Shown here: positions 1 to 64,000 of the stretch, piece by piece
How the letters are laid out: the number at the start of each line of letters is the position of its first letter
Numbering within the stretch: position 1 is the stretch's first letter
Assembly: GCF_014643835.1 (NCBI RefSeq)
Contig: NZ_BMKD01000003.1
Coordinates: 784,458 to 848,457, forward strand
Reading direction: 5' to 3'
DNA length: 64,000 nt
Source: Mucilaginibacter rubeus
GTDB lineage: Bacteria > Bacteroidota > Bacteroidia > Sphingobacteriales > Sphingobacteriaceae
Translations under genes and position numbers: made by a program
The notes under the pieces: model-generated
Told to the model about the DNA's origin: nothing
What the model saw: only the letters and a program-made list of their open reading frames with translations
The model's database searches: none

Positions 1-3000
1 TTCAAATTTGCGCTCGATCCGCAATCTGTTTATCCTATTACCAGTATCGTTGCCAATATCAATACAACGCTGAGTAAAGCTACAGCCCCAATGCAGGCGC
101 AATATCTGTATGATTTTTACAAAGATCTGTTAACCGGGTATAATGAATTGAGGGCTATACTTTCGGATATCATTTACCAGTGTTGCCCCAATATTTATGC
201 TTTCCCCAAACATATTATGCTGGGTGCTTTAAATGTTACGCCTACGGCCAAGCCAACGCCATATCGCCATAAATTTTATGCCTCGCCGGCTATCAGCGCC
301 AATAAAGATAAGCTGAACATTGCCATTAACCTGCTCGACAGGCTGAACGTTATGAGCAGCGGGTTTACGCTGCCTCCGAGCCCGGTGGTGAAAATAACAC
401 CATCTACAGATAACAGTAAACCTTTAGAGGCAAGGGCTATCCCTTTTTATTACGGCAAACCGGTCGACCTGGCTCAAAAGTGGAGTTATAACCGGTGGCT
501 GCAGGGCACAGATAAATTGATCCTTGGTTATAATGCCGGAGCTTATTCGCCCGCAAATGATATGGTGGTAAATCCGCTCGCCTATTCAATCGACTCCAAT
601 AATTTTTTCAGGATTGAAGGGCATATCGGCAAGAAATATACCGAGGCTATTGCGGCGGTTGATAAGATCAGGCAAGACAGTAACCTGCCATTTGATGTGG
701 TTGCCATCCGTTTGGGGGATGTAAGCCTTAGTGATATTGATATCGATGATTATGCCTGCCAGTTTAATGATCTGGAGGCTACATTAAAAGCTTTCCAGGC
801 AGAGCAGAATTGCCTTTATGGTGATGTAAGCAAGTTTTTTTCAAGCTTTAATACCAAAACAGGTTATTCGGTGGCGAATGAGATCCGGTATCAGGCGGCC
901 CAGCAGAAACTGGAATTGGCCAATGAGGAAGAAGCAGCCACACCTAAAATGCGAATGGCTGCTGCCAAAACAGCGGATACCGGCGAGGTGCAGGCAACTG
1001 CCCGCGAACAAATAAGCAGCGGATTTGCGATCAATAAAAGCACCGATAGATATGTGATGGATGGCGGTATCGACGCGGTTGACAATAATATCAATATAGC
1101 ACAAGGCAGTATAGGTTATTATGTAGATCAGATCCGCAGGCAGGGCGGGGCCATCAGTATTTCTGACTATGCAGATGCCGCAGGCAAAACTGTGGATACC
1201 TCGGCAACAGGCTCATATGAGCAAGCCATTGCAGTTGATATCCCTGTGCGCATGATAGCCGGCACCCGTAACATAAGCCAGTGGCTGCCCGACAGGCTGG
1301 TTGATATTGACGAAGACACCATTGATAATTTTACAGCCCGCCTGGATGAACTTTGCAACGAAGTAAAGTTGGCTGCTCAAAAAAGCCGCCAGATTTTTGC
1401 TAAAAGCGACTATGTACGCAAAGGGTACGAAGATGACTATGAATTACAATTATGGCGCTTATCTGAAAATTGCTGTGCGGGCCAGGCGCTTGCCGTAATA
1501 TTAAAGGAAATACAGGACCGCAAAACCAAGCTGCTGCAACAGCTTACCTTTTCGGCCTATGCCGCCAATCATACCGGGTTAGAACACCTGGCAGGTGTGC
1601 CGGCCGGTGGTACTTTTGTAATGGTTTATGCTACTGCGGTAGCTGCACCCAGTCCAACCAGCGCTTCAGGCAAATCTCCGCTCGAAGACAGGTTAAAGGC
1701 GCTTGAAAGCGAACAGCAGTTTGTAAAAGGTTTTGCAAGTGATAGCGACGCGATGGCTTATATTGCCAAAAACACCAAGTATGATGACATTGCCGATGCT
1801 GTAAAATATTATGAAAGCCGGTCGAAACGTAAGTATACCCCGACAAATGAGGCCGAGATCATCAAGAAAACTCAGGCCTTAGCGCTCGAACTGGGAAAAT
1901 CAAGAGCTGTAGCTGCAAACCCCGATGTGCCTGCCGATATAGTATTTGCCGATTTCTGCCTGCCGTATATGTGCTATTCTGATTGTCCGCCGGTAGCATT
2001 TATCATGCCTAAGCCACAGGTAGGGCTTAGTTTACCTAAAGCCGTAGCATGTTCTGACGAAGGGTTGCTGCAGTTTAAAGTTAGCCCGGCTGATGGGGTT
2101 ATCAAAGCCTCGGCTGGTTTTGAAACTACAGTTGTAACTAAAGACGCAATAACCTATTTTGATACTACTAAAGTTAAAGACGGTACATTTGGCCAGCAGA
2201 TTAAATTTACGGTAAATGATCAGCCAACCGATTGCACCATTACCGTATTCAAACATCCGTCTGTTAAACCTGCAGCCAGCATAAGTGATACAACCCAGTT
2301 TGCCGTATTTATTCAGCTAACGGCTACAACCAATCAGGCAACGGGCGATACATTTGCTTACACCTGGACTATGCCCGACGGACAGGTACATGCTAACCTT
2401 ACCACACCGGATGATAACATTACCTTCCAATATGCTGATCTTCGTGCCAAATTCCCTGATGGTAAACTAACCTTCATCTTATCTGCCAATAACCATGATT
2501 GTACCGATTCTGAGCAGGTTACTATTACAGTAGAGATTCCTGAGGAACCTGTAGACCTGCAGTTAGCTGCCAGCGAAGTTTGTTCGGATGAGGGTAATAT
2601 AAACTTCACTGCCGTACAACCCGCAACAGGGATTATCACCTCAAAAATAGCGGGAGATGCAGTTAAATTATTGGGGAGCCAGTGGGTTGTTGATCCATCG
2701 AAAGGTCCTTATGATGTCAGCATCAACGACTTTATGGTGAACGGCAAGCCGGTTCCTGCTTGTACGCTCATGATCCATGAGCATCCGCAGGCCTCGTTTG
2801 ACTATAAGGTAACTATGGATAATGAAAAAGGTGCTGCCACTGTTACTTTAACAAATAAAACACCTAATCCGGGCAGCTTTAAGTTTACATGGACATTTGA
2901 CGATGGAACTACCAGTAATGAGGTAAACACAGTAAAAGTGTTTGATATGCGCCAGTTTCCGCGTGGCCGTAATACAGTTATTACACTTACAGCAGTGAAT

Positions 3001-3390
3001 GGTAAGTTTGAGAAGTGTCGTGCCGTGTTTACGCCTACGCCGCCTGTTGCTTTGCCTCCTATAACCACCACTCCGGTACTTACCCACTTGCCGCCGGAAA
3101 CCACTACACCGGTAGTTACTAAGGTTCCGCCTGTGATTACTACACCGCCAACGGGTACTACTGTACCGCCGGTGATTACAGTTAAGGATACACCTGCGGT
3201 AACACCATCGGTAACGCCAACACCAACTGTAACACCAAAAGCAGAACCATCTGTGATTAAAACGAGTACAACTGTAACACCGGCGGCTACACCGCCGGCA
3301 GATCCGGCTGTAACTCCTGTGACACCAAAAATAGCTCCGAAGATTATCAAAAAAGATCCGGGTACTACAGATCCGGGCACTGTTAAATAA
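1..3390 (+). CDS. eCIS-associated PKD-repeat structural protein, 5' partial
   Basis: The reading frame is open from base 1, so the gene begins upstream; 1129 codons are visible. The first ~650 residues are a large domain I do not recognise. From about residue 670 come four Ig/PKD-like segments in which a Cys-Ser-Asp-Glu-Gly type repeat (VACSDEG, EVCSDEG) alternates with PKD-like segments containing FAYTWTMPDG and FKFTWTFDDG. The last ~120 residues are a Pro/Thr/Val-rich low-complexity tail. The position directly before a tape-measure gene and DUF4157 genes matches Bacteroidota contractile injection operons, where such a protein lies after the baseplate genes. I infer a baseplate or fibre-like structural role; a secreted adhesin is less likely in this context. 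The next gene starts 9 nt downstream, indicating co-transcription. Confidence 0.7.
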   Translation, partial: FKFALDPQSVYPITSIVANINTTLSKATAPMQAQYLYDFYKDLLTGYNELRAILSDIIYQCCPNIYAFPKHIMLGALNVTPTAKPTPYRHKFYASPAISANKDKLNIAINLLDRLNVMSSGFTLPPSPVVKITPSTDNSKPLEARAIPFYYGKPVDLAQKWSYNRWLQGTDKLILGYNAGAYSPANDMVVNPLAYSIDSNNFFRIEGHIGKKYTEAIAAVDKIRQDSNLPFDVVAIRLGDVSLSDIDIDDYACQFNDLEATLKAFQAEQNCLYGDVSKFFSSFNTKTGYSVANEIRYQAAQQKLELANEEEAATPKMRMAAAKTADTGEVQATAREQISSGFAINKSTDRYVMDGGIDAVDNNINIAQGSIGYYVDQIRRQGGAISISDYADAAGKTVDTSATGSYEQAIAVDIPVRMIAGTRNISQWLPDRLVDIDEDTIDNFTARLDELCNEVKLAAQKSRQIFAKSDYVRKGYEDDYELQLWRLSENCCAGQALAVILKEIQDRKTKLLQQLTFSAYAANHTGLEHLAGVPAGGTFVMVYATAVAAPSPTSASGKSPLEDRLKALESEQQFVKGFASDSDAMAYIAKNTKYDDIADAVKYYESRSKRKYTPTNEAEIIKKTQALALELGKSRAVAANPDVPADIVFADFCLPYMCYSDCPPVAFIMPKPQVGLSLPKAVACSDEGLLQFKVSPADGVIKASAGFETTVVTKDAITYFDTTKVKDGTFGQQIKFTVNDQPTDCTITVFKHPSVKPAASISDTTQFAVFIQLTATTNQATGDTFAYTWTMPDGQVHANLTTPDDNITFQYADLRAKFPDGKLTFILSANNHDCTDSEQVTITVEIPEEPVDLQLAASEVCSDEGNINFTAVQPATGIITSKIAGDAVKLLGSQWVVDPSKGPYDVSINDFMVNGKPVPACTLMIHEHPQASFDYKVTMDNEKGAATVTLTNKTPNPGSFKFTWTFDDGTTSNEVNTVKVFDMRQFPRGRNTVITLTAVNGKFEKCRAVFTPTPPVALPPITTTPVLTHLPPETTTPVVTKVPPVITTPPTGTTVPPVITVKDTPAVTPSVTPTPTVTPKAEPSVIKTSTTVTPAATPPADPAVTPVTPKIAPKIIKKDPGTTDPGTVK

Positions 3391-3399
3391 TGTTGAGCT

Positions 3400-4887
3400 A
3401 TGGCAGGTAGCACACATATCATCCATAAGCTGATACTTGATATTGAAGTATCACACCGAAGCACTGCCCAAAAGGTGCAGGACGAGGCCGTGCGGTACTT
3501 TGAACAGGTGCTGCTCAAAAAACTGGAGCAATTGCTGGATGATATGGATCTGCCTGGTCATGTTTTGATAGATAAGATTGATATTGATCTGGGTTCGGGT
3601 AAAATGGAAGATGTTTTTGAGCAACTGCAATTTAGGTTATCGAAGGCGCTTGAGCCAGCTTTAAACTCCGGTTTGCTGCCCGACGGAGATGAGCCGGATA
3701 ATGTCATTGATTATTCACTACTTACCGATGAACAGCAGGCTTTTAATGTATTTGTTTATTTCCTTAACACGGGCAAGCTTCCATGGTATGCTGTTGCTGC
3801 AACAGAGTGGCTACAGCAGGAAGATGTTTGGTTAAATAAATTATCGGGGCAGTTGATCAATGATAACGTTTATCAATCAAAACTTATCAATCTTTTTAAG
3901 AGCTCACCTCTTGCGGCAGCCAGGTTATTCAGCCAGTTTGGTATGGCTTTTATTAAAAAGCTGGCAATGGTTTTACTTCAGGCCGAGACTTATGGATTTC
4001 AAAAAAAGGTCGACGCTGTTGTTGAAGAAATCAGGCGTTTGATAACTGGTGAATCAGCAACAAACATACACGCTAACATTATAGAGGTTTTACCAGCGGA
4101 ATTTAATAGCGACTCCGGGCAGCAGATCATTGAAAAGCTCTTGCTGATGATTTGCCTGCGGACAGGCCATAGTGAATTTGCTGGTGATAGTGCAATCCTG
4201 AAAAAGCTAACCGCTTTAATAACCGGAGAGTTAAAAGCTTCTGTTTCAATTTCTGCGATGAGCCTCATTCAAATAGCCGAAACAGTTATCCAATCAACAG
4301 AAAATAAATCGCTGCTGCAAAGTAATAAGCCCATAATCACACCCGATAACACTCCGGAAACAAGCTTGAAAAAAGAAGAAGAAATTGCCGGAACTTATGT
4401 AGCCCAGGCCGGTTTGGTGATCCTGCACCCGTTTTTGGAGTATTTCTTTAAAGATTTTGGTTTGCTGCAGGATAACGATTTTGTTGATCTGCCCGCAAGG
4501 CAACTGGCCGTTCACCTGCTGCACTATTTAGGTACCGGTAATGTGAATGCCTTTGAATATGACCTTTATTTTGAAAAGTTTTTATGCCGGTGGCCACTTG
4601 ACGAGCCCTTAGAACGTGAAGTTGAAATACCACAGCGTATGCTTGATGAAGGCGACAATATGCTCCGAACCGTGATAAAATACTGGAAAGCATTAAAAAA
4701 TACATCGCCCGGCGGCTTGCGCGAAGCATTCTTAATTCGCAACGGGAAACTAATTGAAGCAGAACAGCCTGCCCGCCTTATTGTAGAGCGGATGGACCTG
4801 GATATCCTGCTTTCATCACTGCCATGGGGCATTGGCGTAGTTAAACTGCCCTGGATGAATGAACCTTTTTACGTGGAATGGCAATGA
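3400..4887 (+). CDS. contractile injection system tape measure protein
   Basis: 495 residues. The N-terminus (HIIHKLILDIEV, then IDKIDIDLG near residue 55) is the conserved opening of the CIS tape-measure (CIS_TMP) family of extracellular contractile injection systems, which set tail length. The C-terminal half carries the family-typical segment LVILHPFLEYFF followed by RQLAVHLLHYLGTG and a closing LPWGIGVVKLPWM, which I associate with the same family. The start chosen is the ATG 9 nt after the preceding stop. The stop overlaps the start of the downstream DUF4157 gene by 10 nt, indicating translational coupling inside the eCIS operon. The acidic, helix-rich middle fits a rod that threads the tube. 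Confidence 0.85.
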   Translation: MAGSTHIIHKLILDIEVSHRSTAQKVQDEAVRYFEQVLLKKLEQLLDDMDLPGHVLIDKIDIDLGSGKMEDVFEQLQFRLSKALEPALNSGLLPDGDEPDNVIDYSLLTDEQQAFNVFVYFLNTGKLPWYAVAATEWLQQEDVWLNKLSGQLINDNVYQSKLINLFKSSPLAAARLFSQFGMAFIKKLAMVLLQAETYGFQKKVDAVVEEIRRLITGESATNIHANIIEVLPAEFNSDSGQQIIEKLLLMICLRTGHSEFAGDSAILKKLTALITGELKASVSISAMSLIQIAETVIQSTENKSLLQSNKPIITPDNTPETSLKKEEEIAGTYVAQAGLVILHPFLEYFFKDFGLLQDNDFVDLPARQLAVHLLHYLGTGNVNAFEYDLYFEKFLCRWPLDEPLEREVEIPQRMLDEGDNMLRTVIKYWKALKNTSPGGLREAFLIRNGKLIEAEQPARLIVERMDLDILLSSLPWGIGVVKLPWMNEPFYVEWQ

Positions 4888-7800
4888 AGACACCGCAAAA
4901 GGCAGCACCTGCAAACACCAAACAAAACCAGCCCGCAAACAAGCAGGGGGCAGGGAAAGATCCTTTTTTCTCTGCCGCTCATGATGTTGAACAGGCGCAG
5001 GAAGCGCCCTTTTTTGAAGGGAATAAGGTTCAGCGTAAAATGACGGTGAATGAACCTGGCGATCATTTTGAACGGCAGGCCGACCAGGTGGCTGATAAAG
5101 TTGTTCAGCATATTAATCAGCCTAAAACCGTAGCCAACGCTGCAACTGGTTCTACTACTACCACGGGTCCTGCTAATGCAGCTACCCCCGCTGTGCAAAA
5201 GAAAGAAGATAAGAAGGAAGATAAACAGGAAAAAGAGCAGAACGGAGCCGATAAAGAATTACAGCGCCGCCCCATTTTTGAAAGTGATGGCGATCCCAAC
5301 GAGGGGAATACATTAAAACGCAGCAGCCAGTCGGCCGCTCCGGATGTATCTCCACAAACGCAACAAAAGATCGAAGGCAGCAAAGGCGGCGGCGAACCAT
5401 TGCCTGCCAATACCCGCGAGGAAATGGAAGGAGCAATGGGCAGGGATTTGAGTGGGGTACGCATCCATAACAACAGTGAAGCCGCCGGATTAAGTAACGA
5501 TTTACAGGCGCAGGCGTTTACCCACGGCAATGATATTTATTTCGGGGCGGGTAAATATGACCCGCAAAGTAAATCGGGGCAGCACTTGTTAGCGCATGAG
5601 GTGACGCATACGGTACAACAGGGGAGTGGATTAAAAAAGAAAATACAACGTAAACCAACTAAGGGCGATGTATCGGGTAATGCAGGTCAGGTTGCTACCG
5701 CCGAAAATCCGATTGATACAACAGCATCAAAGGAATCGCTTTTTATACCTAAAATAAACATACCAGGCTTAAAACTTGGCCTTATGCCTGGCTCAACAAC
5801 TAATTATTCTTTCAAAAAAACTGAGAGGTCGGGCAAACACCTTGCCGATTGGAACGACGCTGCAACCAAAGGAGCTGGTTTTGATACCGTTTTCAATAAT
5901 AAAAAAACGGCCGAGATCCCCAAAGAGGCTAACGCCTCCAATTTTTTCATGACGCTTGAGTCGGAAAAAAAACTTACTAACCTGAAGCACCTTTTTACCG
6001 GCTCCATTACCCAGCTCAAGACTACTTTTGCACGCCCGTTTTGGAACGATAAAGGTCATGAAATAAATAATGGCTATGATGTTGATCACAAAGTTGAGTT
6101 ACAATTAGGTGGAAAAGATGGCATCTCCAATCTTTGGATGCTTGAGGCCGCAGCAAACAGGTCGTCTGGTTCAAATATCAATACAGAGATCACCTCAAAA
6201 GTTGAAGCAGCATTGAATGCCATTACCACCATGCCCAACGGACAAACCAAGCCGGGTGCAGCCGAGGTAATGAGTAAATATACCATTACTGCCGGAACGC
6301 TTGACGGGAGCTTGCCTATTAGCGGCGGTAAAGAGGCCTGGGAGTTAAGTGAAATTGAGGCTGGCGACCATCTTAAAAAATTGGTATTTCTCTCAGATAC
6401 AGATAAAGCGAGAGCAAAACTTATAGATAGCACTAATCTTTCCCTGATCACGAGCGAAAGATATGGAGCAACACAAAATATTAAATGGGCCCCGGAAGCG
6501 GGTAAAACAACCGAGAAAGATGTTAATGTTCAGGTAGGGCATATAAAGCGAAACGGTGCTAATCTGAAAATAAGAAAGATTTCTTATGAAGATAAAGACA
6601 ACACCACGATACTCAGTGCGGGTTCAAAAGGATCTGCTACTATTGAAGTATTCATGGATAACGCGTTTGTGGCGGGGATATCCACAACACAACCAATTGA
6701 ACCGGTGCCCGGTATATACGGCGGTAGGTTAAGTGGTGTAGCTGTAAAACAGGCTTTAAGTGCAGGGCTAAAGGCAAAGGGATTAAGCCCCATAACAATA
6801 ACGGAGTTAGATATCGGTGAGTCTGGTTTGATAGGATTCGGCAAGATCAATACCGATGTTCCGATTATCGGAGGTTCCGCTATCGACATTATTTTTAATG
6901 AAGATGGTATCAAAATAAGTAAGGTATTTAATTCGGGAGAGATCAAGGTACCACCGCCTTTTAAAATCACCAATACTTCGCTTGAAGTATACGCAGCTAC
7001 CTCAGGAATCGGCATAAAGGGAGAAGCTAATTTTGAAATAAAGAAACTGGGTAAAGGTAAAGTTGGCGCTATGGCCAACACGTCGGGAGAGTTTGCGCTT
7101 GAGGGGGCTTTTGATTTTGATTCAAAAACCTTTAATCCGGCACAAATAAAAGCCTCCTATCGTAATGGAGAATTTAGCGCTTCGGGAGATATTGGCATTC
7201 CTGCCGGTAAAATAAAAGGTCTTAAATCGGCGCATATCAATATAAATTATGCCAACAACATATTTAATGCTTCCGGAACAGTCGAGCCTGATATCAAAGG
7301 CGTAAAAAGCGCCGAGATCCACGTTACTTATGGAAACGAAACATTGATTATCGGCGGCAGCTTCGTTCTTGACGAAAATATGCCGGGCATCCAAAGCGGC
7401 AGCGGGAATGTTGAAGTTACCCGGGGGCCGGATGAAATTTACCATGTAAAAGCCAATGGTAAGGCGATACCTAAAATACCGAAGATCAATACCGAGCTGT
7501 CAATCTCTTATGACGATGGCGCGCTGACCATTGAAGGCAAGGCATCTTACGTTGCTGACCGGGTATCAGGCGAAGTCACTGTTGGCGCAACCAATCGAGC
7601 TATTGCCGCTGATGGTACACCATCGGGCCCGGCAGGAGATAAGTTTACCGCCTATGGATCGGGTAAGTTAACGCTTAAAGTTACCGATTGGCTGCAGGCA
7701 TCAGCAAGTGTGAGGGTAACCCCAGCCGGCGAAATTGAAGTTGTTGGCCGTTTGGATCTTCCTTCGGCTGTTGATGTGTTCCCTAAAAAGAGCATCAATA

Positions 7801-8468
7801 AAGAGCTGTTCAAAGTACCAACCATCCAGATTCCCATATTCGCCATCCCGCTTGGGCCTAAGAGTATCGGTATTGTGGCCACTATTGATGGCGGCCTTGA
7901 TTTTGATGCAGCTGTAGGCCCCGGCCAACTCAAAGACGTTTTTGGACAGATAGAATTTAACCCCTCACACCCGGAAAATACACGCATTAGCGGCGGGGCA
8001 AAATTTGTGATCCCGGCGCATGCCGGTTTAAAATTAAAAGCCGCATTAGGTATTGGTCTGAGTATCGGGCCTGCCAGCGTTACCGGCGGCATCCAAATAG
8101 TTGGCGGATTAGGGTTGGAGGGTGAGGCGAGCGCGGCTGCCGACCTGGCCTGGTCGCCCACAACCGGGTTTGAGTTTAACGCTTTAGGCGAGATAGAGGT
8201 ACACCCTAAGTTTACATTTGATGTAAATGCATTCATTAAAGCCGAACTTGATCTTTTGGTTACAGATATTTCAAAAGAGTGGACTAAAAACCTGGCGTCA
8301 TTTAGTTATGGCCCTGATCTGCAGGTTAAAGTTTCGCTGCCAATCCATTATAAGGATGGCGAACCGTTTGATGTGAAAACCGATGATATTAAAGTTACCT
8401 ATCCTGAAATCAGCATTTCTGATATAGCAGGTGGTATAGCAGATAAAGTAAAAGAAGAAATGTTATGA
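4878..8468 (+). CDS. DUF4157 eCIS protein with HNH-like nuclease motif, candidate payload
   Basis: 1196 residues. The N-terminus holds two PFF-type motifs (DPFFSAAH, APFFEGNKVQRK) and an EPGDHFERQADQVADKV segment typical of eCIS-associated proteins, then a Lys/Glu linker. The DUF4157 (eCIS core) domain lies at ~165-255 with DLSGVRIH, QAFTHGNDIYF and a zincin-like HEVTH. At ~400-425 there is DVDHKVELQLGG, then ISNLW and AANRSSG, which matches the D-H...N...N spacing of HNH endonucleases. The remaining ~600 residues are Gly-rich beta-repeat sequence with repeated AEIHVTY/AHININY-like strands and a hydrophobic Gly/Ala stretch. I infer an injected or tail-associated effector; a structural role is the alternative. 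It overlaps the downstream TPR gene by 4 nt (ATGA). Confidence 0.75.
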   Translation: MAMKTPQKAAPANTKQNQPANKQGAGKDPFFSAAHDVEQAQEAPFFEGNKVQRKMTVNEPGDHFERQADQVADKVVQHINQPKTVANAATGSTTTTGPANAATPAVQKKEDKKEDKQEKEQNGADKELQRRPIFESDGDPNEGNTLKRSSQSAAPDVSPQTQQKIEGSKGGGEPLPANTREEMEGAMGRDLSGVRIHNNSEAAGLSNDLQAQAFTHGNDIYFGAGKYDPQSKSGQHLLAHEVTHTVQQGSGLKKKIQRKPTKGDVSGNAGQVATAENPIDTTASKESLFIPKINIPGLKLGLMPGSTTNYSFKKTERSGKHLADWNDAATKGAGFDTVFNNKKTAEIPKEANASNFFMTLESEKKLTNLKHLFTGSITQLKTTFARPFWNDKGHEINNGYDVDHKVELQLGGKDGISNLWMLEAAANRSSGSNINTEITSKVEAALNAITTMPNGQTKPGAAEVMSKYTITAGTLDGSLPISGGKEAWELSEIEAGDHLKKLVFLSDTDKARAKLIDSTNLSLITSERYGATQNIKWAPEAGKTTEKDVNVQVGHIKRNGANLKIRKISYEDKDNTTILSAGSKGSATIEVFMDNAFVAGISTTQPIEPVPGIYGGRLSGVAVKQALSAGLKAKGLSPITITELDIGESGLIGFGKINTDVPIIGGSAIDIIFNEDGIKISKVFNSGEIKVPPPFKITNTSLEVYAATSGIGIKGEANFEIKKLGKGKVGAMANTSGEFALEGAFDFDSKTFNPAQIKASYRNGEFSASGDIGIPAGKIKGLKSAHININYANNIFNASGTVEPDIKGVKSAEIHVTYGNETLIIGGSFVLDENMPGIQSGSGNVEVTRGPDEIYHVKANGKAIPKIPKINTELSISYDDGALTIEGKASYVADRVSGEVTVGATNRAIAADGTPSGPAGDKFTAYGSGKLTLKVTDWLQASASVRVTPAGEIEVVGRLDLPSAVDVFPKKSINKELFKVPTIQIPIFAIPLGPKSIGIVATIDGGLDFDAAVGPGQLKDVFGQIEFNPSHPENTRISGGAKFVIPAHAGLKLKAALGIGLSIGPASVTGGIQIVGGLGLEGEASAAADLAWSPTTGFEFNALGEIEVHPKFTFDVNAFIKAELDLLVTDISKEWTKNLASFSYGPDLQVKVSLPIHYKDGEPFDVKTDDIKVTYPEISISDIAGGIADKVKEEML

Positions 8469-9448
8469 GCAACCGAAGCCAACTAACCGAACTGATAAAC
8501 CTTGGTGCTATACAGCAGCTTAACGGCAATTTTGAAGCTGCCGAGGCGTATTATGCCAAAGCTGCCGATTTAAATGAGCCCAATGTTACCCTGCTCAATA
8601 ACCGGGGAATGTTGTTTTACCAGCAAAATAAATTTGCCGAAGCGAAGCTGCTGTTTGAACGTGCTTTAGAAATTGACAGCCAAAATGCTTCGGCATGGCT
8701 TAATTTGGCTAATACCGAAGTTTTGCTGGGTCAGTATGATAAGGCTCTAAACGCTTTCAGGCAAACCATTACGCTTAAGGCCGATCAGTTTGAAGCCTGG
8801 GAAGGCTTGGCAAAACTGTATATGTTATCGGCAGATATGGAAAGCGCTGAAACATGCTGGCTTAAAGCGGTGGAACTTAACCCCACAAGTTTAAATTTAT
8901 TGATGGGACTGGCGCAGGTCTATCTTTCAACCGGCAGGTATGATGAAGCTTTTGAAATGGCCGACTATGTTTTATCAGAGAACCCGCAAAACAGCAGGGC
9001 ATTGCAAACTGCGGGTCTGTCCCAATTAATGATAAAAAACTATGCGTCGGCTACAGGGTACCTGATCAGGTATTTGATGCTGTTTCCTGGCGATATTGCG
9101 GTACGTAACCACCTGGCCGTTGCTTATTTGCAAAGCGGTCAGTTAAATGAAGGGGCGGCAGAATACGAGCGGATCCTGGAATATGACCCTGAAAACGAGG
9201 AGATAAGGCTAAATACAGGAGTGCTTTGCCTTGGGCTTAACCGTTTTGACGCCGCGTTTGCACACCTGGAACTATTGCTTGAACAACATCCCGAAAACAA
9301 AAAAGGAAAACTATACCTGGGCATAGCGTTAGCTAATTTAAATCAGAGAGATAAGGCAAAGATGATTTTTGAAGACCTGCTGCATGAACCCGGCGAATGG
9401 GGCGCTCATGCCAAAAAGCAATTGGATCTGTTAAACAATTTAAACTAA
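8465..9448 (+). CDS. TPR-repeat protein of the eCIS operon
   Basis: 327 residues made almost entirely of tetratricopeptide repeats. The 34-residue period is visible through recurring A-W-x-x-L-A / Y-x-x-A-x-x-Y patterns (for example NASAWLNLANTEVLLGQYDK and DQFEAWEGLAKLYM). No signal peptide or membrane segment is seen, so it is likely cytoplasmic. It sits between the two DUF4157 genes with a 4-nt overlap upstream and a 7-nt gap downstream, which ties it to the injection-system operon. A role as payload chaperone or assembly adaptor is inference from context only. Confidence 0.8.
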   Translation: MSNRSQLTELINLGAIQQLNGNFEAAEAYYAKAADLNEPNVTLLNNRGMLFYQQNKFAEAKLLFERALEIDSQNASAWLNLANTEVLLGQYDKALNAFRQTITLKADQFEAWEGLAKLYMLSADMESAETCWLKAVELNPTSLNLLMGLAQVYLSTGRYDEAFEMADYVLSENPQNSRALQTAGLSQLMIKNYASATGYLIRYLMLFPGDIAVRNHLAVAYLQSGQLNEGAAEYERILEYDPENEEIRLNTGVLCLGLNRFDAAFAHLELLLEQHPENKKGKLYLGIALANLNQRDKAKMIFEDLLHEPGEWGAHAKKQLDLLNNLN

Positions 9449-9455
9449 ACCTCCT

Positions 9456-10409
9456 ATGAAATACATCCAAAATACACGCCAGCCGCTTAGTCAGAAACAG
9501 GCGGATAAAGCCGAGAAACCGTTTTTTAATGGCAGCCGCGAAAAAAGCAAGCAGGATAGTGATGCCTTTTTCCAGGCGAGGAAGATTGACGGCAACCAGG
9601 ACAGTGCCCTTGAACAGGAGGCCGATGCGGTAGCACATAAGGTGACTATGGCACAGCAGGCAACTGCTAATTCATCGCAGCGAATGGGGCAAATGAGCGT
9701 TCAAAAAAAGGGGGCGGATGAGGAAAAGGATGCGAAATCGACTCAGAAAAAAGAACAAAAGGACGAGAAGGAGGAAGGCAAGCCGCAGAAAAAAGACGAA
9801 AAGAAAGAAGAAGAGAAACCAACTCAGAAGAAAGAGGAGGATAAAAAAGATAAAGAGCCCCAAAAGAAAGAAGAAGATAAAAAGGATAAAGAAGGGGTTC
9901 AGAAAAAAGAGGAAGAGAAAAAGGACAAAGAACCGCAAAAGAAGGAAGAAGACAAAAAAGACAAGGAGCCGCAAAAAAAAGGCGAAGAAGATAAAAAGGA
10001 CGAAGGCAAGCCTCAGAAAAAAGAAAAAGGCGAAGAAAAAGACGATAAGGCTGCTGCACAAAAAAAGGAAGAAAAAGGCGGCGGTGTAGAAAAAACCGAA
10101 GGCAGGCCCGAACCCCCGGAAGCAAAGTTCGACAGGTTGCTGAACGAAAGTAAAGGTGGAGGCAGTCCCTTACCTGCCAAAGTACGTACGCAATTGGAGC
10201 ATCAGATGAACGCCAATTTTGAACAGGTGAAAATCCACACCGGGCAGCAGGCTGTTGAGCTTTGCAACCTTTCAAAAGCGCAGGCGTTTACGCATGGTAA
10301 CGATATTTATTTTAACGCAGCCAAGTTTGACCCCGAAAGCACGGCAGGTATGAACCTGCTGGCGCACGAGTTAACCCATGTTGTACAGCAAAACGGTCCG
10401 CGTAAATAA
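9456..10409 (+). CDS. Minimal DUF4157 protein with Lys/Glu repeat linker
   Basis: 317 residues. The N-terminus carries the PFF motifs (EKPFFNGS, DAFFQARK) and an EQEADAVAHKV segment like its larger neighbour. Residues ~90-210 are a low-complexity array of QKKEE/KKDKEP units encoded by an A/G-rich DNA tract. The DUF4157 domain fills the C-terminus (FEQVKIHTG, QAFTHGNDIYF, HELTH zinc-type motif) and the protein ends ten residues after that motif. There is no effector domain, so it may be a loading adaptor, or the remnant of an effector whose C-terminal domain was lost. The ATPase gene follows 1 nt after its stop. Confidence 0.8.
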   Translation: MKYIQNTRQPLSQKQADKAEKPFFNGSREKSKQDSDAFFQARKIDGNQDSALEQEADAVAHKVTMAQQATANSSQRMGQMSVQKKGADEEKDAKSTQKKEQKDEKEEGKPQKKDEKKEEEKPTQKKEEDKKDKEPQKKEEDKKDKEGVQKKEEEKKDKEPQKKEEDKKDKEPQKKGEEDKKDEGKPQKKEKGEEKDDKAAAQKKEEKGGGVEKTEGRPEPPEAKFDRLLNESKGGGSPLPAKVRTQLEHQMNANFEQVKIHTGQQAVELCNLSKAQAFTHGNDIYFNAAKFDPESTAGMNLLAHELTHVVQQNGPRK

Positions 10410-10410
10410 A

Positions 10411-11739
10411 ATGGATACTAATATTAAGCAATTAAAAGCGCTGATGCAGTATACAGCCGGTTGTGTTGAAGCCAGGTTGCAAACTGTATTTGGTAACGAC
10501 GCAACTTATTTGCCTCCGCTGCTGCCCCAGTTAGAGCGAAATGGTAGTGTGCTCGAAAAATTAATTGATGATCATGGCTTGAACAGCAATGAGGTTATTA
10601 TACTAATGATGGCCCTGGTACCTCATTTACAGGTTGAGTTTTTTGATGAAATTATTCAGCCTTACATGCGTGAATCGGGTGATTTTCAGCAGATTGGTGG
10701 AGTTAGGAGCCGTAACGGACGCAGCTTTTTGCCAACCGGTCAAACAGCGGTTTTTGTTTTGGCAGGCGATGACCTGGAAAAGCGGCTGGAGATAGCTGAT
10801 CTTTTTCATCATCATAGTAATTTGGCGAAGCAGCACATTTTATACCTGGAGGATGTGCCCGAAGGTGAGCCTGCTTTATCCGGCAGATTATTGTTACAGC
10901 CCGAATATGTTGAACTTTTGATCAGCGGCACCGAATCTATTCCCAAACTAAGTATGAACTTTCCGGCACAATACCTGGAAACTACCTATAACTGGGATGA
11001 CCTTGTACTCAATGATACCACCCGCAGGCAAATTGCGGAGCTGGAAAACTGGGTGAACTACCAGCAGGTATTAATGACCGACTGGGGCATGGAACGGAAA
11101 CTGAAACCAGGCTATCGGGCATTATTTCACGGCCCGCCGGGAACGGGAAAAACACTTACCGCATCTCTGCTTGGTAAGTACACGGGTAAGCCGGTTTTCA
11201 GGATCGATCTGTCAATGATCGTATCCAAGTTTATAGGCGAAACAGAAAAGAATCTCTCCAAGCTATTTGAAAAGGCCGATAATAAAAACTGGATCCTGTT
11301 TTTTGACGAAGCCGATGCGCTTTTTGGCAAACGGACTAACGTTAAAGATGCACACGATAAATATGCCAACCAGGAAGCATCGTACCTGCTGCAGCGTGTG
11401 GAGCAGCATAATGGCCTGGTAATACTGGCAACTAATTTTAAAAATAACATTGATGAGGCCTTTATGCGCCGGTTTCAGTCGGTTATAAACTTCCCGCTGC
11501 CCAATGCCGATGAACGCTATACTATCTGGCAAAAATCATTTCCGCCTAAAGCCAACCTCAACGGGCACATTAACCTTGAGCAGATCTCGCGTAAATATGA
11601 GCTCAGTGGTTCCGGGATCTTGAATGTAGTACAATTTGCCTGCCTGCAAATGCTGGCCCGCAAGGAAAACCGCATAACCTCTGAACTAATATTGGAAGGT
11701 ATTGAAAGAGAGTATACTAAAGAGAACCGGGTTTGGTAG
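10411..11739 (+). CDS. AAA+ ATPase of the contractile injection system (Afp15-like)
   Basis: 442 residues from the ATG at 10411. A longer frame starting at 10378 overlaps the upstream DUF4157 gene and gives an unlikely N-terminus, so I prefer 10411, one base after the preceding stop. The Walker A motif GPPGTGKT is at ~241-248, Walker B FFDEADAL at ~297, and sensor/arginine-finger segments (LATNFKNNIDEAFMRRF) follow. eCIS loci regularly end with such a ClpV/ATPase-like AAA+ protein that is thought to act in assembly or particle release. The N-terminal ~200 residues are a helical domain of unknown role. It is the last gene of the operon in this direction. Confidence 0.85.
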   Translation: MDTNIKQLKALMQYTAGCVEARLQTVFGNDATYLPPLLPQLERNGSVLEKLIDDHGLNSNEVIILMMALVPHLQVEFFDEIIQPYMRESGDFQQIGGVRSRNGRSFLPTGQTAVFVLAGDDLEKRLEIADLFHHHSNLAKQHILYLEDVPEGEPALSGRLLLQPEYVELLISGTESIPKLSMNFPAQYLETTYNWDDLVLNDTTRRQIAELENWVNYQQVLMTDWGMERKLKPGYRALFHGPPGTGKTLTASLLGKYTGKPVFRIDLSMIVSKFIGETEKNLSKLFEKADNKNWILFFDEADALFGKRTNVKDAHDKYANQEASYLLQRVEQHNGLVILATNFKNNIDEAFMRRFQSVINFPLPNADERYTIWQKSFPPKANLNGHINLEQISRKYELSGSGILNVVQFACLQMLARKENRITSELILEGIEREYTKENRVW

Positions 11740-12028
11740 GAACTTCCGGGATATAAATCCGAAATTTCTCTGCTATCTATAATCTGTACAATCGAATCCA
11801 TGATCTGTACATTGGCTGGTTGAGCAGGCTTCGGGATTTTTATGCCGGTCCGGATCCTGATTATCTCAGCAATAAAGAAAATTTAGCTTTCTGCTTATTG
11901 ATGCCGTTTGCATAAAATTGAATAAATTTAGCAAATCATCGCCTATCACTATTCCGTGACTTTCACAGGAGATGATTTCGTTATGGTTTTGTCGGTAATT
12001 ATCTCTGGGGCAATAAAATACTAAGTGT

Positions 12029-14341
12029 ATGTTTAAATATATAGCGACATGTTTTATTGCTTTAATTTTTGCCCCAAGCGTTTCCGGGCAAAAAAAGATG
12101 GACATTGCTACCATCAAACTCAACCTCGATAACCAAAAAAACAAAGTCGACACCAATACTATTAAGCTGCAAATACAATTAGGCAGCTATTATCTCAACA
12201 AGCAAGGCGACCACAAAGAGGTGCTGGATAGCGGCATCACCGCTTTCAATAAAGCCATACAAATGAGTGTTGCCATCCATTCGGCAAAGTGGCTTAACGA
12301 AGCTATGATGCTTAAAGGGACGGCGTATCTAAAGCAGGACAACCTGAAGCAGGGTAAAGCTGTTTTTATGGAAGTGGTTGGTTATTACCATAAAACAGGT
12401 GATCAGTACCAGGAAGGTAAAACCCTGGCCCGCTTAGGCGATAATATATCTATAGACAATACAGTTGCCATTCCTGATAAAATAAATAGTTATGAGCAGG
12501 CCCGGGCCTTATTTCAGCAAACGGGCCATAAACTGGATGAGGCTGATATGAACAAGAACATAGCCGACATCCATCTTAGCCAAAAGAAACTTGATCTGGC
12601 CGAAACCGAACTGCGCCAGGTGCTGGCCCAATACAAAGCAATAGGTTATAAACAACTTCATTATACCTATCATTCCCTTGCCGAGATAAGCAAACAAAAG
12701 GTTGATCTGCATAACGAGCTTTTATATCGCCATGAGGTAATAAAAAGCATGAACGCCACGGCTGATACGGCTTTGGCCGATTTTTATTACGCCAAACTTG
12801 CATTGGTATACGCCGATCTGAATAAATATGACCAAAGCCTCATCTATATTCTTAAATCGGCAGAGATACTAAAGCATAGAAAACAATACGAAGATTTTTA
12901 TGGGTACCTGAGCCTCATTATTTATGATTTCATAACAGCTAAAAGGCCTAAAGAAGCACTGGCATACTTGAAACAGGCGGTAAAAGATGTACCACCAAAG
13001 ATCCTGGCGCAAAAGGTTGATATGTATGAGGCATTTGGCAATATCTACGTTGCACTGAAAGATTACCCGGAAGCTGAGCGATACTATCTGAAAATGATGG
13101 ATGTTTATAAGGTTACTAACTTTAGTAAAGACTTTTATACCACCAACGAGCAAATGGTTACAGATTTTGTGCATTACAACGAAACCATGGCCGGCTTTTA
13201 CCTGCTTATTCAACAATATAAAAAGGCGGGCATTTATACAAAACAGATCTTATCGCTGCCATCAAATACCATAAGGCCTATCACACTCACCAAGATACAT
13301 GGCATGCAGTTCCGGATTGATTCGGCATCCGGCAACTATGTAGCTGCTATAAAACATTTCGAGATCCATAAACGCCTTGATGACTCGTTGTTTAATGCCA
13401 TTAAAAATAAGCAGATAGAGGAGCTTGATATCAGATATAAGACTAATGAAAACAAGCAGTCGATAAGGTTTTTACAGGAACAGAGCAAGAATCAAAAAGC
13501 CGAACTGCAAAAGGTAAACATGCAGCGTAACATTACTTTTGGCGGTGTGGCCATGCTCATCATTATAGCAGGTTTGGCATTTAATGGCTACCGGCACAAG
13601 CAAAGGAGCAACCAGCAATTACAGTTAAAACAAACGGAAATTAACAATCAGAACCTATCGTTACAAATCCTGCTTAACGAAAAGGATGGTCTGTTAGATG
13701 AAAAGGACTGGCTGTTAAAGGAAGTGCATCACCGGGTAAAAAACAACCTGCAAATTGTAATGAGCCTGCTTAATACGCAATCGGCATTTTTGAAGAACAA
13801 CGCGGCACTTGCCGCAATCCGGGAAAGTCAAAACCGGGTACAGGCCATAGCGCTTATTCATCAAAAGCTGTACAGTAATTCGGATGTGGCTTATATCGAT
13901 ATGTCGGTTTATATTAATGAGCTGATCAATTATCTGGCCGATTGTTATGATCCCGGCGATAGGGGAATTCGTTTTGAGCAAATGATAAAGCCCGTTAAGC
14001 TTGATGTTGCCCAGGCCGTACCCGTAGGGCTTATACTAAACGAGGCCATTACAAACGCCATAAAATATGCCTTTCCTGCGCAGCGGGGCGAAATTAAAGT
14101 AGCCTTACAACTGGCCGAGGAGACTATTATACTCACCATAGCCGATAATGGAATAGGCTTGCCTGTTAATTTTGACATCCAAAAAGCAAGCTCATTAGGG
14201 ATGGAAATGATGAAAGCATTAAGTAAACAACTGGGTGGTTATTTTAAAATAGAAAATTACGGCGGCGCTATAATCACCGTGGAATTCAGGGCCGAGAAGA
14301 TGTTAAATAATATTGAACGAAAAACTTTTGCAGCTAATTAA
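12029..14341 (+). CDS. TPR-containing sensor histidine kinase (HisKA_2 type)
   Basis: 770 residues. An N-terminal hydrophobic signal (MFKYIATCFIALIFAPSVSG) is followed by ~450 residues of TPR repeats that would be periplasmic, one transmembrane helix near 502-520 (GGVAMLIIIAGLAF), a coiled coil, the phosphoacceptor box VHHRVKNNLQIV (~565), and an HATPase domain with N-box NEAITNAIKYAF (~670) and G1 box DNGIGLP (~705). This HisKA_2/TPR arrangement is common in Bacteroidota. The response regulator gene starts 3 nt downstream, so the two form a two-component system. The signal sensed cannot be read from the sequence; it lies just after the injection-system operon but I see no evidence that it controls it. 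Confidence 0.88.
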   Translation: MFKYIATCFIALIFAPSVSGQKKMDIATIKLNLDNQKNKVDTNTIKLQIQLGSYYLNKQGDHKEVLDSGITAFNKAIQMSVAIHSAKWLNEAMMLKGTAYLKQDNLKQGKAVFMEVVGYYHKTGDQYQEGKTLARLGDNISIDNTVAIPDKINSYEQARALFQQTGHKLDEADMNKNIADIHLSQKKLDLAETELRQVLAQYKAIGYKQLHYTYHSLAEISKQKVDLHNELLYRHEVIKSMNATADTALADFYYAKLALVYADLNKYDQSLIYILKSAEILKHRKQYEDFYGYLSLIIYDFITAKRPKEALAYLKQAVKDVPPKILAQKVDMYEAFGNIYVALKDYPEAERYYLKMMDVYKVTNFSKDFYTTNEQMVTDFVHYNETMAGFYLLIQQYKKAGIYTKQILSLPSNTIRPITLTKIHGMQFRIDSASGNYVAAIKHFEIHKRLDDSLFNAIKNKQIEELDIRYKTNENKQSIRFLQEQSKNQKAELQKVNMQRNITFGGVAMLIIIAGLAFNGYRHKQRSNQQLQLKQTEINNQNLSLQILLNEKDGLLDEKDWLLKEVHHRVKNNLQIVMSLLNTQSAFLKNNAALAAIRESQNRVQAIALIHQKLYSNSDVAYIDMSVYINELINYLADCYDPGDRGIRFEQMIKPVKLDVAQAVPVGLILNEAITNAIKYAFPAQRGEIKVALQLAEETIILTIADNGIGLPVNFDIQKASSLGMEMMKALSKQLGGYFKIENYGGAIITVEFRAEKMLNNIERKTFAAN

Positions 14342-14344
14342 AAT

Positions 14345-16294
14345 ATGAACAAAAAGATATTAATAGTTGAGGATGAGTCGCTGGTGGCGTATGATCTGAA
14401 ATTAATATTAACCCGTGCCGGTTATAAAGTTTGCGGCATTGCCGATTCTGTACCCGAAGCGTTGGAGATCATTGGCGAGCAAAAACCGGAAATGGTATTG
14501 CTTGATATATTTTTAAAGGGCAGCCTGAATGGTATTGACCTTGCCAAAGTGCTCACTTCAAAAAATATAGCATTTGTATACCTGTCGGCTAATTTTCAGG
14601 AAAGTATCCTGGAACGGGCAAAGGCTACGCAACCCTATGGTTTTTTGGTAAAGCCATTCCGCGAAAAAGAACTACTGATAACCCTTGACGTGGCATTTTA
14701 TCGCCATCAAAACAGTATTGAATCCAAATTGCGCCAGGAGCAGGCCCTGGAACAAGTATTTAAAAATATTGTTGCCGAACCGATAAACTGGAAACAAAAG
14801 TTGTTGAAAATAGCAATGAGTATCCAGCCGCATGTACCGTTTGATTATTTAACTGTTACCATGAAAAATGGTGCGGGTTTTCCTGACAACGCCATTTCAT
14901 TTTTGCGTACCGGATTTGATGAATACCAGGTAATAGGCCCGGATGAATTGGTAAACATCACAAAAACAAATAAAAAACAGCTTAACCGGATGCAGGATGA
15001 CAGTCCGCGGATAACCAAGGCTGATTTTTATAATGCCGGCAATTTTGTTAAGATTTGGCCGCAGTTTCCCGTTAAAAAGCTTATAGCCCAGGTTTTTAAT
15101 ATGCAATCGTTTTTAGGATTGCCTTTGCTTTCGTCTGGTGGGGATGTTATTCATTTTTCGTTTTACAGCCGCAAAACCGATTGTTATACCAATGATCATT
15201 TGATCTTGTTAGATCGGCTGCACAGATTATTACTGACCACGGTGGAGGCGATCATCCCATTTGATGCGCCTGAGCCGTCACCACCCAGAATTGATAAATC
15301 AGGCCAAAATCAATTGAGTGAGAAAAACAAAGCAGCAGGCTTTAAAGATATTATCGGTAAAAGCCATCAGATGCTCACCGTACTTGATCACATTGGTATA
15401 GTGGCTCCGCTTGATACATCGGTATTGGTTTTAGGCGAAAGCGGTACCGGTAAGGAGCAGATAGCCAAGAGTATCCACTATCTGTCGCCCCGTAAAAACA
15501 AGCCTTTGGTAGTGGTAAACTGTGCCTCCATGCCGGCTACCCTGATTGAGTCCGAATTGTTCGGGCACGAAAAAGGTGCTTTCACCGGGGCTGTGGAAAA
15601 ACGTACGGGCAAATTTGAACTGGCCGATGGCGGTACTATTTTCCTGGATGAGATAGGCGAAATGCCGGCCGAGCTACAGGTGAAGCTGTTACGCGTATTA
15701 CAGGAGCAGGAAATTGAACGCATTGGCGGCAGGGGCCCGGTGAAGATCAACGTACGCATAGTTGCGGCTACTAACCGCAACCTTGAAAAAGAAGTTGAAG
15801 AAGGCCGCTTCAGGCTCGACTTATATTACAGGCTGTTTGTGTTCCCAATCATCATTCCACCTTTAAGGGAACGTAAAGATGATATTCCGGTATTGGCTAA
15901 TCATTTCCTGGCACGATACGCGCAAAAGATCGGTAAAGCGGTAACGGGGATCTCAGCAAACGTAATGGCCCAACTGCTTGAATACCACTGGCCGGGCAAC
16001 GTGCGCGAGCTGGAACATTTTATTGAACGCAGTATCCTGTTAACGGATGGCCCGGTAATAAAAGATGCTTACCTGCCCAAGCTGCAGGGAAAAAAGGAAA
16101 GCCCTGCCTTTGCCGATATAGCAACCGACAGATTGAAAACCATTGATGAACACGCCCGCGACCATATTTTGGAGGTTTTGAAACGGTGCAATGGTAAAAT
16201 AAGCGGCAAGGACGGGGCCGCATCTAAATTAGGTTTGCCGCCATCAACCCTGCATTCAAAAATGCAAAAGCTGGGGATCAAAAAGTGGGAGTAG
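14345..16294 (+). CDS. Sigma-54-dependent response regulator (NtrC family)
   Basis: 649 residues. The receiver domain spans 1-120 (VEDE, phosphoacceptor Asp near 54 in VLLDIF, K in LVKPF). An ~200-residue middle segment, probably GAF-like, is followed by a sigma-54 AAA+ domain with Walker A GESGTGKE (~364), the sigma-54 contact loop GAFTGA (~411) and an intact R-finger region (RLDLYYRLFVFP). A Fis-type helix-turn-helix closes the protein. The intact GAFTGA loop means it should activate RpoN promoters. It pairs with the kinase encoded 3 nt upstream. Targets are unknown; two candidate sigma-54 promoters elsewhere in the window are possible. Confidence 0.9.
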   Translation: MNKKILIVEDESLVAYDLKLILTRAGYKVCGIADSVPEALEIIGEQKPEMVLLDIFLKGSLNGIDLAKVLTSKNIAFVYLSANFQESILERAKATQPYGFLVKPFREKELLITLDVAFYRHQNSIESKLRQEQALEQVFKNIVAEPINWKQKLLKIAMSIQPHVPFDYLTVTMKNGAGFPDNAISFLRTGFDEYQVIGPDELVNITKTNKKQLNRMQDDSPRITKADFYNAGNFVKIWPQFPVKKLIAQVFNMQSFLGLPLLSSGGDVIHFSFYSRKTDCYTNDHLILLDRLHRLLLTTVEAIIPFDAPEPSPPRIDKSGQNQLSEKNKAAGFKDIIGKSHQMLTVLDHIGIVAPLDTSVLVLGESGTGKEQIAKSIHYLSPRKNKPLVVVNCASMPATLIESELFGHEKGAFTGAVEKRTGKFELADGGTIFLDEIGEMPAELQVKLLRVLQEQEIERIGGRGPVKINVRIVAATNRNLEKEVEEGRFRLDLYYRLFVFPIIIPPLRERKDDIPVLANHFLARYAQKIGKAVTGISANVMAQLLEYHWPGNVRELEHFIERSILLTDGPVIKDAYLPKLQGKKESPAFADIATDRLKTIDEHARDHILEVLKRCNGKISGKDGAASKLGLPPSTLHSKMQKLGIKKWE

Positions 16295-16847
16295 GGCTGC
16301 TATATTTTATAGTAACTTATTGATTTTAAGTTGGTTTTGATTGGGGCGAACTTAAAGTAAACGTTCTCGCCGGGAGACTGCTGTGGGAGGTAACCCTGCC
16401 TGTTGTTTAATTTATTGATTATCAATTATATGTGTTAGGTTTTTACGATTTCTGTTAACCCTGTTAACCCCCCCGCTGGCCGTTAACTTAAAGGATTAAA
16501 GTGTGAGGAAATGGGAGATTCCCCGCCTGAGAGGGGAGAGAGGTGTGTTTCTGCTTTGATAAATCTACAGCAGAAACACACCCCTGCTACCGCTCATGCC
16601 CCGGGGCGCGCTCTTGAGTGAGGATTGTAAAGTTTTTGATCGATCAGTCATTTAATTTACACAACTCTTTAATAACATCGGCCTGCTTTCAATACTTTAT
16701 CATTTTGATAATTTATATATCCCAAAATGATAGGAGGGCGATGGCTGCTTGTGGCCGCTTTGGTGCAGTGTGCGTATTTTGACGGCTTTATTAGCTTTTG
16801 GCATAGGTTTAGTTTATTGCCGGTTTTTATGATTAAGTTAAAAAGCC
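16295..16847. repeat. Intergenic region with hairpin repeat element
   Basis: This 553-bp gap has no convincing gene. Its main feature is a 14-bp perfect inverted repeat, GGTGTGTTTCTGCT at 16542-16555 and its complement at 16569-16582, flanked by CCCC/GGGG-rich arms (GATTCCCCGCCTGAGAGGGG before, GCCCCGGGGC after). The composition resembles dispersed palindromic elements of Bacteroidota genomes, and I read it as one such element spanning about 16510-16622. Nothing else stands out. Confidence 0.45.
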
Positions 16848-17030
16848 ATGGCAGCATTTTATATTATACTTAAAGTTACCGCTTTAATAGCAGTTATTAT
16901 TGTTTCAATTACCGGCCCTAAAAAGAAAAAAGCATCCCCTAAAACTGAGATAAGCGGATTGGCTGTAAATGCCGATGGCTGCCTTGAGCATTTCAAAAAC
17001 AGCCCTGAATACCATCAGCCGGTTGAATAA
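16848..17030 (+). CDS. Small membrane-anchored protein, hypothetical
   Basis: 60 codons. An N-terminal hydrophobic helix (IILKVTALIAVIIVSITG) is followed by a Lys-rich stretch (KKKKASPK) and a polar tail ending LEHFKNSPEYHQPVE. The layout is that of a one-pass inner-membrane small protein with a positive-inside segment. A factor-independent terminator follows 30 nt after the stop, which supports a real transcript. I do not recognise a family, and the call rests on composition and terminator only. Confidence 0.45.
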   Translation: MAAFYIILKVTALIAVIIVSITGPKKKKASPKTEISGLAVNADGCLEHFKNSPEYHQPVE

Positions 17031-17058
17031 TTATCAAAATATCTTGTTTTGAAAATAG

Positions 17059-17086
17059 AAGCCTTTCATTTTGATAGGCTTTTTTT
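17059..17086 (+). terminator. Factor-independent terminator
   Basis: AAGCCT at 17059-17064 pairs with AGGCTT at 17076-17081 around an 11-nt loop and runs directly into a T tract. It lies just after the small membrane protein gene. Confidence 0.6.
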
Positions 17087-17144
17087 ATGCTCCGGACCTG
17101 CGCTAAAAACTAAAATCTTCATTTACATGGCCTAAACCTATAAA

Positions 17145-17180
17145 TGGTACAAGCGTACCACAACGGGCATTCTTTTAGCA
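17145..17180 (+). promoter_or_regulatory. Candidate sigma-54 promoter with adjacent palindrome
   Basis: GGGCATTC-TTTT-AGCA at 17165-17180 keeps the GG (17166-17167) and GC (17178-17179) dinucleotides with exactly 10 nt between them, as required for a -24/-12 RpoN promoter, with two or three mismatches to TGGCACG-N4-TTGCA. Immediately upstream, TGGTAC-AAGC-GTACCA (17145-17160) is a perfect 6-bp inverted repeat that could be an activator site, although it is unusually close. Transcription would start near 17190, about 50 nt before the GNAT start codon. The last gene of the operon encodes an NtrC-type activator, which fits autoregulation. Confidence 0.4.
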
Positions 17181-17238
17181 TTGGGATATGTACAGTTATT
17201 CAACAAATCCGTGCTGATAGCTGAAATAAACATATAAA

Positions 17239-17784
17239 ATGGAAGATGAACGAATTATTGTAAGGCCGGCTATTCCGGCCGATGTAGTGTTCGCCGACGA
17301 AATTATCAGGGAAATGGAAAGTTCGGCCATAGCAAGAGGCTCGGGTATTTCCAAAAGATCGGCCGCCTCAGTAATAGAAAAAATCGATACTGGCAAAGCT
17401 ATAATGGCCGTAACTGAAAATGGCGAATGGGTAGGTTTCTCCTACATCGAAACCTGGGACGATGGGAAATTTGTATCCAACAGCGGGCTCATCGTATCAC
17501 CGCAACGCCGTAACCAGGGTGTAGCCTCCGAAATTAAGAACCGTATTTTTAACCTTTCGCGCAGTAAATACCCAACCGCCAAAATATTCAGTATCACATC
17601 TGGTTTGGCCATCATGAAAATGAATACCCGTCTTGGCTTTGAGCCCGTAACCTATGCCGAAGTAGCAGGTGAACCTCGTTTTTGGGATGCCTGCAAAAGC
17701 TGTGTAAACTACGATGTGCTGCAAAGTAAAAATCGCTGCAATTGCCTGTGTACGGCCATGTTATTCGACCCCCAACTAAACTAA
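17239..17784 (+). CDS. GNAT acetyltransferase, ArgA-like Bacteroidota type
   Basis: 181 residues. The GNAT core is recognisable: GSGISKRS near 35, ETWDDGKFVSNSGLIVSPQRRNQGV with the R/Q-x-x-G-x-G/A acetyl-CoA loop (~77-100), and a Cys-rich C-terminus (CKSCVNYDVLQS, NRCNCLCTAM). This pattern is that of the small acetyltransferase normally found at the head of Bacteroidota arginine biosynthesis clusters, which acetylates glutamate or ornithine precursors. Here it is followed 6 nt later by an M20 deacylase (ArgE-like) and then an NtrC regulator instead of argG/argC. That points to a separate, sigma-54-controlled copy or a related amino-acid acetylation step. Substrate is inferred, not shown. Confidence 0.75.
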   Translation: MEDERIIVRPAIPADVVFADEIIREMESSAIARGSGISKRSAASVIEKIDTGKAIMAVTENGEWVGFSYIETWDDGKFVSNSGLIVSPQRRNQGVASEIKNRIFNLSRSKYPTAKIFSITSGLAIMKMNTRLGFEPVTYAEVAGEPRFWDACKSCVNYDVLQSKNRCNCLCTAMLFDPQLN

Positions 17785-17790
17785 TCAGTT

Positions 17791-18963
17791 ATGATAAAAA
17801 CATTGAATGAGCAGCCCGTCACCTCCCTGGTGGGGCATACCATGCCTTTAAACCCGCATTTTTTTAGCGAATCAGTTGTGCTGCTGCAGCACATGATCAA
17901 AATATCGTCGTTCAGCGGCGATGAATGTGCGGTTGCCGATACTATACAACAGCATTTGCTTGGGTATTCGGTAAAGGTGAAACGGCAGGGAAACAATATC
18001 TGGTGCTTTAATAAATACTACGATGAAACTAAAGCGACAATATTGCTTAACTCTCATATGGATACGGTTGTGCCAAACGAAGCTTACACAAAAGACCCGT
18101 TTTGTCCGGAAATAAGCGAAGGGAAACTTTATGGCCTGGGGAGTAATGATGCGGGTGGTTGTGTGGTATCGTTAATTGCTGCTTTCCTGCATTTTTATTG
18201 CTATCAGGGCCTGGGTTTTAATTTATGCCTCGCCATTACTGCTGAAGAGGAGAACTCCGGCGAAAATGGCATTAAATCAATCCTGCCCCTGCTGGGCAAT
18301 TGCGAGCTGGCTATAGTTGGTGAGCCTACTTTATTGCAGATGGCCATTGCCGAAAAAGGCAATTTGGTTATTGATTGCGTAAGCAATGGCCGCCCCGGTC
18401 ACGCCGCGCGCGAAGAGGGCGATAATGCCATTCACAAATGCCTGCGTGATCTGGAATGGTTTAGCCTTTACCAGTTTCCGCAACAATTAAAAGGTATTGC
18501 ACCCGTAAAAATGACGGTAACCACGATTAAGGCGGGTTCGCAACATAACATTGTGCCCGGCCGCTGCGAGTTCACTGTTGATATCAGGCATGACGATACA
18601 TTTTCACAGCATGAAATTGTTGATATCATCAAACGTAATGTATCCTGCCAGGTAAGTCCACGCGCCGGTTCATTAGCCGCGTCATCGGTATCTCCTGAGC
18701 ATCCTATAGTTAAAACGGGAATAGCTGTTGGCTGCAAAACTTATATCTCGCCTACCACATCTGATCAGGCCTGGTTATCCATCCCTTCGGTAAAGATTGG
18801 TCCCGGTGATTCGGCCCGCTCACATTCGGCCGATGAATTTATTTACCTCGAAGAGATCAAGAAGGGGATCAGCTTATATGTGAGGTTGCTGGAAACACTA
18901 CCGCTGATGCTCATCAATAATCCAAACAAATACAAAAATGAAATCAGGCATATTAATAATTGA
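17791..18963 (+). CDS. M20 family deacylase, ArgE-like
   Basis: 390 residues. M20 metallopeptidase hallmarks are visible: the metal-binding His/Asp in LNSHMDTVVP (~89), the bridging Asp in GLGSNDAGG (~120), the catalytic Glu pair in TAEEENSG (~151), GEPT (~175), the dimerisation-domain DIRHDD (~267) and a closing metal-ligand His in ARSHSADEFI. The family includes acetylornithine deacetylase and succinyl-diaminopimelate desuccinylase. The neighbouring ArgA-like acetyltransferase favours an N-acetyl-ornithine or related substrate. Its 3' end overlaps the next gene by 26 nt, so translation is likely coupled to the regulator. About 18 extra N-terminal residues precede the usual start of the fold. 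Confidence 0.8.
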   Translation: MIKTLNEQPVTSLVGHTMPLNPHFFSESVVLLQHMIKISSFSGDECAVADTIQQHLLGYSVKVKRQGNNIWCFNKYYDETKATILLNSHMDTVVPNEAYTKDPFCPEISEGKLYGLGSNDAGGCVVSLIAAFLHFYCYQGLGFNLCLAITAEEENSGENGIKSILPLLGNCELAIVGEPTLLQMAIAEKGNLVIDCVSNGRPGHAAREEGDNAIHKCLRDLEWFSLYQFPQQLKGIAPVKMTVTTIKAGSQHNIVPGRCEFTVDIRHDDTFSQHEIVDIIKRNVSCQVSPRAGSLAASSVSPEHPIVKTGIAVGCKTYISPTTSDQAWLSIPSVKIGPGDSARSHSADEFIYLEEIKKGISLYVRLLETLPLMLINNPNKYKNEIRHINN

Positions 18964-20278
18964 TGACGAAGTTAAGCTGAGCGAACTGATGGCCCGGATC
19001 CTGGTGCTGGAAGGTTATCACGTAATTCAGGCACCAAATGCCAAAGCTGGTCTGCGGATCATTGAGCGCGAGGATGTGAGGGTGGTGCTGAGCGATGTGA
19101 AACTGCCCGATGCCAATGGCGTTGAACTGGTGCAGCGCATCAAACAAATAAAGCCCTACATCGAAATCATCAACCTAACGGCCTTTGGTACCATCAGCGA
19201 CGGGGTGCTGGCTATTAAAAACGGAGCCTTTGATTATATAACCAAAGGCGATGATAACGATAGGATCATTCCGCTGGTAAGTAAAGCGCTTGATAAAGCC
19301 AACCTGCAATATCACATTAACGAGCTGCAAAATGAGGTTGAAGCCCAACATGGTTTCCCTATAGTGTTAGGGCAATCGCCGGCGATACTGGAGGCGGTTG
19401 AACTGGCAAAAAAAGTAGCCTGCACTGATGCCACCGTTTTGCTTTTAGGCGAAACCGGCACAGGCAAGGAAGTATTTGCCGAAGCCATCCATTATGAAAG
19501 CCTGCGTAAAGACAAGCCTTTTGTTGCCGTTAACTGCAGTGCTTTTAGCAAAGAGTTATTGGAAAGTGAATTGTTTGGTTACAAGGCCGGGGCATTTACC
19601 GGTGCGCTCAAAGACAAGAAAGGCTTGTTTGAAGAAGCCAATGGTGGTACTATTTTCCTGGATGAACTTGGCGAAATGAGCCATGACCTACAGGCCAAAC
19701 TGTTGCGGGTATTAGAAAACGGTACTTTCATTAAAATAGGCGAAACCCGAACCATTAAAGTGAACGTACGCCTCATTGCAGCCACCAATCGCGATTTGCA
19801 AAAGGAATCGGAAGACGGGCACTTCAGACTCGATCTGTTTTATCGCCTTTCCGGCTTTTCTATAGTACTGCCGCCCCTGCGGGATAGGATAGGTGATATT
19901 GAGGTGCTGGCACGGCACTTTATCAAACTGTATTCGGCCAAAGTGAAGAAAAAGCAGCCTGATGTGGACGAGAACTTTTTTAAACTGCTCAACCAGCATA
20001 AGTGGAACGGCAATATCCGCGAACTTAAAAATGTAATTGAGCGGGTTATCATCCTGATGGACGAACCTATACTCACTCCTAAGCTACTCCCCAACGAATT
20101 TCATAACGGTGGTTATTATGACCTTGTAGCACTTGATTTGGATAGCGTAGAACGCCACCACATCCGCAGGGTCCTGAAATATGTGAAAGGCAATAAATCA
20201 GAAGCTGCAAGGGTGCTTGGAATTGGTTTAGCCACCCTGTACCGTAAAATTGAAGAGTATCATATTATTATGAATTGA
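18938..20278 (+). CDS. NtrC-type sigma-54 response regulator
   Basis: 446 residues. Receiver domain 1-120 (IIDDEVKLSELMARIL, Asp near 53 in LSDVKLP, then FDYITKGDD), AAA+ domain with Walker A GETGTGKE (~171) and intact GAFTGA (~217), and a Fis-type HTH ending in a GIGLATLYRKIEEY recognition helix. The start at 18938 lies 26 nt inside the upstream deacylase gene, which looks like translational coupling. No kinase gene is adjacent, so the phosphodonor is elsewhere. It most likely drives the candidate sigma-54 promoter at 17165 in front of its own operon and possibly the porin that follows. Confidence 0.88.
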   Translation: MKSGILIIDDEVKLSELMARILVLEGYHVIQAPNAKAGLRIIEREDVRVVLSDVKLPDANGVELVQRIKQIKPYIEIINLTAFGTISDGVLAIKNGAFDYITKGDDNDRIIPLVSKALDKANLQYHINELQNEVEAQHGFPIVLGQSPAILEAVELAKKVACTDATVLLLGETGTGKEVFAEAIHYESLRKDKPFVAVNCSAFSKELLESELFGYKAGAFTGALKDKKGLFEEANGGTIFLDELGEMSHDLQAKLLRVLENGTFIKIGETRTIKVNVRLIAATNRDLQKESEDGHFRLDLFYRLSGFSIVLPPLRDRIGDIEVLARHFIKLYSAKVKKKQPDVDENFFKLLNQHKWNGNIRELKNVIERVIILMDEPILTPKLLPNEFHNGGYYDLVALDLDSVERHHIRRVLKYVKGNKSEAARVLGIGLATLYRKIEEYHIIMN

Positions 20279-20293
20279 TTAACAAAGAGAGGA

Positions 20294-20365
20294 TGTCATG
20301 CTGAGTTTATCGAAGCATAGCGGGCAGGCCTCTGCCCACGACCCTTCGACAAGCTCAGGGTGACA
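20294..20365. repeat. REP-like palindromic element, family A
   Basis: TGTCATGCTGAG...CGAAGCAT at the left end is mirrored by CTTCGACAAGCTCAGGGTGACA at the right end, with an inner GGGCAG-GCCT-CTGCCC hairpin. A second copy lies at 49957-50031. This is a well-known type of intergenic palindrome in Sphingobacteria. The rest of the 20279-20641 gap has no gene that I can support. Confidence 0.7.
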
Positions 20366-20641
20366 GGACCCACTAGTTTGATATTACACTTCAGAGACTA
20401 CGAACTCTTATCTAATCACCATGAGAAAACCGCCTTCTCAAAATGAAACAGAACATTCAACTATCCCCAACCAAAATATAAAACAAAAACTAATAAAGAG
20501 CTGATAATCAAATCGGCGAAAAATATTGCAGCCACTTTGGTATAGCAATTGGCAGGCGTGCCATAATTAACGCAGGCAGGAGCAATAAAAACTAAACACT
20601 GCAACCCGCTCCGGCCGCGAACAAATAATCTCATACAAAAA

Positions 20642-22033
20642 ATGAAAAAACTTCTCTTATTTATTGCTTTAGGCCTTACTTTACTTTTAGCCTATGCCCA
20701 GGCAAACGCTGCATCATTACCAGATAGCACCACAGTTAAAGACACCGTAAAAACTAAACCCGAACCATTTGCCTTTGGCGATTTTACCTGGCTTAACGGC
20801 AACGATCGCCGTCACAAAGCCCTGCTCGATACTAAATATTTTACCGGTCGTTTCCTGCTTGATTTTAATTATACCGCTTCAAACAATAACCCTATAGACC
20901 ATACCGTGGTTGGTTCAACTGCACTGGCGCGCGACCATGAGTTTGAAATTTCGACTGTAGCTTTCGGTGGCGATTTTCATTATGATAATGTGCGTGCCAG
21001 CGTACTTACCCAATTTGGTACGCGATCAACTGTAGTGCCCCGTAACGACTTCAGTGTTACCCGCGGACAGTTTGATCTTTCAACAGCTTACCGCTACCTG
21101 AGCGAAGCCAACGCCGGTTACCATTTTAATGTGTTGAACGGTATCAACGTTGATGCAGGTTTGTTCATGTCGTACGTAGGTTTGTTCTCGTACTATAATG
21201 CCGAAAACTGGGCTTACCAGCCATCCTTCACCAGTGATAATACGCCATGGTTTTTTAACGGTGTGCGTGTGCAGATCTTTGTATCGGACAAACTGAAAAT
21301 TGAGCCTTGGCTAATTAACGGCTGGCAATCATACGGTATGTTTAATAGTAGGCCAGGCATTGGTGGTCAGGTTCTTTGGCGCCCTAAAGAATGGCTTCAG
21401 GTGCTAAGTAATAACTATTATGGTGCCGATACCCAGGATAAACCGGGTCGTAAGCGCTTCCATACTGATAACAGCGTGGAGGTACGTTATTACAAAAATA
21501 AAAACACTTTCGTAAACAGTGCGGCCTTCTCTATAACAGGCGACCTTGGCGATGAAAAAGGCGATGGCGTTAACGGTTTCAAATCCGATCCTGTTAAAGG
21601 GCCGGCCCAATACTTTGCCAGCGCCATGTTTTATCACCGTATGGTAATGGCTAACGGCCATTTAGGCTGGACAGTAGGTGGTGGTGTGATGAACAACCCC
21701 GGCCGTTACCTGGTGCTTTACCCAACGGGCGATGCCAACCCCATCCCGGCAGTGGGCACAGGTGCAGTTGGTACACATCCGTTCTCGGCTAATCCCGGCG
21801 ATAAGTTCCATGCTTATGACTATTCAACTACCGTGGATCTGATGCCTAACGATTACCTGACTTTCAGGATGGAAGTGGTACACCGCCATGCCGATGTTCC
21901 TTACTTTGCCGGTCATGGTGGCGTTACATCTCCTGATGGTTATAATACTACACCACTTGGCGGTACTAATTTTGTCCCCGATTTGGTGAATTCTGAAACA
22001 AGATTTATAGCTGCCTTATTGGTGCGTTTTTAA
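20642..22033 (+). CDS. Outer-membrane beta-barrel porin (bbp2/OmpL-like)
   Basis: 463 residues with an N-terminal signal peptide (MKKLLLFIALGLTLLLAYAQANA). The body is alternating amphipathic strands rich in Tyr, Trp, Phe and Asn, and the protein ends with the terminal Phe (AALLVRF) expected of outer-membrane barrels. FGDFTWLNGNDRRHK near the mature N-terminus and the NDYLTFRMEVVHRHADVPYF segment match the putative beta-barrel porin-2 family found in Bacteroidota. It stands alone behind a 363-bp gap and is followed by a terminator. A porin downstream of an amino-acid-linked NtrC gene could import the substrate, but no linkage is shown. Confidence 0.8.
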   Translation: MKKLLLFIALGLTLLLAYAQANAASLPDSTTVKDTVKTKPEPFAFGDFTWLNGNDRRHKALLDTKYFTGRFLLDFNYTASNNNPIDHTVVGSTALARDHEFEISTVAFGGDFHYDNVRASVLTQFGTRSTVVPRNDFSVTRGQFDLSTAYRYLSEANAGYHFNVLNGINVDAGLFMSYVGLFSYYNAENWAYQPSFTSDNTPWFFNGVRVQIFVSDKLKIEPWLINGWQSYGMFNSRPGIGGQVLWRPKEWLQVLSNNYYGADTQDKPGRKRFHTDNSVEVRYYKNKNTFVNSAAFSITGDLGDEKGDGVNGFKSDPVKGPAQYFASAMFYHRMVMANGHLGWTVGGGVMNNPGRYLVLYPTGDANPIPAVGTGAVGTHPFSANPGDKFHAYDYSTTVDLMPNDYLTFRMEVVHRHADVPYFAGHGGVTSPDGYNTTPLGGTNFVPDLVNSETRFIAALLVRF

Positions 22034-22123
22034 GCGCAAAGAGGCGTGTAACATAAACGTACTTTAAAACCGCGATAACTTATCCCGTTTGGATTGCAGG
22101 GCTAGGTTTAGTAAAGGTTGGAG

Positions 22124-22149
22124 GCCGGGTTTTGCCGCCCGGCTTTTTT
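22124..22149 (+). terminator. Porin terminator
   Basis: GCCGGG (22124-22129) pairs with CCCGGC (22138-22143), followed by six T residues. It lies 90 nt after the porin stop. Confidence 0.7.
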
Positions 22150-22183
22150 ATGCCCTTAATTTTAAGATTAAATAGTAAACAAA

Positions 22184-22786
22184 ATGAAAAATTCAATTAA
22201 AATGATCATCATCACAATGATGATAAGTATACAGGCGAACCGACTTGTGGCACAAAACACAAATGCAAACGCAGGTATTTATTTAACTGTACAGGATTAC
22301 AAAGCCGGCAGGCTAAGCTATGTGCCCGAAGCTGGTGAAAAACTAAAAATCAATGATTTTTTTGGAGGAAAGCACATCAGCGTTAAAGCCGGAAGTAAAA
22401 AGATCAGTCTGTTAAAGGGCAATGTTTTTGGCTACCGCGACGGAGGTAAAAATTACAGGTTTTATCAAAATGAAGCATATGAGATACTTGATACAGCCGG
22501 TTTTCCGCTTTATACACATGCACAAATAATACCGCAAGGAAAAGGCTATGCCCGCTACGAAAAGTATTTCTTCAGTGCCGCTATAGCAACGCCTGTTTTA
22601 AACTTAACTGTAGCAAATGTGTACAAGAGTTTCCCTGACCAAAATGATTTCAGGTATAGCATCCGCAATTACTTTCACGGCGATGCTGATCTGATGGCTT
22701 ATGACAGTGTTAACCGGGAGTACCAGATCAAGTGCCTGTATTTTGAACATCAGCATGCAAAAGGTATTCAGCATGCATCCCTATAA
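22184..22786 (+). CDS. Secreted protein of unknown function
   Basis: 200 residues with a signal peptide (MKNSIKMIIITMMISIQANRLVAQ). The mature part is rich in Tyr, Lys and Gly (YLTVQDYKAGRLSYVPEAG, GYRDGGKNYRFYQNEAYEI) with no catalytic motif I can name. The pattern of a short lead sequence, a KAGKxSY segment and a G-Y-R-D-G-x-x-Y-R-F motif occurs in other Bacteroidota secreted proteins, but I cannot assign a function. Probably periplasmic or cell-surface. It converges with the Cys/Met enzyme gene, and a shared hairpin separates them. Confidence 0.7.
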   Translation: MKNSIKMIIITMMISIQANRLVAQNTNANAGIYLTVQDYKAGRLSYVPEAGEKLKINDFFGGKHISVKAGSKKISLLKGNVFGYRDGGKNYRFYQNEAYEILDTAGFPLYTHAQIIPQGKGYARYEKYFFSAAIATPVLNLTVANVYKSFPDQNDFRYSIRNYFHGDADLMAYDSVNREYQIKCLYFEHQHAKGIQHASL

Positions 22787-22821
22787 AATAATTAAAATTG
22801 ATTTCAAAAACCAAACAGTAA

Positions 22822-22840
22822 TCCCGGCGCGGAGCCGGGA
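22822..22840. terminator. Bidirectional terminator hairpin
   Basis: TCCCGGC-GCGGA-GCCGGGA, a 7-bp perfect stem between two convergent genes. A near-identical hairpin occurs at 34001-34018 (TCCCGGC-GCAGA-GCCGGG), so the element is repeated in this genome. Confidence 0.55.
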
Positions 22841-22844
22841 CTAT

Positions 22845-24002
22845 TTACTTTTCTAAAGCCTGTTTAATATCCGCCATCAAATAATGTGGATCTTCCAAAC
22901 CAATATACATCCGGATTAATTGATGATGGTCGTTATCGGCCGAATACTCATCCTCACTAAAAGAAGCGATGGCCGGCACAACAAGGCTTTCATGGCCTCC
23001 CCACGACACAGCAAGTAAAATATGTTGCAGGCTGTTACAAAACTTTTCAATTTTACTAAATGAACTGTGCTTTAATACGAGGCTAAATAAACCTCCGCAG
23101 CCCTGCATTTGTTGGCTAACCAAATCGGCCTGATTGAATTTGGGACTAAAAGGCCAGATCACATCCTGTACAGCCGGATGAGAGACAAGCCATTCTGTAA
23201 TGATCCGGGTACTTTCAAAGCTGCGCTGCAGCCGCAGCGGGAGCGTTCTTAATCCCCGCAAAAGCAGCCATGCCGAGTGGGGCGACAGCGCCGGACCGGT
23301 ATTCATGAACTCGTGCTCAAAGATTTTTTTAAGCATAGCCTTGCTGCCGGTAAGCACACCTGCCACAACATCCGAATGGCCGCCGATATATTTTGTTGCT
23401 GATTGCGCCACAAGATCAACCCCCATTGATATGGGCTGCTGATAAAGGGGACTACAGTAGCTGTTATCAATCATGGTTGTGATGCCCCTTGATTTGGCAA
23501 AGCCGGTCACTTTTCTGATGTCCTGTAAGGCATAACAAAATGTATTAGGGCTTTCGAGGTAAATTAAGCGGGTTTGCGGAGTTGCAGCTTGTTCAAAATT
23601 TTCAAAAACTGTTCCGTCAATAAATGTGGTTGTAATGCCAAATTTGGGTAAAAAGTCTTTAAATAATTTAATTGTCCAACTGTACAGGTTATCGACGGCA
23701 ATAATATGATCACCGGATTTTAACAGCGATAAAATGGGGACACTTATAGCACTGATACCGCTGCTGAACAGCAGGGCGTCTTCCGCGCCATCTAACGCGG
23801 CAAGTTTTTTCCTGAGTATAGTGAGTGTGGGATTTTGTCCCCTTGAGTACAGGCTGCTTTCAAATTCATCATTCATTGCCCCCCTAAGTGCTGCAACGTC
23901 TTTAAAACAGAAATTGCTTGATTGCATAATTGGCGGCGAAACGGCGTTAAAGTAGTTCTCTCTTTCCTCCCCAAGCTCATTTAAAATAAATGACAAATCC
24001 AT
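22845..24002 (-). CDS. Cys/Met metabolism PLP-dependent enzyme (cystathionine gamma-synthase/lyase family)
   Basis: 385 residues. The PLP-lysine motif SATKYIGGHSD (~195-205), the upstream Asp (DNSYCSPLY) that contacts the pyridine nitrogen, and LLFSSGISAISVPIL place it in the trans-sulfuration family (MetB, MetC, MGL). The family interconverts cystathionine, homocysteine, cysteine and methionine or eliminates thiols. The exact reaction cannot be fixed by eye. It is the second gene of a two-gene operon, with its start codon 2 nt after the permease stop. That suggests it acts on an imported amino acid. Confidence 0.85.
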   Translation of the reverse strand: MDLSFILNELGEERENYFNAVSPPIMQSSNFCFKDVAALRGAMNDEFESSLYSRGQNPTLTILRKKLAALDGAEDALLFSSGISAISVPILSLLKSGDHIIAVDNLYSWTIKLFKDFLPKFGITTTFIDGTVFENFEQAATPQTRLIYLESPNTFCYALQDIRKVTGFAKSRGITTMIDNSYCSPLYQQPISMGVDLVAQSATKYIGGHSDVVAGVLTGSKAMLKKIFEHEFMNTGPALSPHSAWLLLRGLRTLPLRLQRSFESTRIITEWLVSHPAVQDVIWPFSPKFNQADLVSQQMQGCGGLFSLVLKHSSFSKIEKFCNSLQHILLAVSWGGHESLVVPAIASFSEDEYSADNDHHQLIRMYIGLEDPHYLMADIKQALEK

Positions 24003-24004
24003 AA

Positions 24005-25333
24005 TTAAAGTATAGTGTTAGGTTTTTGGCTTCGTTTTGTGATATAGTAGATAATAAGGCCGGCAATAAAAGCACAGATGCATATTAAAGCAGCCTGTGG
24101 GTTTTCAATAAAAATGCTGATAGTGACAAACCAATAGGTTGTAATAAATATGATAGGTATAACAGGGTACCATTTCATGATATAGATGCCTGTATTATTG
24201 AGATGTTTGGTTTTGCGCCGTAAAATGAAGATCGTTATAGCTGCAGTTGAAAGGCCAATGGTGTCAAAAAACATTACATAATTTAATATGTTTTGAAACG
24301 AATTGGCAAAAAACAGGATAATGAGCACCGCACCAACAAAAAAGCTCAATCCAAACTCCTGTACCTGGGTTTGGCTGTTTACACGTTTAAAGCGGGCTGG
24401 TAATATACCATCTTCGGCCATAGCGTAATAAACACGCGGGTTGGCCATAATATTAACGTTAACGAAAGCCAGTACCGAAACAAACATAAGCAGCGATACT
24501 ATTTTATATCCCGCAGCACCAAACAAAACCCCTGCAAGGGTTGCCGCTAACGTAGTTTTATGCTGTAGCCCGCTGATACCTAAAACCGAATAATAGGCAA
24601 AGTTGATAAGCATGTATAATGATATCACGGTAGCTATTCCAAAAAATATAGCCTTGGGGATATTGATCTTCGGGTTTATAATATCGCCTCCAAAATTTAT
24701 AGTTTGCTGATAACCGCCATAGGTAAAAAATACAGCTACCAAACTTATTCCGAACGCGCTTATATTGTTATTATTATGATATGCGATAACTTCTTTGGTA
24801 GCATTGATGTTACCTTTAAATACTGCCGCACACAAAATCAGGATCATGCCTATTTTAAAAAGCGTAAGTACGTTTTGAGTACGGGCACTCATTTTAATGC
24901 CCAGGTAGTTGATAATATATAAAACAACCACGGAAGTGATGGTCATGATTTTGATGCCCGCATCGTTTTGCAGGCTTTGTGGCATAATAATGGGGTTAAT
25001 GTATTCCGCGCCTATCAATGCTACGGCAGCTACCGAAGCAGCGTTGCTGATCACCAGCACCCAGTTAATCATAAAAGCAAAAGCAGGGTGGAAGCAATAT
25101 GAAAACACTTTGTAGAAACCGCCTGTGGTAGGGTAGCGGGCACCAATTTCGGCAAAGGTGAGCGCCCCGCACAGGCTTACTGCTCCCCCAAGCAGCCAGG
25201 CTCCGAAATACAAAAGAGGTGTGCTTGAGTTTTTTGCCACTTCTGCCGGTGCTGCAAAAATGCCCATGCCTATTACGAGGCTCACAACAATCATTGAAAG
25301 ATCAAAGCGGTTGAGTTTCGGCGTTATACTCAT
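24005..25333 (-). CDS. APC-superfamily amino-acid permease
   Basis: 442 residues with about 12 hydrophobic helices. The N-terminal VSLVIGMGIFAAPAEVAKN matches the G-x-G-I-F signature of helix 1 in amino acid-polyamine-organocation transporters, and GALTFAEIGARYPTTGGFY in helix 2 is also diagnostic. It is inner-membrane and proton- or exchange-coupled by family analogy. Its partner downstream, a Cys/Met PLP enzyme, makes a sulfur amino acid or homoserine-derived substrate plausible. Confidence 0.88.
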   Translation of the reverse strand: MSITPKLNRFDLSMIVVSLVIGMGIFAAPAEVAKNSSTPLLYFGAWLLGGAVSLCGALTFAEIGARYPTTGGFYKVFSYCFHPAFAFMINWVLVISNAASVAAVALIGAEYINPIIMPQSLQNDAGIKIMTITSVVVLYIINYLGIKMSARTQNVLTLFKIGMILILCAAVFKGNINATKEVIAYHNNNNISAFGISLVAVFFTYGGYQQTINFGGDIINPKINIPKAIFFGIATVISLYMLINFAYYSVLGISGLQHKTTLAATLAGVLFGAAGYKIVSLLMFVSVLAFVNVNIMANPRVYYAMAEDGILPARFKRVNSQTQVQEFGLSFFVGAVLIILFFANSFQNILNYVMFFDTIGLSTAAITIFILRRKTKHLNNTGIYIMKWYPVIPIIFITTYWFVTISIFIENPQAALICICAFIAGLIIYYITKRSQKPNTIL

Positions 25334-25729
25334 GAAGTTTTAAAATACCAATTAATCAGGGAAAACACAAAATCTAAATTTAGCATTAATTTGTCAGCAA
25401 TTGATACGATGAAAGCTTTTATACACAGGTCTTCTATTTTGATTTTTAATGATCTTAATGAAAGTTTATAACTGTTTTGCAATAAATTGTTGTTGAAAAG
25501 GTCGAAAATGCAAGCCATACGCTATATTTACCAGTCCGGTTTTAAATGTTTATATTACAAGGTTAAAATATTGGCAATTAGCAAAATTAACTTGCCGGGT
25601 TTGATTGAAAAAAAGCAAAAAGTTAAATTTTAACAGATATCTGTTTGACTAATTACCGGTTTAACATGAAAATTGATAACACTTTAAGATGTCGGGCATA
25701 CTAAACCTTAAACCTGAATTTAAAAAACG
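25334..25729. other. Divergent intergenic region between permease and lacI
   Basis: 396 bp, AT-rich. It must hold the promoters of both divergent operons. The TAAAACGTTTTA operator found downstream of lacI is not present here, so autoregulation by that site is not supported. No gene seen. Confidence 0.5.
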
Positions 25730-26761
25730 ATGATGAAAAAAAAGATATCCATTAAGGATATAGCCAAACTTACCGATACGTCAATAACTACTGTTTCATT
25801 TGTTTTAAATGGAAAGGGCCGTATCAGCAAAGAGATCAGTAAAAAGATATTGGATGTGGCCAAAAAAAATGGTTATGAACCTAATCGTATGGCGGTTGGT
25901 TTGCGTACGGGTGTTTCAAAAGTTATCGGGCTGATAGTGGAGAGCATTGGCGGGCCGTTTTTTGGAGAGATGGCAAAGGTTATTGAAGAGGAGGCTGAAA
26001 AAGACGGCTATCGTATTATTTATTGCAGCACCAACAATAACTTGCAAAAAGGTAAGGATATGATCAGGATGCTAAGCCAGCAACTGGTTGATGGTTATAT
26101 TATTACCCCGATGAAAGGGCTGGAAAAAGATATCCAGAACCTGGTTGATAATGAAAAACCTGTAGTGCTTATTGACGGATATTTCCCCGGGACAAGCATC
26201 CCTCATGTGCTGGTTGATAATTATACAAGCGCCTACAACGCGGTTGATTGTTTTGTACGATCGGGATATAAAAATATCGGGATGGTGACTGCCGACCTCG
26301 GGCTGATCCAGCTAAACGACCGGAGCCTGGGCTACAAAGCTGCTTTAAAAGATAATAACCTGAAAGAGAGCAGTAAGATGGTTTTAAAGGTTCCCTTTGA
26401 TATGGACAAGAATGACGGGGTTGAGGCTGTTAAAGCATTTATTGAAAAGCAAAAACAAATGGATGCTGTTTTCTTTACCACCAATTATTTGGGTACCATG
26501 GGTTTGCAGGCCATCAAAGATCTTAAGCTTAGTATCCCCGATGATTTGGCCGTGATAAGTTTTGATGATAATGAAGTGTTTAGCTTATACCCACCGGGTA
26601 TCACTACCATACAACAACCTACTTACGATATTGCAAAATCGGCAATTGATATTTTAATGGCGCAGATCAACACCCATAAACTTGATGCTTCAAAAATTGA
26701 TCTGAAAATCCCGTCGAAACTGATTGAGCGGGGATCGACCCTGTCGAAGGCTACGGCGTGA
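25730..26761 (+). CDS. LacI-family transcriptional regulator
   Basis: 343 residues. The N-terminal HTH (ISIKDIAKLTDTSITTVSFVLNG) and hinge (KVIGLIVESIGGPFF) are classic LacI/GalR. The periplasmic-binding-like sugar domain follows, with DGYIITPMKG, VVLIDGYFPG and the closing GITTIQQPTYDIAKSAIDIL. Two ATGs lie in tandem (25730, 25733). A 12-bp palindrome TAAAACGTTTTA stands 47 nt after its stop and again in front of the next gene (inside GATAAAACGTTTTATC), which is the expected operator type for this family. The target operon is therefore probably the downstream basic secretory protease and perhaps GH92. The last codons read into a sequence like half of REP family A. Confidence 0.9.
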   Translation: MMKKKISIKDIAKLTDTSITTVSFVLNGKGRISKEISKKILDVAKKNGYEPNRMAVGLRTGVSKVIGLIVESIGGPFFGEMAKVIEEEAEKDGYRIIYCSTNNNLQKGKDMIRMLSQQLVDGYIITPMKGLEKDIQNLVDNEKPVVLIDGYFPGTSIPHVLVDNYTSAYNAVDCFVRSGYKNIGMVTADLGLIQLNDRSLGYKAALKDNNLKESSKMVLKVPFDMDKNDGVEAVKAFIEKQKQMDAVFFTTNYLGTMGLQAIKDLKLSIPDDLAVISFDDNEVFSLYPPGITTIQQPTYDIAKSAIDILMAQINTHKLDASKIDLKIPSKLIERGSTLSKATA

Positions 26762-26807
26762 CAATAGTTTACTATTTGGGTACACGAATATCCTCAAAAT
26801 CATTTGG

Positions 26808-26819
26808 TAAAACGTTTTA
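26808..26819. promoter_or_regulatory. LacI-type operator copy 1
   Basis: TAAAACGTTTTA is a perfect 12-bp palindrome with the central CG pair typical of LacI/GalR operators. It lies 47 nt beyond the lacI stop codon. Confidence 0.6.
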
Positions 26820-26945
26820 TTTAATTAGCTTTGAACACTGATGCTGCTCACCTGGTTAGTTAGAACCGGTTGGGGTAGTAGGGGGCTAACTCCACAATAG
26901 TTCAACTGCTTCATAGTTCTTTTTTGATAATATTGTTTAATTAAA

Positions 26946-26983
26946 AAACGCCTGTTGTTTGAAGAGCAACAGGCGTTTGTTTT
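26946..26983. terminator. Strong terminator hairpin between lacI and the BSP gene
   Basis: AAACGCCTGTTG (26946-26957) pairs perfectly with CAACAGGCGTTT (26967-26978) around a 9-nt loop, with A and T runs on both sides, so it can work in both directions. Confidence 0.75.
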
Positions 26984-27036
26984 TGAACAAATTGAAAGGA
27001 AACTATTAATAATATTACAGAGGATTATGTTTTAAT

Positions 27037-27052
27037 GATAAAACGTTTTATC
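27037..27052. promoter_or_regulatory. LacI-type operator copy 2
   Basis: GATAAAACGTTTTATC is a perfect 16-bp palindrome sharing its 12-bp core with the site at 26808. It sits 48-64 nt before the start of the secretory protease gene, a position suited to control of that promoter. Confidence 0.65.
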
Positions 27053-27100
27053 TATATTTGGCTGGTTTATCATTATCAATCGCAAAAACCAAAACTATTC

Positions 27101-27772
27101 ATGAAAAAAATATTTATTTTCTCACTATTCTTAATTTCGGGCTTGTTCATGGGTTTGAATGCCAATGCACAGGAAGTTTTTAAACAAAAAGGCTACCAGG
27201 TAACTTTTATCAGTAAGGATGCTGCATTTAGCACAGATTTGAAAGACAGGCTGATCAAAACCTTTTTTGAAGTGTATCCAAAGCTTGCCAAGGAGTACAA
27301 CAAAAAAACATCTAAAAAAGTAACGTTTGTTATCGATACCGCTTATGACGGCGTGGCTGCTACCGGAAATGACACCGTAGTATTCAGCGCGAAGTATATG
27401 ACCAAACATCCCGGCGATATTGACGTGGTTACCCACGAAGTAATGCATATTGTGCAGGCTTATGGCAACAGCGACGGCCCCGGCTGGTTAACCGAGGGGA
27501 TTGCCGATTATGCCCGTTTTAAATTTGGTGTTGACAACGCCGGGGCCAAATGGGCATTACCCGCATTTAAATCGACCCAAAATTATGATAATGCTTACCG
27601 TGTAACTGCACGTTTTTTGCTTTGGGCGGAAAAAAACGCAAAGCCCGATCTGGTAAAAATACTTGATAAGCAACTGCGTGAACATACTTTCACCAACGAC
27701 AGCTGGAAAAGCCTTACCGGTAAAACAGTGGATGAGTTGTGGGCCGCTTACGCTTCAAATCCCGCGGTTTAA
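27101..27772 (+). CDS. Secreted basic secretory protein (BSP) family metallopeptidase
   Basis: 223 residues from the ATG at 27101, which opens directly into a signal peptide (MKKIFIFSLFLISGLFMGLNANA). An upstream ATG at 27035 would place the operator palindrome inside the coding sequence, so I reject it. The zinc motif HEVMHIVQAYG (~111) is followed by GPGWLTEGIADYARFKFG, the signature of the plant-type basic secretory protein family (PF04450), which are putative peptidases. The family's conserved Tyr/Trp residues follow. It lies between a LacI regulator and GH92, so it may work on glycoproteins, liberating mannosylated peptides; that is inference. Confidence 0.82.
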   Translation: MKKIFIFSLFLISGLFMGLNANAQEVFKQKGYQVTFISKDAAFSTDLKDRLIKTFFEVYPKLAKEYNKKTSKKVTFVIDTAYDGVAATGNDTVVFSAKYMTKHPGDIDVVTHEVMHIVQAYGNSDGPGWLTEGIADYARFKFGVDNAGAKWALPAFKSTQNYDNAYRVTARFLLWAEKNAKPDLVKILDKQLREHTFTNDSWKSLTGKTVDELWAAYASNPAV

Positions 27773-27776
27773 ACCG

Positions 27777-27800
27777 TTTGTTACAGGTATCTGTAACAAA
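27777..27800. promoter_or_regulatory. 24-bp palindrome after the BSP gene
   Basis: TTTGTTACAG-GTAT-CTGTAACAAA has perfect 10-bp arms. There is no T tract, so it looks more like a protein-binding site or a repeat than a terminator. It lies 116 nt before GH92. Confidence 0.4.
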
Positions 27801-27915
27801 TACCACGTACTCCCATATTTAGCGGGCTGCTTTACATAAATTAGTTGCTTTGTTAAAAAAGAGGTTACAGGCCAGGGGCCGCGACGCAGAATTTCCTTAT
27901 ATATGAGAGGAAACA

Positions 27916-30225
27916 ATGAATATACTTAAGATTGCAATGAGAAGAATACTTACAGCATTATTAATAGGTACGGCCGTTTATAGCCAGGCTCAAAACAAAA
28001 CAGAAAAGCTGGTTGATTATGTTAACCCTATTATAGGTACACAACGCATGGGGCATACCTATCCGGGAGCAACGGTGCCTTTTGGTATGGTGCAATTAAG
28101 CCCCGAAACAGACACTGCCAGCTATGAAAAGGACGGTCATTACAATCCGGATGTATACAAATATTGTGCAGGATATCAATATGACGATAAAACGATAGTG
28201 GGCTTTAGTCATACCCACTTCAGCGGTACCGGTCACTCAGATTTGGGCGACTTTTTAATTATGCCAACCGTTGGTGCTTTGAAACTCAATCCTGGTGTGG
28301 CCGATAAACCCGGTAGCGGCTACCGTTCGGGGTTTTCGCACCAGAATGAGGTTAGCGGGGCCAACTATTATAAAGTAAAACTTGACGCTAATAATATTAC
28401 TGCCGAGCTAACTACCACAGCAAGGGTTGGTTTTCATCAATATACTTTCCCCAAGTCTGATCAGTCGCACATTATACTCGACCTCATGGCCGGGATCTAT
28501 AACTACCCCGACAAAAACATATGGACTTACGTTAAAGTTGTTAACGATTCAACAGTTGTAGGCTACCGTCAAACCAATGGTTGGGCACGCACCCGTACAC
28601 TGTATTTCGCTATGAGTTTTTCAAAACCTTTTTATCAGCATGGCTATAAAAAGTACGATAAACGCGAGGTGTACGGTGGTTTCTGGGGTAAATTCAATCA
28701 AACCAAAAACTTTCCTGAAATTGCCGGCAGGCAGATCCGCAGCTACTTTGACTTTAAAACAGAAGAAGGGGAGAAGATCAAAATTAAGTTTGCCATATCT
28801 CCCGTAAGTATGGACGGCGCGCTAAATAACATGCGTACCGAAGCACCGGGTTGGGACTTTGATAAGGTGAAAAACGATGGTCAGCAGCTTTGGGAACAGG
28901 AACTGCATAAAATTGAGATAGCCGGAAGTAAGGAAACCAAACAAAATTTCTATACCTCCATGTACCATACCATGATCAATCCTACGTTGTACATGGATGC
29001 TGATGGTCAATACAAAGGCCTTGATCAAAATGTACATAAGGCTGATGGTTTTACCAATTACACTACATTTTCGCTTTGGGATACTTACAGGGCATTACAC
29101 CCGCTGTTCAATATCATTGAGCCGAAACGTAACGCGGATATGATCCAGTCGATGCTGGCCCATTTTGATCAAAGTCCGGAGCATATGCTGCCGGTATGGT
29201 CAAACTCCGGTAACGAAAACTGGTGTATGAGCGGTTACCACAGCGTTGCTGTAATTGCCGATGCTGTAATAAAAGGTAATGTGAATTTTGATGCTAATAA
29301 AGCGCTTGATGCCTGCGTTACCACCGCCCGCCACCGCGATTATGAAGGTATTGGTGAGTATATGGATAAAGGATACATCTCTGATGAGAAAAGTGGTGTG
29401 TCTGTATCTTCAACCCTGGAGTATGCCTTTGACGACTGGGCAATTGCTCAGCTTGCAAAAAAACTAAACAGAAACGATATCTACGAGGAGTTTGTCAAGC
29501 GTTCAGAAAACTATAAAAACGTTTATGACGCCTCAATAGGTTTCATGCGCCCAAAACTGGCCAATGGTTCATTCAGGACTAAGTTTGACCCGTTGAGCAC
29601 CATTAACGAAGGTTTTATTGAAGGTAACAGCTGGAACTATACGCTATTTGCGCCTCAGGATCCTGAAAGCCTGATCAAACTGATGGGCGGTGATAAGCGC
29701 TTTGTACGTTACCTGGATTCATTGTTTACCATGAACTTGCCCGATAAATATTTTGCCGAAACAGAGGATATTACCCGCGACGGTATTATCGGTAACTACG
29801 TGCACGGCAACGAGCCATCGCACCACGTAGCCTACTTGTACAACTGGACCGATAAACCTTGGAAAACGCAGGAACGCGTACGCATGATTTTACCAATGAT
29901 GTACAAGCCAACCCCCGATGGTTTAGGAGGCAATGATGATACAGGCCAGATGAGCGCCTGGTACATATTCACCTCACTTGGTTTTTACCCGGTTGCTCCG
30001 GGTTCAGATCAATATTCAACCGGTAGTCCGGCTATTGACCATGCGATTATTAATTTGGATAATGGTAAAAAGTTTACCATCAATGTAAAAAATCAAAGTG
30101 CCAAAAATGTTTATGTGCAAAAGATGGCACTGAATGGCAAACCGCTTGATAAGCTATTCATTAGCCATGATGAGATCATGAACGGAGGTGAGATTACTTT
30201 TTACATGAGCTCGAAGCATAAGTAG
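27916..30225 (+). CDS. GH92 family alpha-mannosidase
   Basis: 769 residues with a signal peptide; the ATG at 27937 (MRRILTALLIGTAVYSQAQ) gives a cleaner signal than 27916. The N-terminal domain opens with VDYVNPIIGTQRMGHTYPGA and the catalytic (alpha/alpha)6 barrel contains HGNEPSHHVAYLYNW and GNDDTGQMSAWYIFTSLGFY, both hallmarks of the calcium-dependent inverting exo-mannosidases of GH92. It removes alpha-mannose from N-glycans or yeast mannan in the periplasm or outside the cell. A GH76 endo-mannanase is encoded at 37408-38544. No SusC/SusD pair is present, so this is not a full polysaccharide utilisation locus. A terminator follows. Confidence 0.92.
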   Translation: MNILKIAMRRILTALLIGTAVYSQAQNKTEKLVDYVNPIIGTQRMGHTYPGATVPFGMVQLSPETDTASYEKDGHYNPDVYKYCAGYQYDDKTIVGFSHTHFSGTGHSDLGDFLIMPTVGALKLNPGVADKPGSGYRSGFSHQNEVSGANYYKVKLDANNITAELTTTARVGFHQYTFPKSDQSHIILDLMAGIYNYPDKNIWTYVKVVNDSTVVGYRQTNGWARTRTLYFAMSFSKPFYQHGYKKYDKREVYGGFWGKFNQTKNFPEIAGRQIRSYFDFKTEEGEKIKIKFAISPVSMDGALNNMRTEAPGWDFDKVKNDGQQLWEQELHKIEIAGSKETKQNFYTSMYHTMINPTLYMDADGQYKGLDQNVHKADGFTNYTTFSLWDTYRALHPLFNIIEPKRNADMIQSMLAHFDQSPEHMLPVWSNSGNENWCMSGYHSVAVIADAVIKGNVNFDANKALDACVTTARHRDYEGIGEYMDKGYISDEKSGVSVSSTLEYAFDDWAIAQLAKKLNRNDIYEEFVKRSENYKNVYDASIGFMRPKLANGSFRTKFDPLSTINEGFIEGNSWNYTLFAPQDPESLIKLMGGDKRFVRYLDSLFTMNLPDKYFAETEDITRDGIIGNYVHGNEPSHHVAYLYNWTDKPWKTQERVRMILPMMYKPTPDGLGGNDDTGQMSAWYIFTSLGFYPVAPGSDQYSTGSPAIDHAIINLDNGKKFTINVKNQSAKNVYVQKMALNGKPLDKLFISHDEIMNGGEITFYMSSKHK

Positions 30226-30263
30226 AGATTGATTTTGATTTCGGATTTCCGATTTCGGAGTTA

Positions 30264-30295
30264 AAAAAGGGCTTTCCGCATTGGAAGGCCCTTTT
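30264..30295. terminator. Bidirectional terminator after GH92
   Basis: AAAAGGGCTTTCC pairs with GGAAGGCCCTTTT around GCATT. A and T runs on either side let it stop transcription from GH92 and from the oppositely oriented Y RNA operon. Confidence 0.75.
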
Positions 30296-30569
30296 GTGTT
30301 TATTGAAGGATAGCTCACGATTGCAACATGCCAAAGAAACGTTATTGCTGGGCACGAAGCAATGCCAAACTCTACAAAGCGGTTTGCAAATCGGGATCGT
30401 TTCGTGCTTCCATGTTTTAAACAGCTTTTACATGTAATATGGCAGTGGACTATAGCGGGCTGTTTTCATAAAATTCAGCTCTTATTTGCAATAAGATAGC
30501 TTTTTTTAGTTTGCTCTAATTCAAGAAACTTTTGTTGTATAGTTTCAGTCATGAGATTTAATGTTAAAG
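30296..30569. other. Intergenic gap with decayed palindromic repeat
   Basis: At 30341-30411, ATTGC...GCACGAAGCAATGCC and GGGATCGTTTCGTGCTTCC look like the two arms of a degenerate copy of the element that is intact at 48160-48255. No gene seen in the rest. Confidence 0.35.
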
Positions 30570-30570
30570 T

Positions 30571-30682
30571 AAAAAATGAAAGAGCTACAGGTAGCAGGTG
30601 TATTCCGGATTCGAACCGGCACTCATGTATTGCTACATGTTTTCAACCATCGAAGTAGCACCCACTTACGGCATCTTTCATT
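30571..30682 (-). ncRNA. Y RNA-like unit 6 (tRNA-like, distal end of array)
   Basis: Read on the minus strand, AAUGAAAGA pairs perfectly with UCUUUCAUU at the 3' end (9-bp basal stem) and runs into a U tract that serves as terminator. Above it is the shared asymmetric loop, 5' UGCCGUA (30667-30673) opposite 3' ACCUGUAGC, and then an 8-bp helix AGUGGGUG/CACCUGCU. The apical part is tRNA-like in normal order: a D-arm-like UUC-GAUGGUU-GAA, a hairpin CAUGUA-GCAA-UACAUG with a GNRA tetraloop in the anticodon-arm position, and a clear T-arm CCGG-UUCGAAU-CCGG. Bacterial Y RNAs of the YrlA group are known to mimic tRNA while bound to Ro60; ro60 lies upstream on the same strand. Confidence 0.85.
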
Positions 30683-30710
30683 ACTTACCCCCGAAGGGTG
30701 AAGTTTTTTT
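30683..30710 (+). terminator. Plus-strand terminator between Y RNA units 5 and 6
   Basis: CTTACCC-CCGAA-GGGT(G)AAG followed by seven T residues on the plus strand. It would stop antisense transcripts entering the array from the GH92 side. Confidence 0.5.
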
Positions 30711-30712
30711 GT

Positions 30713-30800
30713 TTAAAATCAGGGAGTAAAGAGCGATGAATGGTAGCGCTTGGCTTGACAGGCGAAGTAACGCTTACCAACGGCATCTTTATTCCTGATT
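30713..30800 (-). ncRNA. Y RNA-like unit 5 (minimal)
   Basis: Minus strand: basal helices AAUCAGG/CCUGAUU and UAAAGA/UCUUUA, the shared loop with 5' UGCCGUU (30779-30785), then an upper helix GGUAAGCG/CGCUACC with one bulged A. The apical region is only about 22 nt (UUACUUCGCCUGUC...) and has no T-arm. The unit keeps the Ro-type stem but lacks the tRNA-like domain, so it resembles a minimal Ro ligand. It shares the conserved ACUUCG after the upper helix with all other units. Confidence 0.75.
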
Positions 30801-30826
30801 GCAACAGGTTTAGGTAAAAGAAATTT

Positions 30827-30991
30827 ATGAACAACAGGCCAAAGGCAATGGCTAACAAGTGGTTCAGTCGTCCCATGCTCCAAACTGTCTGAGCTACCTT
30901 AGCTTGCGGCTAAAGGCCGGATTTTTACCGGCGACCCTGGGGTTAAAAAGCGAAGTAATACTTATTTACGGCACTTTAACCTGTTGTTCAT
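30827..30991 (-). ncRNA. Y RNA-like unit 4 (circularly permuted tRNA-like)
   Basis: Minus strand: a perfect 12-bp basal stem AUGAACAACAGG/CCUGUUGUUCAU, then AAAG/CUUU, the shared loop 5' UGCCGUA (30967-30973) opposite 3' AGCCAUUGC, and a 7-bp upper helix AAUAAGU/ACUUGUU. The apical domain reads T-arm (GCCGG-UAAAAAU-CCGGC), then an acceptor-like stem closed by a small loop (CUUUAGC-CGCAA-GCUAAGG with one bulge), then a D-arm (GCUC-N10-GAGC). This is the order of a tRNA opened at the anticodon and closed at the acceptor end. The seven-nucleotide T-loop is UAAAAAU rather than UUCGAAU. Confidence 0.85.
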
Positions 30992-30994
30992 TTT

Positions 30995-31130
30995 AAAAAT
31001 AAGGGCTACTGTCAACATACGTTCAGCAATGCTGTTTTCTGCTCTAACCAACTGAGCTACTCCGGGTTGCTCCGGAAGCCGGGCTCGAACCGGCGACACG
31101 AAGTAGCGCACATTTACGGCACCTTATTTA
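30995..31130 (-). ncRNA. Y RNA-like unit 3 (circularly permuted tRNA-like)
   Basis: Minus strand: basal stem AAAUAAGG/CCUUAUUU, shared loop 5' UGCCGUA (31115-31121) opposite 3' GACAGUAGC, upper helix AAUGUGCG/CGUAUGUU. The apical domain has a canonical T-arm (GCCGG-UUCGAGC-CCGGC), then UUCCGG-AGCAAC-CCGGAG, which is an acceptor stem closed by a loop, then a canonical D-arm UAGCUCAGUUGGUUAGAGCA. So every tRNA element except the anticodon arm is present, in permuted order. It abuts unit 4 with about 3 nt between the basal stems, which argues for processing from one precursor. Confidence 0.88.
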
Positions 31131-31142
31131 TTTTCAATATTT

Positions 31143-31244
31143 TAAAGGAGGGTAAAAATCAATAAGTCTCTTTTTCTCCCGCTCGTAGACAAGCCCGACA
31201 ACGGGTCCGTGACGAAGTATTACTTATTTACGACACCTCCTTTT
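31143..31244 (-). ncRNA. Y RNA-like unit 2
   Basis: Minus strand: perfect 8-bp basal stem AAAGGAGG/CCUCCUUU, shared loop with 5' UGUCGUA (31229-31235, one change from the others) opposite 3' GAUUUUUAC, and a perfect 7-bp upper helix AAUAAGU/ACUUAUU. The apical part forms CCCG-UUGU-CGGG and GCUUG-UCUA-CGAGC hairpins and has no T-arm or D-arm. It therefore belongs to the array by its Ro-type stem but carries a different head. Its 5' end touches the 3' end of unit 1. Confidence 0.75.
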
Positions 31245-31374
31245 ATAAAGAGCAAAGGTCGGCAAGAGACTTAGGGGACTTGCATGCGAGGACTCGAACC
31301 TCCATCACGGCTTTCGCCACAATGCCCTCCCCATTATTGGCTGCGAAGTAACCCTTGCCTACGGCATCTTTATT
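31245..31374 (-). ncRNA. Y RNA-like unit 1 (tRNA-like, next to ro60)
   Basis: Minus strand: basal stem AUAAAGA/UCUUUAU, shared loop 5' UGCCGUA (31360-31366) opposite 3' GACCUUUGC, 8-bp upper helix GGCAAGGG/CUCUUGCC. In the apical part GGGGA pairs with UCCCC and encloses a hairpin CAUUGUGGC-GAAA-GCCGUGAUG (GNRA tetraloop) followed by a T-arm GAGG-UUCGAGU-CCUC. The order hairpin then T-arm resembles unit 6 rather than the permuted units 3 and 4. It begins 34 nt after the ro60 stop codon, so co-transcription with ro60 is likely. Confidence 0.82.
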
Positions 31375-31381
31375 TTTTAAA

Positions 31382-31405
31382 TGCAGGGATGTTAGCCTCC
31401 CTGCA
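31382..31405 (-). other. Hairpin between ro60 and Y RNA unit 1
   Basis: TGCAGGGA (31382-31389) and TCCCTGCA (31398-31405) form a perfect 8-bp stem with an 8-nt loop just after the ro60 stop. On the minus strand it is followed by TTTAAAAAAT rather than a T tract, so it may be a partial terminator, a 3'-end protector or a processing signal that separates mRNA from the Y RNAs. Confidence 0.55.
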
Positions 31406-31408
31406 CGT

Positions 31409-32980
31409 TTATAAATCTATATTGTTAATAATGTTCAGCGCCGAGCTCCCGTTTTCAATTGCTGCTAACACATCAAAAACTTTATCGCTCCAGCCTGCAA
31501 TTAAATGCACATCGTTTTGCAGTAACTGCAAAGGTACCTGTCCATAGCCCGCCAGGTCAAACAGGTACAGTTTTGCCTGTGGTGCAATGTGTTGTTTGTA
31601 GTAAACCCACTGCTCCTGGATATGGTTGCTACCTCCGTTACTGTTCCACAATTGGCAATCGGTAAATAACATTACCTTATCCATTTGTACGCGGCGGGTA
31701 CTCAGGTCATGGATAACCAGGTAACCATTGGTAGAGTAACCCACTTCACCTTCGCGGCGATAAAACTCCTGCACGTTGCCCAAAATGTTGCCGCGTGGTA
31801 CAGTAATGGTCTTCCAGCGGTCACCAAACATACCTACCTCCACATTTTTACAACGCGATTGCAGCAGCATCGCCAGCATTAAACCAATATCGTACAATAG
31901 TACTTTTGACTTAGCCGAGATCGGTTGCTGCATGGATCCGGACACGTCGCAGGCCAGCAATACACGGGTATTTTCATCAAAACCCCTGATATTGGCTGCG
32001 CTTGCCTGTACCGCTTTTTCCAATGCATCCAGCAGTTCTCCGGTGTAGCCTTTGTTGCCAGTTATAGCTGCTTTGGCTGCCCTTGCAATGTTTTGCACCG
32101 CCGAGGTTGGCGTTATCAGCTCACGGTAAGCAGCCAGGTAGCGGAATGGAAACTGTTTGGCTTTAGCCACCTGTTCGCCGTCGGCAATGGTTGCGCATAC
32201 TTTTTTAAAGTGTGCATAGCTTACGCCTGCATCCTGTATATTGCGCAGGTTACGCAGCAAGGCCATATAGCCAACTTTACCGCTATCAATCAGTTCTTCC
32301 CATTTGGCGCGGAACGCTATTGCTTTTGCTTCAGCACTGTCAAAATTCAGCTGACCAAGGGCCGAGAGTTCTGTTTCCCAAGTGTAAGGCGTTTGCAGCT
32401 CGTTTGTGGCTATCTTGTTAAAGATCAACTGCTGCAGCTCATCTTTAGCACGTGGGTGCACCAGGAACAAAGCGTCGCGCATTTTAATAGCGCCATCGCG
32501 GTTATATTTAGCAAACTGGTATTCGTCAAAGCGGTTAAAAGCCTGTGATAAACCTTTTTGCATTTGCTTTGACAAGCGGTTGAGCTTTTTAGTGCCCTTA
32601 CGCTGGTTTAATGTTTCGTAGCAGGCCAGCAGCTCGGTGATCTCATCTGCGCGACCGATAACCCCGTCGGTAACCCGGGCAACCAGATCGTTGCCCGAGT
32701 GCAGCTTAGCCAATTCGGTAACCAGCACCAGCGGTACCGAACGCATATACATTTTGGTACGTGCATAAACTGCCAGTTTACCAACAAATACCGGGTTGCA
32801 TTTAGCTATCAAATTACGCAGGCGCTCCATACGTGCCTGGTCTTTTTCATAAAAGGTGTCGTTTAAGCTCCAGGTTACTACCGTGGTGTACAATTCCAGT
32901 TCGGCACTCATGGTAAAGGCTTTTGCACCTTCATGGTTTACCGTTTTGGTTTTTACTCTGCTTAACAGGTTGAATTTCAT
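31409..32980 (-). CDS. rsr: Ro60/TROVE domain protein (Rsr)
   Basis: 523 residues. The N-terminal TROVE domain of HEAT-like repeats runs from VKTKTVNHEGAKAF to ~320, with FVGKLAVYARTKMYMRSVP and LVHPRAKDELQQL typical of Ro60 orthologues. The C-terminal von Willebrand A domain has a complete MIDAS, DVSGSM (~343), plus MLFTDCQLW. Ro60 is a ring protein that binds misfolded RNA ends in its pore and Y RNA on its rim; in bacteria it works with exonucleases such as PNPase in RNA processing and decay. A strong GGAGG lies 8 nt before the ATG, unusual for this phylum. The gene is preceded by the palindromic operator shared with rtcB and followed by six Y RNA-like units on the same strand. Confidence 0.93.
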   Translation of the reverse strand: MKFNLLSRVKTKTVNHEGAKAFTMSAELELYTTVVTWSLNDTFYEKDQARMERLRNLIAKCNPVFVGKLAVYARTKMYMRSVPLVLVTELAKLHSGNDLVARVTDGVIGRADEITELLACYETLNQRKGTKKLNRLSKQMQKGLSQAFNRFDEYQFAKYNRDGAIKMRDALFLVHPRAKDELQQLIFNKIATNELQTPYTWETELSALGQLNFDSAEAKAIAFRAKWEELIDSGKVGYMALLRNLRNIQDAGVSYAHFKKVCATIADGEQVAKAKQFPFRYLAAYRELITPTSAVQNIARAAKAAITGNKGYTGELLDALEKAVQASAANIRGFDENTRVLLACDVSGSMQQPISAKSKVLLYDIGLMLAMLLQSRCKNVEVGMFGDRWKTITVPRGNILGNVQEFYRREGEVGYSTNGYLVIHDLSTRRVQMDKVMLFTDCQLWNSNGGSNHIQEQWVYYKQHIAPQAKLYLFDLAGYGQVPLQLLQNDVHLIAGWSDKVFDVLAAIENGSSALNIINNIDL

Positions 32981-33007
32981 TTTGAACCTCCTTTATTTTG
33001 TTTTGTT

Positions 33008-33049
33008 GATACAAAGGTTAGAGGCTACTGCGCAGTGTATTTGCGCAGT
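33008..33049 (-). promoter_or_regulatory. ro60 promoter with palindromic operator shared with rtcB
   Basis: ACTGCGCA (33027-33034) and TGCGCAGT (33042-33049) form an 8-bp perfect inverted repeat with a 7-nt spacer. Read in the ro60 direction the palindrome is followed after exactly 10 nt by CTTTGTATC (33008-33016), which resembles the Bacteroidota -7 element. The rtcB promoter has the same palindrome, the same 10-nt spacing and the same CTTTGTATC, so one regulator most likely controls both. The divergent WYL gene beside rtcB is the obvious candidate. Confidence 0.85.
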
Positions 33050-33572
33050 GAAAAATATTTTTATTTTTTTTGAATTTATTATTACGCTGGGCAGTTGTTA
33101 GCTTCTTACAACCTTAAAAAAGTGGGCATAAACGAAGAATATTTTAGGTTTTCAACTTTCGGTGCGCAAGCCAGCGTTAGGGATTGTAGTGTAAAGCCCA
33201 CAGCGAGGGGTGAATTGTGGGTCGGAAAGGCGAGGACTTGCAACGGAAAGCCCGGGCCGTAGGCAACGCCATTGTCCGAATCAGAATTTACATAATTTGA
33301 GAATTGACTGAATGCTAAACTAATTGAAAAAGATCTTAATCCCTTAATTGGGAGATGATATAAACAAATCCGAAACCGAAAATTCCAAAAATTCCAAATC
33401 CGAAATCAATTATGGCGTTACCTGCGGCCCGCGCTATACGCTCATACTGCACAGGTATTAGCCACATTGGCCGGTATCCGCTACTATCGCTAACGCGGAG
33501 CTTGGGGTAATTGAAAAAAAAATATTTTTCATAATTATTTTTTAATTTAAATATTGTTTGTATAATTGCATC
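33050..33572. other. Intergenic region with GC-rich repeat-like patches
   Basis: 523 bp between the ro60 promoter and the tRNA leader. About 33160-33295 (GGAAAGGCGAGGACTTGC, GGAAAGCCCGGGCC) and 33415-33510 (GCGTTACCTGCGGCCCGC, GCTAACGCGGAGCTTGGGG) are GC-rich patches unlike the AT-rich surroundings. They look like fragments of dispersed elements seen in Sphingobacteriales genomes. No gene is supported. The final 60 bp are strongly AT-rich and probably contain the tRNA operon promoter. Confidence 0.4.
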
Positions 33573-33632
33573 ATGAAAACAACAATATGTATACAGTGTC
33601 CATCACCCATACTGATTTATCAGAGGAGATAG
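33573..33632 (+). CDS. Attenuation leader peptide of the tRNA operon
   Basis: A 19-codon ORF, MKTTICIQCPSPILIYQRR. Eight codons specify Ile, Cys or Pro: ATA at codons 5, 7 and 13, ATT at 15, TGT at 6 and 9, CCA at 10, CCC at 12. The three tRNA genes immediately downstream are Pro(UGG), Ile(UAU) and Cys(GCA), which read just these amino acids. The last codons (TTTATCAGAGGA, 33616-33627) form one strand of an antiterminator helix, so a ribosome reaching the stop would mask it. No Shine-Dalgarno is seen. A TATAATTG at 33561-33568 would start transcription at or near the ATG, so translation may be leaderless or the promoter may lie further upstream. Confidence 0.7.
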   Translation: MKTTICIQCPSPILIYQRR

Positions 33633-33701
33633 CTGTGTATATATAGTAAGTATATAACAACATTAAAAAATCCTCTTAGATAAAAACTAAGGGGATTTTT
33701 T
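33616..33701 (+). promoter_or_regulatory. Transcription attenuator: competing antiterminator and terminator
   Basis: Terminator: ATCCTCTTAG (33670-33679) pairs with CTAAGGGGAT (33687-33696), extended by five A-T pairs into a T tract, giving a 15-bp stem. Antiterminator: TTTATC-AGAGGA (33616-33627) pairs with TCCTCT (33671-33676) and GATAAA (33679-33684), 12 bp with a 2-nt bulge. The two helices use the same strand and exclude each other. The left strand lies within the end of the leader ORF. A ribosome stalled on the early ATA, TGT or CCA codons leaves it free, so the tRNAs are transcribed; a ribosome at the stop codon covers it, so transcription ends. Confidence 0.8.
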
Positions 33702-33708
33702 GCTTTAC

Positions 33709-33782
33709 AGGGTAGTATATCAATTGGTCAGATTACCACATTTGGGATGTGGAGGCTCCCGGTTCAAGTTCGGGTTACCCTA
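33709..33782 (+). tRNA. tRNA-Pro(UGG), divergent
   Basis: Acceptor AGGGTAG/TTACCCT, anticodon arm CCACA-TTTGGGA-TGTGG with anticodon TGG at 33743-33745, T-arm CCCGG-TTCAAGT-TCGGG, discriminator A. The D-arm is weak (three pairs, ATC/GAT, with a U-U mismatch). It lacks the usual C1-G72 of bacterial tRNA-Pro, having A1-U72 instead. No CCA is encoded. It is the first gene of the attenuated tRNA operon and starts 8 nt after the terminator T tract. Confidence 0.85.
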
Positions 33783-33795
33783 CTGATTTACAGCT

Positions 33796-33868
33796 GGAAA
33801 TATAGCTCAATGGTAAGAGCAGCACCCTTATACGGTGTCGGTTAAAGGTTCAAGTCCTTTTATTTCCA
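33796..33868 (+). tRNA. tRNA-Ile(UAU), rare anticodon
   Basis: A complete cloverleaf: acceptor GGAAATA/TATTTCC, D-arm GCTC-AATGGTAA-GAGC, anticodon arm GCACC-CTTATAC-GGTGT with anticodon TAT at 33829-33831, T-arm AAAGG-TTCAAGT-CCTTT, discriminator A. Most bacteria read AUA with a lysidine-modified CAU anticodon, so a UAU tRNA is unusual and suggests a mobile-element or specialised origin. The leader ORF has three AUA codons. Confidence 0.88.
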
Positions 33869-33874
33869 CAACAT

Positions 33875-33948
33875 GGCCGGTTGCCCGAGTGGTTCAAGGG
33901 AGTCCTCTGCAAAAGGAATGTCCGCAAGTTCGAATCTTGTACCGGCCT
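33875..33948 (+). tRNA. tRNA-Cys(GCA)
   Basis: Acceptor GGCCGGT/ACCGGCC, anticodon loop CTGCAAA with anticodon GCA (33907-33911 region), T-arm GCAAG-TTCGAAT-CTTGT, discriminator T as required for tRNA-Cys. The anticodon stem has a G-A mismatch at its base. CCA is not encoded; CTTTTATTTTT follows and may end the transcript. Confidence 0.85.
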
Positions 33949-34279
33949 CTTTTATTTTTGCCTGCGTAATAGCATTACGCCCGGGCCTTAACTTTCATAA
34001 TCCCGGCGCAGAGCCGGGTATGGATAACTATTGTTTTTACTTATTTAATAGTATTTTTTATGATATTTGCTGAGTATTTCTTAGCTTCTGTGATAGTTGA
34101 TGGAAGTTATAAGTCTCAATAAGAATTGCGCACCTTTGGCCTTTCTCAAAACCAGGGGCTTTTGATCTTAATTAAGGCAATATCTATTTAAAACAAACGT
34201 TGAGACAGGCAGTAGAGAAATTAAGGGGGAATATGGTTTTGGAAAGGCTTAATATTTCCTCGTCAAATACATCCACAGA
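33949..34279. other. Intergenic region after the tRNA operon
   Basis: 331 bp. It holds a GCGTAAT-AGC-ATTACGC hairpin (33964-33980) and TCCCGGC-GCAGA-GCCGGG (34001-34018), a near copy of the hairpin at 22822. No gene seen. Confidence 0.45.
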
Positions 34280-34444
34280 TTATTTGCTGATAACTGGTTT
34301 ATGTACTATCGAAGTCTTGCTCATGGTTTGTTGTATCTTGTACAAACGGGTGGCCATTTGAAAACGCTCTTTATAACCTCGTTTCAAGCCTTCTTTCAGA
34401 AGTTCAATCTCAGCCTCACTGAGTGTTTGCCTGTTTGCCTCCAT
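34280..34444 (-). CDS. Small uncharacterised Bacteroidota protein
   Basis: 54 residues starting at the ATG at 34444 (MEANRQTLSEAEIELLKEGLKRGYKERFQMATRLYK... in overlapping parts). The frame extends upstream to 34651 but that part overlaps the NIPSNAP gene in another frame and reads as noise. The helix-rich KEGLKRGYKERFQMATRLYK core is a pattern I associate with small Bacteroidota proteins normally encoded beside a nucleotidyltransferase-like partner, with a closing H-K-P motif. Here no partner gene is adjacent, so it may be an orphan half of a two-gene module. Confidence 0.55.
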   Translation of the reverse strand: MEANRQTLSEAEIELLKEGLKRGYKERFQMATRLYKIQQTMSKTSIVHKPVISK

Positions 34445-34551
34445 ATCGTGGCTAATAAATTTATGAAAAATAAGCTGTATGATGAAATTCGAAAAGGCCG
34501 TTGATAAGCAAGACTTACGAAGTTTCCAAAACTTCGTAAGTCTGTAAAAAA

Positions 34552-35343
34552 TTAAATCTGTGAGTAAGGTGTTGGCATCAGCATAGTTGACGTTATTTTG
34601 CTCACCAGCAGCGCATCGGCATATTCGGGCATAGCGCTGATTTTTTTCCATTGCGGATCACTACCAAAAGCTTTCCAGTGAGCATTCTTGGCATCAAGAT
34701 CATCAAAGGTGATCATATAGGTAAGATTAGGCCTTTGTGAACCTATTACGGTTTCACCCCAAAAAACGGGCTTGAAACCGAGGCGTTTAAATACATCTAT
34801 TTCGCCTTCGTCATTAAACATTTCAATTTTCTTTTTACCTGCGGCTTCAGTTGCGCTTTGATACTGCCTCAACTCAAAGATCCTCGTTTTATTTTCGGGT
34901 GCTTCCAGGTGCGGCATGTGTACAAACGCTTTTAACAAAGAGCTTTCTATCCGTTCATAAGCCGGGGCAGCGGCCGGGGCATTAAGATAAGCAGCGCCTT
35001 TGGCCTGCAGTTCTGCATCGCCGGCGAAACTATCGGTCACTGCTGCGAAATGGGCAAGACTGTTAAACTGCACCAGCACAAAAAGCCTGGTTTGGCCTTC
35101 GTGCTTCATTTCGGTAAATACGCCTACATGTTTTACACCTAACCGGTTGAAGGCAGGGATAGCAGTATCTTTCAGGAAATCCTCTACCAGTTTTTGCTGT
35201 TCCGAATTTTTAAGGTTGTATACCCTTAGTTCATAGTATTCGGCAGCTTTGGGGGAAGTTTCTGTAGCTTTGCTCATGGCAGGTAAAACAGTTGCGGTTA
35301 CACCGGTTAACAGGGTTGATTTAACAAAGGAGCGCCTTTTCAT
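34552..35343 (-). CDS. NIPSNAP family secreted protein
   Basis: 263 residues from the ATG at 35343, which gives MKRRSFVKSTLLTGVTATVLPAMS, a Tat-like or Sec signal; the longer frame to 35436 adds an implausible leader. Two copies of the NIPSNAP ferredoxin-like fold are visible: EYYELRVYNLKNSEQQKLVEDF...AFNRLGVKHVGVF and RIFELRQYQSATEAAGKKKIEMF...VFKRLGFKPVFWGE. Such tandem NIPSNAP proteins are common in Bacteroidota periplasms; their role is unknown. It is monocistronic here. Confidence 0.85.
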   Translation of the reverse strand: MKRRSFVKSTLLTGVTATVLPAMSKATETSPKAAEYYELRVYNLKNSEQQKLVEDFLKDTAIPAFNRLGVKHVGVFTEMKHEGQTRLFVLVQFNSLAHFAAVTDSFAGDAELQAKGAAYLNAPAAAPAYERIESSLLKAFVHMPHLEAPENKTRIFELRQYQSATEAAGKKKIEMFNDEGEIDVFKRLGFKPVFWGETVIGSQRPNLTYMITFDDLDAKNAHWKAFGSDPQWKKISAMPEYADALLVSKITSTMLMPTPYSQI

Positions 35344-35534
35344 AGCAGGTTTGATTGTTTGGCTAAGATAGGTTTTTCGGCAAAAAACAAGTGTCACATT
35401 TTTGTTTTGAGGGGAAATCCGGTGCTTAAGCATCATCCGAATGTATTATTAAACAGTGCAGGCGGATTCGATTTTGGACAGCCTGCAAATTTCTCTAATT
35501 TGGCTTTCCTGCTTTTTGCAGATTATTTTTAATT

Positions 35535-36221
35535 ATGAGCCAGCTAATACTACCCGCCTCCACTTTTGATTTTATGAGGCAACTGAAACAGAACAATAAC
35601 CGCGACTGGTTTGCCCAACATAAAGAGGCATATCAACAGCAGCTTGAACTGGTGGAGGCTTTTACTGTCGGGCTACTGAACCTGCTCAATACGCATGACG
35701 TTATCGAAACGCCCAACGCAAAAAAGGCCCTGCACCGCATTTATCGGGATATCCGTTTTTCAAAAGATAAAACGCCTTTTAAAACTAACTGGAGCGGGAA
35801 TTTTAAACGGGCGGGAAAGCACCGCCGCGGCGGTTATTATTTTCACCTGGAACCGGGTAATACATTTATAGCAGGTGGCTTTTGGGCTCCGGATACGCCC
35901 GATCTTAAGCGGATCCGCGATGATATCGCTTTTGATGCCTCGCCGTTGAAGCAAATCATCGGCAGTAAGGAGTTTACAAAAACTTTTGGTGTTTTGGAAG
36001 GCGAACAGCTGAAAACAGCCCCCCAAGGTTATGCTGCAGATCATGAAGCTATTGAGCTGTTGCGTTATAAACAGTTTTTAGTAAGACGGCGCTTTACCGA
36101 TGAGGAGGCTTTACGCCCGGATTTCATCATAAAAGCTTCTGATACTTTTAAGAATATGCGCCCCTTTTTTGATTATATGAGCGATGTGCTCACTGCAAAT
36201 GTAAACGGCGAGGAAGATTAA
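35535..36221 (+). CDS. DUF2461 (TIGR02453) family protein
   Basis: 228 residues. FDFMRQLKQNNNRDWFAQHKEAY near the start, RIYRDIRFSKDKTPFKTNW (~70) and GGYYFHLEPGNTFIAGGFW (~98) are the signature blocks of DUF2461, a widespread cytoplasmic family of unknown function. The length is normal for the family. The gene converges with the small helix-turn-helix-like gene that begins right after it on the other strand. Confidence 0.9.
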   Translation: MSQLILPASTFDFMRQLKQNNNRDWFAQHKEAYQQQLELVEAFTVGLLNLLNTHDVIETPNAKKALHRIYRDIRFSKDKTPFKTNWSGNFKRAGKHRRGGYYFHLEPGNTFIAGGFWAPDTPDLKRIRDDIAFDASPLKQIIGSKEFTKTFGVLEGEQLKTAPQGYAADHEAIELLRYKQFLVRRRFTDEEALRPDFIIKASDTFKNMRPFFDYMSDVLTANVNGEED

Positions 36222-36542
36222 CTATTCGTGCCTCGTTGAGCCGTCATTAGCCTCGGTGATCTTGCTGAGGTTGTAATGCATCTGCCCGTTATGTTCTTCG
36301 CCTTTAATAAGACCTTTATTGTAAAGGCTGACAAGGGTGGTTTTAACCAGCGCGGCGACCTGTTCGTTCACAACGCCGGGCTGCAGGGTTTCCAGTTCTT
36401 TCAGTACACTATCCGCCGTACCTTCGCCAATTTGTGCCAGCGCATATATGGCTTTATTTTGCTGGGTATCCAGTGGGTCAAAATGTGAGGGGATGTGCAG
36501 TGGTTTATATTCTTCCCTGAATTCTTCGTCGCTTAATGTCAT
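36222..36542 (-). CDS. Small winged-helix-like protein, hypothetical
   Basis: 106 residues from the ATG at 36542 (MTLSDEEFREEYKPLHIPSHFD). The C-terminal half, ALAQIGEGTADSVLKEL then AALVKTTLVSLYNKGLIKGE and MHYNLSKI, has the helix-helix-wing layout of a winged helix. It could bind DNA or another protein, but basic residues are few. The alternative upstream ATG (36572) adds a hydrophobic stub without support. Its stop lies against the stop of the convergent DUF2461 gene. Confidence 0.65.
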   Translation of the reverse strand: MTLSDEEFREEYKPLHIPSHFDPLDTQQNKAIYALAQIGEGTADSVLKELETLQPGVVNEQVAALVKTTLVSLYNKGLIKGEEHNGQMHYNLSKITEANDGSTRHE

Positions 36543-36620
36543 CGTCGTAAAGCTTATAGTAACACTAAACAAACGTTATGAAAGTTTGTGTGATATTTTT
36601 AGCTTAAATCCAAAACAATA

Positions 36621-36643
36621 AACGCGGGCTTGCGGCCCGCGTT
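36621..36643. terminator. Hairpin terminator
   Basis: AACGCGGGC pairs with GCCCGCGTT around TTGCG. It lies between the winged-helix-like gene promoter side and the lmo0937-type gene end, and is followed by CTGTTTT on the plus strand. Confidence 0.55.
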
Positions 36644-36668
36644 CTGTTTTCTTATAGAAAAATAGTTT

Positions 36669-36824
36669 TTAAACTGTTGAAGGGCTTCTGATAATGCCAA
36701 GCAAAAATGAAATTACGGCAATTACCAATAAAGCATGAATTAAACCTGTTGCCGAATAGGCAAACACACTGATCGCCCATCCTATTATCAGGATAACTGC
36801 GATGATATACAATAATGATCTCAT
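36669..36824 (-). CDS. lmo0937 family small membrane protein
   Basis: 51 residues, too short for standard ORF lists: MRSLLYIIAVILIIGWAISV then a second hydrophobic helix ending LLGIIRSPSTV. The start LLYIIAVILIIGWA with a short turn FAYSATGLIHALLVIAVI is the pattern of the lmo0937 two-helix membrane family, common and often stress-linked in Bacteroidota. Upstream on the same strand there is TGGCACG (a perfect sigma-54 -24 box), but the matching -12 position reads TTAA instead of TTGC, so sigma-54 control is doubtful. Confidence 0.75.
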   Translation of the reverse strand: MRSLLYIIAVILIIGWAISVFAYSATGLIHALLVIAVISFLLGIIRSPSTV

Positions 36825-36941
36825 AGTTTGATGTATTTAGTTTGTTATATATAACACTTTAAAAATCGTGCCATAATTCAATCTTTATTGAAAAATATTA
36901 TTTATATTGAAAGTAAATTAATTTTATCGAAATAAGGATTA

Positions 36942-36956
36942 TGGCATCTCTCTTGC
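36942..36956 (+). promoter_or_regulatory. Sigma-54 promoter
   Basis: TGGCAT-CTCTC-TTGC keeps GG and GC exactly 10 nt apart and matches TGGCAC-N5-TTGC at all but one position. Transcription would start near 36968, which excludes the ATG at 36963 and supports the start at 36987 for the gene downstream. Confidence 0.65.
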
Positions 36957-36986
36957 TATATCTTGATGCTGCACTTAACGCTACAT

Positions 36987-37322
36987 ATGAAACCATTCTT
37001 TATTACTATAGCTAAAAATTTAACTCTTCTTATAATACCGGACAGTGATGCCCATGCAGACGGTCACCCGGTGTTAACCTATACTTATAGTATTTATCGC
37101 CGCGATAAATCAACTTTAGGCAAGCTTAACCAGCCTGATAAGCTTTTGCAGGTAAATAAAAAGAATAATCCCGATTACCTGGGGTATATTACTTTTGAGC
37201 AACCCGGAAAAGTTTTTAGTTACGTTGCCGACGGCGAAAATGAGCTATCGCCCGATGAGGTACTGGAAGTGATTGAGGAGATCAATCATTTCAGGGATAC
37301 GCCGCAATTGTGGATTATTTAA
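36987..37322 (+). CDS. Hypothetical protein under a sigma-54 promoter
   Basis: 111 residues from the ATG at 36987; an earlier in-frame ATG at 36963 lies upstream of the predicted transcription start. The protein is soluble with an alternating beta pattern (FITIAKNLTLLIIPDS, LTYTYSIYRRDK, YLGYITFEQPGKVFSYVADG) and an acidic helix near the end (SPDEVLEVIEEINHF). I do not recognise a family. A strong hairpin terminator follows. The near-consensus sigma-54 promoter suggests control by one of the NtrC-type regulators of this genome. Confidence 0.7.
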   Translation: MKPFFITIAKNLTLLIIPDSDAHADGHPVLTYTYSIYRRDKSTLGKLNQPDKLLQVNKKNNPDYLGYITFEQPGKVFSYVADGENELSPDEVLEVIEEINHFRDTPQLWII

Positions 37323-37344
37323 ATTATGTATAAACGCGGACAAA

Positions 37345-37384
37345 CGCGAATGCGCTAAATGATTTTTAGCGCATTCGTGTTTTG
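37345..37384. terminator. Bidirectional terminator
   Basis: CGCGAATGCGCTAAA pairs with TTTAGCGCATTCGTG around TGATT. It separates the convergent hypothetical gene and the GH76 gene. Confidence 0.7.
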
Positions 37385-37407
37385 TGGGAAATAGCAGAGC
37401 GTAATGC

Positions 37408-38544
37408 TTATTTCTTAGTTGGAGGTATCAACTGCATAAAAGTTACAATGCTGCTGGCCTCATATGATTGAATATCGCCGGTTGGGGTAGGCACGGCGTA
37501 ATTACGATAAGTAAGGTTCCTGCCATCGCGGTTTTTCCAGCCGGTGTTAACGTTGGTTTGGATCCAGCTCAGGTATTGACTCTGGGCACCCTCGTTGATC
37601 AGTTGCACTATATATTGCGCGAAAATAGCTTTCAGAACACCCTGTTCGTTAAAATCCCCTTCGGCAGGTAATATACCGTTGGTGCACATATTGTTTTTTA
37701 CATAATCGGCATATAGTTTGGCGTCGTTAAGGTAAGCTGCATCGTTGGTTTGTTTGTATAAGGCCATGGCTGCACCAATAGCGGTACCAGAATTATAGGT
37801 ATAGTCCTGACCACCCGGAGGGTTGTTGCCTATTTTGTTATCGTTCACTTTGCCCGATGCATCCACCAAATTAGTTTTCGACCAGGCATAGATAGACTTG
37901 GCCTTATTAAGATAAGAGACATCCTTAGTGATATTATACAATTTCATAGCTGCTATAACGGTAGGGAAGTTGATACATGAGTTTTTTCCGCTGTGCTGAA
38001 AATCCCAGAACATGCCGCCATCTATAGGGTCATATGATCCGTTCCAAACCCTGTCGAACCCTGCTTTTGCCTTTTCAAGATAGGTAGCATTGCCTGTAAG
38101 CTGGTTGGCGCGGGCCAGTGCAATAACCCACCACATCATATCGTCGTAAATAAACCAAACGGTAGTGTTGTTCCAGTTGTAGCCGTCGTAATGATTGTAG
38201 TTGCCCTGATATATGTCGGCTATTTTGGTAAGCTGGGTGGGAGCTTTGGTTCGTTCATATACGTTCATGGCCATGTCCCAGTAAATGGCTTGTGTCCAGA
38301 TGGCAGCTACGCCCCCTTTTTTTGTGGTGCTGAAGTATAGTTTATTGTTTGGATCGTAAAAGGCATTATTAAAGGCTGCGTAAGCAAGATCGGCATCGGC
38401 GCTGCTAAAGCCGGTACTGTTATCGGTTGGGGTAGTCGTATTCGTATCAGGCTTCGATGCAGCGGGTGTAACTTCTTTGCCCTTACCGCAGCTTACCATG
38501 GTAATAAACAAACTCAGGGCTAAAAAGCAGATTGGTTTTTTCAT
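37408..38544 (-). CDS. GH76 family alpha-1,6-mannanase, lipoprotein
   Basis: 378 residues. A lipoprotein signal (MKKPICFLALSLFITMVSC, lipobox ending in Cys) is followed by a Thr-rich linker and an (alpha/alpha)6 domain. The YDDMMWW motif (~131) carries the adjacent Asp pair that is catalytic in GH76 endo-alpha-1,6-mannanases, and GGMFWDFQHSGKNSCINFPTVIAAMKLY is also family-typical. It cleaves the mannan backbone or related bacterial mannosides at the cell surface. The GH92 exo-mannosidase at 27916 would complement it, though no SusCD transporter pair is nearby. Confidence 0.88.
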   Translation of the reverse strand: MKKPICFLALSLFITMVSCGKGKEVTPAASKPDTNTTTPTDNSTGFSSADADLAYAAFNNAFYDPNNKLYFSTTKKGGVAAIWTQAIYWDMAMNVYERTKAPTQLTKIADIYQGNYNHYDGYNWNNTTVWFIYDDMMWWVIALARANQLTGNATYLEKAKAGFDRVWNGSYDPIDGGMFWDFQHSGKNSCINFPTVIAAMKLYNITKDVSYLNKAKSIYAWSKTNLVDASGKVNDNKIGNNPPGGQDYTYNSGTAIGAAMALYKQTNDAAYLNDAKLYADYVKNNMCTNGILPAEGDFNEQGVLKAIFAQYIVQLINEGAQSQYLSWIQTNVNTGWKNRDGRNLTYRNYAVPTPTGDIQSYEASSIVTFMQLIPPTKK

Positions 38545-38749
38545 AATTATAAATGTTGGTTGATAACGGGTTTGGCTATAGTTGGTGGTGTAATAAGGTT
38601 TTTAATTACTGGTTAATTGATCGCCGGCGAAGCAATTATAGGCTAAAAAATGTATGTTGACTAAGGTTTTAACCAACAAAAAATCGTTAACCCAATTTTT
38701 AACCGTGATTTTAACCGGGGGAGTAATGTGGCGAAAAATAAGATTGTAT

Positions 38750-40198
38750 CTACCCTTGTGCAGGTTTACGCTTTGCTGCAGCCGCTTTACTTCCCTTTTT
38801 CTCTGGCGACGGTACAGGTACCGGCGTGTTGTTAGCCGGAGGATGCTGACGCTGATGTCCGTGCACCAGTCGCTCGTGCATAAAATGGGTGAGCTTGTGG
38901 TGAAAAGGTACCAATACAGAAGCCAGGCATACCAGGATCACCAGTTCAAGTACGGGTAAATGGTTACTGATGCGTTGCACAAAAGGATGAATAAACAGGG
39001 TAAGAAACTCAAATGCCAGTAAAAGTGCCAATACACTCATAAATTCTATCACCTTGCGATGGGTTCGGCTTTTGCTTAGGAGCAATACAATCAGGAAAAA
39101 CGTGGGGATAAACACAGCGATGCCTACCATTTGCAGATTAACAATGCGCGCTTCTTCTTCGCGGTGCTTCTCTTCGGCAATTTCTTCCTGCCGGGCGGCC
39201 TCGTTAAAGCTCAGCGTTTGGATCTGCCTTATTTTTTCGGCATTAAACATACTGTCTTTTGCGGCTATGGAGGTTTTTAGATATTGCAGCTCGAGATGAT
39301 CGTTTTTGCCGCGATAGGCACCGGTAAGCAGGTTGCCGGCATGAAAAATCCCTTCAGGATATAACGCGGCTTTTGCGGCATTAAGGGCCAGCGTTGCATA
39401 ATAGATACTTGAATCGGCCATGCCTTTTTGCTTATAGAGTTGCGCTACGCTGTTATAGCTGTCGGCAAGGCTGTTTTGGTCGTTTACTTTTGCAGCATAA
39501 CTTATACTCACCCGGTAATAATCAAGCGCCAGGGCGGTGTGCCCCATTTTATAGTTGATATCGCCTAAAATGGATAAGGTGTTTGGCATGGTAGCCGTAT
39601 CTTTTAACGTCTGCTTTATGGTGTAAGCCTGCATCTCATAGTTTAAAGCTGAATCAACCTTGTTAAGCTTGATGTAACAGTTGCCGATATTGGCCAGGAT
39701 AATTCCCAGGCGTGCTGTTTCATGCAGTTCTTCGGCAACAGCTTTAGCCTTAAAATGGTAGGATAAAGCTTTTACATTATCCAATTGGTCGGAATAAACA
39801 ATGCCTATGTCGCTCAAACTTTTTAAAATACCCAGACGGTCGTTAATTTCTTCGCGTATTTTTAGTGAGTTGAGTAAAAAAGAAAGGGCCTGGTCATATT
39901 TGCCATTTTTCCATAAAACCACACCCAGGCGGTTCATGCAATCGGCCTCGCCTTTTTTGAACGAAAATTTGCGGGCCAGCTCAAGCCCCTGCTGCGCATA
40001 AATCAGCGCGCTATCTGGCCGGGTAGCCTGCAATTGTAAACTTAACCGGCGTAAAGGTTCAACACCTGCGGTATCATTTTTATGCCGGGCCGCTTGTATC
40101 TTTAATTGGTTTAGTACGTTTTTTTGAGCATAGGTATCCGGGGCGATGCCGGTTAAAAGGCATAAGCAAACCATTCCCTTTAGTATGTGGTTTAGCAT
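38750..40198 (-). CDS. TPR protein with C-terminal membrane helices
   Basis: 482 residues. A signal peptide (MLNHILKGMVCLCLLTGIAPDTYA) precedes about seven TPR repeats (for example LNRLGVVLWKNGKYDQALSF-like units) up to ~330. A coiled segment (EEIAEEKHREEEARIV) is followed by three hydrophobic helices (IAVFIPTFFLIVLLL, FMSVLALLLAFEFLTLF, LELVILVCLASVLV) and a His/Pro/Lys-rich cytoplasmic tail. The front part resembles TPR sensor kinases, but no kinase or DNA-binding domain is attached. It may be a stripped sensor or scaffold. Confidence 0.75.
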   Translation of the reverse strand: MLNHILKGMVCLCLLTGIAPDTYAQKNVLNQLKIQAARHKNDTAGVEPLRRLSLQLQATRPDSALIYAQQGLELARKFSFKKGEADCMNRLGVVLWKNGKYDQALSFLLNSLKIREEINDRLGILKSLSDIGIVYSDQLDNVKALSYHFKAKAVAEELHETARLGIILANIGNCYIKLNKVDSALNYEMQAYTIKQTLKDTATMPNTLSILGDINYKMGHTALALDYYRVSISYAAKVNDQNSLADSYNSVAQLYKQKGMADSSIYYATLALNAAKAALYPEGIFHAGNLLTGAYRGKNDHLELQYLKTSIAAKDSMFNAEKIRQIQTLSFNEAARQEEIAEEKHREEEARIVNLQMVGIAVFIPTFFLIVLLLSKSRTHRKVIEFMSVLALLLAFEFLTLFIHPFVQRISNHLPVLELVILVCLASVLVPFHHKLTHFMHERLVHGHQRQHPPANNTPVPVPSPEKKGSKAAAAKRKPAQG

Positions 40199-40280
40199 AA
40201 ATTATAAAATAAAACAAAGTCCCCATCTTAGGAAGGGGATAGATATACAGGGCAATGGTACCAGCCGGATAAAACAGTTA

Positions 40281-40460
40281 TTAACTATCTATCGATGGTT
40301 CTTCAGTTGCATCATCCGGGTCGGGCGAAGCTACAAATCCCTCGGCGGCTTCATCTTCGGGCTCAGCGCCTGTTTCATTATCAGCAAATCCCATTGAAGT
40401 ATTTTTGTCCCTAAAACCCATAGAGGTGTTTTTGTCGAATGCTTTGGTTGATGTACTCAT
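40281..40460 (-). CDS. Small acidic protein with DKNTSMGF repeat
   Basis: 59 residues, not a shadow of another gene. It contains a perfect tandem octapeptide, FDKNTSMGF then RDKNTSMGF, followed by FADNETG and a very acidic tail (EPEDEAAEGFVASPDPDD). No signal peptide or membrane helix. Codon use fits the neighbours. The repeat looks like a short binding motif, but I know no family for it. Confidence 0.65.
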   Translation of the reverse strand: MSTSTKAFDKNTSMGFRDKNTSMGFADNETGAEPEDEAAEGFVASPDPDDATEEPSIDS

Positions 40461-40690
40461 GGCTTTAATGTTTAAAAATCAGTTTGAGTTCAGTTAATTG
40501 CTAAGCGAGCAGTATATAAATATACATTTATATTTTGCTGATGGTCAAATATTTACGCATTATGTGAAATGCTGTGCTATTTTATGCGGGGTATTTGCCC
40601 GTTTAGCTGAATGTTGTAAAATGAGACTGAAAAAAGATGAAGGAATCAGCTCATACAGGAGGAGGAATGAAAGTGAAGAAATAAGTTTGT

Positions 40691-41293
40691 TTACATTTGC
40701 GATAAGGCTTTTTTTCGATGAAGTAAGGCCTCTTTTACATATTCCCCGTGGTTTTTATGCCAGCTGGTTATTTCGGCCGGATCAACAAATTTTATTTCGA
40801 GGCTTTCTATGGATGTTTCGATATTGCCGCTAACGTATTTGCATAAATAAAGCACTACTACCGAACTATGAGGCTGCTGAAATTGCCCGGCGGGGATAGC
40901 GAAGAATTTAATGATCTCAACCGGTTCAACAATTAGCCGGGCCTCTTCCCAAAACTCACGTTTCATGGCTGTTTCCGGGTCTTCGCCAACGTCGACCCAA
41001 CCGCCGGGCAATCCCCATAAAAAATCGTCGCTGCGGTGTTCAACCAGCAGGCGGCCATTGTCATCAAACAAGATACCGTTAACGCCTACTTTGGGTGTGG
41101 CATATCCCAGATCGTTACGAAAGCGTTCTTTTAAAACTTCGGTTTCCAGGCCGGTAAATTCGCTGTACTCCTGTGTGGCTATATCAAGCAGCTTTTGATA
41201 GCGCTCCATATCGAAAGGGCTTTTGGTATACCTGATCCCGGTTTGCGCCAAGGCATAGATGTTTTCGAGCAGATCGATATAGTTCTTTTTCAT
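40691..41293 (-). CDS. NUDIX hydrolase with N-terminal NUDIX-associated domain
   Basis: 200 residues. The Nudix box GWVDVGEDPETAMKREFWEEARL (split here: G-x5-E...REFWEEA) lies at ~100-122 with all catalytic Glu residues present. The N-terminal ~65 residues (YIDLLENIYALAQTGIRYTKSPFDMERYQKL) form the helical domain that precedes a subgroup of Nudix enzymes acting on nucleoside-diphosphate derivatives. The substrate is not predictable by eye. It is monocistronic. Confidence 0.88.
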   Translation of the reverse strand: MKKNYIDLLENIYALAQTGIRYTKSPFDMERYQKLLDIATQEYSEFTGLETEVLKERFRNDLGYATPKVGVNGILFDDNGRLLVEHRSDDFLWGLPGGWVDVGEDPETAMKREFWEEARLIVEPVEIIKFFAIPAGQFQQPHSSVVVLYLCKYVSGNIETSIESLEIKFVDPAEITSWHKNHGEYVKEALLHRKKALSQM

Positions 41294-41424
41294 ATGATGC
41301 CTGCAATATAATTAACAGCTGATATAACCGGGGTAAAGAAATTATAAAATCTTTGTTTAAAGATGTTTGTAAAGGGGAAATTTGTAATTTAAATATGAGG
41401 AATATTTCTACTGTTTGATTCTTG

Positions 41425-41471
41425 ATGAAGTTGGATTCATAGATGTACGAGTTCGAATCTCGTCGGGAGCA
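41425..41471 (+). pseudogene. tRNA 3' fragment, Pro-like
   Basis: A T-arm ACGAG-TTCGAAT-CTCGT (41447-41463), acceptor 3' strand CGGGAGC and discriminator A are intact. Before them is an anticodon-like arm ATGAA-GTTGGA-TTCAT whose loop has only 6 nt and contains TGG. No D-arm or acceptor 5' strand is found. It is either a decayed tRNA-Pro-like gene or a tRNA 3' end left by an integration event. Confidence 0.55.
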
Positions 41472-41519
41472 CACCTTAAAGATACCCAGGTGCTTCATAA
41501 ATGTTAATTCTTGCCTCTT

Positions 41520-41546
41520 GAGAGTTCGAGTCTCTCTTCGGCCTCA
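41520..41546 (+). pseudogene. tRNA 3' fragment, second
   Basis: T-arm GAGAG-TTCGAGT-CTCTC followed by TTCGGCC and T at the discriminator position. The complementary GGCCGAA is not nearby, so the 5' half is missing. It lies 48 nt after the first fragment and just before a low-GC hypothetical gene. Confidence 0.55.
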
Positions 41547-41568
41547 CAAAACTCCATTGCCATTTATA

Positions 41569-42534
41569 TTACTGATCCTTTTTTGTACTAAATAATTTAC
41601 CGATAGTTCTATTGAGCTTTTCAATTAAGTTAGGCCGAGGTTGTACGGAGTCGAAAAAGCCTGCGCTAAATTTTATATCGTTGTTTTCGTTTAATAACTT
41701 TCCCGCAAATCCAACAGGATCAAAGTTTTTCGAGGGCTTGATCAGGCCATTGAAGGCAATTTTGATCTGTTCGGGAGTCATAGCTAATTGGTCAGTATTA
41801 ATATTAGCAAGTTCTAAGGCTCCAATGTAACCAAAGTCTCCCATTTTAAAACTATATCCATTCCATTTGCCTTGACATTGTTCCCACAACCCAAATTCGC
41901 TGTTGTCGATAATTATCGCTTTATGAACTGTATCTATTATTAAGGTCACAAATACTTTGTCTTCTTCTTCTTTTGGCAGTGGATACTCTTTTTTATGTAA
42001 TAAAATATCCACAACAGCTTCTCCAAAGTTTAATATACCAGCTAAAGAAACATTTCCTAATTGAGTTGTATGTGTTGCAATTGGTGTTATAATTATTATG
42101 GTATTGCCAAATTCGCCAACTTTATCATTAATTACCTCATCTGCCGTGTTTATTAATAGAGGAAATTGCTTTTGCTGTGAAATATAATCGATATTTAAAA
42201 TCTGTTCGATATCATACATTTTGTTGTAAAGTAAATTTACTGACCAATTTTTCCATTTGCCTTGAAGGTTCTTTAAGTAAAAACTGGTTGCTGATGTTGT
42301 GCCGAATTCTAAACTCCAGAAATAGAGTGTCTTTTTATCGATATTAACAATTACAAATCCTTCTACCCAAACTTCATCCAGGAATACAGTCACCACCTTA
42401 CACGATCTTACAAAATTTATAAAGCGCTTTTCTCCAAGATAAAGATCAGAGGTTATACAATTAGCTCTCCAATGGTTATAATAAATAGTTTGCAGGGAGT
42501 TTTCAATAAGTATATAATTTGCTCTTTGACCCAT
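41569..42534 (-). CDS. Hypothetical protein, low-GC accessory gene
   Basis: 321 residues opening MGQRANYILIENSLQTIYYN with HWRANCITSDLYLGEKRFINF soon after. The sequence is rich in Asn, Ile, Tyr and Lys and its DNA is clearly more AT-rich than the neighbours, suggesting transfer. A repeated pattern is visible: the opening block ends with LYFWSLEFG and the second half has AIIIDNSEFGLWEQCQGKWNGYSF. I recall similar Bacteroidota hypothetical proteins but no function. The adjacent tRNA 3' fragments support a mobile origin. Confidence 0.7.
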   Translation of the reverse strand: MGQRANYILIENSLQTIYYNHWRANCITSDLYLGEKRFINFVRSCKVVTVFLDEVWVEGFVIVNIDKKTLYFWSLEFGTTSATSFYLKNLQGKWKNWSVNLLYNKMYDIEQILNIDYISQQKQFPLLINTADEVINDKVGEFGNTIIIITPIATHTTQLGNVSLAGILNFGEAVVDILLHKKEYPLPKEEEDKVFVTLIIDTVHKAIIIDNSEFGLWEQCQGKWNGYSFKMGDFGYIGALELANINTDQLAMTPEQIKIAFNGLIKPSKNFDPVGFAGKLLNENNDIKFSAGFFDSVQPRPNLIEKLNRTIGKLFSTKKDQ

Positions 42535-42715
42535 TTATGATTGGTACAGTTTATATAAAGCTACAGTTTTCTGGTAATCCTTTATAAAAGAATGCATCAT
42601 TTTCTGTCGCATTCGCCCTATCATTTGTCGCATCTGAACCGCAGGTATTATAGGCTTATTATGGAGATTTGTATCATCACAAAAACAATAAGTTAAACAT
42701 CAAATTAAAATCCTT

Positions 42716-43309
42716 ATGAGAAAGATAATCGTTTTAACATTCATGAGTTTAGATAGCGTAATGCAGGCACCGGGCGGCCCGGAAGAAGATCAATCAGGCA
42801 GTTTTAAATATGGCGGCTGGTCGGCACCTTTTATGGATGAGGTTTCTGGTAAACTCATGCAGCAGCAGATGGAAGCCACAGACATTCTGCTGGGCCGGAA
42901 AACGTTCGACATTTTTGAGGAGTATTGGCCTAAGCATGCAGATTATTGGCCTGGTATTAATGAGGTAACAAAATATGTGCTATCCAATACAAAGGATAAA
43001 TCCGATTGGAACAACAGCGTGTTCCTTACAAGTGTAGATGATATTAAAAAACTGAAAGATTCAGAAGGTTCGGACATCAAAGTCTGGGGCAGCGGGGAAC
43101 TGGTTAAGCTGTTACTGAAACATGACCTGGTAGACGAGCTTTGGCTTAAAATATACCCGGTACTGCTTGGCAAAGGAAAAACCATATTCAGTGAGGACAC
43201 CGTGCCTACTACTTTGGAGGTAACAGAAAGCACCGTTACACCAAGCGGAGTGATCTTTGTTAATTACAAACGCGCCGGGGAGGTTAAGACCGGTAATATG
43301 GGAGCTTAA
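42716..43309 (+). CDS. Dihydrofolate reductase-like protein (RibD C-terminal family)
   Basis: 197 residues. MRKIIVLTFMSLDSVMQAPGGPEED at the start, ILLGRKTFDIFEEYWP (~57) and SDIKVWGSGELVKLLLKHDLVDELWLKIYPVLLGKGKTIF (in parts, ~118-155) are the signature blocks of the RibD-C/YyaP family of NADPH-dependent reductases. These are common single-gene proteins whose natural substrate is usually unknown. Confidence 0.9.
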   Translation: MRKIIVLTFMSLDSVMQAPGGPEEDQSGSFKYGGWSAPFMDEVSGKLMQQQMEATDILLGRKTFDIFEEYWPKHADYWPGINEVTKYVLSNTKDKSDWNNSVFLTSVDDIKKLKDSEGSDIKVWGSGELVKLLLKHDLVDELWLKIYPVLLGKGKTIFSEDTVPTTLEVTESTVTPSGVIFVNYKRAGEVKTGNMGA

Positions 43310-43329
43310 AAGATTTTGGAGGCAGTTGC

Positions 43330-44073
43330 TCATTCCCCAAAAAGGATCCGCGTCATTTCCTCATAATTATTCAGGAAATGTTTGGTAACCATATAATGCT
43401 CCGTTTCTTCGTAACGAATCTGTTTTATGCCCGAATCGTCTAACTGGTAAATGGTCGCACCCGGGTAGGCTAATAAAATGGGGGAGTGGGTGGCTATAAT
43501 GAACTGTGAGTTTTCATTCACGAGCGTATTGATGAGCGAGAGTGCCGCCATCTGCCTGTTTGGCGATAATGCGGCCTCTGGCTCATCAAATATGTAAAGC
43601 CCGTTGCCGGTAAGCCTATTGGTTAGCGTAGCCATGAACGATTCGCCGTGTGAGCATTCATGAAGCGACCTTACTCCGTATTGCCGTTCAAACCTGCCTT
43701 TGTCGTTTTCATAAACATTTTCCATATAGGTGGCTACGTTATAAAAGCTTTCGGCCCGAAGAAAGAAATGATCGGTTGGCTTTTTGTAGCTTTTTATACC
43801 GGTTAAATAATTGAAAAGTTGCGACGAATTATTATGCGTTTGAAACTGCGCGTTTTTTGAGCCTCCCTCGATACTGAAACCCATATGCAAAGCGATGGCC
43901 TCTACCAGCGTTGATTTCCCCGAACCATTTTCGCCAATGATAAAAGTAACATCGCGATGGAACTTTAATGACTTTAGGCTTCTGATGGAAGGGATGTGAA
44001 ATGGATAGGCATCAAAAGATGGTACCGTATCGCGTTTCAGTTGAATCTCCTGAAGAAAAGGTTTAGCTTCCAT
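43330..44073 (-). CDS. AAA/ABC-type ATPase, stand-alone
   Basis: 247 residues. Walker A GENGSGKST (~47), a signature-like CSHGESFM (~150), Walker B LYIFDEPEAAL (~172) and an H-loop IATHSPIL (~205) make a complete ABC-type ATPase with no attached membrane or nuclease domain. Similar small ATPases act as partners in repair or defence modules, and also occur alone as housekeeping genes of unknown role. It is just upstream, on the opposite strand, of a reverse transcriptase locus, but the divergent orientation gives no evidence for one system. Confidence 0.8.
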   Translation of the reverse strand: MEAKPFLQEIQLKRDTVPSFDAYPFHIPSIRSLKSLKFHRDVTFIIGENGSGKSTLVEAIALHMGFSIEGGSKNAQFQTHNNSSQLFNYLTGIKSYKKPTDHFFLRAESFYNVATYMENVYENDKGRFERQYGVRSLHECSHGESFMATLTNRLTGNGLYIFDEPEAALSPNRQMAALSLINTLVNENSQFIIATHSPILLAYPGATIYQLDDSGIKQIRYEETEHYMVTKHFLNNYEEMTRILFGE

Positions 44074-44309
44074 GTGTGATAAAAATAGTGATTGGGATAT
44101 ATGTAGACACAGTCTATATGCATACGGATAATGAAGTCAAGAATTCGGATCTCTACTATGGCACAAAAGCACTATATTACTCTATATTGTTTATAACTAA
44201 GCTCGATGTTGAAAAATACAGGCTAAAAATAGTCACAGCTCTTGTTACCTTTATAACGCCCAAGGGGGTCGCAATGATCAGGCCGCGGGGAAACGATTAA
44301 AGTTAAGCA

Positions 44310-44710
44310 ATTTCTTGGTCAGAAGCAAGGCAATAATGGCTAAGTTCAGGTAATACTGATGCGCCGCGATGCTGTGTGAAGCTTCATTCGTTAAGATGTG
44401 TTTAGCAATCATAGTAATTATGTGTTTAAAAATGCTCCGCTGGAAACAGTAAAACCGAAGGGGTCTCTAAGCAGAAACTCGAAGTCCGGGAGGTGAAAAT
44501 GGTTCAGTCAAACCGTAAAATGACCCGGAGGATTTTATTAGAACGCTGGTAAGATCTGTAAGTGCCGACAGAATTTTTTGTTGGCCAAGTGTGGAAAAGG
44601 TAGGAAGGGGTGCAAGTCCCCGGTGATCGGAGCGGTCATTTACCTCGCAGTGCTCAGACATTGTGCGTTAGCCGGAAAATGAAGACTGATGGTATTTTCC
44701 GGCTAACGTC
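44310..44710 (+). ncRNA. Structured non-coding RNA upstream of DRT2-like reverse transcriptase
   Basis: A 655-bp gene-free stretch leads to the reverse transcriptase. Its 3' part is highly structured: CCGGG/CCCGG enclosing GGTT-CAGTCA-AACC (44486-44527), GGGG-TGCAAGT-CCCC (44607-44621), and a perfect 14-bp hairpin GTTAGCCGGAAAAT/ATTTTCCGGCTAAC (44667-44707). DRT2 systems are known to consist of a reverse transcriptase and a non-coding RNA directly upstream that it copies repeatedly. One sense frame is stop-free from 44430 to 44549, 120 nt. The boundaries are estimates. Confidence 0.6.
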
Positions 44711-44728
44711 CCATTAAAAGAACAACTC

Positions 44729-46279
44729 ATGTCATTCGATCCCATTATATGGTCAGAATTTGAAGTAAAGGCAAGAGAATCTTCCCCGAAAAAGTATGTT
44801 CATTTCGATAGGCCGATCAATATCGAACCAGCTCTCATACAACTTAAAGCCCTACTGCAAGACATTTCCGGCCGTGGTATCGCTAAACACTCCTTTCTTC
44901 CTTTTTTAAAAGTTATCATCAAAACGCCTCGTTTTCGCTATGAAGATGAATTGGGTAAGTACGCTCTTAAAACCAAAGAGCGGCCCATTTCATTTGCTGC
45001 ACATTTTGATGCGCTCATTATCGGCTATTTTGACCTGTTGCTAAAAAGACGTTATCAGACTTACATACGCGCGGGCGGATTTTCTGAAAGTATACTGGCT
45101 TATAGGGATGATTTAGACGGGAACTGCAATATTCAGTTCGCTAAGGAAATCTTTGACCAGATCTCCAACCATTCGAAGCCAAACGAACTATACTCAGCTA
45201 TTGGTTTCGATATCAAAGGCTATTTTGATACTATTCCGCACGAAGAATTGAAAAGGCATTGGTGTACCGTGCTGGGCGGGTCGCAATTAGACGCCAATAC
45301 ATTTGCTGTTTTCAAAGCGTTGACAGCCTATAGCTATACTTATGCTGATTCTTTGAAAAAGCATTTTAACTATGGTCGAGTGCCCAAAGGTAAATGCCTC
45401 TTGGATATGATACCAGTAGCAATGACCGTTGGCAAGAGCAGGCACGATGCGTTTGATTATTTACGGAGCAGGAACCTTATTGTCAGAAATCAAGCAGTAT
45501 TAAAAATCGATGATGCCAATCATCCATTGGGTATCGGATCATTGTCGATCGGCATTCCGCAAGGTTCGCCGATCAGTGCGACCCTATCCAATGTTTACCT
45601 GCTACAATTTGATCTGCATATGAGCAATCTTTGCCGTAATATGAATAGTTTCTACCGACGTTATTGTGACGATATCCTAATCGTTTGCAAAACTAAGGAT
45701 AAGGTTTATCTACATAACAAACTATGTGAGCAGATTCGATTTCATGGTTTGACAATACAATCGAAAAAGACGGAGATTATCGACTTTCGTTTTGTAAAAA
45801 AAGAACTCCGGTCATTCGATGGCGCATTAGGGGCTTTACGTGAAAAAAATAAAAAACTACAATACCTGGGATTTGAATTTGACGGACAACGGGTTTATAT
45901 CAGGCCTGGAAGTTTATCCGCTTATTTCAGGAAAATGAAAGCGGGTATTCGTAATACTCTCATAAAAGCCTATGGTAAGCATTCCAATGGTCCAAAGCTG
46001 TTGACAAAGGGCCTATTTGATAAATACAGCCATGTTGGCCGCAATAATTTCGTAACGTATGCTTATCGCGCCGCATCAATCAGTTACGGGCGGGGAGTTA
46101 GAGCGAAACAGGGATTTAACTCACCTGAGATTAAAAAACAACTTTCCAGGCATTTCCGCATCCTGCAAAGTGAGATCAAAAAGGAAAATGAGCAGCGCTA
46201 TGCACTTAAGCAAAAGGAAATTCTACACAAGATCCCAAAAGGAAAAAAAAGGAAAATTCCGGTAAAAAGAGTTTTGTGA
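44729..46279 (+). CDS. Antiviral reverse transcriptase, DRT2-like
   Basis: 516 residues. Reverse transcriptase motifs are intact: motif A FDIKGYFDTI (~157), GIPQGSPISATLSNVYL (~274), catalytic YCDD (~311-314) and LQYLGFEFDG (~375). The N-terminal pattern, KYVHFDRPINIE, AKHSFLPFLK, AAHFDALIIGYFDLLL and ESILAYRDDLDGNCNIQFAKEIF, matches my recollection of defence-associated DRT2 (UG2) enzymes rather than retrons or group II introns; there is no maturase or endonuclease domain. The C-terminus is very basic. The gene starts 22 nt after the large hairpin of the upstream RNA. DRT2 protects against phage by rolling-circle reverse transcription of that RNA. Confidence 0.7.
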   Translation: MSFDPIIWSEFEVKARESSPKKYVHFDRPINIEPALIQLKALLQDISGRGIAKHSFLPFLKVIIKTPRFRYEDELGKYALKTKERPISFAAHFDALIIGYFDLLLKRRYQTYIRAGGFSESILAYRDDLDGNCNIQFAKEIFDQISNHSKPNELYSAIGFDIKGYFDTIPHEELKRHWCTVLGGSQLDANTFAVFKALTAYSYTYADSLKKHFNYGRVPKGKCLLDMIPVAMTVGKSRHDAFDYLRSRNLIVRNQAVLKIDDANHPLGIGSLSIGIPQGSPISATLSNVYLLQFDLHMSNLCRNMNSFYRRYCDDILIVCKTKDKVYLHNKLCEQIRFHGLTIQSKKTEIIDFRFVKKELRSFDGALGALREKNKKLQYLGFEFDGQRVYIRPGSLSAYFRKMKAGIRNTLIKAYGKHSNGPKLLTKGLFDKYSHVGRNNFVTYAYRAASISYGRGVRAKQGFNSPEIKKQLSRHFRILQSEIKKENEQRYALKQKEILHKIPKGKKRKIPVKRVL

Positions 46280-46529
46280 TGGTTTGTAAAACATTTTCTC
46301 TCAAGCCACTATTCTTAACTACGGATATTGTGCGTATAGTACTCCGCTCTCGTAGGCGTGCCCACTTATGGGTATTATGCTAAGCCGATATGGTTGTCTT
46401 TCGTGAAGATTACCTAAAAGCGAGCCACAAGCGGAGACGCCTGCGGCCTGTGATCAGGAACTTTAATTGTCTGTAAATGTAAGTTCTAATTTTAGCTTCA
46501 AACTCCCCCTTTAGGGGGCCGGGGGGCGT
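46280..46529. other. Gap between reverse transcriptase and rtcB
   Basis: 250 bp without a gene. At 46503-46527 an imperfect CCCCCTTTAGGGGGCCGGGGGG stretch beside the rtcB stop may act as a terminator for both convergent genes. Confidence 0.4.
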
Positions 46530-47984
46530 CTAGTCCTCCGGCTTTTCCTTAGCATCAGCCATCCGCACTATCCTCGGCTGAAAGCTCGCCAGTACATCAA
46601 CCAGATCATGTTGGGCGGCCATCACGGCATGGATATCCTTGTACACCATCGGGGCTTCGTCAAGGTCACTTCCCATCAGGGTGATGCGTTTATCTACCAG
46701 GTTAGCGGCAACCGCTTTTGGATCCACGGTTTTAAAGGCGGCGCTTCGACTCATTAAACGGCCTGCACCATGCGATGCCGAGTTGATGGATGCAGCATCA
46801 CCCTTACCACGTACCACAAACCCAGGTGTGCTCATGCTGCCGGGAATGATCCCAAGTACACCTTCACCTGCCGGTGTTGCGCCTTTTCGGTGAACCATTA
46901 CTTCGGTACCATCGGCAAGCTGCTCTTTCCAGGCAAAGTTGTGGTGATTTTCTATCATCATTACCGGTTTAAGGTTAAGCGCACGTGCTATTTTATTATG
47001 GATCTCGTGGTGGTTGGCACTGGCATAATCGCCGGCAAGGTTCATGGCAATCCAGTATTCCTGCCCCTCGTCATTATCTAAATTTAACCATGCCAAATGT
47101 TTGGCTTCATGCGGAAGCTTGGTTTTGCTCATAGCAATTTTTGAGTAATGATCGGCAATGCTCCCACCAAACCCGCGTGAGCCCGAGTGCGATAACAAAG
47201 CCAGGTAACTACCTGTCGGGATGCCTTCGAGGGTATCTTCGGCAACGGTAAGCTCACCCCATTCAACAAAGTGGTTGCCGGTACCTGAAGTTCCCAATTG
47301 GGCATAAGCCTTATTCTTCAGGTTCCGGATTGTCTTGGTTTCGCTCCATACAGGGCTGTCGAACAGCGAGGTATCAAAATGCGTTTTGGTAACCCCGCCA
47401 ATCCCAAAGTTGGTATGATCAAGCAAAAGGCCTTTAAGCATGTCGGTTTCGGTATCAACTACACCGGCAGGCAAATCAAAAATGCTCAGGCACATGCGGC
47501 AGGCAATATCTACCCCAACGGCAAAGGGGATGATGGTATTGGCAGTTGTAGCCAGTACGCCTCCAATAGGCAAGCCGTAACCCTGGTGCGCATCGGGCAT
47601 TAAAGCGCCTGCTACGGCTATGGGTAATTTAACCGCGGTTTTCATCTGCGCAAGCGCACCCACTTCAATATGCTCAAGGCCGTAAACCGGGAAATCGGCA
47701 ATTTCCTGTTTCAGGGCAAAATTGGTTCGCGGCTGTTTCAAAAATTTTCCTTCTTTTCGTAAGTCGATTACCGCTTCGGCCAGGTTCTTGAACTTACCGC
47801 CTTTTTTAAGGGCGTAAGGCATCGGGTCGTCAATAAGGGCTTCCAGGTTGGCCAGGATCTGCTCCTTATCCATTACACCGTGTTTTAACAGGCCATTGGC
47901 CACACGGCTAAAGTTCTCTAATATCTTTACGTCGTTAATACCTAATGAGGTTAATTCGTTGTTGCTTATTTTTATCTTTTCCAT
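46530..47984 (-). CDS. rtcB: RNA-splicing ligase RtcB
   Basis: 484 residues, full length for the family. DAHQGYGLPIGGVLA, GVDIACRMCLSIF (metal-binding Cys), TGNHFVEWGE, LSHSGSRGFGG, MIENHHNFAW and SASHGAGRLMSR with the His that is guanylylated are all present. RtcB uses GTP and Mn2+ to join RNA 2',3'-cyclic phosphate or 3'-phosphate ends to 5'-OH ends, repairing tRNAs and other RNAs cut by endonuclease toxins. It is divergent from a WYL regulator, and its promoter shares a palindromic operator with ro60. No rtcA cyclase or archease gene is in the window. Confidence 0.96.
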   Translation of the reverse strand: MEKIKISNNELTSLGINDVKILENFSRVANGLLKHGVMDKEQILANLEALIDDPMPYALKKGGKFKNLAEAVIDLRKEGKFLKQPRTNFALKQEIADFPVYGLEHIEVGALAQMKTAVKLPIAVAGALMPDAHQGYGLPIGGVLATTANTIIPFAVGVDIACRMCLSIFDLPAGVVDTETDMLKGLLLDHTNFGIGGVTKTHFDTSLFDSPVWSETKTIRNLKNKAYAQLGTSGTGNHFVEWGELTVAEDTLEGIPTGSYLALLSHSGSRGFGGSIADHYSKIAMSKTKLPHEAKHLAWLNLDNDEGQEYWIAMNLAGDYASANHHEIHNKIARALNLKPVMMIENHHNFAWKEQLADGTEVMVHRKGATPAGEGVLGIIPGSMSTPGFVVRGKGDAASINSASHGAGRLMSRSAAFKTVDPKAVAANLVDKRITLMGSDLDEAPMVYKDIHAVMAAQHDLVDVLASFQPRIVRMADAKEKPED

Positions 47985-47996
47985 AGCGCTCCTGAA

Positions 47997-48016
47997 CCTC
48001 CGCCAATTGGCGGAGG
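47997..48016. repeat. 20-bp perfect palindrome in the rtcB 5' UTR
   Basis: CCTCCGCCAATTGGCGGAGG is fully self-complementary and lies 13 nt before the rtcB ATG. In mRNA it would sequester GGAGG-like bases near the start codon, or it may be a dispersed repeat. Confidence 0.5.
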
Positions 48017-48048
48017 GGTTTCTTAATTAGCTGCTTTTGTTATTTAAC

Positions 48049-48090
48049 GATACAAAGTAAAATTGCAACTGCGCAATGTATTTGCGCAGT
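48049..48090 (-). promoter_or_regulatory. rtcB promoter with palindromic operator shared with ro60
   Basis: ACTGCGCA (48068-48075) and TGCGCAGT (48083-48090), 7-nt spacer, then 10 nt and CTTTGTATC (48049-48057) in the rtcB direction. The site differs from that of ro60 only in one spacer base (ATGTATT against GTGTATT). A and T tracts follow the palindrome upstream in both promoters. The same region could also act on the divergent WYL gene, about 200 nt away. Confidence 0.85.
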
Positions 48091-48159
48091 AAAAAATAAT
48101 TTAATAATATTATAAAAAAAATGAGGAGTTGGTATTTAATCCGCTATTCATTATTAAGA

Positions 48160-48255
48160 CCGTCATTGCGAGGTACGAAGCAATCCCCAATAGGTAGAGC
48201 AGCTATGCAGATCTCCCTGTAAAGTTTGGGATTGCTTCGTACCTCGCAATGACGG
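48160..48255. repeat. REPIN/MITE-like element with 28-bp perfect inverted repeats
   Basis: Positions 48160-48187 (CCGTCATTGCGAGGTACGAA...) and 48228-48255 are exact reverse complements over 28 bp, separated by 40 bp. A decayed relative is at 30341-30411. The element lies directly in front of the WYL gene and provides the GTG of a longer but unlikely reading frame. Confidence 0.8.
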
Positions 48256-48288
48256 GTGTTGACAAACATCCTAAATCCCAATCAAAAT

Positions 48289-49350
48289 ATGCCTGTAAAC
48301 CGCAATGCCCTTATCCGTTACCGAACCATCGACAGTTGCCTGCAAAACCGCCGCAGGCAATGGACGCTTGACGACCTGATTGAAGCCTGCTCCGAAGCTT
48401 TGTACGAATACCAGGGGATAGACAGCGGGGTAAGCCGCCGCACCGTACAGGCCGATATTGAAATGATGCGCAGTAATAAGTTGGGGTACGAAGCGCCTAT
48501 TGTAGTGGTTGATAAAAAGTATTACACCTACTCCGACAAAAATTACAGCATCAATAACATCCCCCTCAATAACCAGGACATGCAGGTGCTTAGCGAGGTA
48601 GCCGGTTTGCTGGGCCAGTTTAAAGGCCTGGGGCATTTTGCCGACCTTAACGAAATGGTAACCAAACTGGAAGACAAGATCTACAGCCAGAAAACACGCA
48701 GTGTGCCGGTAGTTGATTTTGAAAAGAACGATAACTTGAAGGGATTGGAATGGATTGAGATTATCCGCAAGGCTATTGTAAGCAAGAATACGTTGTGTGT
48801 TAGCTATCAGTCATTCAAAGCAAGGGAGGCCAGTACATTTTGCTTCAGCGCTTATTTGCTGAAGGAGTACCGTAACCGCTGGTTTATGCTGGGAGTAAAG
48901 AATGTAGGAAATAAACAATTGCTTACACTGGCGCTTGACAGGATTCAGACTGTCGAAGTACACGCTGATAATTATATTGAAAATACACAGGTTAACCTGG
49001 CTACTTATTATAATGATGTATTAGGCGTAACTAAATCCGCGGGACAGCGCGATGTTGAGGTTACTTTTTGGGTAGATGATAAAAACGCTCCTTATGTTGT
49101 TACGAAACCTTTACATCACACCCAAAAGATACTGCAGGTTACAGTAGATGGGACAATATTCAGCATAAAAGTGGTTTTGAATTTTGAGCTTGAACGGGAA
49201 TTGCTCGGTTTCGGGCCTAAACTGAAAGTGCTTGGTCCGCGGATTCTGGTTAAGCAAATGAAGGATCTGTACCGAAAATCACTGGAGCATTATGCTGGGG
49301 ATAGCCCCATCCCGCAAGGAGGTAATTTGAGCAGGTTGTTAAATTCGTGA
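48289..49350 (+). CDS. WYL-domain transcriptional regulator, likely RNA-repair regulator
   Basis: 353 residues from the ATG at 48289; a GTG at 48256 lies inside a repeat element and is rejected. The N-terminal winged helix (RNALIRYRTIDSCLQN, then SGVSRRTVQADIEMMRSN) is followed by a WYL domain (~140-220: LCVSYQSFKAREASTFCFSAYLLKEYRNRWFMLG in parts) and a WCX-type C-terminus. WYL domains bind ligands, probably nucleic acid or nucleotide, and regulate phage-defence and DNA-damage genes. It is divergent from rtcB and in one operon with kptA (24-nt gap). By position it is the best candidate to bind the palindrome shared by ro60 and rtcB. In enterobacteria the same job is done by the unrelated sigma-54 activator RtcR. 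Confidence 0.88.
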   Translation: MPVNRNALIRYRTIDSCLQNRRRQWTLDDLIEACSEALYEYQGIDSGVSRRTVQADIEMMRSNKLGYEAPIVVVDKKYYTYSDKNYSINNIPLNNQDMQVLSEVAGLLGQFKGLGHFADLNEMVTKLEDKIYSQKTRSVPVVDFEKNDNLKGLEWIEIIRKAIVSKNTLCVSYQSFKAREASTFCFSAYLLKEYRNRWFMLGVKNVGNKQLLTLALDRIQTVEVHADNYIENTQVNLATYYNDVLGVTKSAGQRDVEVTFWVDDKNAPYVVTKPLHHTQKILQVTVDGTIFSIKVVLNFELERELLGFGPKLKVLGPRILVKQMKDLYRKSLEHYAGDSPIPQGGNLSRLLNS

Positions 49351-49374
49351 CATAAAGCATTTATATTAGCATTA

Positions 49375-49929
49375 ATGATAAGCGAAAAAGAAACGACCAG
49401 CTTAAGCAAATTTTTAAGCCTGGTATTACGTCATCAGCCCGAAGCAATAAATATTAAACTTGATGAGCAGGGCTGGGTAGCCGTTGACGAGTTGCTGCTG
49501 AAAGCGGCTGCACATGGTAAAGCCATAACTCTTGAAATACTAAACCACATAGTTGAAACTAACGCCAAAAAGCGTTTCGCATTTGATGGTGCCAGGCAGA
49601 AGATCCGCGCCAGCCAGGGGCATTCGGTTGAGGTTGAGCTGGGTTATGAAGCACAAATACCACCGGATGTGCTATATCACGGTACAGGGAGCCAGTCGGT
49701 TGAGGCGATTTTGCAAACCGGGCTCGAAAAGCGGAGCCGGCAGCACGTACACCTGAGCCGCGATCTTGAAACGGCCGTTAAAGTTGGTCAACGCCATGGT
49801 AAACCTGTGGTGTTAACCGTTGCGGCGGGTGAAATGCACCGGCTGGGTCATAAATTCTACCTGTCAGAAAACAAGGTGTGGCTTACCGATTTTGTACCGA
49901 CAGATTTTATCGGAAAATATTCCTCTTAA
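49375..49929 (+). CDS. kptA: RNA 2'-phosphotransferase (Tpt1/KptA)
   Basis: 184 residues, normal for the family. SLSKFLSLVLRHQPEAINIKLDEQGW holds the N-terminal Arg-His pair; LYHGTGSQSVEAILQTGL and RQHVHLSRDLETAVKVGQRHG carry the NAD+-site motifs of Tpt1/KptA. The enzyme transfers an internal RNA 2'-phosphate to NAD+. RtcB does not leave a 2'-phosphate, so the usual fungal-type reason for Tpt1 is absent; RNA end ADP-ribosylation or other repair junctions are possible. The co-location with the WYL regulator and rtcB is strong evidence for a role in RNA repair. Confidence 0.93.
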   Translation: MISEKETTSLSKFLSLVLRHQPEAINIKLDEQGWVAVDELLLKAAAHGKAITLEILNHIVETNAKKRFAFDGARQKIRASQGHSVEVELGYEAQIPPDVLYHGTGSQSVEAILQTGLEKRSRQHVHLSRDLETAVKVGQRHGKPVVLTVAAGEMHRLGHKFYLSENKVWLTDFVPTDFIGKYSS

Positions 49930-49956
49930 CCTATCGATGACAACTTAAAAAATGGG

Positions 49957-50031
49957 TGTCATACTGAGCCCGTCGAAGTATGGCGGACAGGGCCTCTCTG
50001 CACACGAGTCTTCGACAGGCTCAGACTGACA
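49957..50031. repeat. REP-like palindromic element, family A, copy 2
   Basis: TGTCATACTGAGCCCGTCGAAG at the left, CTTCGACAGGCTCAGACTGACA at the right. Same family as 20294-20365. It lies just after kptA. Confidence 0.7.
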
Positions 50032-50226
50032 GGCCCTCTTTGTCATCTAACCTTCAGAGTCCATGGATTTAATCACGCAGGATAAATCGGAAATCGAACA
50101 TCCGAATTCCGAAATTGGAAAATGACATTTTTTTGACTTTTGTACCAAACTAGTCGAAACTTTATTTTAAAAAACGCTTGCAGGTTAAGTAGCAAACCTG
50201 TTACATTTAGGAAATTATAAACTGAA

Positions 50227-50364
50227 ATGCCAAAACACATCCTAATTATTTACGTATTAGTTGCCTGTTGTATCCTGGTTATTATGGTCAACTCATTTGT
50301 TAAAAACAGGTTAAACAAAAAAGCAGAAGACCGGCGGATCCTGAAATCCGTTAACCGTTCTTAA
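50227..50364 (+). CDS. Small single-pass membrane protein, hypothetical
   Basis: 45 residues: MPKHILIIYVLVACCILVIM as one transmembrane helix, then a basic tail (KNRLNKKAEDRRILKSVNRS). A GC-rich hairpin lies 25 nt after the stop. Size and layout are those of many Bacteroidota small inner-membrane proteins. No family recognised. Confidence 0.5.
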   Translation: MPKHILIIYVLVACCILVIMVNSFVKNRLNKKAEDRRILKSVNRS

Positions 50365-50388
50365 CTATTTTTCAAACCCATTAAGAAG

Positions 50389-50417
50389 GCCGGCCCGGTG
50401 ATCAAAACGGGGCCGGC
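50389..50417 (+). terminator. GC-rich hairpin after the small membrane protein
   Basis: GCCGGCCC (50389-50396) pairs with GGGCCGGC (50410-50417). There is no clear T tract, so termination efficiency is uncertain. Confidence 0.45.
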
Positions 50418-50599
50418 TCTGCAAAGCATCGAGATCTCCTGATGCTTATATGTAATGTTTATCGCCCGTCGTTTTTTTGAAGTTTAAACAAGCCGGTATT
50501 AAAATATACGTTGAGGAAAATATTTTTCGCTAAGACGCAAAGATTTTTTTGCCTTTGCGTCTCAGTACGCTTATTTAATCGCGGCCGTTTGCTATTCTG

Positions 50600-52165
50600 C
50601 TAAAATCCATCAAAAACAAAAGTTTCGTTTACAAGCGGTTTCCTTGGCAGCATTTCAGGTCGGATACTGGCCTGGTACACAAATGAGGCTACGATGATGG
50701 CGGCCTGTTTCAGATCGTCTATCATCAGGTGGTCGTAGTCGTCCATATTGCTGTGATGTGTGCGGGTTTCATAATCAATAGGGTCTTGCACAAACTGGAA
50801 ACCCGGTATGCCAGCCCAATCAAACGCCAGGTGATCGGTTGACCCGGTATTGGCCATAGTTACCGTTGTGGCGCCAAGGTCATTAAAGGGTTTTAGCCAC
50901 TGTTCAAATATCGGTTTCATTTTTTCGTTGTTTTGCGCAAAAATCCCCCTGATTTTTCCGGTACCATTATCCAGGTTAAAATAGGCCGATACTTTAGCCT
51001 GCTCGGGCTTTACAGTAAATTTAACGCCATCCCTGAAATGTTTTTTAACGTAACCGAATGAACCCAGCAAACCCTGCTCTTCGCCACTCCACAGTGCAAT
51101 GCGGATGGTGCGTTTAGGTTTAAGCCCAAGTGAATCGAGCAGGCGAACGGCCTCCAGCATCACAATACAGCCCGCGGCATTGTCTGTTGCACCGGTAGCT
51201 GCCTGCCACGAATCAAGATGGCCGCCCAGCATCACCAGCTGCGATTTTAGTTTGGGATCGGTACCGGGGATTTCGCCTACTACGTTGTAGCCGTTTGTAT
51301 CTTCGGTAGATGTTTTGCCTGTAAAACTCATGGCCAGCTCAACTTTCTGACCCGATTGGATCAGCCGTTTGATCTTTTGCCCGTCCTCTGAAGCCATGCT
51401 AACTTGCGGTACAGTTTCCGGATCAGTTAATTTATAGCCGTAGCGACCTTGCACAAAAACGGTTCCGTTAACATTACCGCGGCCCGCGCTAATGAATGCC
51501 AGAGCACCGGCGTTTTTCAATATGCGGTCTGCTGTTTTAAAGATCTTCAGGTATTTGGTAGTATACATGTCGATCATGGAGCGGGACACCATATAAGTAT
51601 CCTTCAGGTTGGCTAACGCGGTGTCGGCCAGTCTTTCAGCCGATGGCTCAAAGTCCTTTTTATAATCAGCCGCATCACCGGTAACCAGCACAAATTTGCC
51701 TTTAAACCCGGTAGCGTGACTATTCAGATAAGTAGTATCTATAGCCTGTGCCGATGTAATTACCATAACTTCACCTTGCAGCAGGCCGTTACTGCCCGGA
51801 CTCCAGGGATTAGGGTAAGCCCTGATCTGTGCATTATAGGGTGCGCGCATCATCATGCTGAAATCCTGCACTTCCCATTGTTTGCCAAAAGTGCCCCAGG
51901 GCTCGGTAGCTGTATTGGTCATTCCCCATTTTTTCATGGTGGCAACCGCCCAACTTGCTGCCCGGGCATAACCCGGTGAGTTGGTTAACCGCGGACCGGA
52001 TACATCGGTTAAATAATGCGCTATCTGCGGAATTTGTGAGCTGCTAAGTTCTGCCTTACGGATACGGCCGAAAGCCGCGGTATCAATAACTTCCTGCTGG
52101 GCGTAACTGCCGGTGCCGGCAAACAACAACGCGCCGAAAATAAAATTACGTTTTATATATTTCAT
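50600..52165 (-). CDS. M28 family zinc aminopeptidase, secreted
   Basis: 521 residues with a signal peptide (MKYIKRNFIFGALLFAGTGSYAQ). A PA-type insert (~130-280) precedes the M28 core: GGHLDSWQAATGATDNAAG with zinc-binding His/Asp, the catalytic SGEEQGLLGS, FNLDNGTGK, and MANTGSTDHLAFDWAGIPGF with the last His ligand. These enzymes act as aminopeptidases or carboxypeptidases in the periplasm or outside the cell. The gene is monocistronic. Confidence 0.92.
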   Translation of the reverse strand: MKYIKRNFIFGALLFAGTGSYAQQEVIDTAAFGRIRKAELSSSQIPQIAHYLTDVSGPRLTNSPGYARAASWAVATMKKWGMTNTATEPWGTFGKQWEVQDFSMMMRAPYNAQIRAYPNPWSPGSNGLLQGEVMVITSAQAIDTTYLNSHATGFKGKFVLVTGDAADYKKDFEPSAERLADTALANLKDTYMVSRSMIDMYTTKYLKIFKTADRILKNAGALAFISAGRGNVNGTVFVQGRYGYKLTDPETVPQVSMASEDGQKIKRLIQSGQKVELAMSFTGKTSTEDTNGYNVVGEIPGTDPKLKSQLVMLGGHLDSWQAATGATDNAAGCIVMLEAVRLLDSLGLKPKRTIRIALWSGEEQGLLGSFGYVKKHFRDGVKFTVKPEQAKVSAYFNLDNGTGKIRGIFAQNNEKMKPIFEQWLKPFNDLGATTVTMANTGSTDHLAFDWAGIPGFQFVQDPIDYETRTHHSNMDDYDHLMIDDLKQAAIIVASFVYQASIRPEMLPRKPLVNETFVFDGF

Positions 52166-52521
52166 AGTGAGGGTTTTAGATTTGAATATAGAGCTTTTAG
52201 TTTGAAAAATATAAATATGAGAGGGTAAAACCCGAACTAAGCCGTGGCTTTAACACAATAAAACATTGGTAATACGGCTGATATTCATTAAATAACGTAA
52301 AAACCGCATCCCGAAAGCGTATAAACACTATGTTACCCGGGTGTTTTTATCGTCAATTTTATCTTCTCTAATTAAAGCCATTTAACCCGGAGGCTATTTG
52401 CAGTTTTCTGAATCAGCAAATAGCTTGAAGCAATAGTATTTATAGTGTTCGGACCGCCTGTATATGGCTTTAAATGTTTGTGAACCAACAATCAAATTAT
52501 ATAAACTTAAAACTACAACCT
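52166..52521. other. Intergenic region
   Basis: 356 bp between the divergent M28 peptidase and the next gene. It must hold both promoters. I see no repeat, RNA gene or recognisable operator. Confidence 0.5.
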
Positions 52522-52986
52522 ATGTCTTTTTTATCAAAAATGTGGGATCACGTAAAATCCCTGTTCCATAACGCTTCAGACGTTGTACATGAAATCATTA
52601 CCGTAGCCGACAAAGTTGCTAACGGACTCAAAAACCTTGAAGCAAGCCAGGCTGGCCAGTTTTTGGAAACGACACTGGAAACCCTGGTGCCGGCATCAGC
52701 AGTAATTGTGAATGGCATTAAATTATGGCTGCCCAAAGTGGTTACAGATTTAAACTGGGCTGTACAGGAAGATGGTAAAACAGATGCGCAAAAAATAGCC
52801 GACGCGGTGGCTTATTTAGCAAAACTGAAAGGCGCCAATCCCGATGCTTATGCCAGCCAGCTGAACACGTTAAATGCACTGATCCAAAAATGGATGTCGG
52901 ACCAGCAGGGTGCCGGGCTCAACATTCAGCAGGCCCTCACCATTAGCCAGGTAAACCATAATCCCGACCTGGTTTCGGCCCAATGA
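52522..52986 (+). CDS. Hypothetical protein with amphipathic helices
   Basis: 154 residues from the ATG at 52522 (MSFLSKMWDHVKSLFHNASD); the frame upstream of it lacks coding character. The protein is almost all helix, with a moderately hydrophobic stretch in the middle (FLETTLETLVPASAVIVNGIKLWLPKVV) and a Gln/Asn-rich C-terminus. The overall look recalls small phage or tail-associated helical proteins, but nothing phage-like surrounds it. Function unknown. Confidence 0.65.
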   Translation: MSFLSKMWDHVKSLFHNASDVVHEIITVADKVANGLKNLEASQAGQFLETTLETLVPASAVIVNGIKLWLPKVVTDLNWAVQEDGKTDAQKIADAVAYLAKLKGANPDAYASQLNTLNALIQKWMSDQQGAGLNIQQALTISQVNHNPDLVSAQ

Positions 52987-53241
52987 TATTAAATTGCTGA
53001 GTACTGCACGCCAGGGGCCCCATCATGAAACAAATGATGTGGCCTTCTTTTTTATAATTATTTTATTGATATGACTGGTCTTTCTTTTAGAGTTTAAGAG
53101 CGCTTCGCCTGTATGTAACAATATGCTATCATGTTCAATTTAGTTTGTTTTATTAAGCCTCATAATAAGATATTTATAATGTTGAGTTGGAGCCGGTTTC
53201 CTGCCGACCTCACGTTTGTGAATTTTTTTATTGAAGATAAA

Positions 53242-54165
53242 ATGATGAAACGGATATTGTTTTGTTTACTTATGCTGATGACTTGTTTAGGAAGCAAGGA
53301 AGTACGCGCGCAGTCACTAAATGGTAATTTGCCGCGGTTACTCATCAGGCTGGATGATATCGGCATGAACCATTCTGTAAATATGGCTTTGCTTAAGGCT
53401 GCTCAAACAGGCATGCCGCTTTCGGCTTCGGTGCAGTTTGCGTGCCCGTGGTATCAGGAAGCAGTTGAAATACTAAAGCAGTATCCTAATGTTACGGTTG
53501 GGGTTCATCTTACATTGACCTCCGAATGGAAAAATTATCGCTGGGGGCCTGTTACCGGCCGTACGGCTGTTCCGAGCCTGGTTGATTCAAACGGGTATTT
53601 TCCGCAATCAACGCGGGCGTTTGCTAAAAGCGGCTATAAACTTAGCGAAATTGAAACCGAGTTGTCGGCCCAGATTGAAAGGGCGCAGGCATCAGGATTA
53701 AAAATAACCTATATCGATCCGCATATGGGCATAGCGCTTTCAACACCCGAATTGCGTGCCCTTACCGAAAAACTGGCTCGTAAATATAACCTGGCTATAT
53801 CAACCCTAAGCAGTGTAACTTATTTCGGCGAAACCTATAAAGAAATGTGGGGTGAGCCTATCGCTACAAAAAAAGAAGCGTTTTTAGTTTACATAAGCAA
53901 GCTAAATCCCTATAAGCCCAATATGATGGTGCTGCATACCGCTACCCCGAGCCCCGAGATGGATGTACTGGTTGATATGAACAGTAACATGATGAACTCA
54001 AAAGAGGGTAAGCCCCTTACCAGTTTGCACCGCCAAACCGAACTTAATGCCTTGCTCTCGCCCGAGTTTGCAGCAATGAAGGGTAAAAAGTTTCAGCTGA
54101 TCAATTATCAGCAACTGCTTGCCGGTAAGGACATTAGCTCACTTAAAGCTGCAGATAATAAATAA
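53242..54165 (+). CDS. ChbG/HpnK (YdjC) family carbohydrate deacetylase, secreted
   Basis: 307 residues from the ATG at 53242 (or 53245), which leads into a signal peptide (MKRILFCLLMLMTCLGSKEVRAQ); the frame from 53131 has an implausible leader. LLIRLDDIGMNHSVNMALL contains the metal-binding Asp pair, NVTVGVHLTLTSEW the His ligand and ITYIDPHMG the second His, all as in the YdjC/ChbG family that removes N-acetyl groups from chito-oligosaccharides or related sugars. The gene stands alone. Confidence 0.88.
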   Translation: MMKRILFCLLMLMTCLGSKEVRAQSLNGNLPRLLIRLDDIGMNHSVNMALLKAAQTGMPLSASVQFACPWYQEAVEILKQYPNVTVGVHLTLTSEWKNYRWGPVTGRTAVPSLVDSNGYFPQSTRAFAKSGYKLSEIETELSAQIERAQASGLKITYIDPHMGIALSTPELRALTEKLARKYNLAISTLSSVTYFGETYKEMWGEPIATKKEAFLVYISKLNPYKPNMMVLHTATPSPEMDVLVDMNSNMMNSKEGKPLTSLHRQTELNALLSPEFAAMKGKKFQLINYQQLLAGKDISSLKAADNK

Positions 54166-54169
54166 GCCC

Positions 54170-54379
54170 CTATTTTTTTGAAGTAGCAACTACAACAATA
54201 CCGCCTATAACTAATAATCCGCCCAGGTAGGGCGGCCAGTTAACAGTTTTTTCCCTGTCGGCCGATACCTGTATAGGGCCGGCATCAATGATCTTTTCTT
54301 TTTTGGTGTAAGTAAAGCCTGTCCAGATGAGCATGGCCGCACCTACAATAATGAGTACAATCCCTATGGCTTTGTTCAT
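54170..54379 (-). CDS. Small two-helix membrane protein
   Basis: 69 residues: one hydrophobic helix at the start (AIGIVLIIVGAAMLIWTGF), a polar loop containing KKEKIIDAGPIQVSADREKT, and a second helix (YLGGLLVIGGIVVVAT) with a Lys-Lys end. Typical of small uncharacterised Bacteroidota inner-membrane proteins. Convergent with the deacetylase gene, 4 nt apart. Confidence 0.7.
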   Translation of the reverse strand: MNKAIGIVLIIVGAAMLIWTGFTYTKKEKIIDAGPIQVSADREKTVNWPPYLGGLLVIGGIVVVATSKK

Positions 54380-54550
54380 GGTTATATAATTTGGTTATCT
54401 ATAATAAATAGCGTTTAGTTACTATTTGTTTTGCGCTTGTCGTTCAGATTGGCATATTAAGTTTTTTTGCTTTCAACTTTTCTTTAGATTAGAAGCCTGG
54501 ATCCGGGGTGAATGGTTTTCCAATAACATCCTGAAAATTAATTACCGTAG

Positions 54551-55558
54551 ATGCAAGATGATCTGATACTGGAAACCATATCGGTTACTAAAAACTTTTT
54601 TGGGGATAAGTCTTCGGGGGTTAATAACGTTACCATTTTTATTCCGAAAGGAAAGATAACAGCGATAGTAGGTGAAAGCGGCAGCGGGAAAACCACTTTG
54701 CTTAATCTGTTATATGGTACCCTGGAGCCCGACCATGGCGAGGTGTTTTTTAAGGAAGAGCAGGTATTAAGCAGGCAAAAAGGTATTCAGCATGCCCACA
54801 AGGTTATGAGGATGGTAGCGCAGCACGATAACGATCTTGATCCGCGAATATCGGTATGGGACACTATATGTGAAGGTTTGCCTGCCGAAGATCAAAGTCA
54901 GGCTATCCATCATGTTACCGAAGCCTTGAACCTTTTAAATATCTACACCATTAGGGAAATGCCCTTTGGTAAATTAAGCGGTGGTGAAAAGCAGCGCGTA
55001 ACCATTGCCAAAGCATTGATTAGCCGCCCGGAAGTTTTACTGCTTGATGAACCCTTTAACCAGGTAGATGCCACCTACCGGGAAGGTTTACAGCACGATA
55101 TCAGGTATATTGTAAAGGAATGGGGAGTTACCGTAGTATTAGTATCGCATGATCCTGCCGAGATCCTTTCCATGGCCGATGAACTTATTGTACTTAAAGA
55201 AGGGGAAATAGTGGAGAACGGCAGTCCCGAGCAGTTATATCATTCGCCTAAATTATTGTACACAGCACAAATACTGGCCAGTTGTACCCGGCTAACATCG
55301 GCCCAGGCAAAAGTTTGCGGCATAAAAAGTAAACGCAGCGTAGTAGTGGTTTACGCGGAGCATATTAAAATAAGTAGCCTGGGCAGCAAATGGCTGGTGA
55401 AAATGGTGTTGTTCAAAGGCTTTTTTGAAGAACTTATTGTTGAAAAAGGTGGTTTAACACTGCGGGTACTCAATTACGACAGGCGTAAGTACCCCGTTGG
55501 TAGTAAAGTGAGCATTAGTATCAGTAAGTATTTTGAATTTGGGAAGTGGGAGAGTTGA
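54551..55558 (+). CDS. ABC transporter ATP-binding protein
   Basis: 335 residues. Walker A GESGSGKTT (~43), signature LSGGEKQR (~142), Walker B VLLLDEPFNQVD (~164) and H-loop VSHDP (~198) are complete. An ~90-residue C-terminal extension resembles the TOBE region of import ATPases (VVYAEHIKISS, LRVLNYDRRKYPVGSKVSISI). No permease or binding protein is adjacent, so its membrane partner is encoded elsewhere. Confidence 0.88.
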   Translation: MQDDLILETISVTKNFFGDKSSGVNNVTIFIPKGKITAIVGESGSGKTTLLNLLYGTLEPDHGEVFFKEEQVLSRQKGIQHAHKVMRMVAQHDNDLDPRISVWDTICEGLPAEDQSQAIHHVTEALNLLNIYTIREMPFGKLSGGEKQRVTIAKALISRPEVLLLDEPFNQVDATYREGLQHDIRYIVKEWGVTVVLVSHDPAEILSMADELIVLKEGEIVENGSPEQLYHSPKLLYTAQILASCTRLTSAQAKVCGIKSKRSVVVVYAEHIKISSLGSKWLVKMVLFKGFFEELIVEKGGLTLRVLNYDRRKYPVGSKVSISISKYFEFGKWES

Positions 55559-55600
55559 TAGGCGGTTCTTTATCTAAAATGAATTATATTTATCTAAACG

Positions 55601-55810
55601 ATGGAAGTTTTTACAGTTAAACCCAAAACTAAAGAGCAGCTTGTTGCTTTAAAGACTTTCTTAAAACTAATGGAGATTGATTATCAAATAGAATCAAACT
55701 ATAACGAGAAATTTGTTTCAAAGATACTTCAGGGGCGGAAAGATATCAAAAATGGCAAAGGCATATCCATAAAGGTAAATGATTTTATGGATATGACCAC
55801 ATTGGTTTAA
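55601..55810 (+). CDS. Orphan antitoxin-like protein (DUF2683)
   Basis: 69 residues: MEVFTVKPKTKEQLVALKTFLK, then a short acidic segment and SKILQGRKDIKNGKGISIKV. This is the layout of DUF2683 antitoxins of Bacteroidota RelE/YafQ-type toxin-antitoxin pairs. The expected toxin gene directly downstream is missing: the next gene is a transporter on the other strand. It is either a solitary antitoxin or the remnant of a pair. Confidence 0.75.
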   Translation: MEVFTVKPKTKEQLVALKTFLKLMEIDYQIESNYNEKFVSKILQGRKDIKNGKGISIKVNDFMDMTTLV

Positions 55811-55814
55811 GCTC

Positions 55815-56771
55815 TCATTTCGCTACTGCCAGCTCTCCATGTTTCGCCTTCCTATACTTCGATAAATTGATCAGCAACACGCTACTCAATATTACAACCA
55901 GTCCAATAACCTGGATCAGCGTTACATGTTCGCCTGCAAAAATTACCCCCAATAATACGGCTATCACCGGGTTAATATAGGCATAGGTACCAACCTGGGT
56001 GGCCGGTCTCACCTGTAAAAGCCATACATAAGCGCTAAATGCCGCTATCGATCCAAATATAATGAGATAAGCCAGGGCATACCAGCTTTGTGCCGGTATA
56101 GCATGCCATTGTACGGTTTGTACCTCGTTGTTTAAAAAACTTGCGGGAATAAAAAATATGCCGGCCCCAAGCATTTGCCAGGCCGTATTTACCGATACCG
56201 ATCCTTTGGTGTTATAATGTTTTGAATATAACGACCCGGATGCCCAACCTAGCGTACCAAATAAAAGCAATAACATCCCTGGTAATTTTGAGGGGCCTGC
56301 CGATGACCCCAATACATCTGCAATCTGATCACGGAATAACAGTATCACACCTATAAAGCCTATTACAAGTCCGATAATGGTGCTTTTGCTTTTAAAGTTG
56401 GTGCTCCAGCTGGGTTTATCAAGCAGCACGAACCAAATTGGCGGCGATGTTACCATAATGGCCACCATAGCGCTTGGTAAAGTTTGTTCGGCCCATATTA
56501 CGGCGCCGTTACCTATTACCAGCAACAGAAAACCGCTTACCGCCGCGTGCAATATGTTTTGTCTTACAAAAATCCTTTCACCCTTAATTGCACACCACGC
56601 CATTAACAGCAAACCCGCTGTGAAGAAACGTAGCGCGCCCAACAGCAGCGGCGGAAAACCGGCTACTGCAATTTTTATAAAAAAGTAGGTAGAGCCCCAT
56701 ACTATATAAACAATAGCGAAAGCTATAATAACTAATATGGGCGAAGTGGATTTTGCGGTAGCAGGTGCCAT
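55815..56771 (-). CDS. EamA/DMT family transporter
   Basis: 318 residues with ten hydrophobic helices in two homologous halves; IVYIVWGSTYFFIKIAVAGFPPLLLGALRF and the later TYAYINPVIAVLLGVIFAGE are EamA signatures. Members export amino acids or metabolites. It lies 7 nt after an Lrp/AsnC regulator on the same strand, a common pairing for amino-acid exporters. Confidence 0.9.
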   Translation of the reverse strand: MAPATAKSTSPILVIIAFAIVYIVWGSTYFFIKIAVAGFPPLLLGALRFFTAGLLLMAWCAIKGERIFVRQNILHAAVSGFLLLVIGNGAVIWAEQTLPSAMVAIMVTSPPIWFVLLDKPSWSTNFKSKSTIIGLVIGFIGVILLFRDQIADVLGSSAGPSKLPGMLLLLFGTLGWASGSLYSKHYNTKGSVSVNTAWQMLGAGIFFIPASFLNNEVQTVQWHAIPAQSWYALAYLIIFGSIAAFSAYVWLLQVRPATQVGTYAYINPVIAVLLGVIFAGEHVTLIQVIGLVVILSSVLLINLSKYRKAKHGELAVAK

Positions 56772-56778
56772 GATATAT

Positions 56779-57258
56779 TTATTTTTCGGGTATAACCAGT
56801 TGTTGTTGTTCTTTTTTGGTTTCGAGCACTATAGTGGTTCGAGTACTCAAAATATTAGGGATCTTGCTGAAATGAGTGCGCATTAAATTCATTAGCGATG
56901 CCGAATCATAAGTACGCACTTTTATTAAATAACAGTCGTCGCCGGCTATGTGGTGCACTTCCTGCACCTCGGGTATTTTGGCCAGTTCGCTTGATGTAGC
57001 ATCGCTTCCTGGCCCATCGGCCGCTTTCATAAATATAAAAGCAAGCATTTTTTGCTGCAGGGCCGCCGGATTGATGCGCGTTGTATATTGTTGGATCACA
57101 TTTTTTTGTTCCAGTTTTTTTACGCGCTCAAGTATGCCGGATGGCGCCATGCCAAGCTCACGGGCCAGGTCGGCATTAGAGATCCGGGCATTTTCCTGCA
57201 TCAATCGCAAAATATGCAGGTCGGTTTTATCTAAAATAATTTCCGGTTCGTTAATCAT
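56779..57258 (-). CDS. Lrp/AsnC family transcriptional regulator
   Basis: 159 residues. HTH ILRLMQENARISNADLARELGMAPSGILERVKKLE (in parts, residues 14-50), then a RAM/AsnC ligand-binding domain (LAFIFMKAADG, EVQEVHHIAGDDCYLIKVRTYD). It likely senses an amino acid and controls the exporter gene that follows 7 nt downstream. Confidence 0.92.
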   Translation of the reverse strand: MINEPEIILDKTDLHILRLMQENARISNADLARELGMAPSGILERVKKLEQKNVIQQYTTRINPAALQQKMLAFIFMKAADGPGSDATSSELAKIPEVQEVHHIAGDDCYLIKVRTYDSASLMNLMRTHFSKIPNILSTRTTIVLETKKEQQQLVIPEK

Positions 57259-57494
57259 ACAGTAATATTCGATATAAATTGAATAAAGTTCAAATATTTT
57301 TAATTAAAATGAATTTAATTCGACAAAACTATCTTTATGATGTTTAAACATCAGTTGCTTAAGTCGCTTCTGCAATCAAATAAATACTGTTTAGCTGTCT
57401 GAAATGACTTTTTGATACGCAATAGATTTTTTTGAAAAAAAATTAAAATGTTTTTAAATCACAATCGTCTTTATCTTTAAAAAGGATAAAGAAA

Positions 57495-58070
57495 TTGACA
57501 ACAGCGATAATGCCCCAGGACAAAAACAGCCACATCATACAAACAATTGCTTCGTATGGTAAAAGCCTGTTGGGATTTATTCGCCGGAGGGTAAAAAACG
57601 ATGCCGATGCCGAGGATATACTCCAGGATGTTTGGTACCAGTTTAGCGCTGTGATCAATTCTGAACCGATTGAACAAACCAGCGCCTGGCTATACCGGGT
57701 GGCCCGGAACAAAATAACTGATAAGCATAAAAAAAAGACGGAAACCCTGCTTGATGATATGCTGGCCGATGATGAGGATTATGACGATGAGGCACCGGAC
57801 TTTAAAGCCATACTCCTTACCGAAGCTACCACTCCCGAAACCGAGTATTTGCGCAACCTTTTTTGGGAGCAGTTATTTTTTGCGCTGGATGAATTGTCCG
57901 AAGAACAAAAACAGGTATTTGTTTGGCATGAGCTTGAAGATATCCCCTTTGAGGAAATTGCCAAACGTACCGGGCTAAATACCAACACGCTGGTATCAAG
58001 AAAACGTTACGCCGTACTACACTTGCGCAAACGGCTTGCCCAGCTTTACACGGAAATTACTGAATATTAA
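57495..58070 (+). CDS. ECF-like RNA polymerase sigma factor
   Basis: 191 residues. Region 2 (DADAEDILQDVWYQFSAVIN, SAWLYRVARNKITDKHKKK) and region 4 (LSEEQKQVFVWHELEDIPFEEIAKRTGLNTNTLVSRKRYAV in parts) are clear. An acidic insert (DDMLADDEDYDDE) separates them. The next three small genes follow closely on the same strand. One of them encodes a two-helix membrane protein that could act as a regulator. The start could also be the ATG at 57510. Confidence 0.9.
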   Translation: MTTAIMPQDKNSHIIQTIASYGKSLLGFIRRRVKNDADAEDILQDVWYQFSAVINSEPIEQTSAWLYRVARNKITDKHKKKTETLLDDMLADDEDYDDEAPDFKAILLTEATTPETEYLRNLFWEQLFFALDELSEEQKQVFVWHELEDIPFEEIAKRTGLNTNTLVSRKRYAVLHLRKRLAQLYTEITEY

Positions 58071-58090
58071 AAATTAAGACATTATATAAC

Positions 58091-58492
58091 ATGAAACCAT
58101 TTTTTTATAAAAGGCGATTTTTCTTCATCCCGCTTGGGGTAGTCGCTTGCCTGGCTATTATTAGCTTTATAGTAATGCAGCTATGGAACAACTTACTGCC
58201 GGATATTTTACATGTAACAACCATTACTTACTGGCAGGCCGTTGGCATATTTATTTTATGCAAGATTTTGTTTGGTTTTGGGAAAGGTGGCCCTAAAGGC
58301 GGAGGAGGAGCGCCCTGGATGCGCGGACGTATGGCCGAACGTTTTAAGAATATGAGCCCTGAAGACAGAGATAAGTTCCGCGCTCAGTGGGAGGACCGCA
58401 TGTGCGGATGGAAAGGCCACGGGCATGGCAGGTTTAGCCGTGACTGGGACGATTTTAAGACTACCACAAACGAAGAAAAGAAGACTGAGTAA
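58091..58492 (+). CDS. Two-helix membrane protein in sigma-factor operon
   Basis: 133 residues. Helices FFIPLGVVACLAIISFIVMQLW and YWQAVGIFILCKILFGFG are followed by a Gly-rich segment (GKGGPKGGGGAPW) and a charged tail rich in Arg, Asp and His (RMCGWKGHGHGRFSRDWDD). It begins 20 nt after the sigma factor gene. The arrangement, a sigma factor followed by a short membrane protein with a cytoplasmic charged domain, could be an anti-sigma-like pair, though no anti-sigma motif is visible. Confidence 0.75.
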   Translation: MKPFFYKRRFFFIPLGVVACLAIISFIVMQLWNNLLPDILHVTTITYWQAVGIFILCKILFGFGKGGPKGGGGAPWMRGRMAERFKNMSPEDRDKFRAQWEDRMCGWKGHGHGRFSRDWDDFKTTTNEEKKTE

Positions 58493-58577
58493 GCAATCAG
58501 CATGTCCGGCTTTAAGCTTTGTGCATTCCGCTTTCAGCTTTATAAATAAATATTTATCTACCTCAAATAACATAACA

Positions 58578-58793
58578 ATGGATGTACTGGTATTTGCAAC
58601 AAGTGTACGGCAGAGACGGCAGGTGAGCCGGGTACAAAATTTATTAACCAAAATACCTGCCATAGCCCAATGGAACTTTGACCTGGAAGACTGCGATAAT
58701 ATTTTACGGGTGGAGGCTGAGGATCTTTCACCACGTTATATCGAATCGTTGTTACAAAAGGCCGGCATCCATTGCCAGGAGCTTGATTATTAA
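58578..58793 (+). CDS. Small ferredoxin-fold-like protein
   Basis: 71 residues from the ATG at 58578: MDVLVFATSVRQRRQVSRVQNLL, then WNFDLEDCDNILRVEAEDLSP and a Cys near the end. The beta-alpha-beta-beta-alpha-beta pattern resembles heavy-metal-associated (HMA) domains without the CxxC motif. Such proteins follow sigma or copper-type operons in Bacteroidota. It lies in the sigma operon, 85 nt after the membrane protein. Confidence 0.7.
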   Translation: MDVLVFATSVRQRRQVSRVQNLLTKIPAIAQWNFDLEDCDNILRVEAEDLSPRYIESLLQKAGIHCQELDY

Positions 58794-58805
58794 TACCTGT
58801 TTACA

Positions 58806-59006
58806 ATGACAGCCTCGCTTGAACGTAAGCTGATCCGATGGGTCCATATCTTGTTAAGCATCCCAGTTGTAGGGTATATTTATGGCCCGGTGGCTCAAAT
58901 TCCTAACGCGGCTGCGGCGGTAAAATGGGTATTCTTCCCAATAATAGTACTTTCGGGCTTCTGGCTGTGGAAAGGCTATTGGTTTAAAAAGAATACAAAA
59001 ATTTAG
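58806..59006 (+). CDS. Small two-helix membrane protein
   Basis: 66 residues: KLIRWVHILLSIPVVGYIYG and AVKWVFFPIIVLSGFWLWKGYW are two transmembrane helices with a short loop. I recall very similar Bacteroidota proteins that start with SLERK and H-I-L-L-S-I-P; function unknown. It starts 12 nt after the previous gene, so it is the last gene of the operon. Confidence 0.78.
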   Translation: MTASLERKLIRWVHILLSIPVVGYIYGPVAQIPNAAAAVKWVFFPIIVLSGFWLWKGYWFKKNTKI

Positions 59007-59031
59007 TTAAGTGATTGTTTGGCAGCCCGGC

Positions 59032-59520
59032 TTATTTTTTGGCCGGGCTGTTTATTTCAATCCAGTAGCCATCCGGATCCTGGAAATACAGTTGCAATAC
59101 GCCATCTGCCCGGTAGGTAGGTTCTTTACTGTCACCTTTCCAGTTTGAGTAAGGGATATTCATTTGATCAAGCGTTTTTGCAAACTCTTTTACCGACGAA
59201 ACACTGAAGCAAAGATGTACGCCTTTAACCTGTTTTTCGTTCCGTTCGGCCTGTATAACGTGTAGTTTTACATTATTGCCAAGACTATACCATTGGTGTA
59301 CGGTATCGGCAAAGGGGTTGTCAACTTTTTTAAGGTGTAATACTTTGGTATAAAATTCGGTACTTTTTTTAAGGTTACCGGTAGTAATGGCGATATGATC
59401 AATTACCGGTGAGATATCGGTGCCGTTTTGCGCTTTGCAAACCACAGGTAAAAGCACAGTTATTGCCAGCAGCAACGTGGTTAGTTTGGCTGTTTTAAAA
59501 ATTATTGATAAAGATCTCAT
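59032..59520 (-). CDS. Secreted VOC/glyoxalase-fold protein
   Basis: 162 residues. A signal peptide (FKTAKLTTLLLAITVLLPVVCKAQ) precedes a glyoxalase/bleomycin-resistance fold: IDHIAITTGNLKKSTEFYTKVL, GVHLCFSVSSVKEFAKTL, and a final YFQDPDGYWIEI. The metal-site residues (His in DHIAI, His in GVHLC, Glu in WIEI) are kept. It is periplasmic or lipid-independent secreted; substrate unknown. Confidence 0.88.
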   Translation of the reverse strand: MRSLSIIFKTAKLTTLLLAITVLLPVVCKAQNGTDISPVIDHIAITTGNLKKSTEFYTKVLHLKKVDNPFADTVHQWYSLGNNVKLHVIQAERNEKQVKGVHLCFSVSSVKEFAKTLDQMNIPYSNWKGDSKEPTYRADGVLQLYFQDPDGYWIEINSPAKK

Positions 59521-59603
59521 TGTTAGGATTAGTAATTTAAATGCCTAAAGATATAGGTTTAGCATTATGGTTAAAGTAATGCACAAATAAATTACACAAG
59601 CAT

Positions 59604-59834
59604 TCAATGAAAACTGAATATCAATCTTTCGTCCAGGGGATTAATACAATTGATATTGTGTAAATTCCAGTCATTAATATCAATAAGGCCCGCATCGGTC
59701 CTGTAATGACTGTCATCAACAGGGCATTTTACTACATATCCAATATCTTTAATCAGCACAATTATTGGTCTTGCACCGCAAACCTTGCAGCAGTTACAAT
59801 CAACCGATCCTGGTATATTTACATAGCCCCTCAT
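59604..59834 (-). CDS. Small Cys-rich protein, hypothetical
   Basis: 76 residues. C-N-C-C-K-V-C-G and a later C-P...H suggest a zinc-ribbon-like metal site (CxCCxxCG ... KCPVDDSHY). The pattern CKVCGARP followed by GYVVKCP is like short zinc-ribbon restriction-alleviation (Lar-type) proteins. No signal peptide. Not assignable further. Confidence 0.6.
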   Translation of the reverse strand: MRGYVNIPGSVDCNCCKVCGARPIIVLIKDIGYVVKCPVDDSHYRTDAGLIDINDWNLHNINCINPLDERLIFSFH

Positions 59835-60318
59835 ACTTCATCCGGCGTTTAATTAAGTTTTTAATTGCGATTAGTTATCAGGTCAATCAACTTGTTAAAG
59901 TACTCGTATTTTATCCCCAAAAGTTAAAAAAATGCTAATTGAGAATAAAATCCTCCATGAAAATATAATACGTATGAAACTGAATTTATGTTACCGCCCT
60001 TTGCAGATTATTATTTATTTAAGGGATAATAATAGTTTGTTTGTATTTTACAGGGCCGTTTTATAGTGTTTTAACGCTGCAAACAGCTATGGAGCAATAT
60101 CATTATTGATGCTTATAGCCTTTCTGTCCATCGGTTTTTTGTTTATTTGGATTAACCGGGTTATGGCGCCACGGAATTCCTGAGTTGTCGCTTGAAATAG
60201 TTGTCGACTGATGAGTATCCTACTGTAACATTCCTTTTACGGCTTTGTTGCCGCACTCTTATGGCATGATAACTGTTTGGCCATAGTTTATCTATCGAAA
60301 ACTAATAAATCATTTGCT
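59835..60318. other. Intergenic region
   Basis: 484 bp with no gene that I can support. TATGGCATGATAACTG near 60260 has a sigma-54-like -24 box but no GC at the -12 position. Otherwise nothing recognised. Confidence 0.45.
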
Positions 60319-60465
60319 ATGAAAACTACTGTTTCACGCTCAATTTCATTATTAATATTAGCAGCAATGGGCTTTACCAGCTGTTCGGCCGAATACCGGG
60401 AACGACACAGGCGACGACACGATGAAAGGGTTCGTGTACACGAACGCGTAGTTATACATAATTAA
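60319..60465 (+). CDS. Small Arg/His-rich lipoprotein
   Basis: 48 residues from the ATG at 60319: MKTTVSRSISLLILAAMGFTSC with a lipobox ending in Cys, then an Arg/His-rich tail (YRERHRRRHDERVRVHERVVIHN). It looks like one of the tiny basic lipoproteins common in Bacteroidota. The frame from 60277 adds a non-signal leader and is rejected. A hairpin GCCGCACTGATGAAGCACGGC follows near 60490. Confidence 0.65.
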   Translation: MKTTVSRSISLLILAAMGFTSCSAEYRERHRRRHDERVRVHERVVIHN

Positions 60466-60553
60466 ACAGGTAAATAAAACAAAACAAGCCGCACTGATGA
60501 AGCACGGCCTGTTTTGTTTATGGCGTTTAAAAACCGGGATCGTTTATGGCAGA

Positions 60554-60754
60554 TCAATCGTTCCAGAGGTGCCGTGAATGAAGGCTGCCTTCCAGTTTGT
60601 TTTTAATTATAAGGTCGTCTTTATGTAAAATGCAATCGCCCTGATTGATGTCTTCTTCGGCAGTAACTTTGATGATGCTGCCTGATATCTGTTCAACTAT
60701 ACTTGATAAAGTAAAGATCTCTGAGTCGGGTATTTGTACGGTTAATATTGCCAT
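60554..60754 (-). CDS. Small hypothetical protein
   Basis: 66 residues: MAILTVQIPDSEIFTLSSIVEQI, then GSIIKVTAEEDINQGDCILHKDD and a charged end. The beta-alpha-beta look (ILTVQIP...IIKVTAE) suggests a small soluble alpha/beta protein. No motif allows a call. It is monocistronic with an AT-rich upstream region. Confidence 0.6.
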   Translation of the reverse strand: MAILTVQIPDSEIFTLSSIVEQISGSIIKVTAEEDINQGDCILHKDDLIIKNKLEGSLHSRHLWND

Positions 60755-60864
60755 GGGTAGATGATGTTATTTTTAATAATTCAAAAATATGGTAATAAAA
60801 TTTACCCAATGTTTTATGAAAGTAAAATTTAAATAACCTTTATTTTACAAATGTATCAACAATA

Positions 60865-61725
60865 TTAATTCACGGTTTTAGTTATCAGTACCCAGTCTAC
60901 AATGGTTTTGGCATCTCCGGTTTTGATTTTGTTAACTGTATTTTCTGATAAACCATGATAGGGTTTGGTAACCTTGTTAACACCACCGGGATAACCCCCG
61001 CCTAATGCAAAATTAAGGATGATGAATTTTTTGTTATCAAAAGCCCAGCGGCCATATTTTTCAACCATTGCTTTTGTTACCGTATAGGTGATTTTGCCAT
61101 CAACCTTAAAAACAAGGCTCTCAGGCAACCAGTCTACCGAATATACATGCCACAGGGTAACATCAATGCCTGCCGGGAAAAATACCCGTTTTGCAAGCGG
61201 CGTATCGCCGAAATAGCCGGGTCCATGCAAAGCGTGGCTTACCCAGCTTGAGTCGCCTACGGTTTCCATTATGTCAATTTCGCCGCAATTGGGCCATTTA
61301 CCGTTTCCAAGCAACCAAAAAGCTGGCCATAAGCCTGCGCCTGCCGCCATTTTCATTCTGCATGAGGCCGTGCCATATGTAAACTCCATTTTAGCACGGG
61401 TATTAATGCGGCCTGAAATGAAATCATATTTACGCTGCTGTTTACTGGTAAAGCCGGGTTTATATAAAGCCTTTAAAACAAGTGCGCCGTTTTCGGCACC
61501 TTCGGCTTTACCATCTATCATATAAATGGTAGCCGCCGAATCAACATAGGCCTGCTGCTCGTCGTTAACAGTATTGCCTGTAACTTCAACATTCCATTTG
61601 CTCCTGTTGAGGGCGGGGTTGTTAAAATCTTCGAAAAAAACAGTATCGGTTTTAGTGTTAGTTTGAGCGAATGCCTGTAACGTTAATAAAAGCGGAACTG
61701 ACAGCAGCAGGTGTTTTAGTTTCAT
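60865..61725 (-). CDS. GH16 family glycoside hydrolase, secreted
   Basis: 286 residues from the ATG at 61725, which starts a signal peptide (MKLKHLLLSVPLLLTLQAFA); the frame from 61791 adds 22 unlikely residues. The catalytic block EIDIMETVG (~148-156) has the E-x-D-x-x-E nucleophile/acid arrangement of GH16, and LWPAFWLLG and WHVYSVDWLPESLVFKVDG are family-typical. The enzyme is likely a beta-1,3(4)-glucanase (laminarinase type). Confidence 0.93.
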   Translation of the reverse strand: MKLKHLLLSVPLLLTLQAFAQTNTKTDTVFFEDFNNPALNRSKWNVEVTGNTVNDEQQAYVDSAATIYMIDGKAEGAENGALVLKALYKPGFTSKQQRKYDFISGRINTRAKMEFTYGTASCRMKMAAGAGLWPAFWLLGNGKWPNCGEIDIMETVGDSSWVSHALHGPGYFGDTPLAKRVFFPAGIDVTLWHVYSVDWLPESLVFKVDGKITYTVTKAMVEKYGRWAFDNKKFIILNFALGGGYPGGVNKVTKPYHGLSENTVNKIKTGDAKTIVDWVLITKTVN

Positions 61726-61907
61726 TAGTGGTGTGTGAGATAAGGGTTTAAAGGTAGATAAATTGAATGAGAGGAACTTAGTCTTTACCAATTGCGATCA
61801 TAATTTTACAGCAGCGTCCCGGTTTGAAACTAAAATACATTGACAAATAAACAGATGAAGAATCTCTGCTTACATTGTTATATTTGTGTAATACTCATCT
61901 TAAGGTT

Positions 61908-62189
61908 ATGGGTAATAACACAACAAATTTATATTTCAGGTCAAAACAGACTTCATTAATAATGTTGGCGGTAACGGCTATCATTTGCTCCAGGCTGCTG
62001 TTCTTTCTTTTTAATGACTCTGAAGGCCCAAATCTTTTAATAGTTGGAGGCTTGGCACTGGCTTTATTTTTGCTATCCTGGGCGGTATATGTATTGGGCC
62101 CACTCAAAATAAATGGCTTTAAACGACTTTTCGCGGCAATTTGTATCCAACTACTATTAGTTATTGGTCTCTATTTTTGCATGAAGTAA
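61908..62189 (+). CDS. Three-helix membrane protein, hypothetical
   Basis: 93 residues from the ATG at 61908. Three hydrophobic helices (LIMLAVTAIICSRLLFFLF, LLIVGGLALALFLLSWAVYVLG, LFAAICIQLLLVIGLYFCM) with short loops. No family recognised. The frame from 61875 adds an unsupported leader. Confidence 0.65.
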   Translation: MGNNTTNLYFRSKQTSLIMLAVTAIICSRLLFFLFNDSEGPNLLIVGGLALALFLLSWAVYVLGPLKINGFKRLFAAICIQLLLVIGLYFCMK

Positions 62190-62288
62190 GTTCCTGTCTT
62201 TCTAAAAATCGTTGAACCTGGCCTGCATCTGCAATTTTACCCTCTAATTACCTTTACTTTTTTAAATTGCAGTCTTATATGGATTTAT

Positions 62289-63560
62289 ATGCACAGTAGT
62301 GGTTTTTTGAAGGTATTCGCAATTATTGCGTTGATTAGTTTGTTGTTTGATTGGTACATCCATTCCGGCCTTAAAACCTTAACTGCCGACTGGCCATCAA
62401 ACCTGTGGCGCAATGTTGTTTTATGGGGGTACCTGATCATATCTGTAGGCGTAACTGCTTTATTTTTATTTGGCTTTGGCGCTTTTAGCACAGCAAGCGG
62501 CATGCGCCCGTTTCATGAGTGGATGCTAAGCCTGTTCCTGACGTTTTTTATTACCAAATTGGTTTTCATAATCGTATTATCCCTTGGCGATCTCGGGCGG
62601 TTTTTCGTAGGTGTATTCAATTTGATCAGTGGTTCGGGCGGGGGCGTCGGGCAATCGGCTTTTCCGGGCCGGCGTAAGTTTATCAGTGAAATAGCGGTAC
62701 TGGCGGCTGCCGTGCCTTTTACTTCGTTTTTTTATGCCATGCTTAAAGGTAAGTACGATTATAAGCTGCATAAAACCACCCTTTATTTTGATGATTTGCC
62801 CGATGCCTTCGATGGCTTTACCATCACCCAGCTTTCTGACATCCATTCGGGAAGCTTTGATAATACCGAGGCTATGCAACGCGGTATCGACCTGGCTAAA
62901 GCGCAAAAAAGCGACCTGTTTGTTTTTACCGGCGACCTGGTGAATAATGCAGCATCAGAAATAGAGCCTTATATCGACAGGTTCGGTCAAATTAAAGCGC
63001 CCTACGGACAGTTTTCCATTTTAGGTAACCACGATTACGGTGATTATATCCATTGGGATAGCCTGCAGGAAAAAGCAGCCAACCTCGATAAGCTTAAACA
63101 ACATCACAAAGCTTTAGGGTATCGTTTGCTGCTGGATGAAAATGTAACCATTGAAAAAGGCGGACAATCGATCTCCCTGATCGGGATCCAAAACTGGGGC
63201 AGAGGTTTCATCCAGATAGGCGATTTGAATAAGGCGCTTCAGGGCGTACCTCCGGATGCCTTTAAAATCCTGCTTTCGCATGACCCTACCCATTGGGAAG
63301 AACAGGTTCGTTATAACCCAACAACCATCCATCTTACCCTATCAGGGCATACTCATGGTGCGCAGTTTGGGGTGGAGGTCCCCGGCTTTAGGTGGAGCCC
63401 GGTAAAATACCGCTATGTTGACTGGGCCGGCCTAGCTAATGAAAAGAACCGGTATCTGTACGTAAACCGTGGTTTTGGTTTCCTGGCATTTTCTGGAAGA
63501 TTAGGTATTTGGCCTGAGGTTACGGTTATTGAGCTGAAGAAAAAGGTAGTAACGTTATAA
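62289..63560 (+). CDS. Membrane-anchored metallophosphoesterase
   Basis: 423 residues. Four N-terminal membrane helices (~1-160) are followed by a calcineurin-like phosphoesterase domain: TQLSDIHSGSFD, VFTGDLVNN, GNHDYGDY, LLSHDP and LSGHTHGAQFG, the complete metal-binding set. YkoQ/YaeI-like enzymes of this type act on lipid-linked phosphates or the cell envelope; the substrate is unknown. Monocistronic. Confidence 0.92.
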   Translation: MHSSGFLKVFAIIALISLLFDWYIHSGLKTLTADWPSNLWRNVVLWGYLIISVGVTALFLFGFGAFSTASGMRPFHEWMLSLFLTFFITKLVFIIVLSLGDLGRFFVGVFNLISGSGGGVGQSAFPGRRKFISEIAVLAAAVPFTSFFYAMLKGKYDYKLHKTTLYFDDLPDAFDGFTITQLSDIHSGSFDNTEAMQRGIDLAKAQKSDLFVFTGDLVNNAASEIEPYIDRFGQIKAPYGQFSILGNHDYGDYIHWDSLQEKAANLDKLKQHHKALGYRLLLDENVTIEKGGQSISLIGIQNWGRGFIQIGDLNKALQGVPPDAFKILLSHDPTHWEEQVRYNPTTIHLTLSGHTHGAQFGVEVPGFRWSPVKYRYVDWAGLANEKNRYLYVNRGFGFLAFSGRLGIWPEVTVIELKKKVVTL

Positions 63561-63637
63561 AATACGGATTTGATTTATCGGGCTTGATTTGTGGCAAGGT
63601 TTTTATGCTTTTTATATGAAACATTAAAACTAAGATT

Positions 63638-63853
63638 ATGGCAACCAACGATATAAAAAGGATAGGCAAAAACGGTCCGCAGGTACAGCATCAGCATAGC
63701 AATGCCTGGCAAGTGATGAAGCCTTTTGTACATTTTGGTGTGAAAGCTATAAGCGCAATAGCCCATACGCTTATCTACATTATAAAACATATTCCCAAAC
63801 CTGATTCGCCTAAACCTTCCGGGCAAAAAGGCGGTAAGATCATCAAAATATGA
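63638..63853 (+). CDS. Small basic protein, hypothetical
   Basis: 71 residues: MATNDIKRIGKNGPQVQHQHSN, a weakly hydrophobic helix (AISAIAHTLIYIIKHI) and a Lys/Pro-rich end (PDSPKPSGQKGGKIIKI). A clear terminator follows 54 nt after the stop. I do not recognise a family. Confidence 0.6.
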   Translation: MATNDIKRIGKNGPQVQHQHSNAWQVMKPFVHFGVKAISAIAHTLIYIIKHIPKPDSPKPSGQKGGKIIKI

Positions 63854-63906
63854 AATAGTAAGCCCGGTATATTCGTGGCCGTTGCGCAACTAAACTGAGG
63901 TTTTCA

Positions 63907-63948
63907 AATAACCCAGTCGAATAAAGTTCGATTGGGTTATTTTTTTTA
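63907..63948 (+). terminator. Factor-independent terminator
   Basis: AATAACCCA(G)TCGAA pairs with TTCGA(T)TGGGTTATT and runs into eight T residues. It ends the small basic protein transcript. Confidence 0.75.
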
Positions 63949-64000
63949 TAAACATTTGACAATCAGGTATTTGTTTTGTATATTAAGGACATGCAAGGCA

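Follow-up and report, generated by a model that had tools for sequence, protein, structure and literature searches.

The stretch of Mucilaginibacter rubeus DNA analysed here (64,000 nucleotides, called the window below) very probably carries an operon of extra, backup tRNA genes under the control of a ribosome-mediated transcription attenuator (Table 1). Leader-peptide attenuation of this operon had been proposed in an earlier note on the same DNA, and the proposal gains from comparison with relatives, which keep the leader, whose leader codons follow the tRNA genes, and in which the helices covary.

Mucilaginibacter species are soil bacteria. When 149 genomes of the genus were searched with a DNA query made of the leader, tRNA-Pro and tRNA-Ile of one locus (L022; E up to 1e-3), 72 gave matches, and 61 of the 149 carry a leader together with a tRNA array, in 62 loci, some with one decayed tRNA; these 62 and the window form the main set of 63 loci. 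The remaining matches comprise divergent forms in G072, G088, G089, and G100, a remnant in G011, and six weak matches (G069, G094, G105, G106, G108, and G137), among which G105 alone was examined and holds a fifth divergent form (L267). Also outside the main set are L169–L174, which have no Pro-UGG/Ile-UAU pair, the remnant L175, and L176–L181, L265, and L266 from beyond the genus.

Table 1. Features of the leader, its tRNA operon, and the neighboring genes (window coordinates)
Feature	Positions	Strand	Basis
−7 promoter box TATAATTG	33561..33568	+	box form and spacing alike in 62/63 loci
Leader ORF, 19 codons, MKTTICIQCPSPILIYQRR	33573..33632	+	open in 63/63 main-set loci
Protector hairpin (codons 33585–33597 pairing with post-leader 33632–33644)	33582..33647	+	single-sequence folds
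Apical hairpin CTGA-TTTA-TCAG	33612..33623	+	compensatory changes
Antiterminator, leader strand	33616..33627	+	leader end is best complement of terminator 5′ arm, 68/69 loci
Antiterminator, second strand (terminator 5′ arm and loop)	33671..33684	+	pairing, permutation test, folding
Intrinsic terminator hairpin including T tract	33665..33701	+	−16.1 kcal/mol, z −5.8; covarying pairs
tRNA-Pro(UGG)	33709..33783	+	ARAGORN and Rfam RF00005
tRNA-Ile(UAU)	33796..33869	+	ARAGORN and Rfam RF00005
tRNA-Cys(GCA)	33875..33949	+	ARAGORN and Rfam RF00005
Ro60 (TROVE and Ro60 vWA domains)	31409..32980	−	domain matches
RtcB RNA ligase	46530..47984	−	linked gene
WYL/WCX-domain protein beside RtcB	48289..49350	+	domain match
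RNA 2′-phosphotransferase (KptA/Tpt1)	49375..49929	+	close to RtcB

The 19-codon leader of the earlier note was found unchanged when the window was read again. It runs ATG AAA ACA ACA ATA TGT ATA CAG TGT CCA TCA CCC ATA CTG ATT TAT CAG AGG AGA TAG, and its candidate regulatory codons are the three ATA, one ATT, two TGT, one CCA, and one CCC that the note had listed. A short 5′ ORF of the attenuator type stays open in all 63 main-set loci and begins with ATG in 62 of them (GTG in L161). By its sequence the putative −7 box in front of the window leader is of the Bacteroidota type; four nucleotides (33569–33572) separate its last base from the first base of the ATG, and a box TATNNTTG lies exactly 4 nt 5′ of the start codon in 62 of the 63 loci (L144 differs), a count made with a pattern script that demands the 4-nt spacing. 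A looser box search found 61 of 63, missing L144 and the GTG-start L161. The −7 box TAnnTTTG of Flavobacterium psychrophilum sits at −12 to −5 (PMC9723704), and this geometry, when applied to the leader, places the transcription start at the A of its ATG. The transcript is thus predicted to be leaderless, starting at or beside the leader ATG. Leaderless mRNAs make up merely 5.5% in F. psychrophilum (PMC9723704), and the Bacteroidota are said to be a phylum without Shine-Dalgarno sequences (PMC6847099). A Sigma70 promoter pattern scan of the window returned nothing above chance.

The terminator had been placed by the earlier note at 33670–33696 plus a T tract; the hairpin itself is borne out, and its extent proved slightly larger, with stem arms that fold at 33665–33679 and 33687–33701. 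A terminator pattern scan of the window found none above chance, which we attribute to the scan's rule that the T tract lie outside the stem, since here it lies inside. The competing antiterminator that had been claimed (33616–33627 with 33671–33684, 12 bp with a 2-nt bulge) reappears with 11 of its 12 pairs when 33616–33684 is folded (−16.0 kcal/mol, z −3.9). Within the leader, it is the end that complements the terminator 5′ arm best in 68 of 69 loci (the main set together with L170 and five divergent operons), at a mean of −9.1 kcal/mol vs −2.0 kcal/mol elsewhere; L044 breaks this rule and L172 pairs weakly. Covariation is also seen for the extended antiterminator pairs that reach into the terminator loop: over 54 distinct pairs the native mean is −12.6 as against −11.2 for swapped partners, and none of 5000 permutations, which ignore kinship, was as low as the native pairing (L106 is among the single loci that oppose the trend). 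Predicted pairing and covariation together thus point to mutually exclusive antiterminator and terminator structures 5′ of the tRNA genes, weak in L044 and L172. A stall on the last ATA (codon 13) had been named as a weakness, in that the ribosome would partly mask the antiterminator site; this drawback looks smaller now, as the core common to the relatives is placed more downstream (about AGAGGA with UCCUCU).

A small apical hairpin near the leader end reads CUGA-N4-UCAG (41 loci), CCGA-N4-UCGG (20), or CCGG-N4-CCGG (one), and in no case among these 62 are the two forms mixed (L044 is outside the codon rule). Aligned across the 63 loci, its variable pair reads U-A 41 times and C-G 22 times with no break, and the innermost pair has a single break. 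An rpoB tree was built that covers 57 of the 61 genomes (G071, G116, G142, G148, and the window are absent from it); on it each side of the variable pair changes eight times, and seven independent pairs agree (p 0.0156). The covariation by which the earlier note had proposed to judge the helices is seen in the apical hairpin and in both the terminator and antiterminator helices.

A protector hairpin, absent from the earlier note, joins the regulatory codons to the stretch that follows the leader stop. The leader-only fold of the window reaches −18.1 kcal/mol with a z of −1.7, which is not significant, and z is below −2 in 30 of the 63 loci. The protector pairing is predicted in all ten loci folded singly, and swapping its strands between clades gave mixed results. 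RNAalifold did not recover from the alignment the stem that single-sequence folds show, our guess being that the clades are gapped differently. When the transcript is modelled as cut 5′ of the terminator 3′ arm, the antiterminator forms with a mean probability of 0.69 if no ribosome is present, so the protector hairpin would be leaky; the mean is 0.93 to 0.97 for a ribosome stalled with codon 5, 7, 9, 10, or 11 in the A site (0.96–0.97 for codon 7, 9, 10, or 11), and 0, by construction, for a ribosome at the leader stop. An ATG TAT TGA mini-frame recurs right after the leader stop (for example in L093 and L096) and overlaps the protector strand; it may be nothing more than that. In L181 (genome G355) a terminator of the same type follows an ATG TAT TGA stretch, and as neither leader nor tRNA was found there this locus appears to be a remnant.

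The earlier note also proposed that the leader codons be followed in related genomes. Those lying 5′ of the apical hairpin were compared at the 63 main-set loci with the tRNA genes behind the terminator, whose states were taken from ARAGORN (normal and relaxed) and BLAST and scored by hand, not blind, the leaders being already known. A Cys codon is present in 40 of 40 operons with tRNA-Cys(GCA) and in 0 of 23 without it, where L109 (an extra loop base) and L099 (a cut 3′ part) were scored as having the gene; L030 and L162, both without tRNA-Cys, have a TGT within the apical hairpin, beyond the counted region. Phe codons occur in all 12 leaders whose operons hold tRNA-Phe and in 11 of the 51 others, two of these 11 (L105 and L152) having a decayed Phe gene. 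Gln codons are found in 44/44 operons with tRNA-Gln and in 15/19 without, at a mean number of 2.4 vs 1.1. All seven Pro-Ile arrays that include Gln-CUG use CAA for Gln in the leader, a codon that Gln-CUG should not be expected to read under standard pairing. Of the Ile codons in this part of the leaders, 131 of 133 are ATA, and the only main-set array with tRNA-Ile(GAT), L158, holds one of the two ATT codons, this being one of its two Ile codons. There is no Pro codon in the L142 leader and no ATA in that of L160, and L163, L165, and L168 keep Pro codons where ARAGORN calls no tRNA-Pro. Thus Cys and Phe codons do follow the tRNA genes; judged from the sequences, codon tracking appears clear for Cys and partial for Phe and Gln.

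Stretches resembling tRNA-Cys in which, by eye, the GCA anticodon has been lost lie between tRNA-Ile and tRNA-Gln in six operons (L162, L164, L165, L166, L151, and L028), and in none of these six does the leader carry a Cys codon 5′ of the apical hairpin.

On the rpoB tree, tRNA-Cys and the Cys codon change five times each and all five independent pairs agree; the sign test gives p 0.0625, the minimum that five pairs can reach, and so few pairs do not suffice alone. Three independent pairs agree for Phe, none disagrees, and two show no difference. A Pagel-type likelihood test of dependent vs independent change, run with a script written for this analysis, supports dependence both for Cys (LR 34.1, p 7e-7) and for Phe (LR 19.4, p 7e-4).

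The divergent operons carry other tRNAs and other codons. L169 has tRNA-Pro(CGG) alone behind a leader (MNQTSIPCLSPCPGSLGG) whose three Pro codons are all CCG, and L267 has tRNA-Gln(CTG) alone behind a leader (MKARSIQQHFQQSFCSRG) with three CAG, one CAA, and no Pro codon. L171, with genes for Pro-CGG and Gln-CUG, has two CCG and four CAG in its leader (MKTPSIQRQDPQQRC); the leader of L172 has one CCG, three CAG, and one CAA, and that of L173 has CCG, CCA, three CAG, and three CAA. In an attenuator the codons should match the tRNAs of the operon, and such a match is seen in the Cys and Phe tracking and in these CCG/CAG leaders, while Ile is not clean and its codons are poor witnesses: ATA is retained in five leaders without tRNA-Ile (L169, L171, L172, L173, and L267), where it may be held in part by an RNA pairing, CAAUAC with GUAUUG. 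Other codons are found without their tRNAs as well. The L169 leader contains two Cys codons, with no tRNA-Cys called in the partly masked stretch that follows. That of L180 contains Cys and Pro codons in front of a single tRNA-Ile, that of L170 contains Phe and Pro codons in front of a single tRNA-Gln, and beyond the genus Phe codons stand without an intact tRNA-Phe in L176–L179, L265, and L266.

The three tRNAs that the earlier note read behind the terminator are all called by both programs used. Seven nucleotides lie between the end of the T tract and the start of tRNA-Pro, which leaves hardly any space for a separate tRNA promoter. That array tRNAs are extra copies was seen in one complete genome, SMC90, where the array Pro, Ile, and Cys genes are additional to two other Pro-TGG genes, one Pro-GGG gene, and two other Cys genes, and where Ile-GAT and CAT genes are also present (identical copies with identical flanks were merged, hence 53 tRNA genes vs 61 Rfam matches); the array tRNAs differ in sequence from the other copies. 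As a control, one tRNA-Gln(CTG) gene outside arrays was taken from each of 20 genomes (19 solitary, one, L273, after tRNA-His): by pattern search and by eye none of the 20 has a leader of the array type, two chance 8-codon ORFs were seen, and no attenuator terminator was seen. A known riboswitch, T-box, or Y RNA was considered for the window and set aside, Rfam giving only tRNA at the gathering score, as was an amino-acid biosynthesis attenuator, the genes directly behind the terminator being tRNAs.

Among the loci compared, no intact Pro-Ile array without a leader was found. Arrays that kept their tRNAs and lost the leader would have spoken against the earlier note, and the only leaderless ones are L174 (the second locus of G004) and L175 (G011), in both of which the Pro and Ile genes are decayed; ARAGORN still calls a tRNA-Gln in L174. 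Beyond the genus, the same leader type occurs in L176–L179, L265, and L266, and L180 has a leader, without a promoter box, over a solitary tRNA-Ile. In L176, L178, L179, L265, and L266 two leader-terminator modules precede the array in tandem, or two complete modules follow each other, and the second leader is without a promoter box. In an order-level search of 400 genomes with a covariance model, all matches below E 1e-10 are loci with this type of leader, and they fell in G461, in G462, or in genomes that searches of the genus and the family had already found; among weaker matches those of G105 (L267) and G355 (L181) were examined, and G161 (L268) and others were left out, these others being taken as noise. 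Related terminator sequences are also present elsewhere in array genomes. Three phage records gave matches, two of them being the same phage, matched on tRNA genes, and the third unannotated. In the Sediminibacterium metagenome-assembled locus L055 no leader was seen by eye before the tRNA array; Ro60 and ten tRNAs lie there at 1650–3490, and the gene before the first array tRNA we take to encode an RNA ligase.

In the window the Ro60 gene, whose closest match found is from Mucilaginibacter gossypii (98% identity), lies 0.6 kb upstream, and the genes for RtcB, the WYL protein, and KptA lie 13–16 kb downstream. RtcB of the window type is present in 47 of 61 array genomes vs 28 of 88 others (Fisher 6e-8) and Ro60 in 36 of 61 vs 18 of 88 (Fisher 2e-6), in tests over 149 genomes that ignore kinship and genome incompleteness. 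Of the 47 genomes that have both, 29 have no more than 40 kb between RtcB and the array. In flanks of about 5 kb on each side of the 28 loci fetched by their array (L141–L168), RtcB was found in five and Ro60 in five. RNA damage may accordingly be the setting in which the operon acts, the RtcB linkage being the best pointer to it.

We propose that RNA polymerase would begin at or near the leader ATG, as the box geometry suggests. When all codons are read fast, the ribosome would reach the leader stop and cover the antiterminator strand, the terminator would form just before the first tRNA, and the operon would be off. When charged tRNA is scarce for a regulatory codon (in the window, Ile-AUA, Cys, or Pro), the ribosome would stall, the antiterminator would capture the terminator 5′ arm, and transcription would continue into the tRNAs. 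From these sequences we infer both leader translation and terminator readthrough. Since the leader has codons of the operon's own tRNAs, the operon would sense a decoding capacity that it can itself restore, and loss of a tRNA may turn on its replacement.

What sets off such a device is less certain than the device itself. The natural trigger is most likely tRNA damage or another translation stress, judging from the linkage to RtcB, KptA, and Ro60, and a putative tRNA-cleavage response, as the earlier note had imagined, is helped by the physical linkage to RtcB. We lean, with some reserve, toward an emergency tRNA kit: the leader would test the codons of the tRNAs that the operon can replace and fire when any one cannot be decoded, together with RtcB, KptA, and Ro60 the kit would make up an RNA-damage island in which broken tRNAs are repaired as well as replaced, and leader and tRNA genes would co-evolve through gains and losses of tRNAs. 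It is distinctly possible, if not what we would expect, that the same attenuator answers amino-acid starvation or ribosome-targeting antibiotics as part of a general translation-stress response. The leader should stall under any shortage of charged tRNA, and the 26-tRNA operon of Anabaena is induced by translation-targeting antibiotics (PMC10272220); however, an added tRNA would be of little help if the amino acid itself were absent, and the RtcB, KptA, and Ro60 linkage may point to RNA damage.

The RNA structures could also be real and be read by a protein or small molecule, the ORF being a by-product whose codons follow ancestry. The ATA-CAA stretch and the leader end do look conserved as pairing partners, and ATA persists without tRNA-Ile, yet this reading leaves unexplained both the Cys result, with its repeated changes on the tree, and the CCG/CAG-rich leaders over Pro-CGG and Gln-CUG, and no Rfam family but tRNA reaches the cut-off in the window; we regard it as improbable. 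More improbable still is a leader RNA that serves as a Y RNA for the adjacent Ro60: their proximity in the window and their co-occurrence across genomes would fit, but there is no Rfam Y RNA match in the window, and a Ro60 match is absent from 25 of 61 array genomes, a count that incomplete genomes may inflate. That the whole arrangement is chance, the leftover terminator of an upstream gene beside a random short ORF, is scarcely credible in view of a leader open at all 63 loci, the covariation, and control tRNA-Gln genes without the device, even if the promoter and terminator pattern scans found nothing above chance and related terminator sequences exist elsewhere in these genomes.

Ribosome-mediated attenuators are known from amino-acid operons of the trp, his, and ilv type, where the mechanism is textbook knowledge (see PMC1183508). 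The Mucilaginibacter device shares with them the short leader ORF with regulatory codons, the competing antiterminator and terminator, and, as a prediction, a protector pairing of the codons; it differs in that it would control tRNAs, with codons that follow the operon's tRNA genes, in that one leader mixes the codons of several tRNAs, and in its predicted leaderless transcript. T-box riboswitches couple transcription antitermination to uncharged tRNA by direct binding. They are alike in tying antitermination to uncharged tRNA and differ in binding the tRNA directly without a leader ORF. Salmonella Rsr is, by its gene name, a Ro60 homolog. In the Salmonella rsr-yrlBA-rtcBA RNA repair operon, which is implicated in tRNA repair, RtcR binds tRNA fragments (PMC7790460); this operon likewise has RtcB and answers damaged tRNAs, and it differs in its RtcR control and in that the abstract names no tRNA genes (PMC7790460). 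The nearest functional relative found appears to be the Anabaena trn operon, an extra tRNA operon that stands beside the housekeeping tRNAs, is normally silent, and is induced by translational stress (PMC10272220). It is plasmid-borne, holds 26 tRNAs, and differs in being repressed by a DNA-binding protein, TrcR, which also represses rtcB; the words "leader" and "attenuation" are absent from the text of the paper (PMC10272220). For a Bacillus tRNA operon, attenuation about 2 kb upstream has been speculated upon, and "leader peptide" is absent from the paper (PMC4448311). Among the matches listed from open-licence PMC full text, a body of text that mostly excludes the subscription literature, no paper on leader-peptide attenuation of tRNA genes was found. 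Attenuation itself is a known class of mechanism, and its use on tRNA genes may be new here.

The usual view of tRNA genes is that promoters, growth rate, and processing control them. In Mucilaginibacter tRNA supply would appear to be governed by a feedback that senses decoding itself, one codon at a time. The leader-array loci form a natural record of codon–tRNA co-evolution, and the device is a possible sensor for the tRNAs that are attacked in nature and gives an opening for studying why tRNA genes are accompanied by RtcB and Ro60.

Two other regions of the window may be mentioned. Between an AAA ATPase gene (43330–44073) and RtcB lies a reverse transcriptase gene (44729–46279) whose product matches PADLOC Drt2 (E 5.5e-127) and is likely an anti-phage reverse transcriptase beside the RNA-repair genes. 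Several large ORFs at 3400–11739 may, from their sequence, encode proteins akin to contractile-injection or tail-associated proteins.
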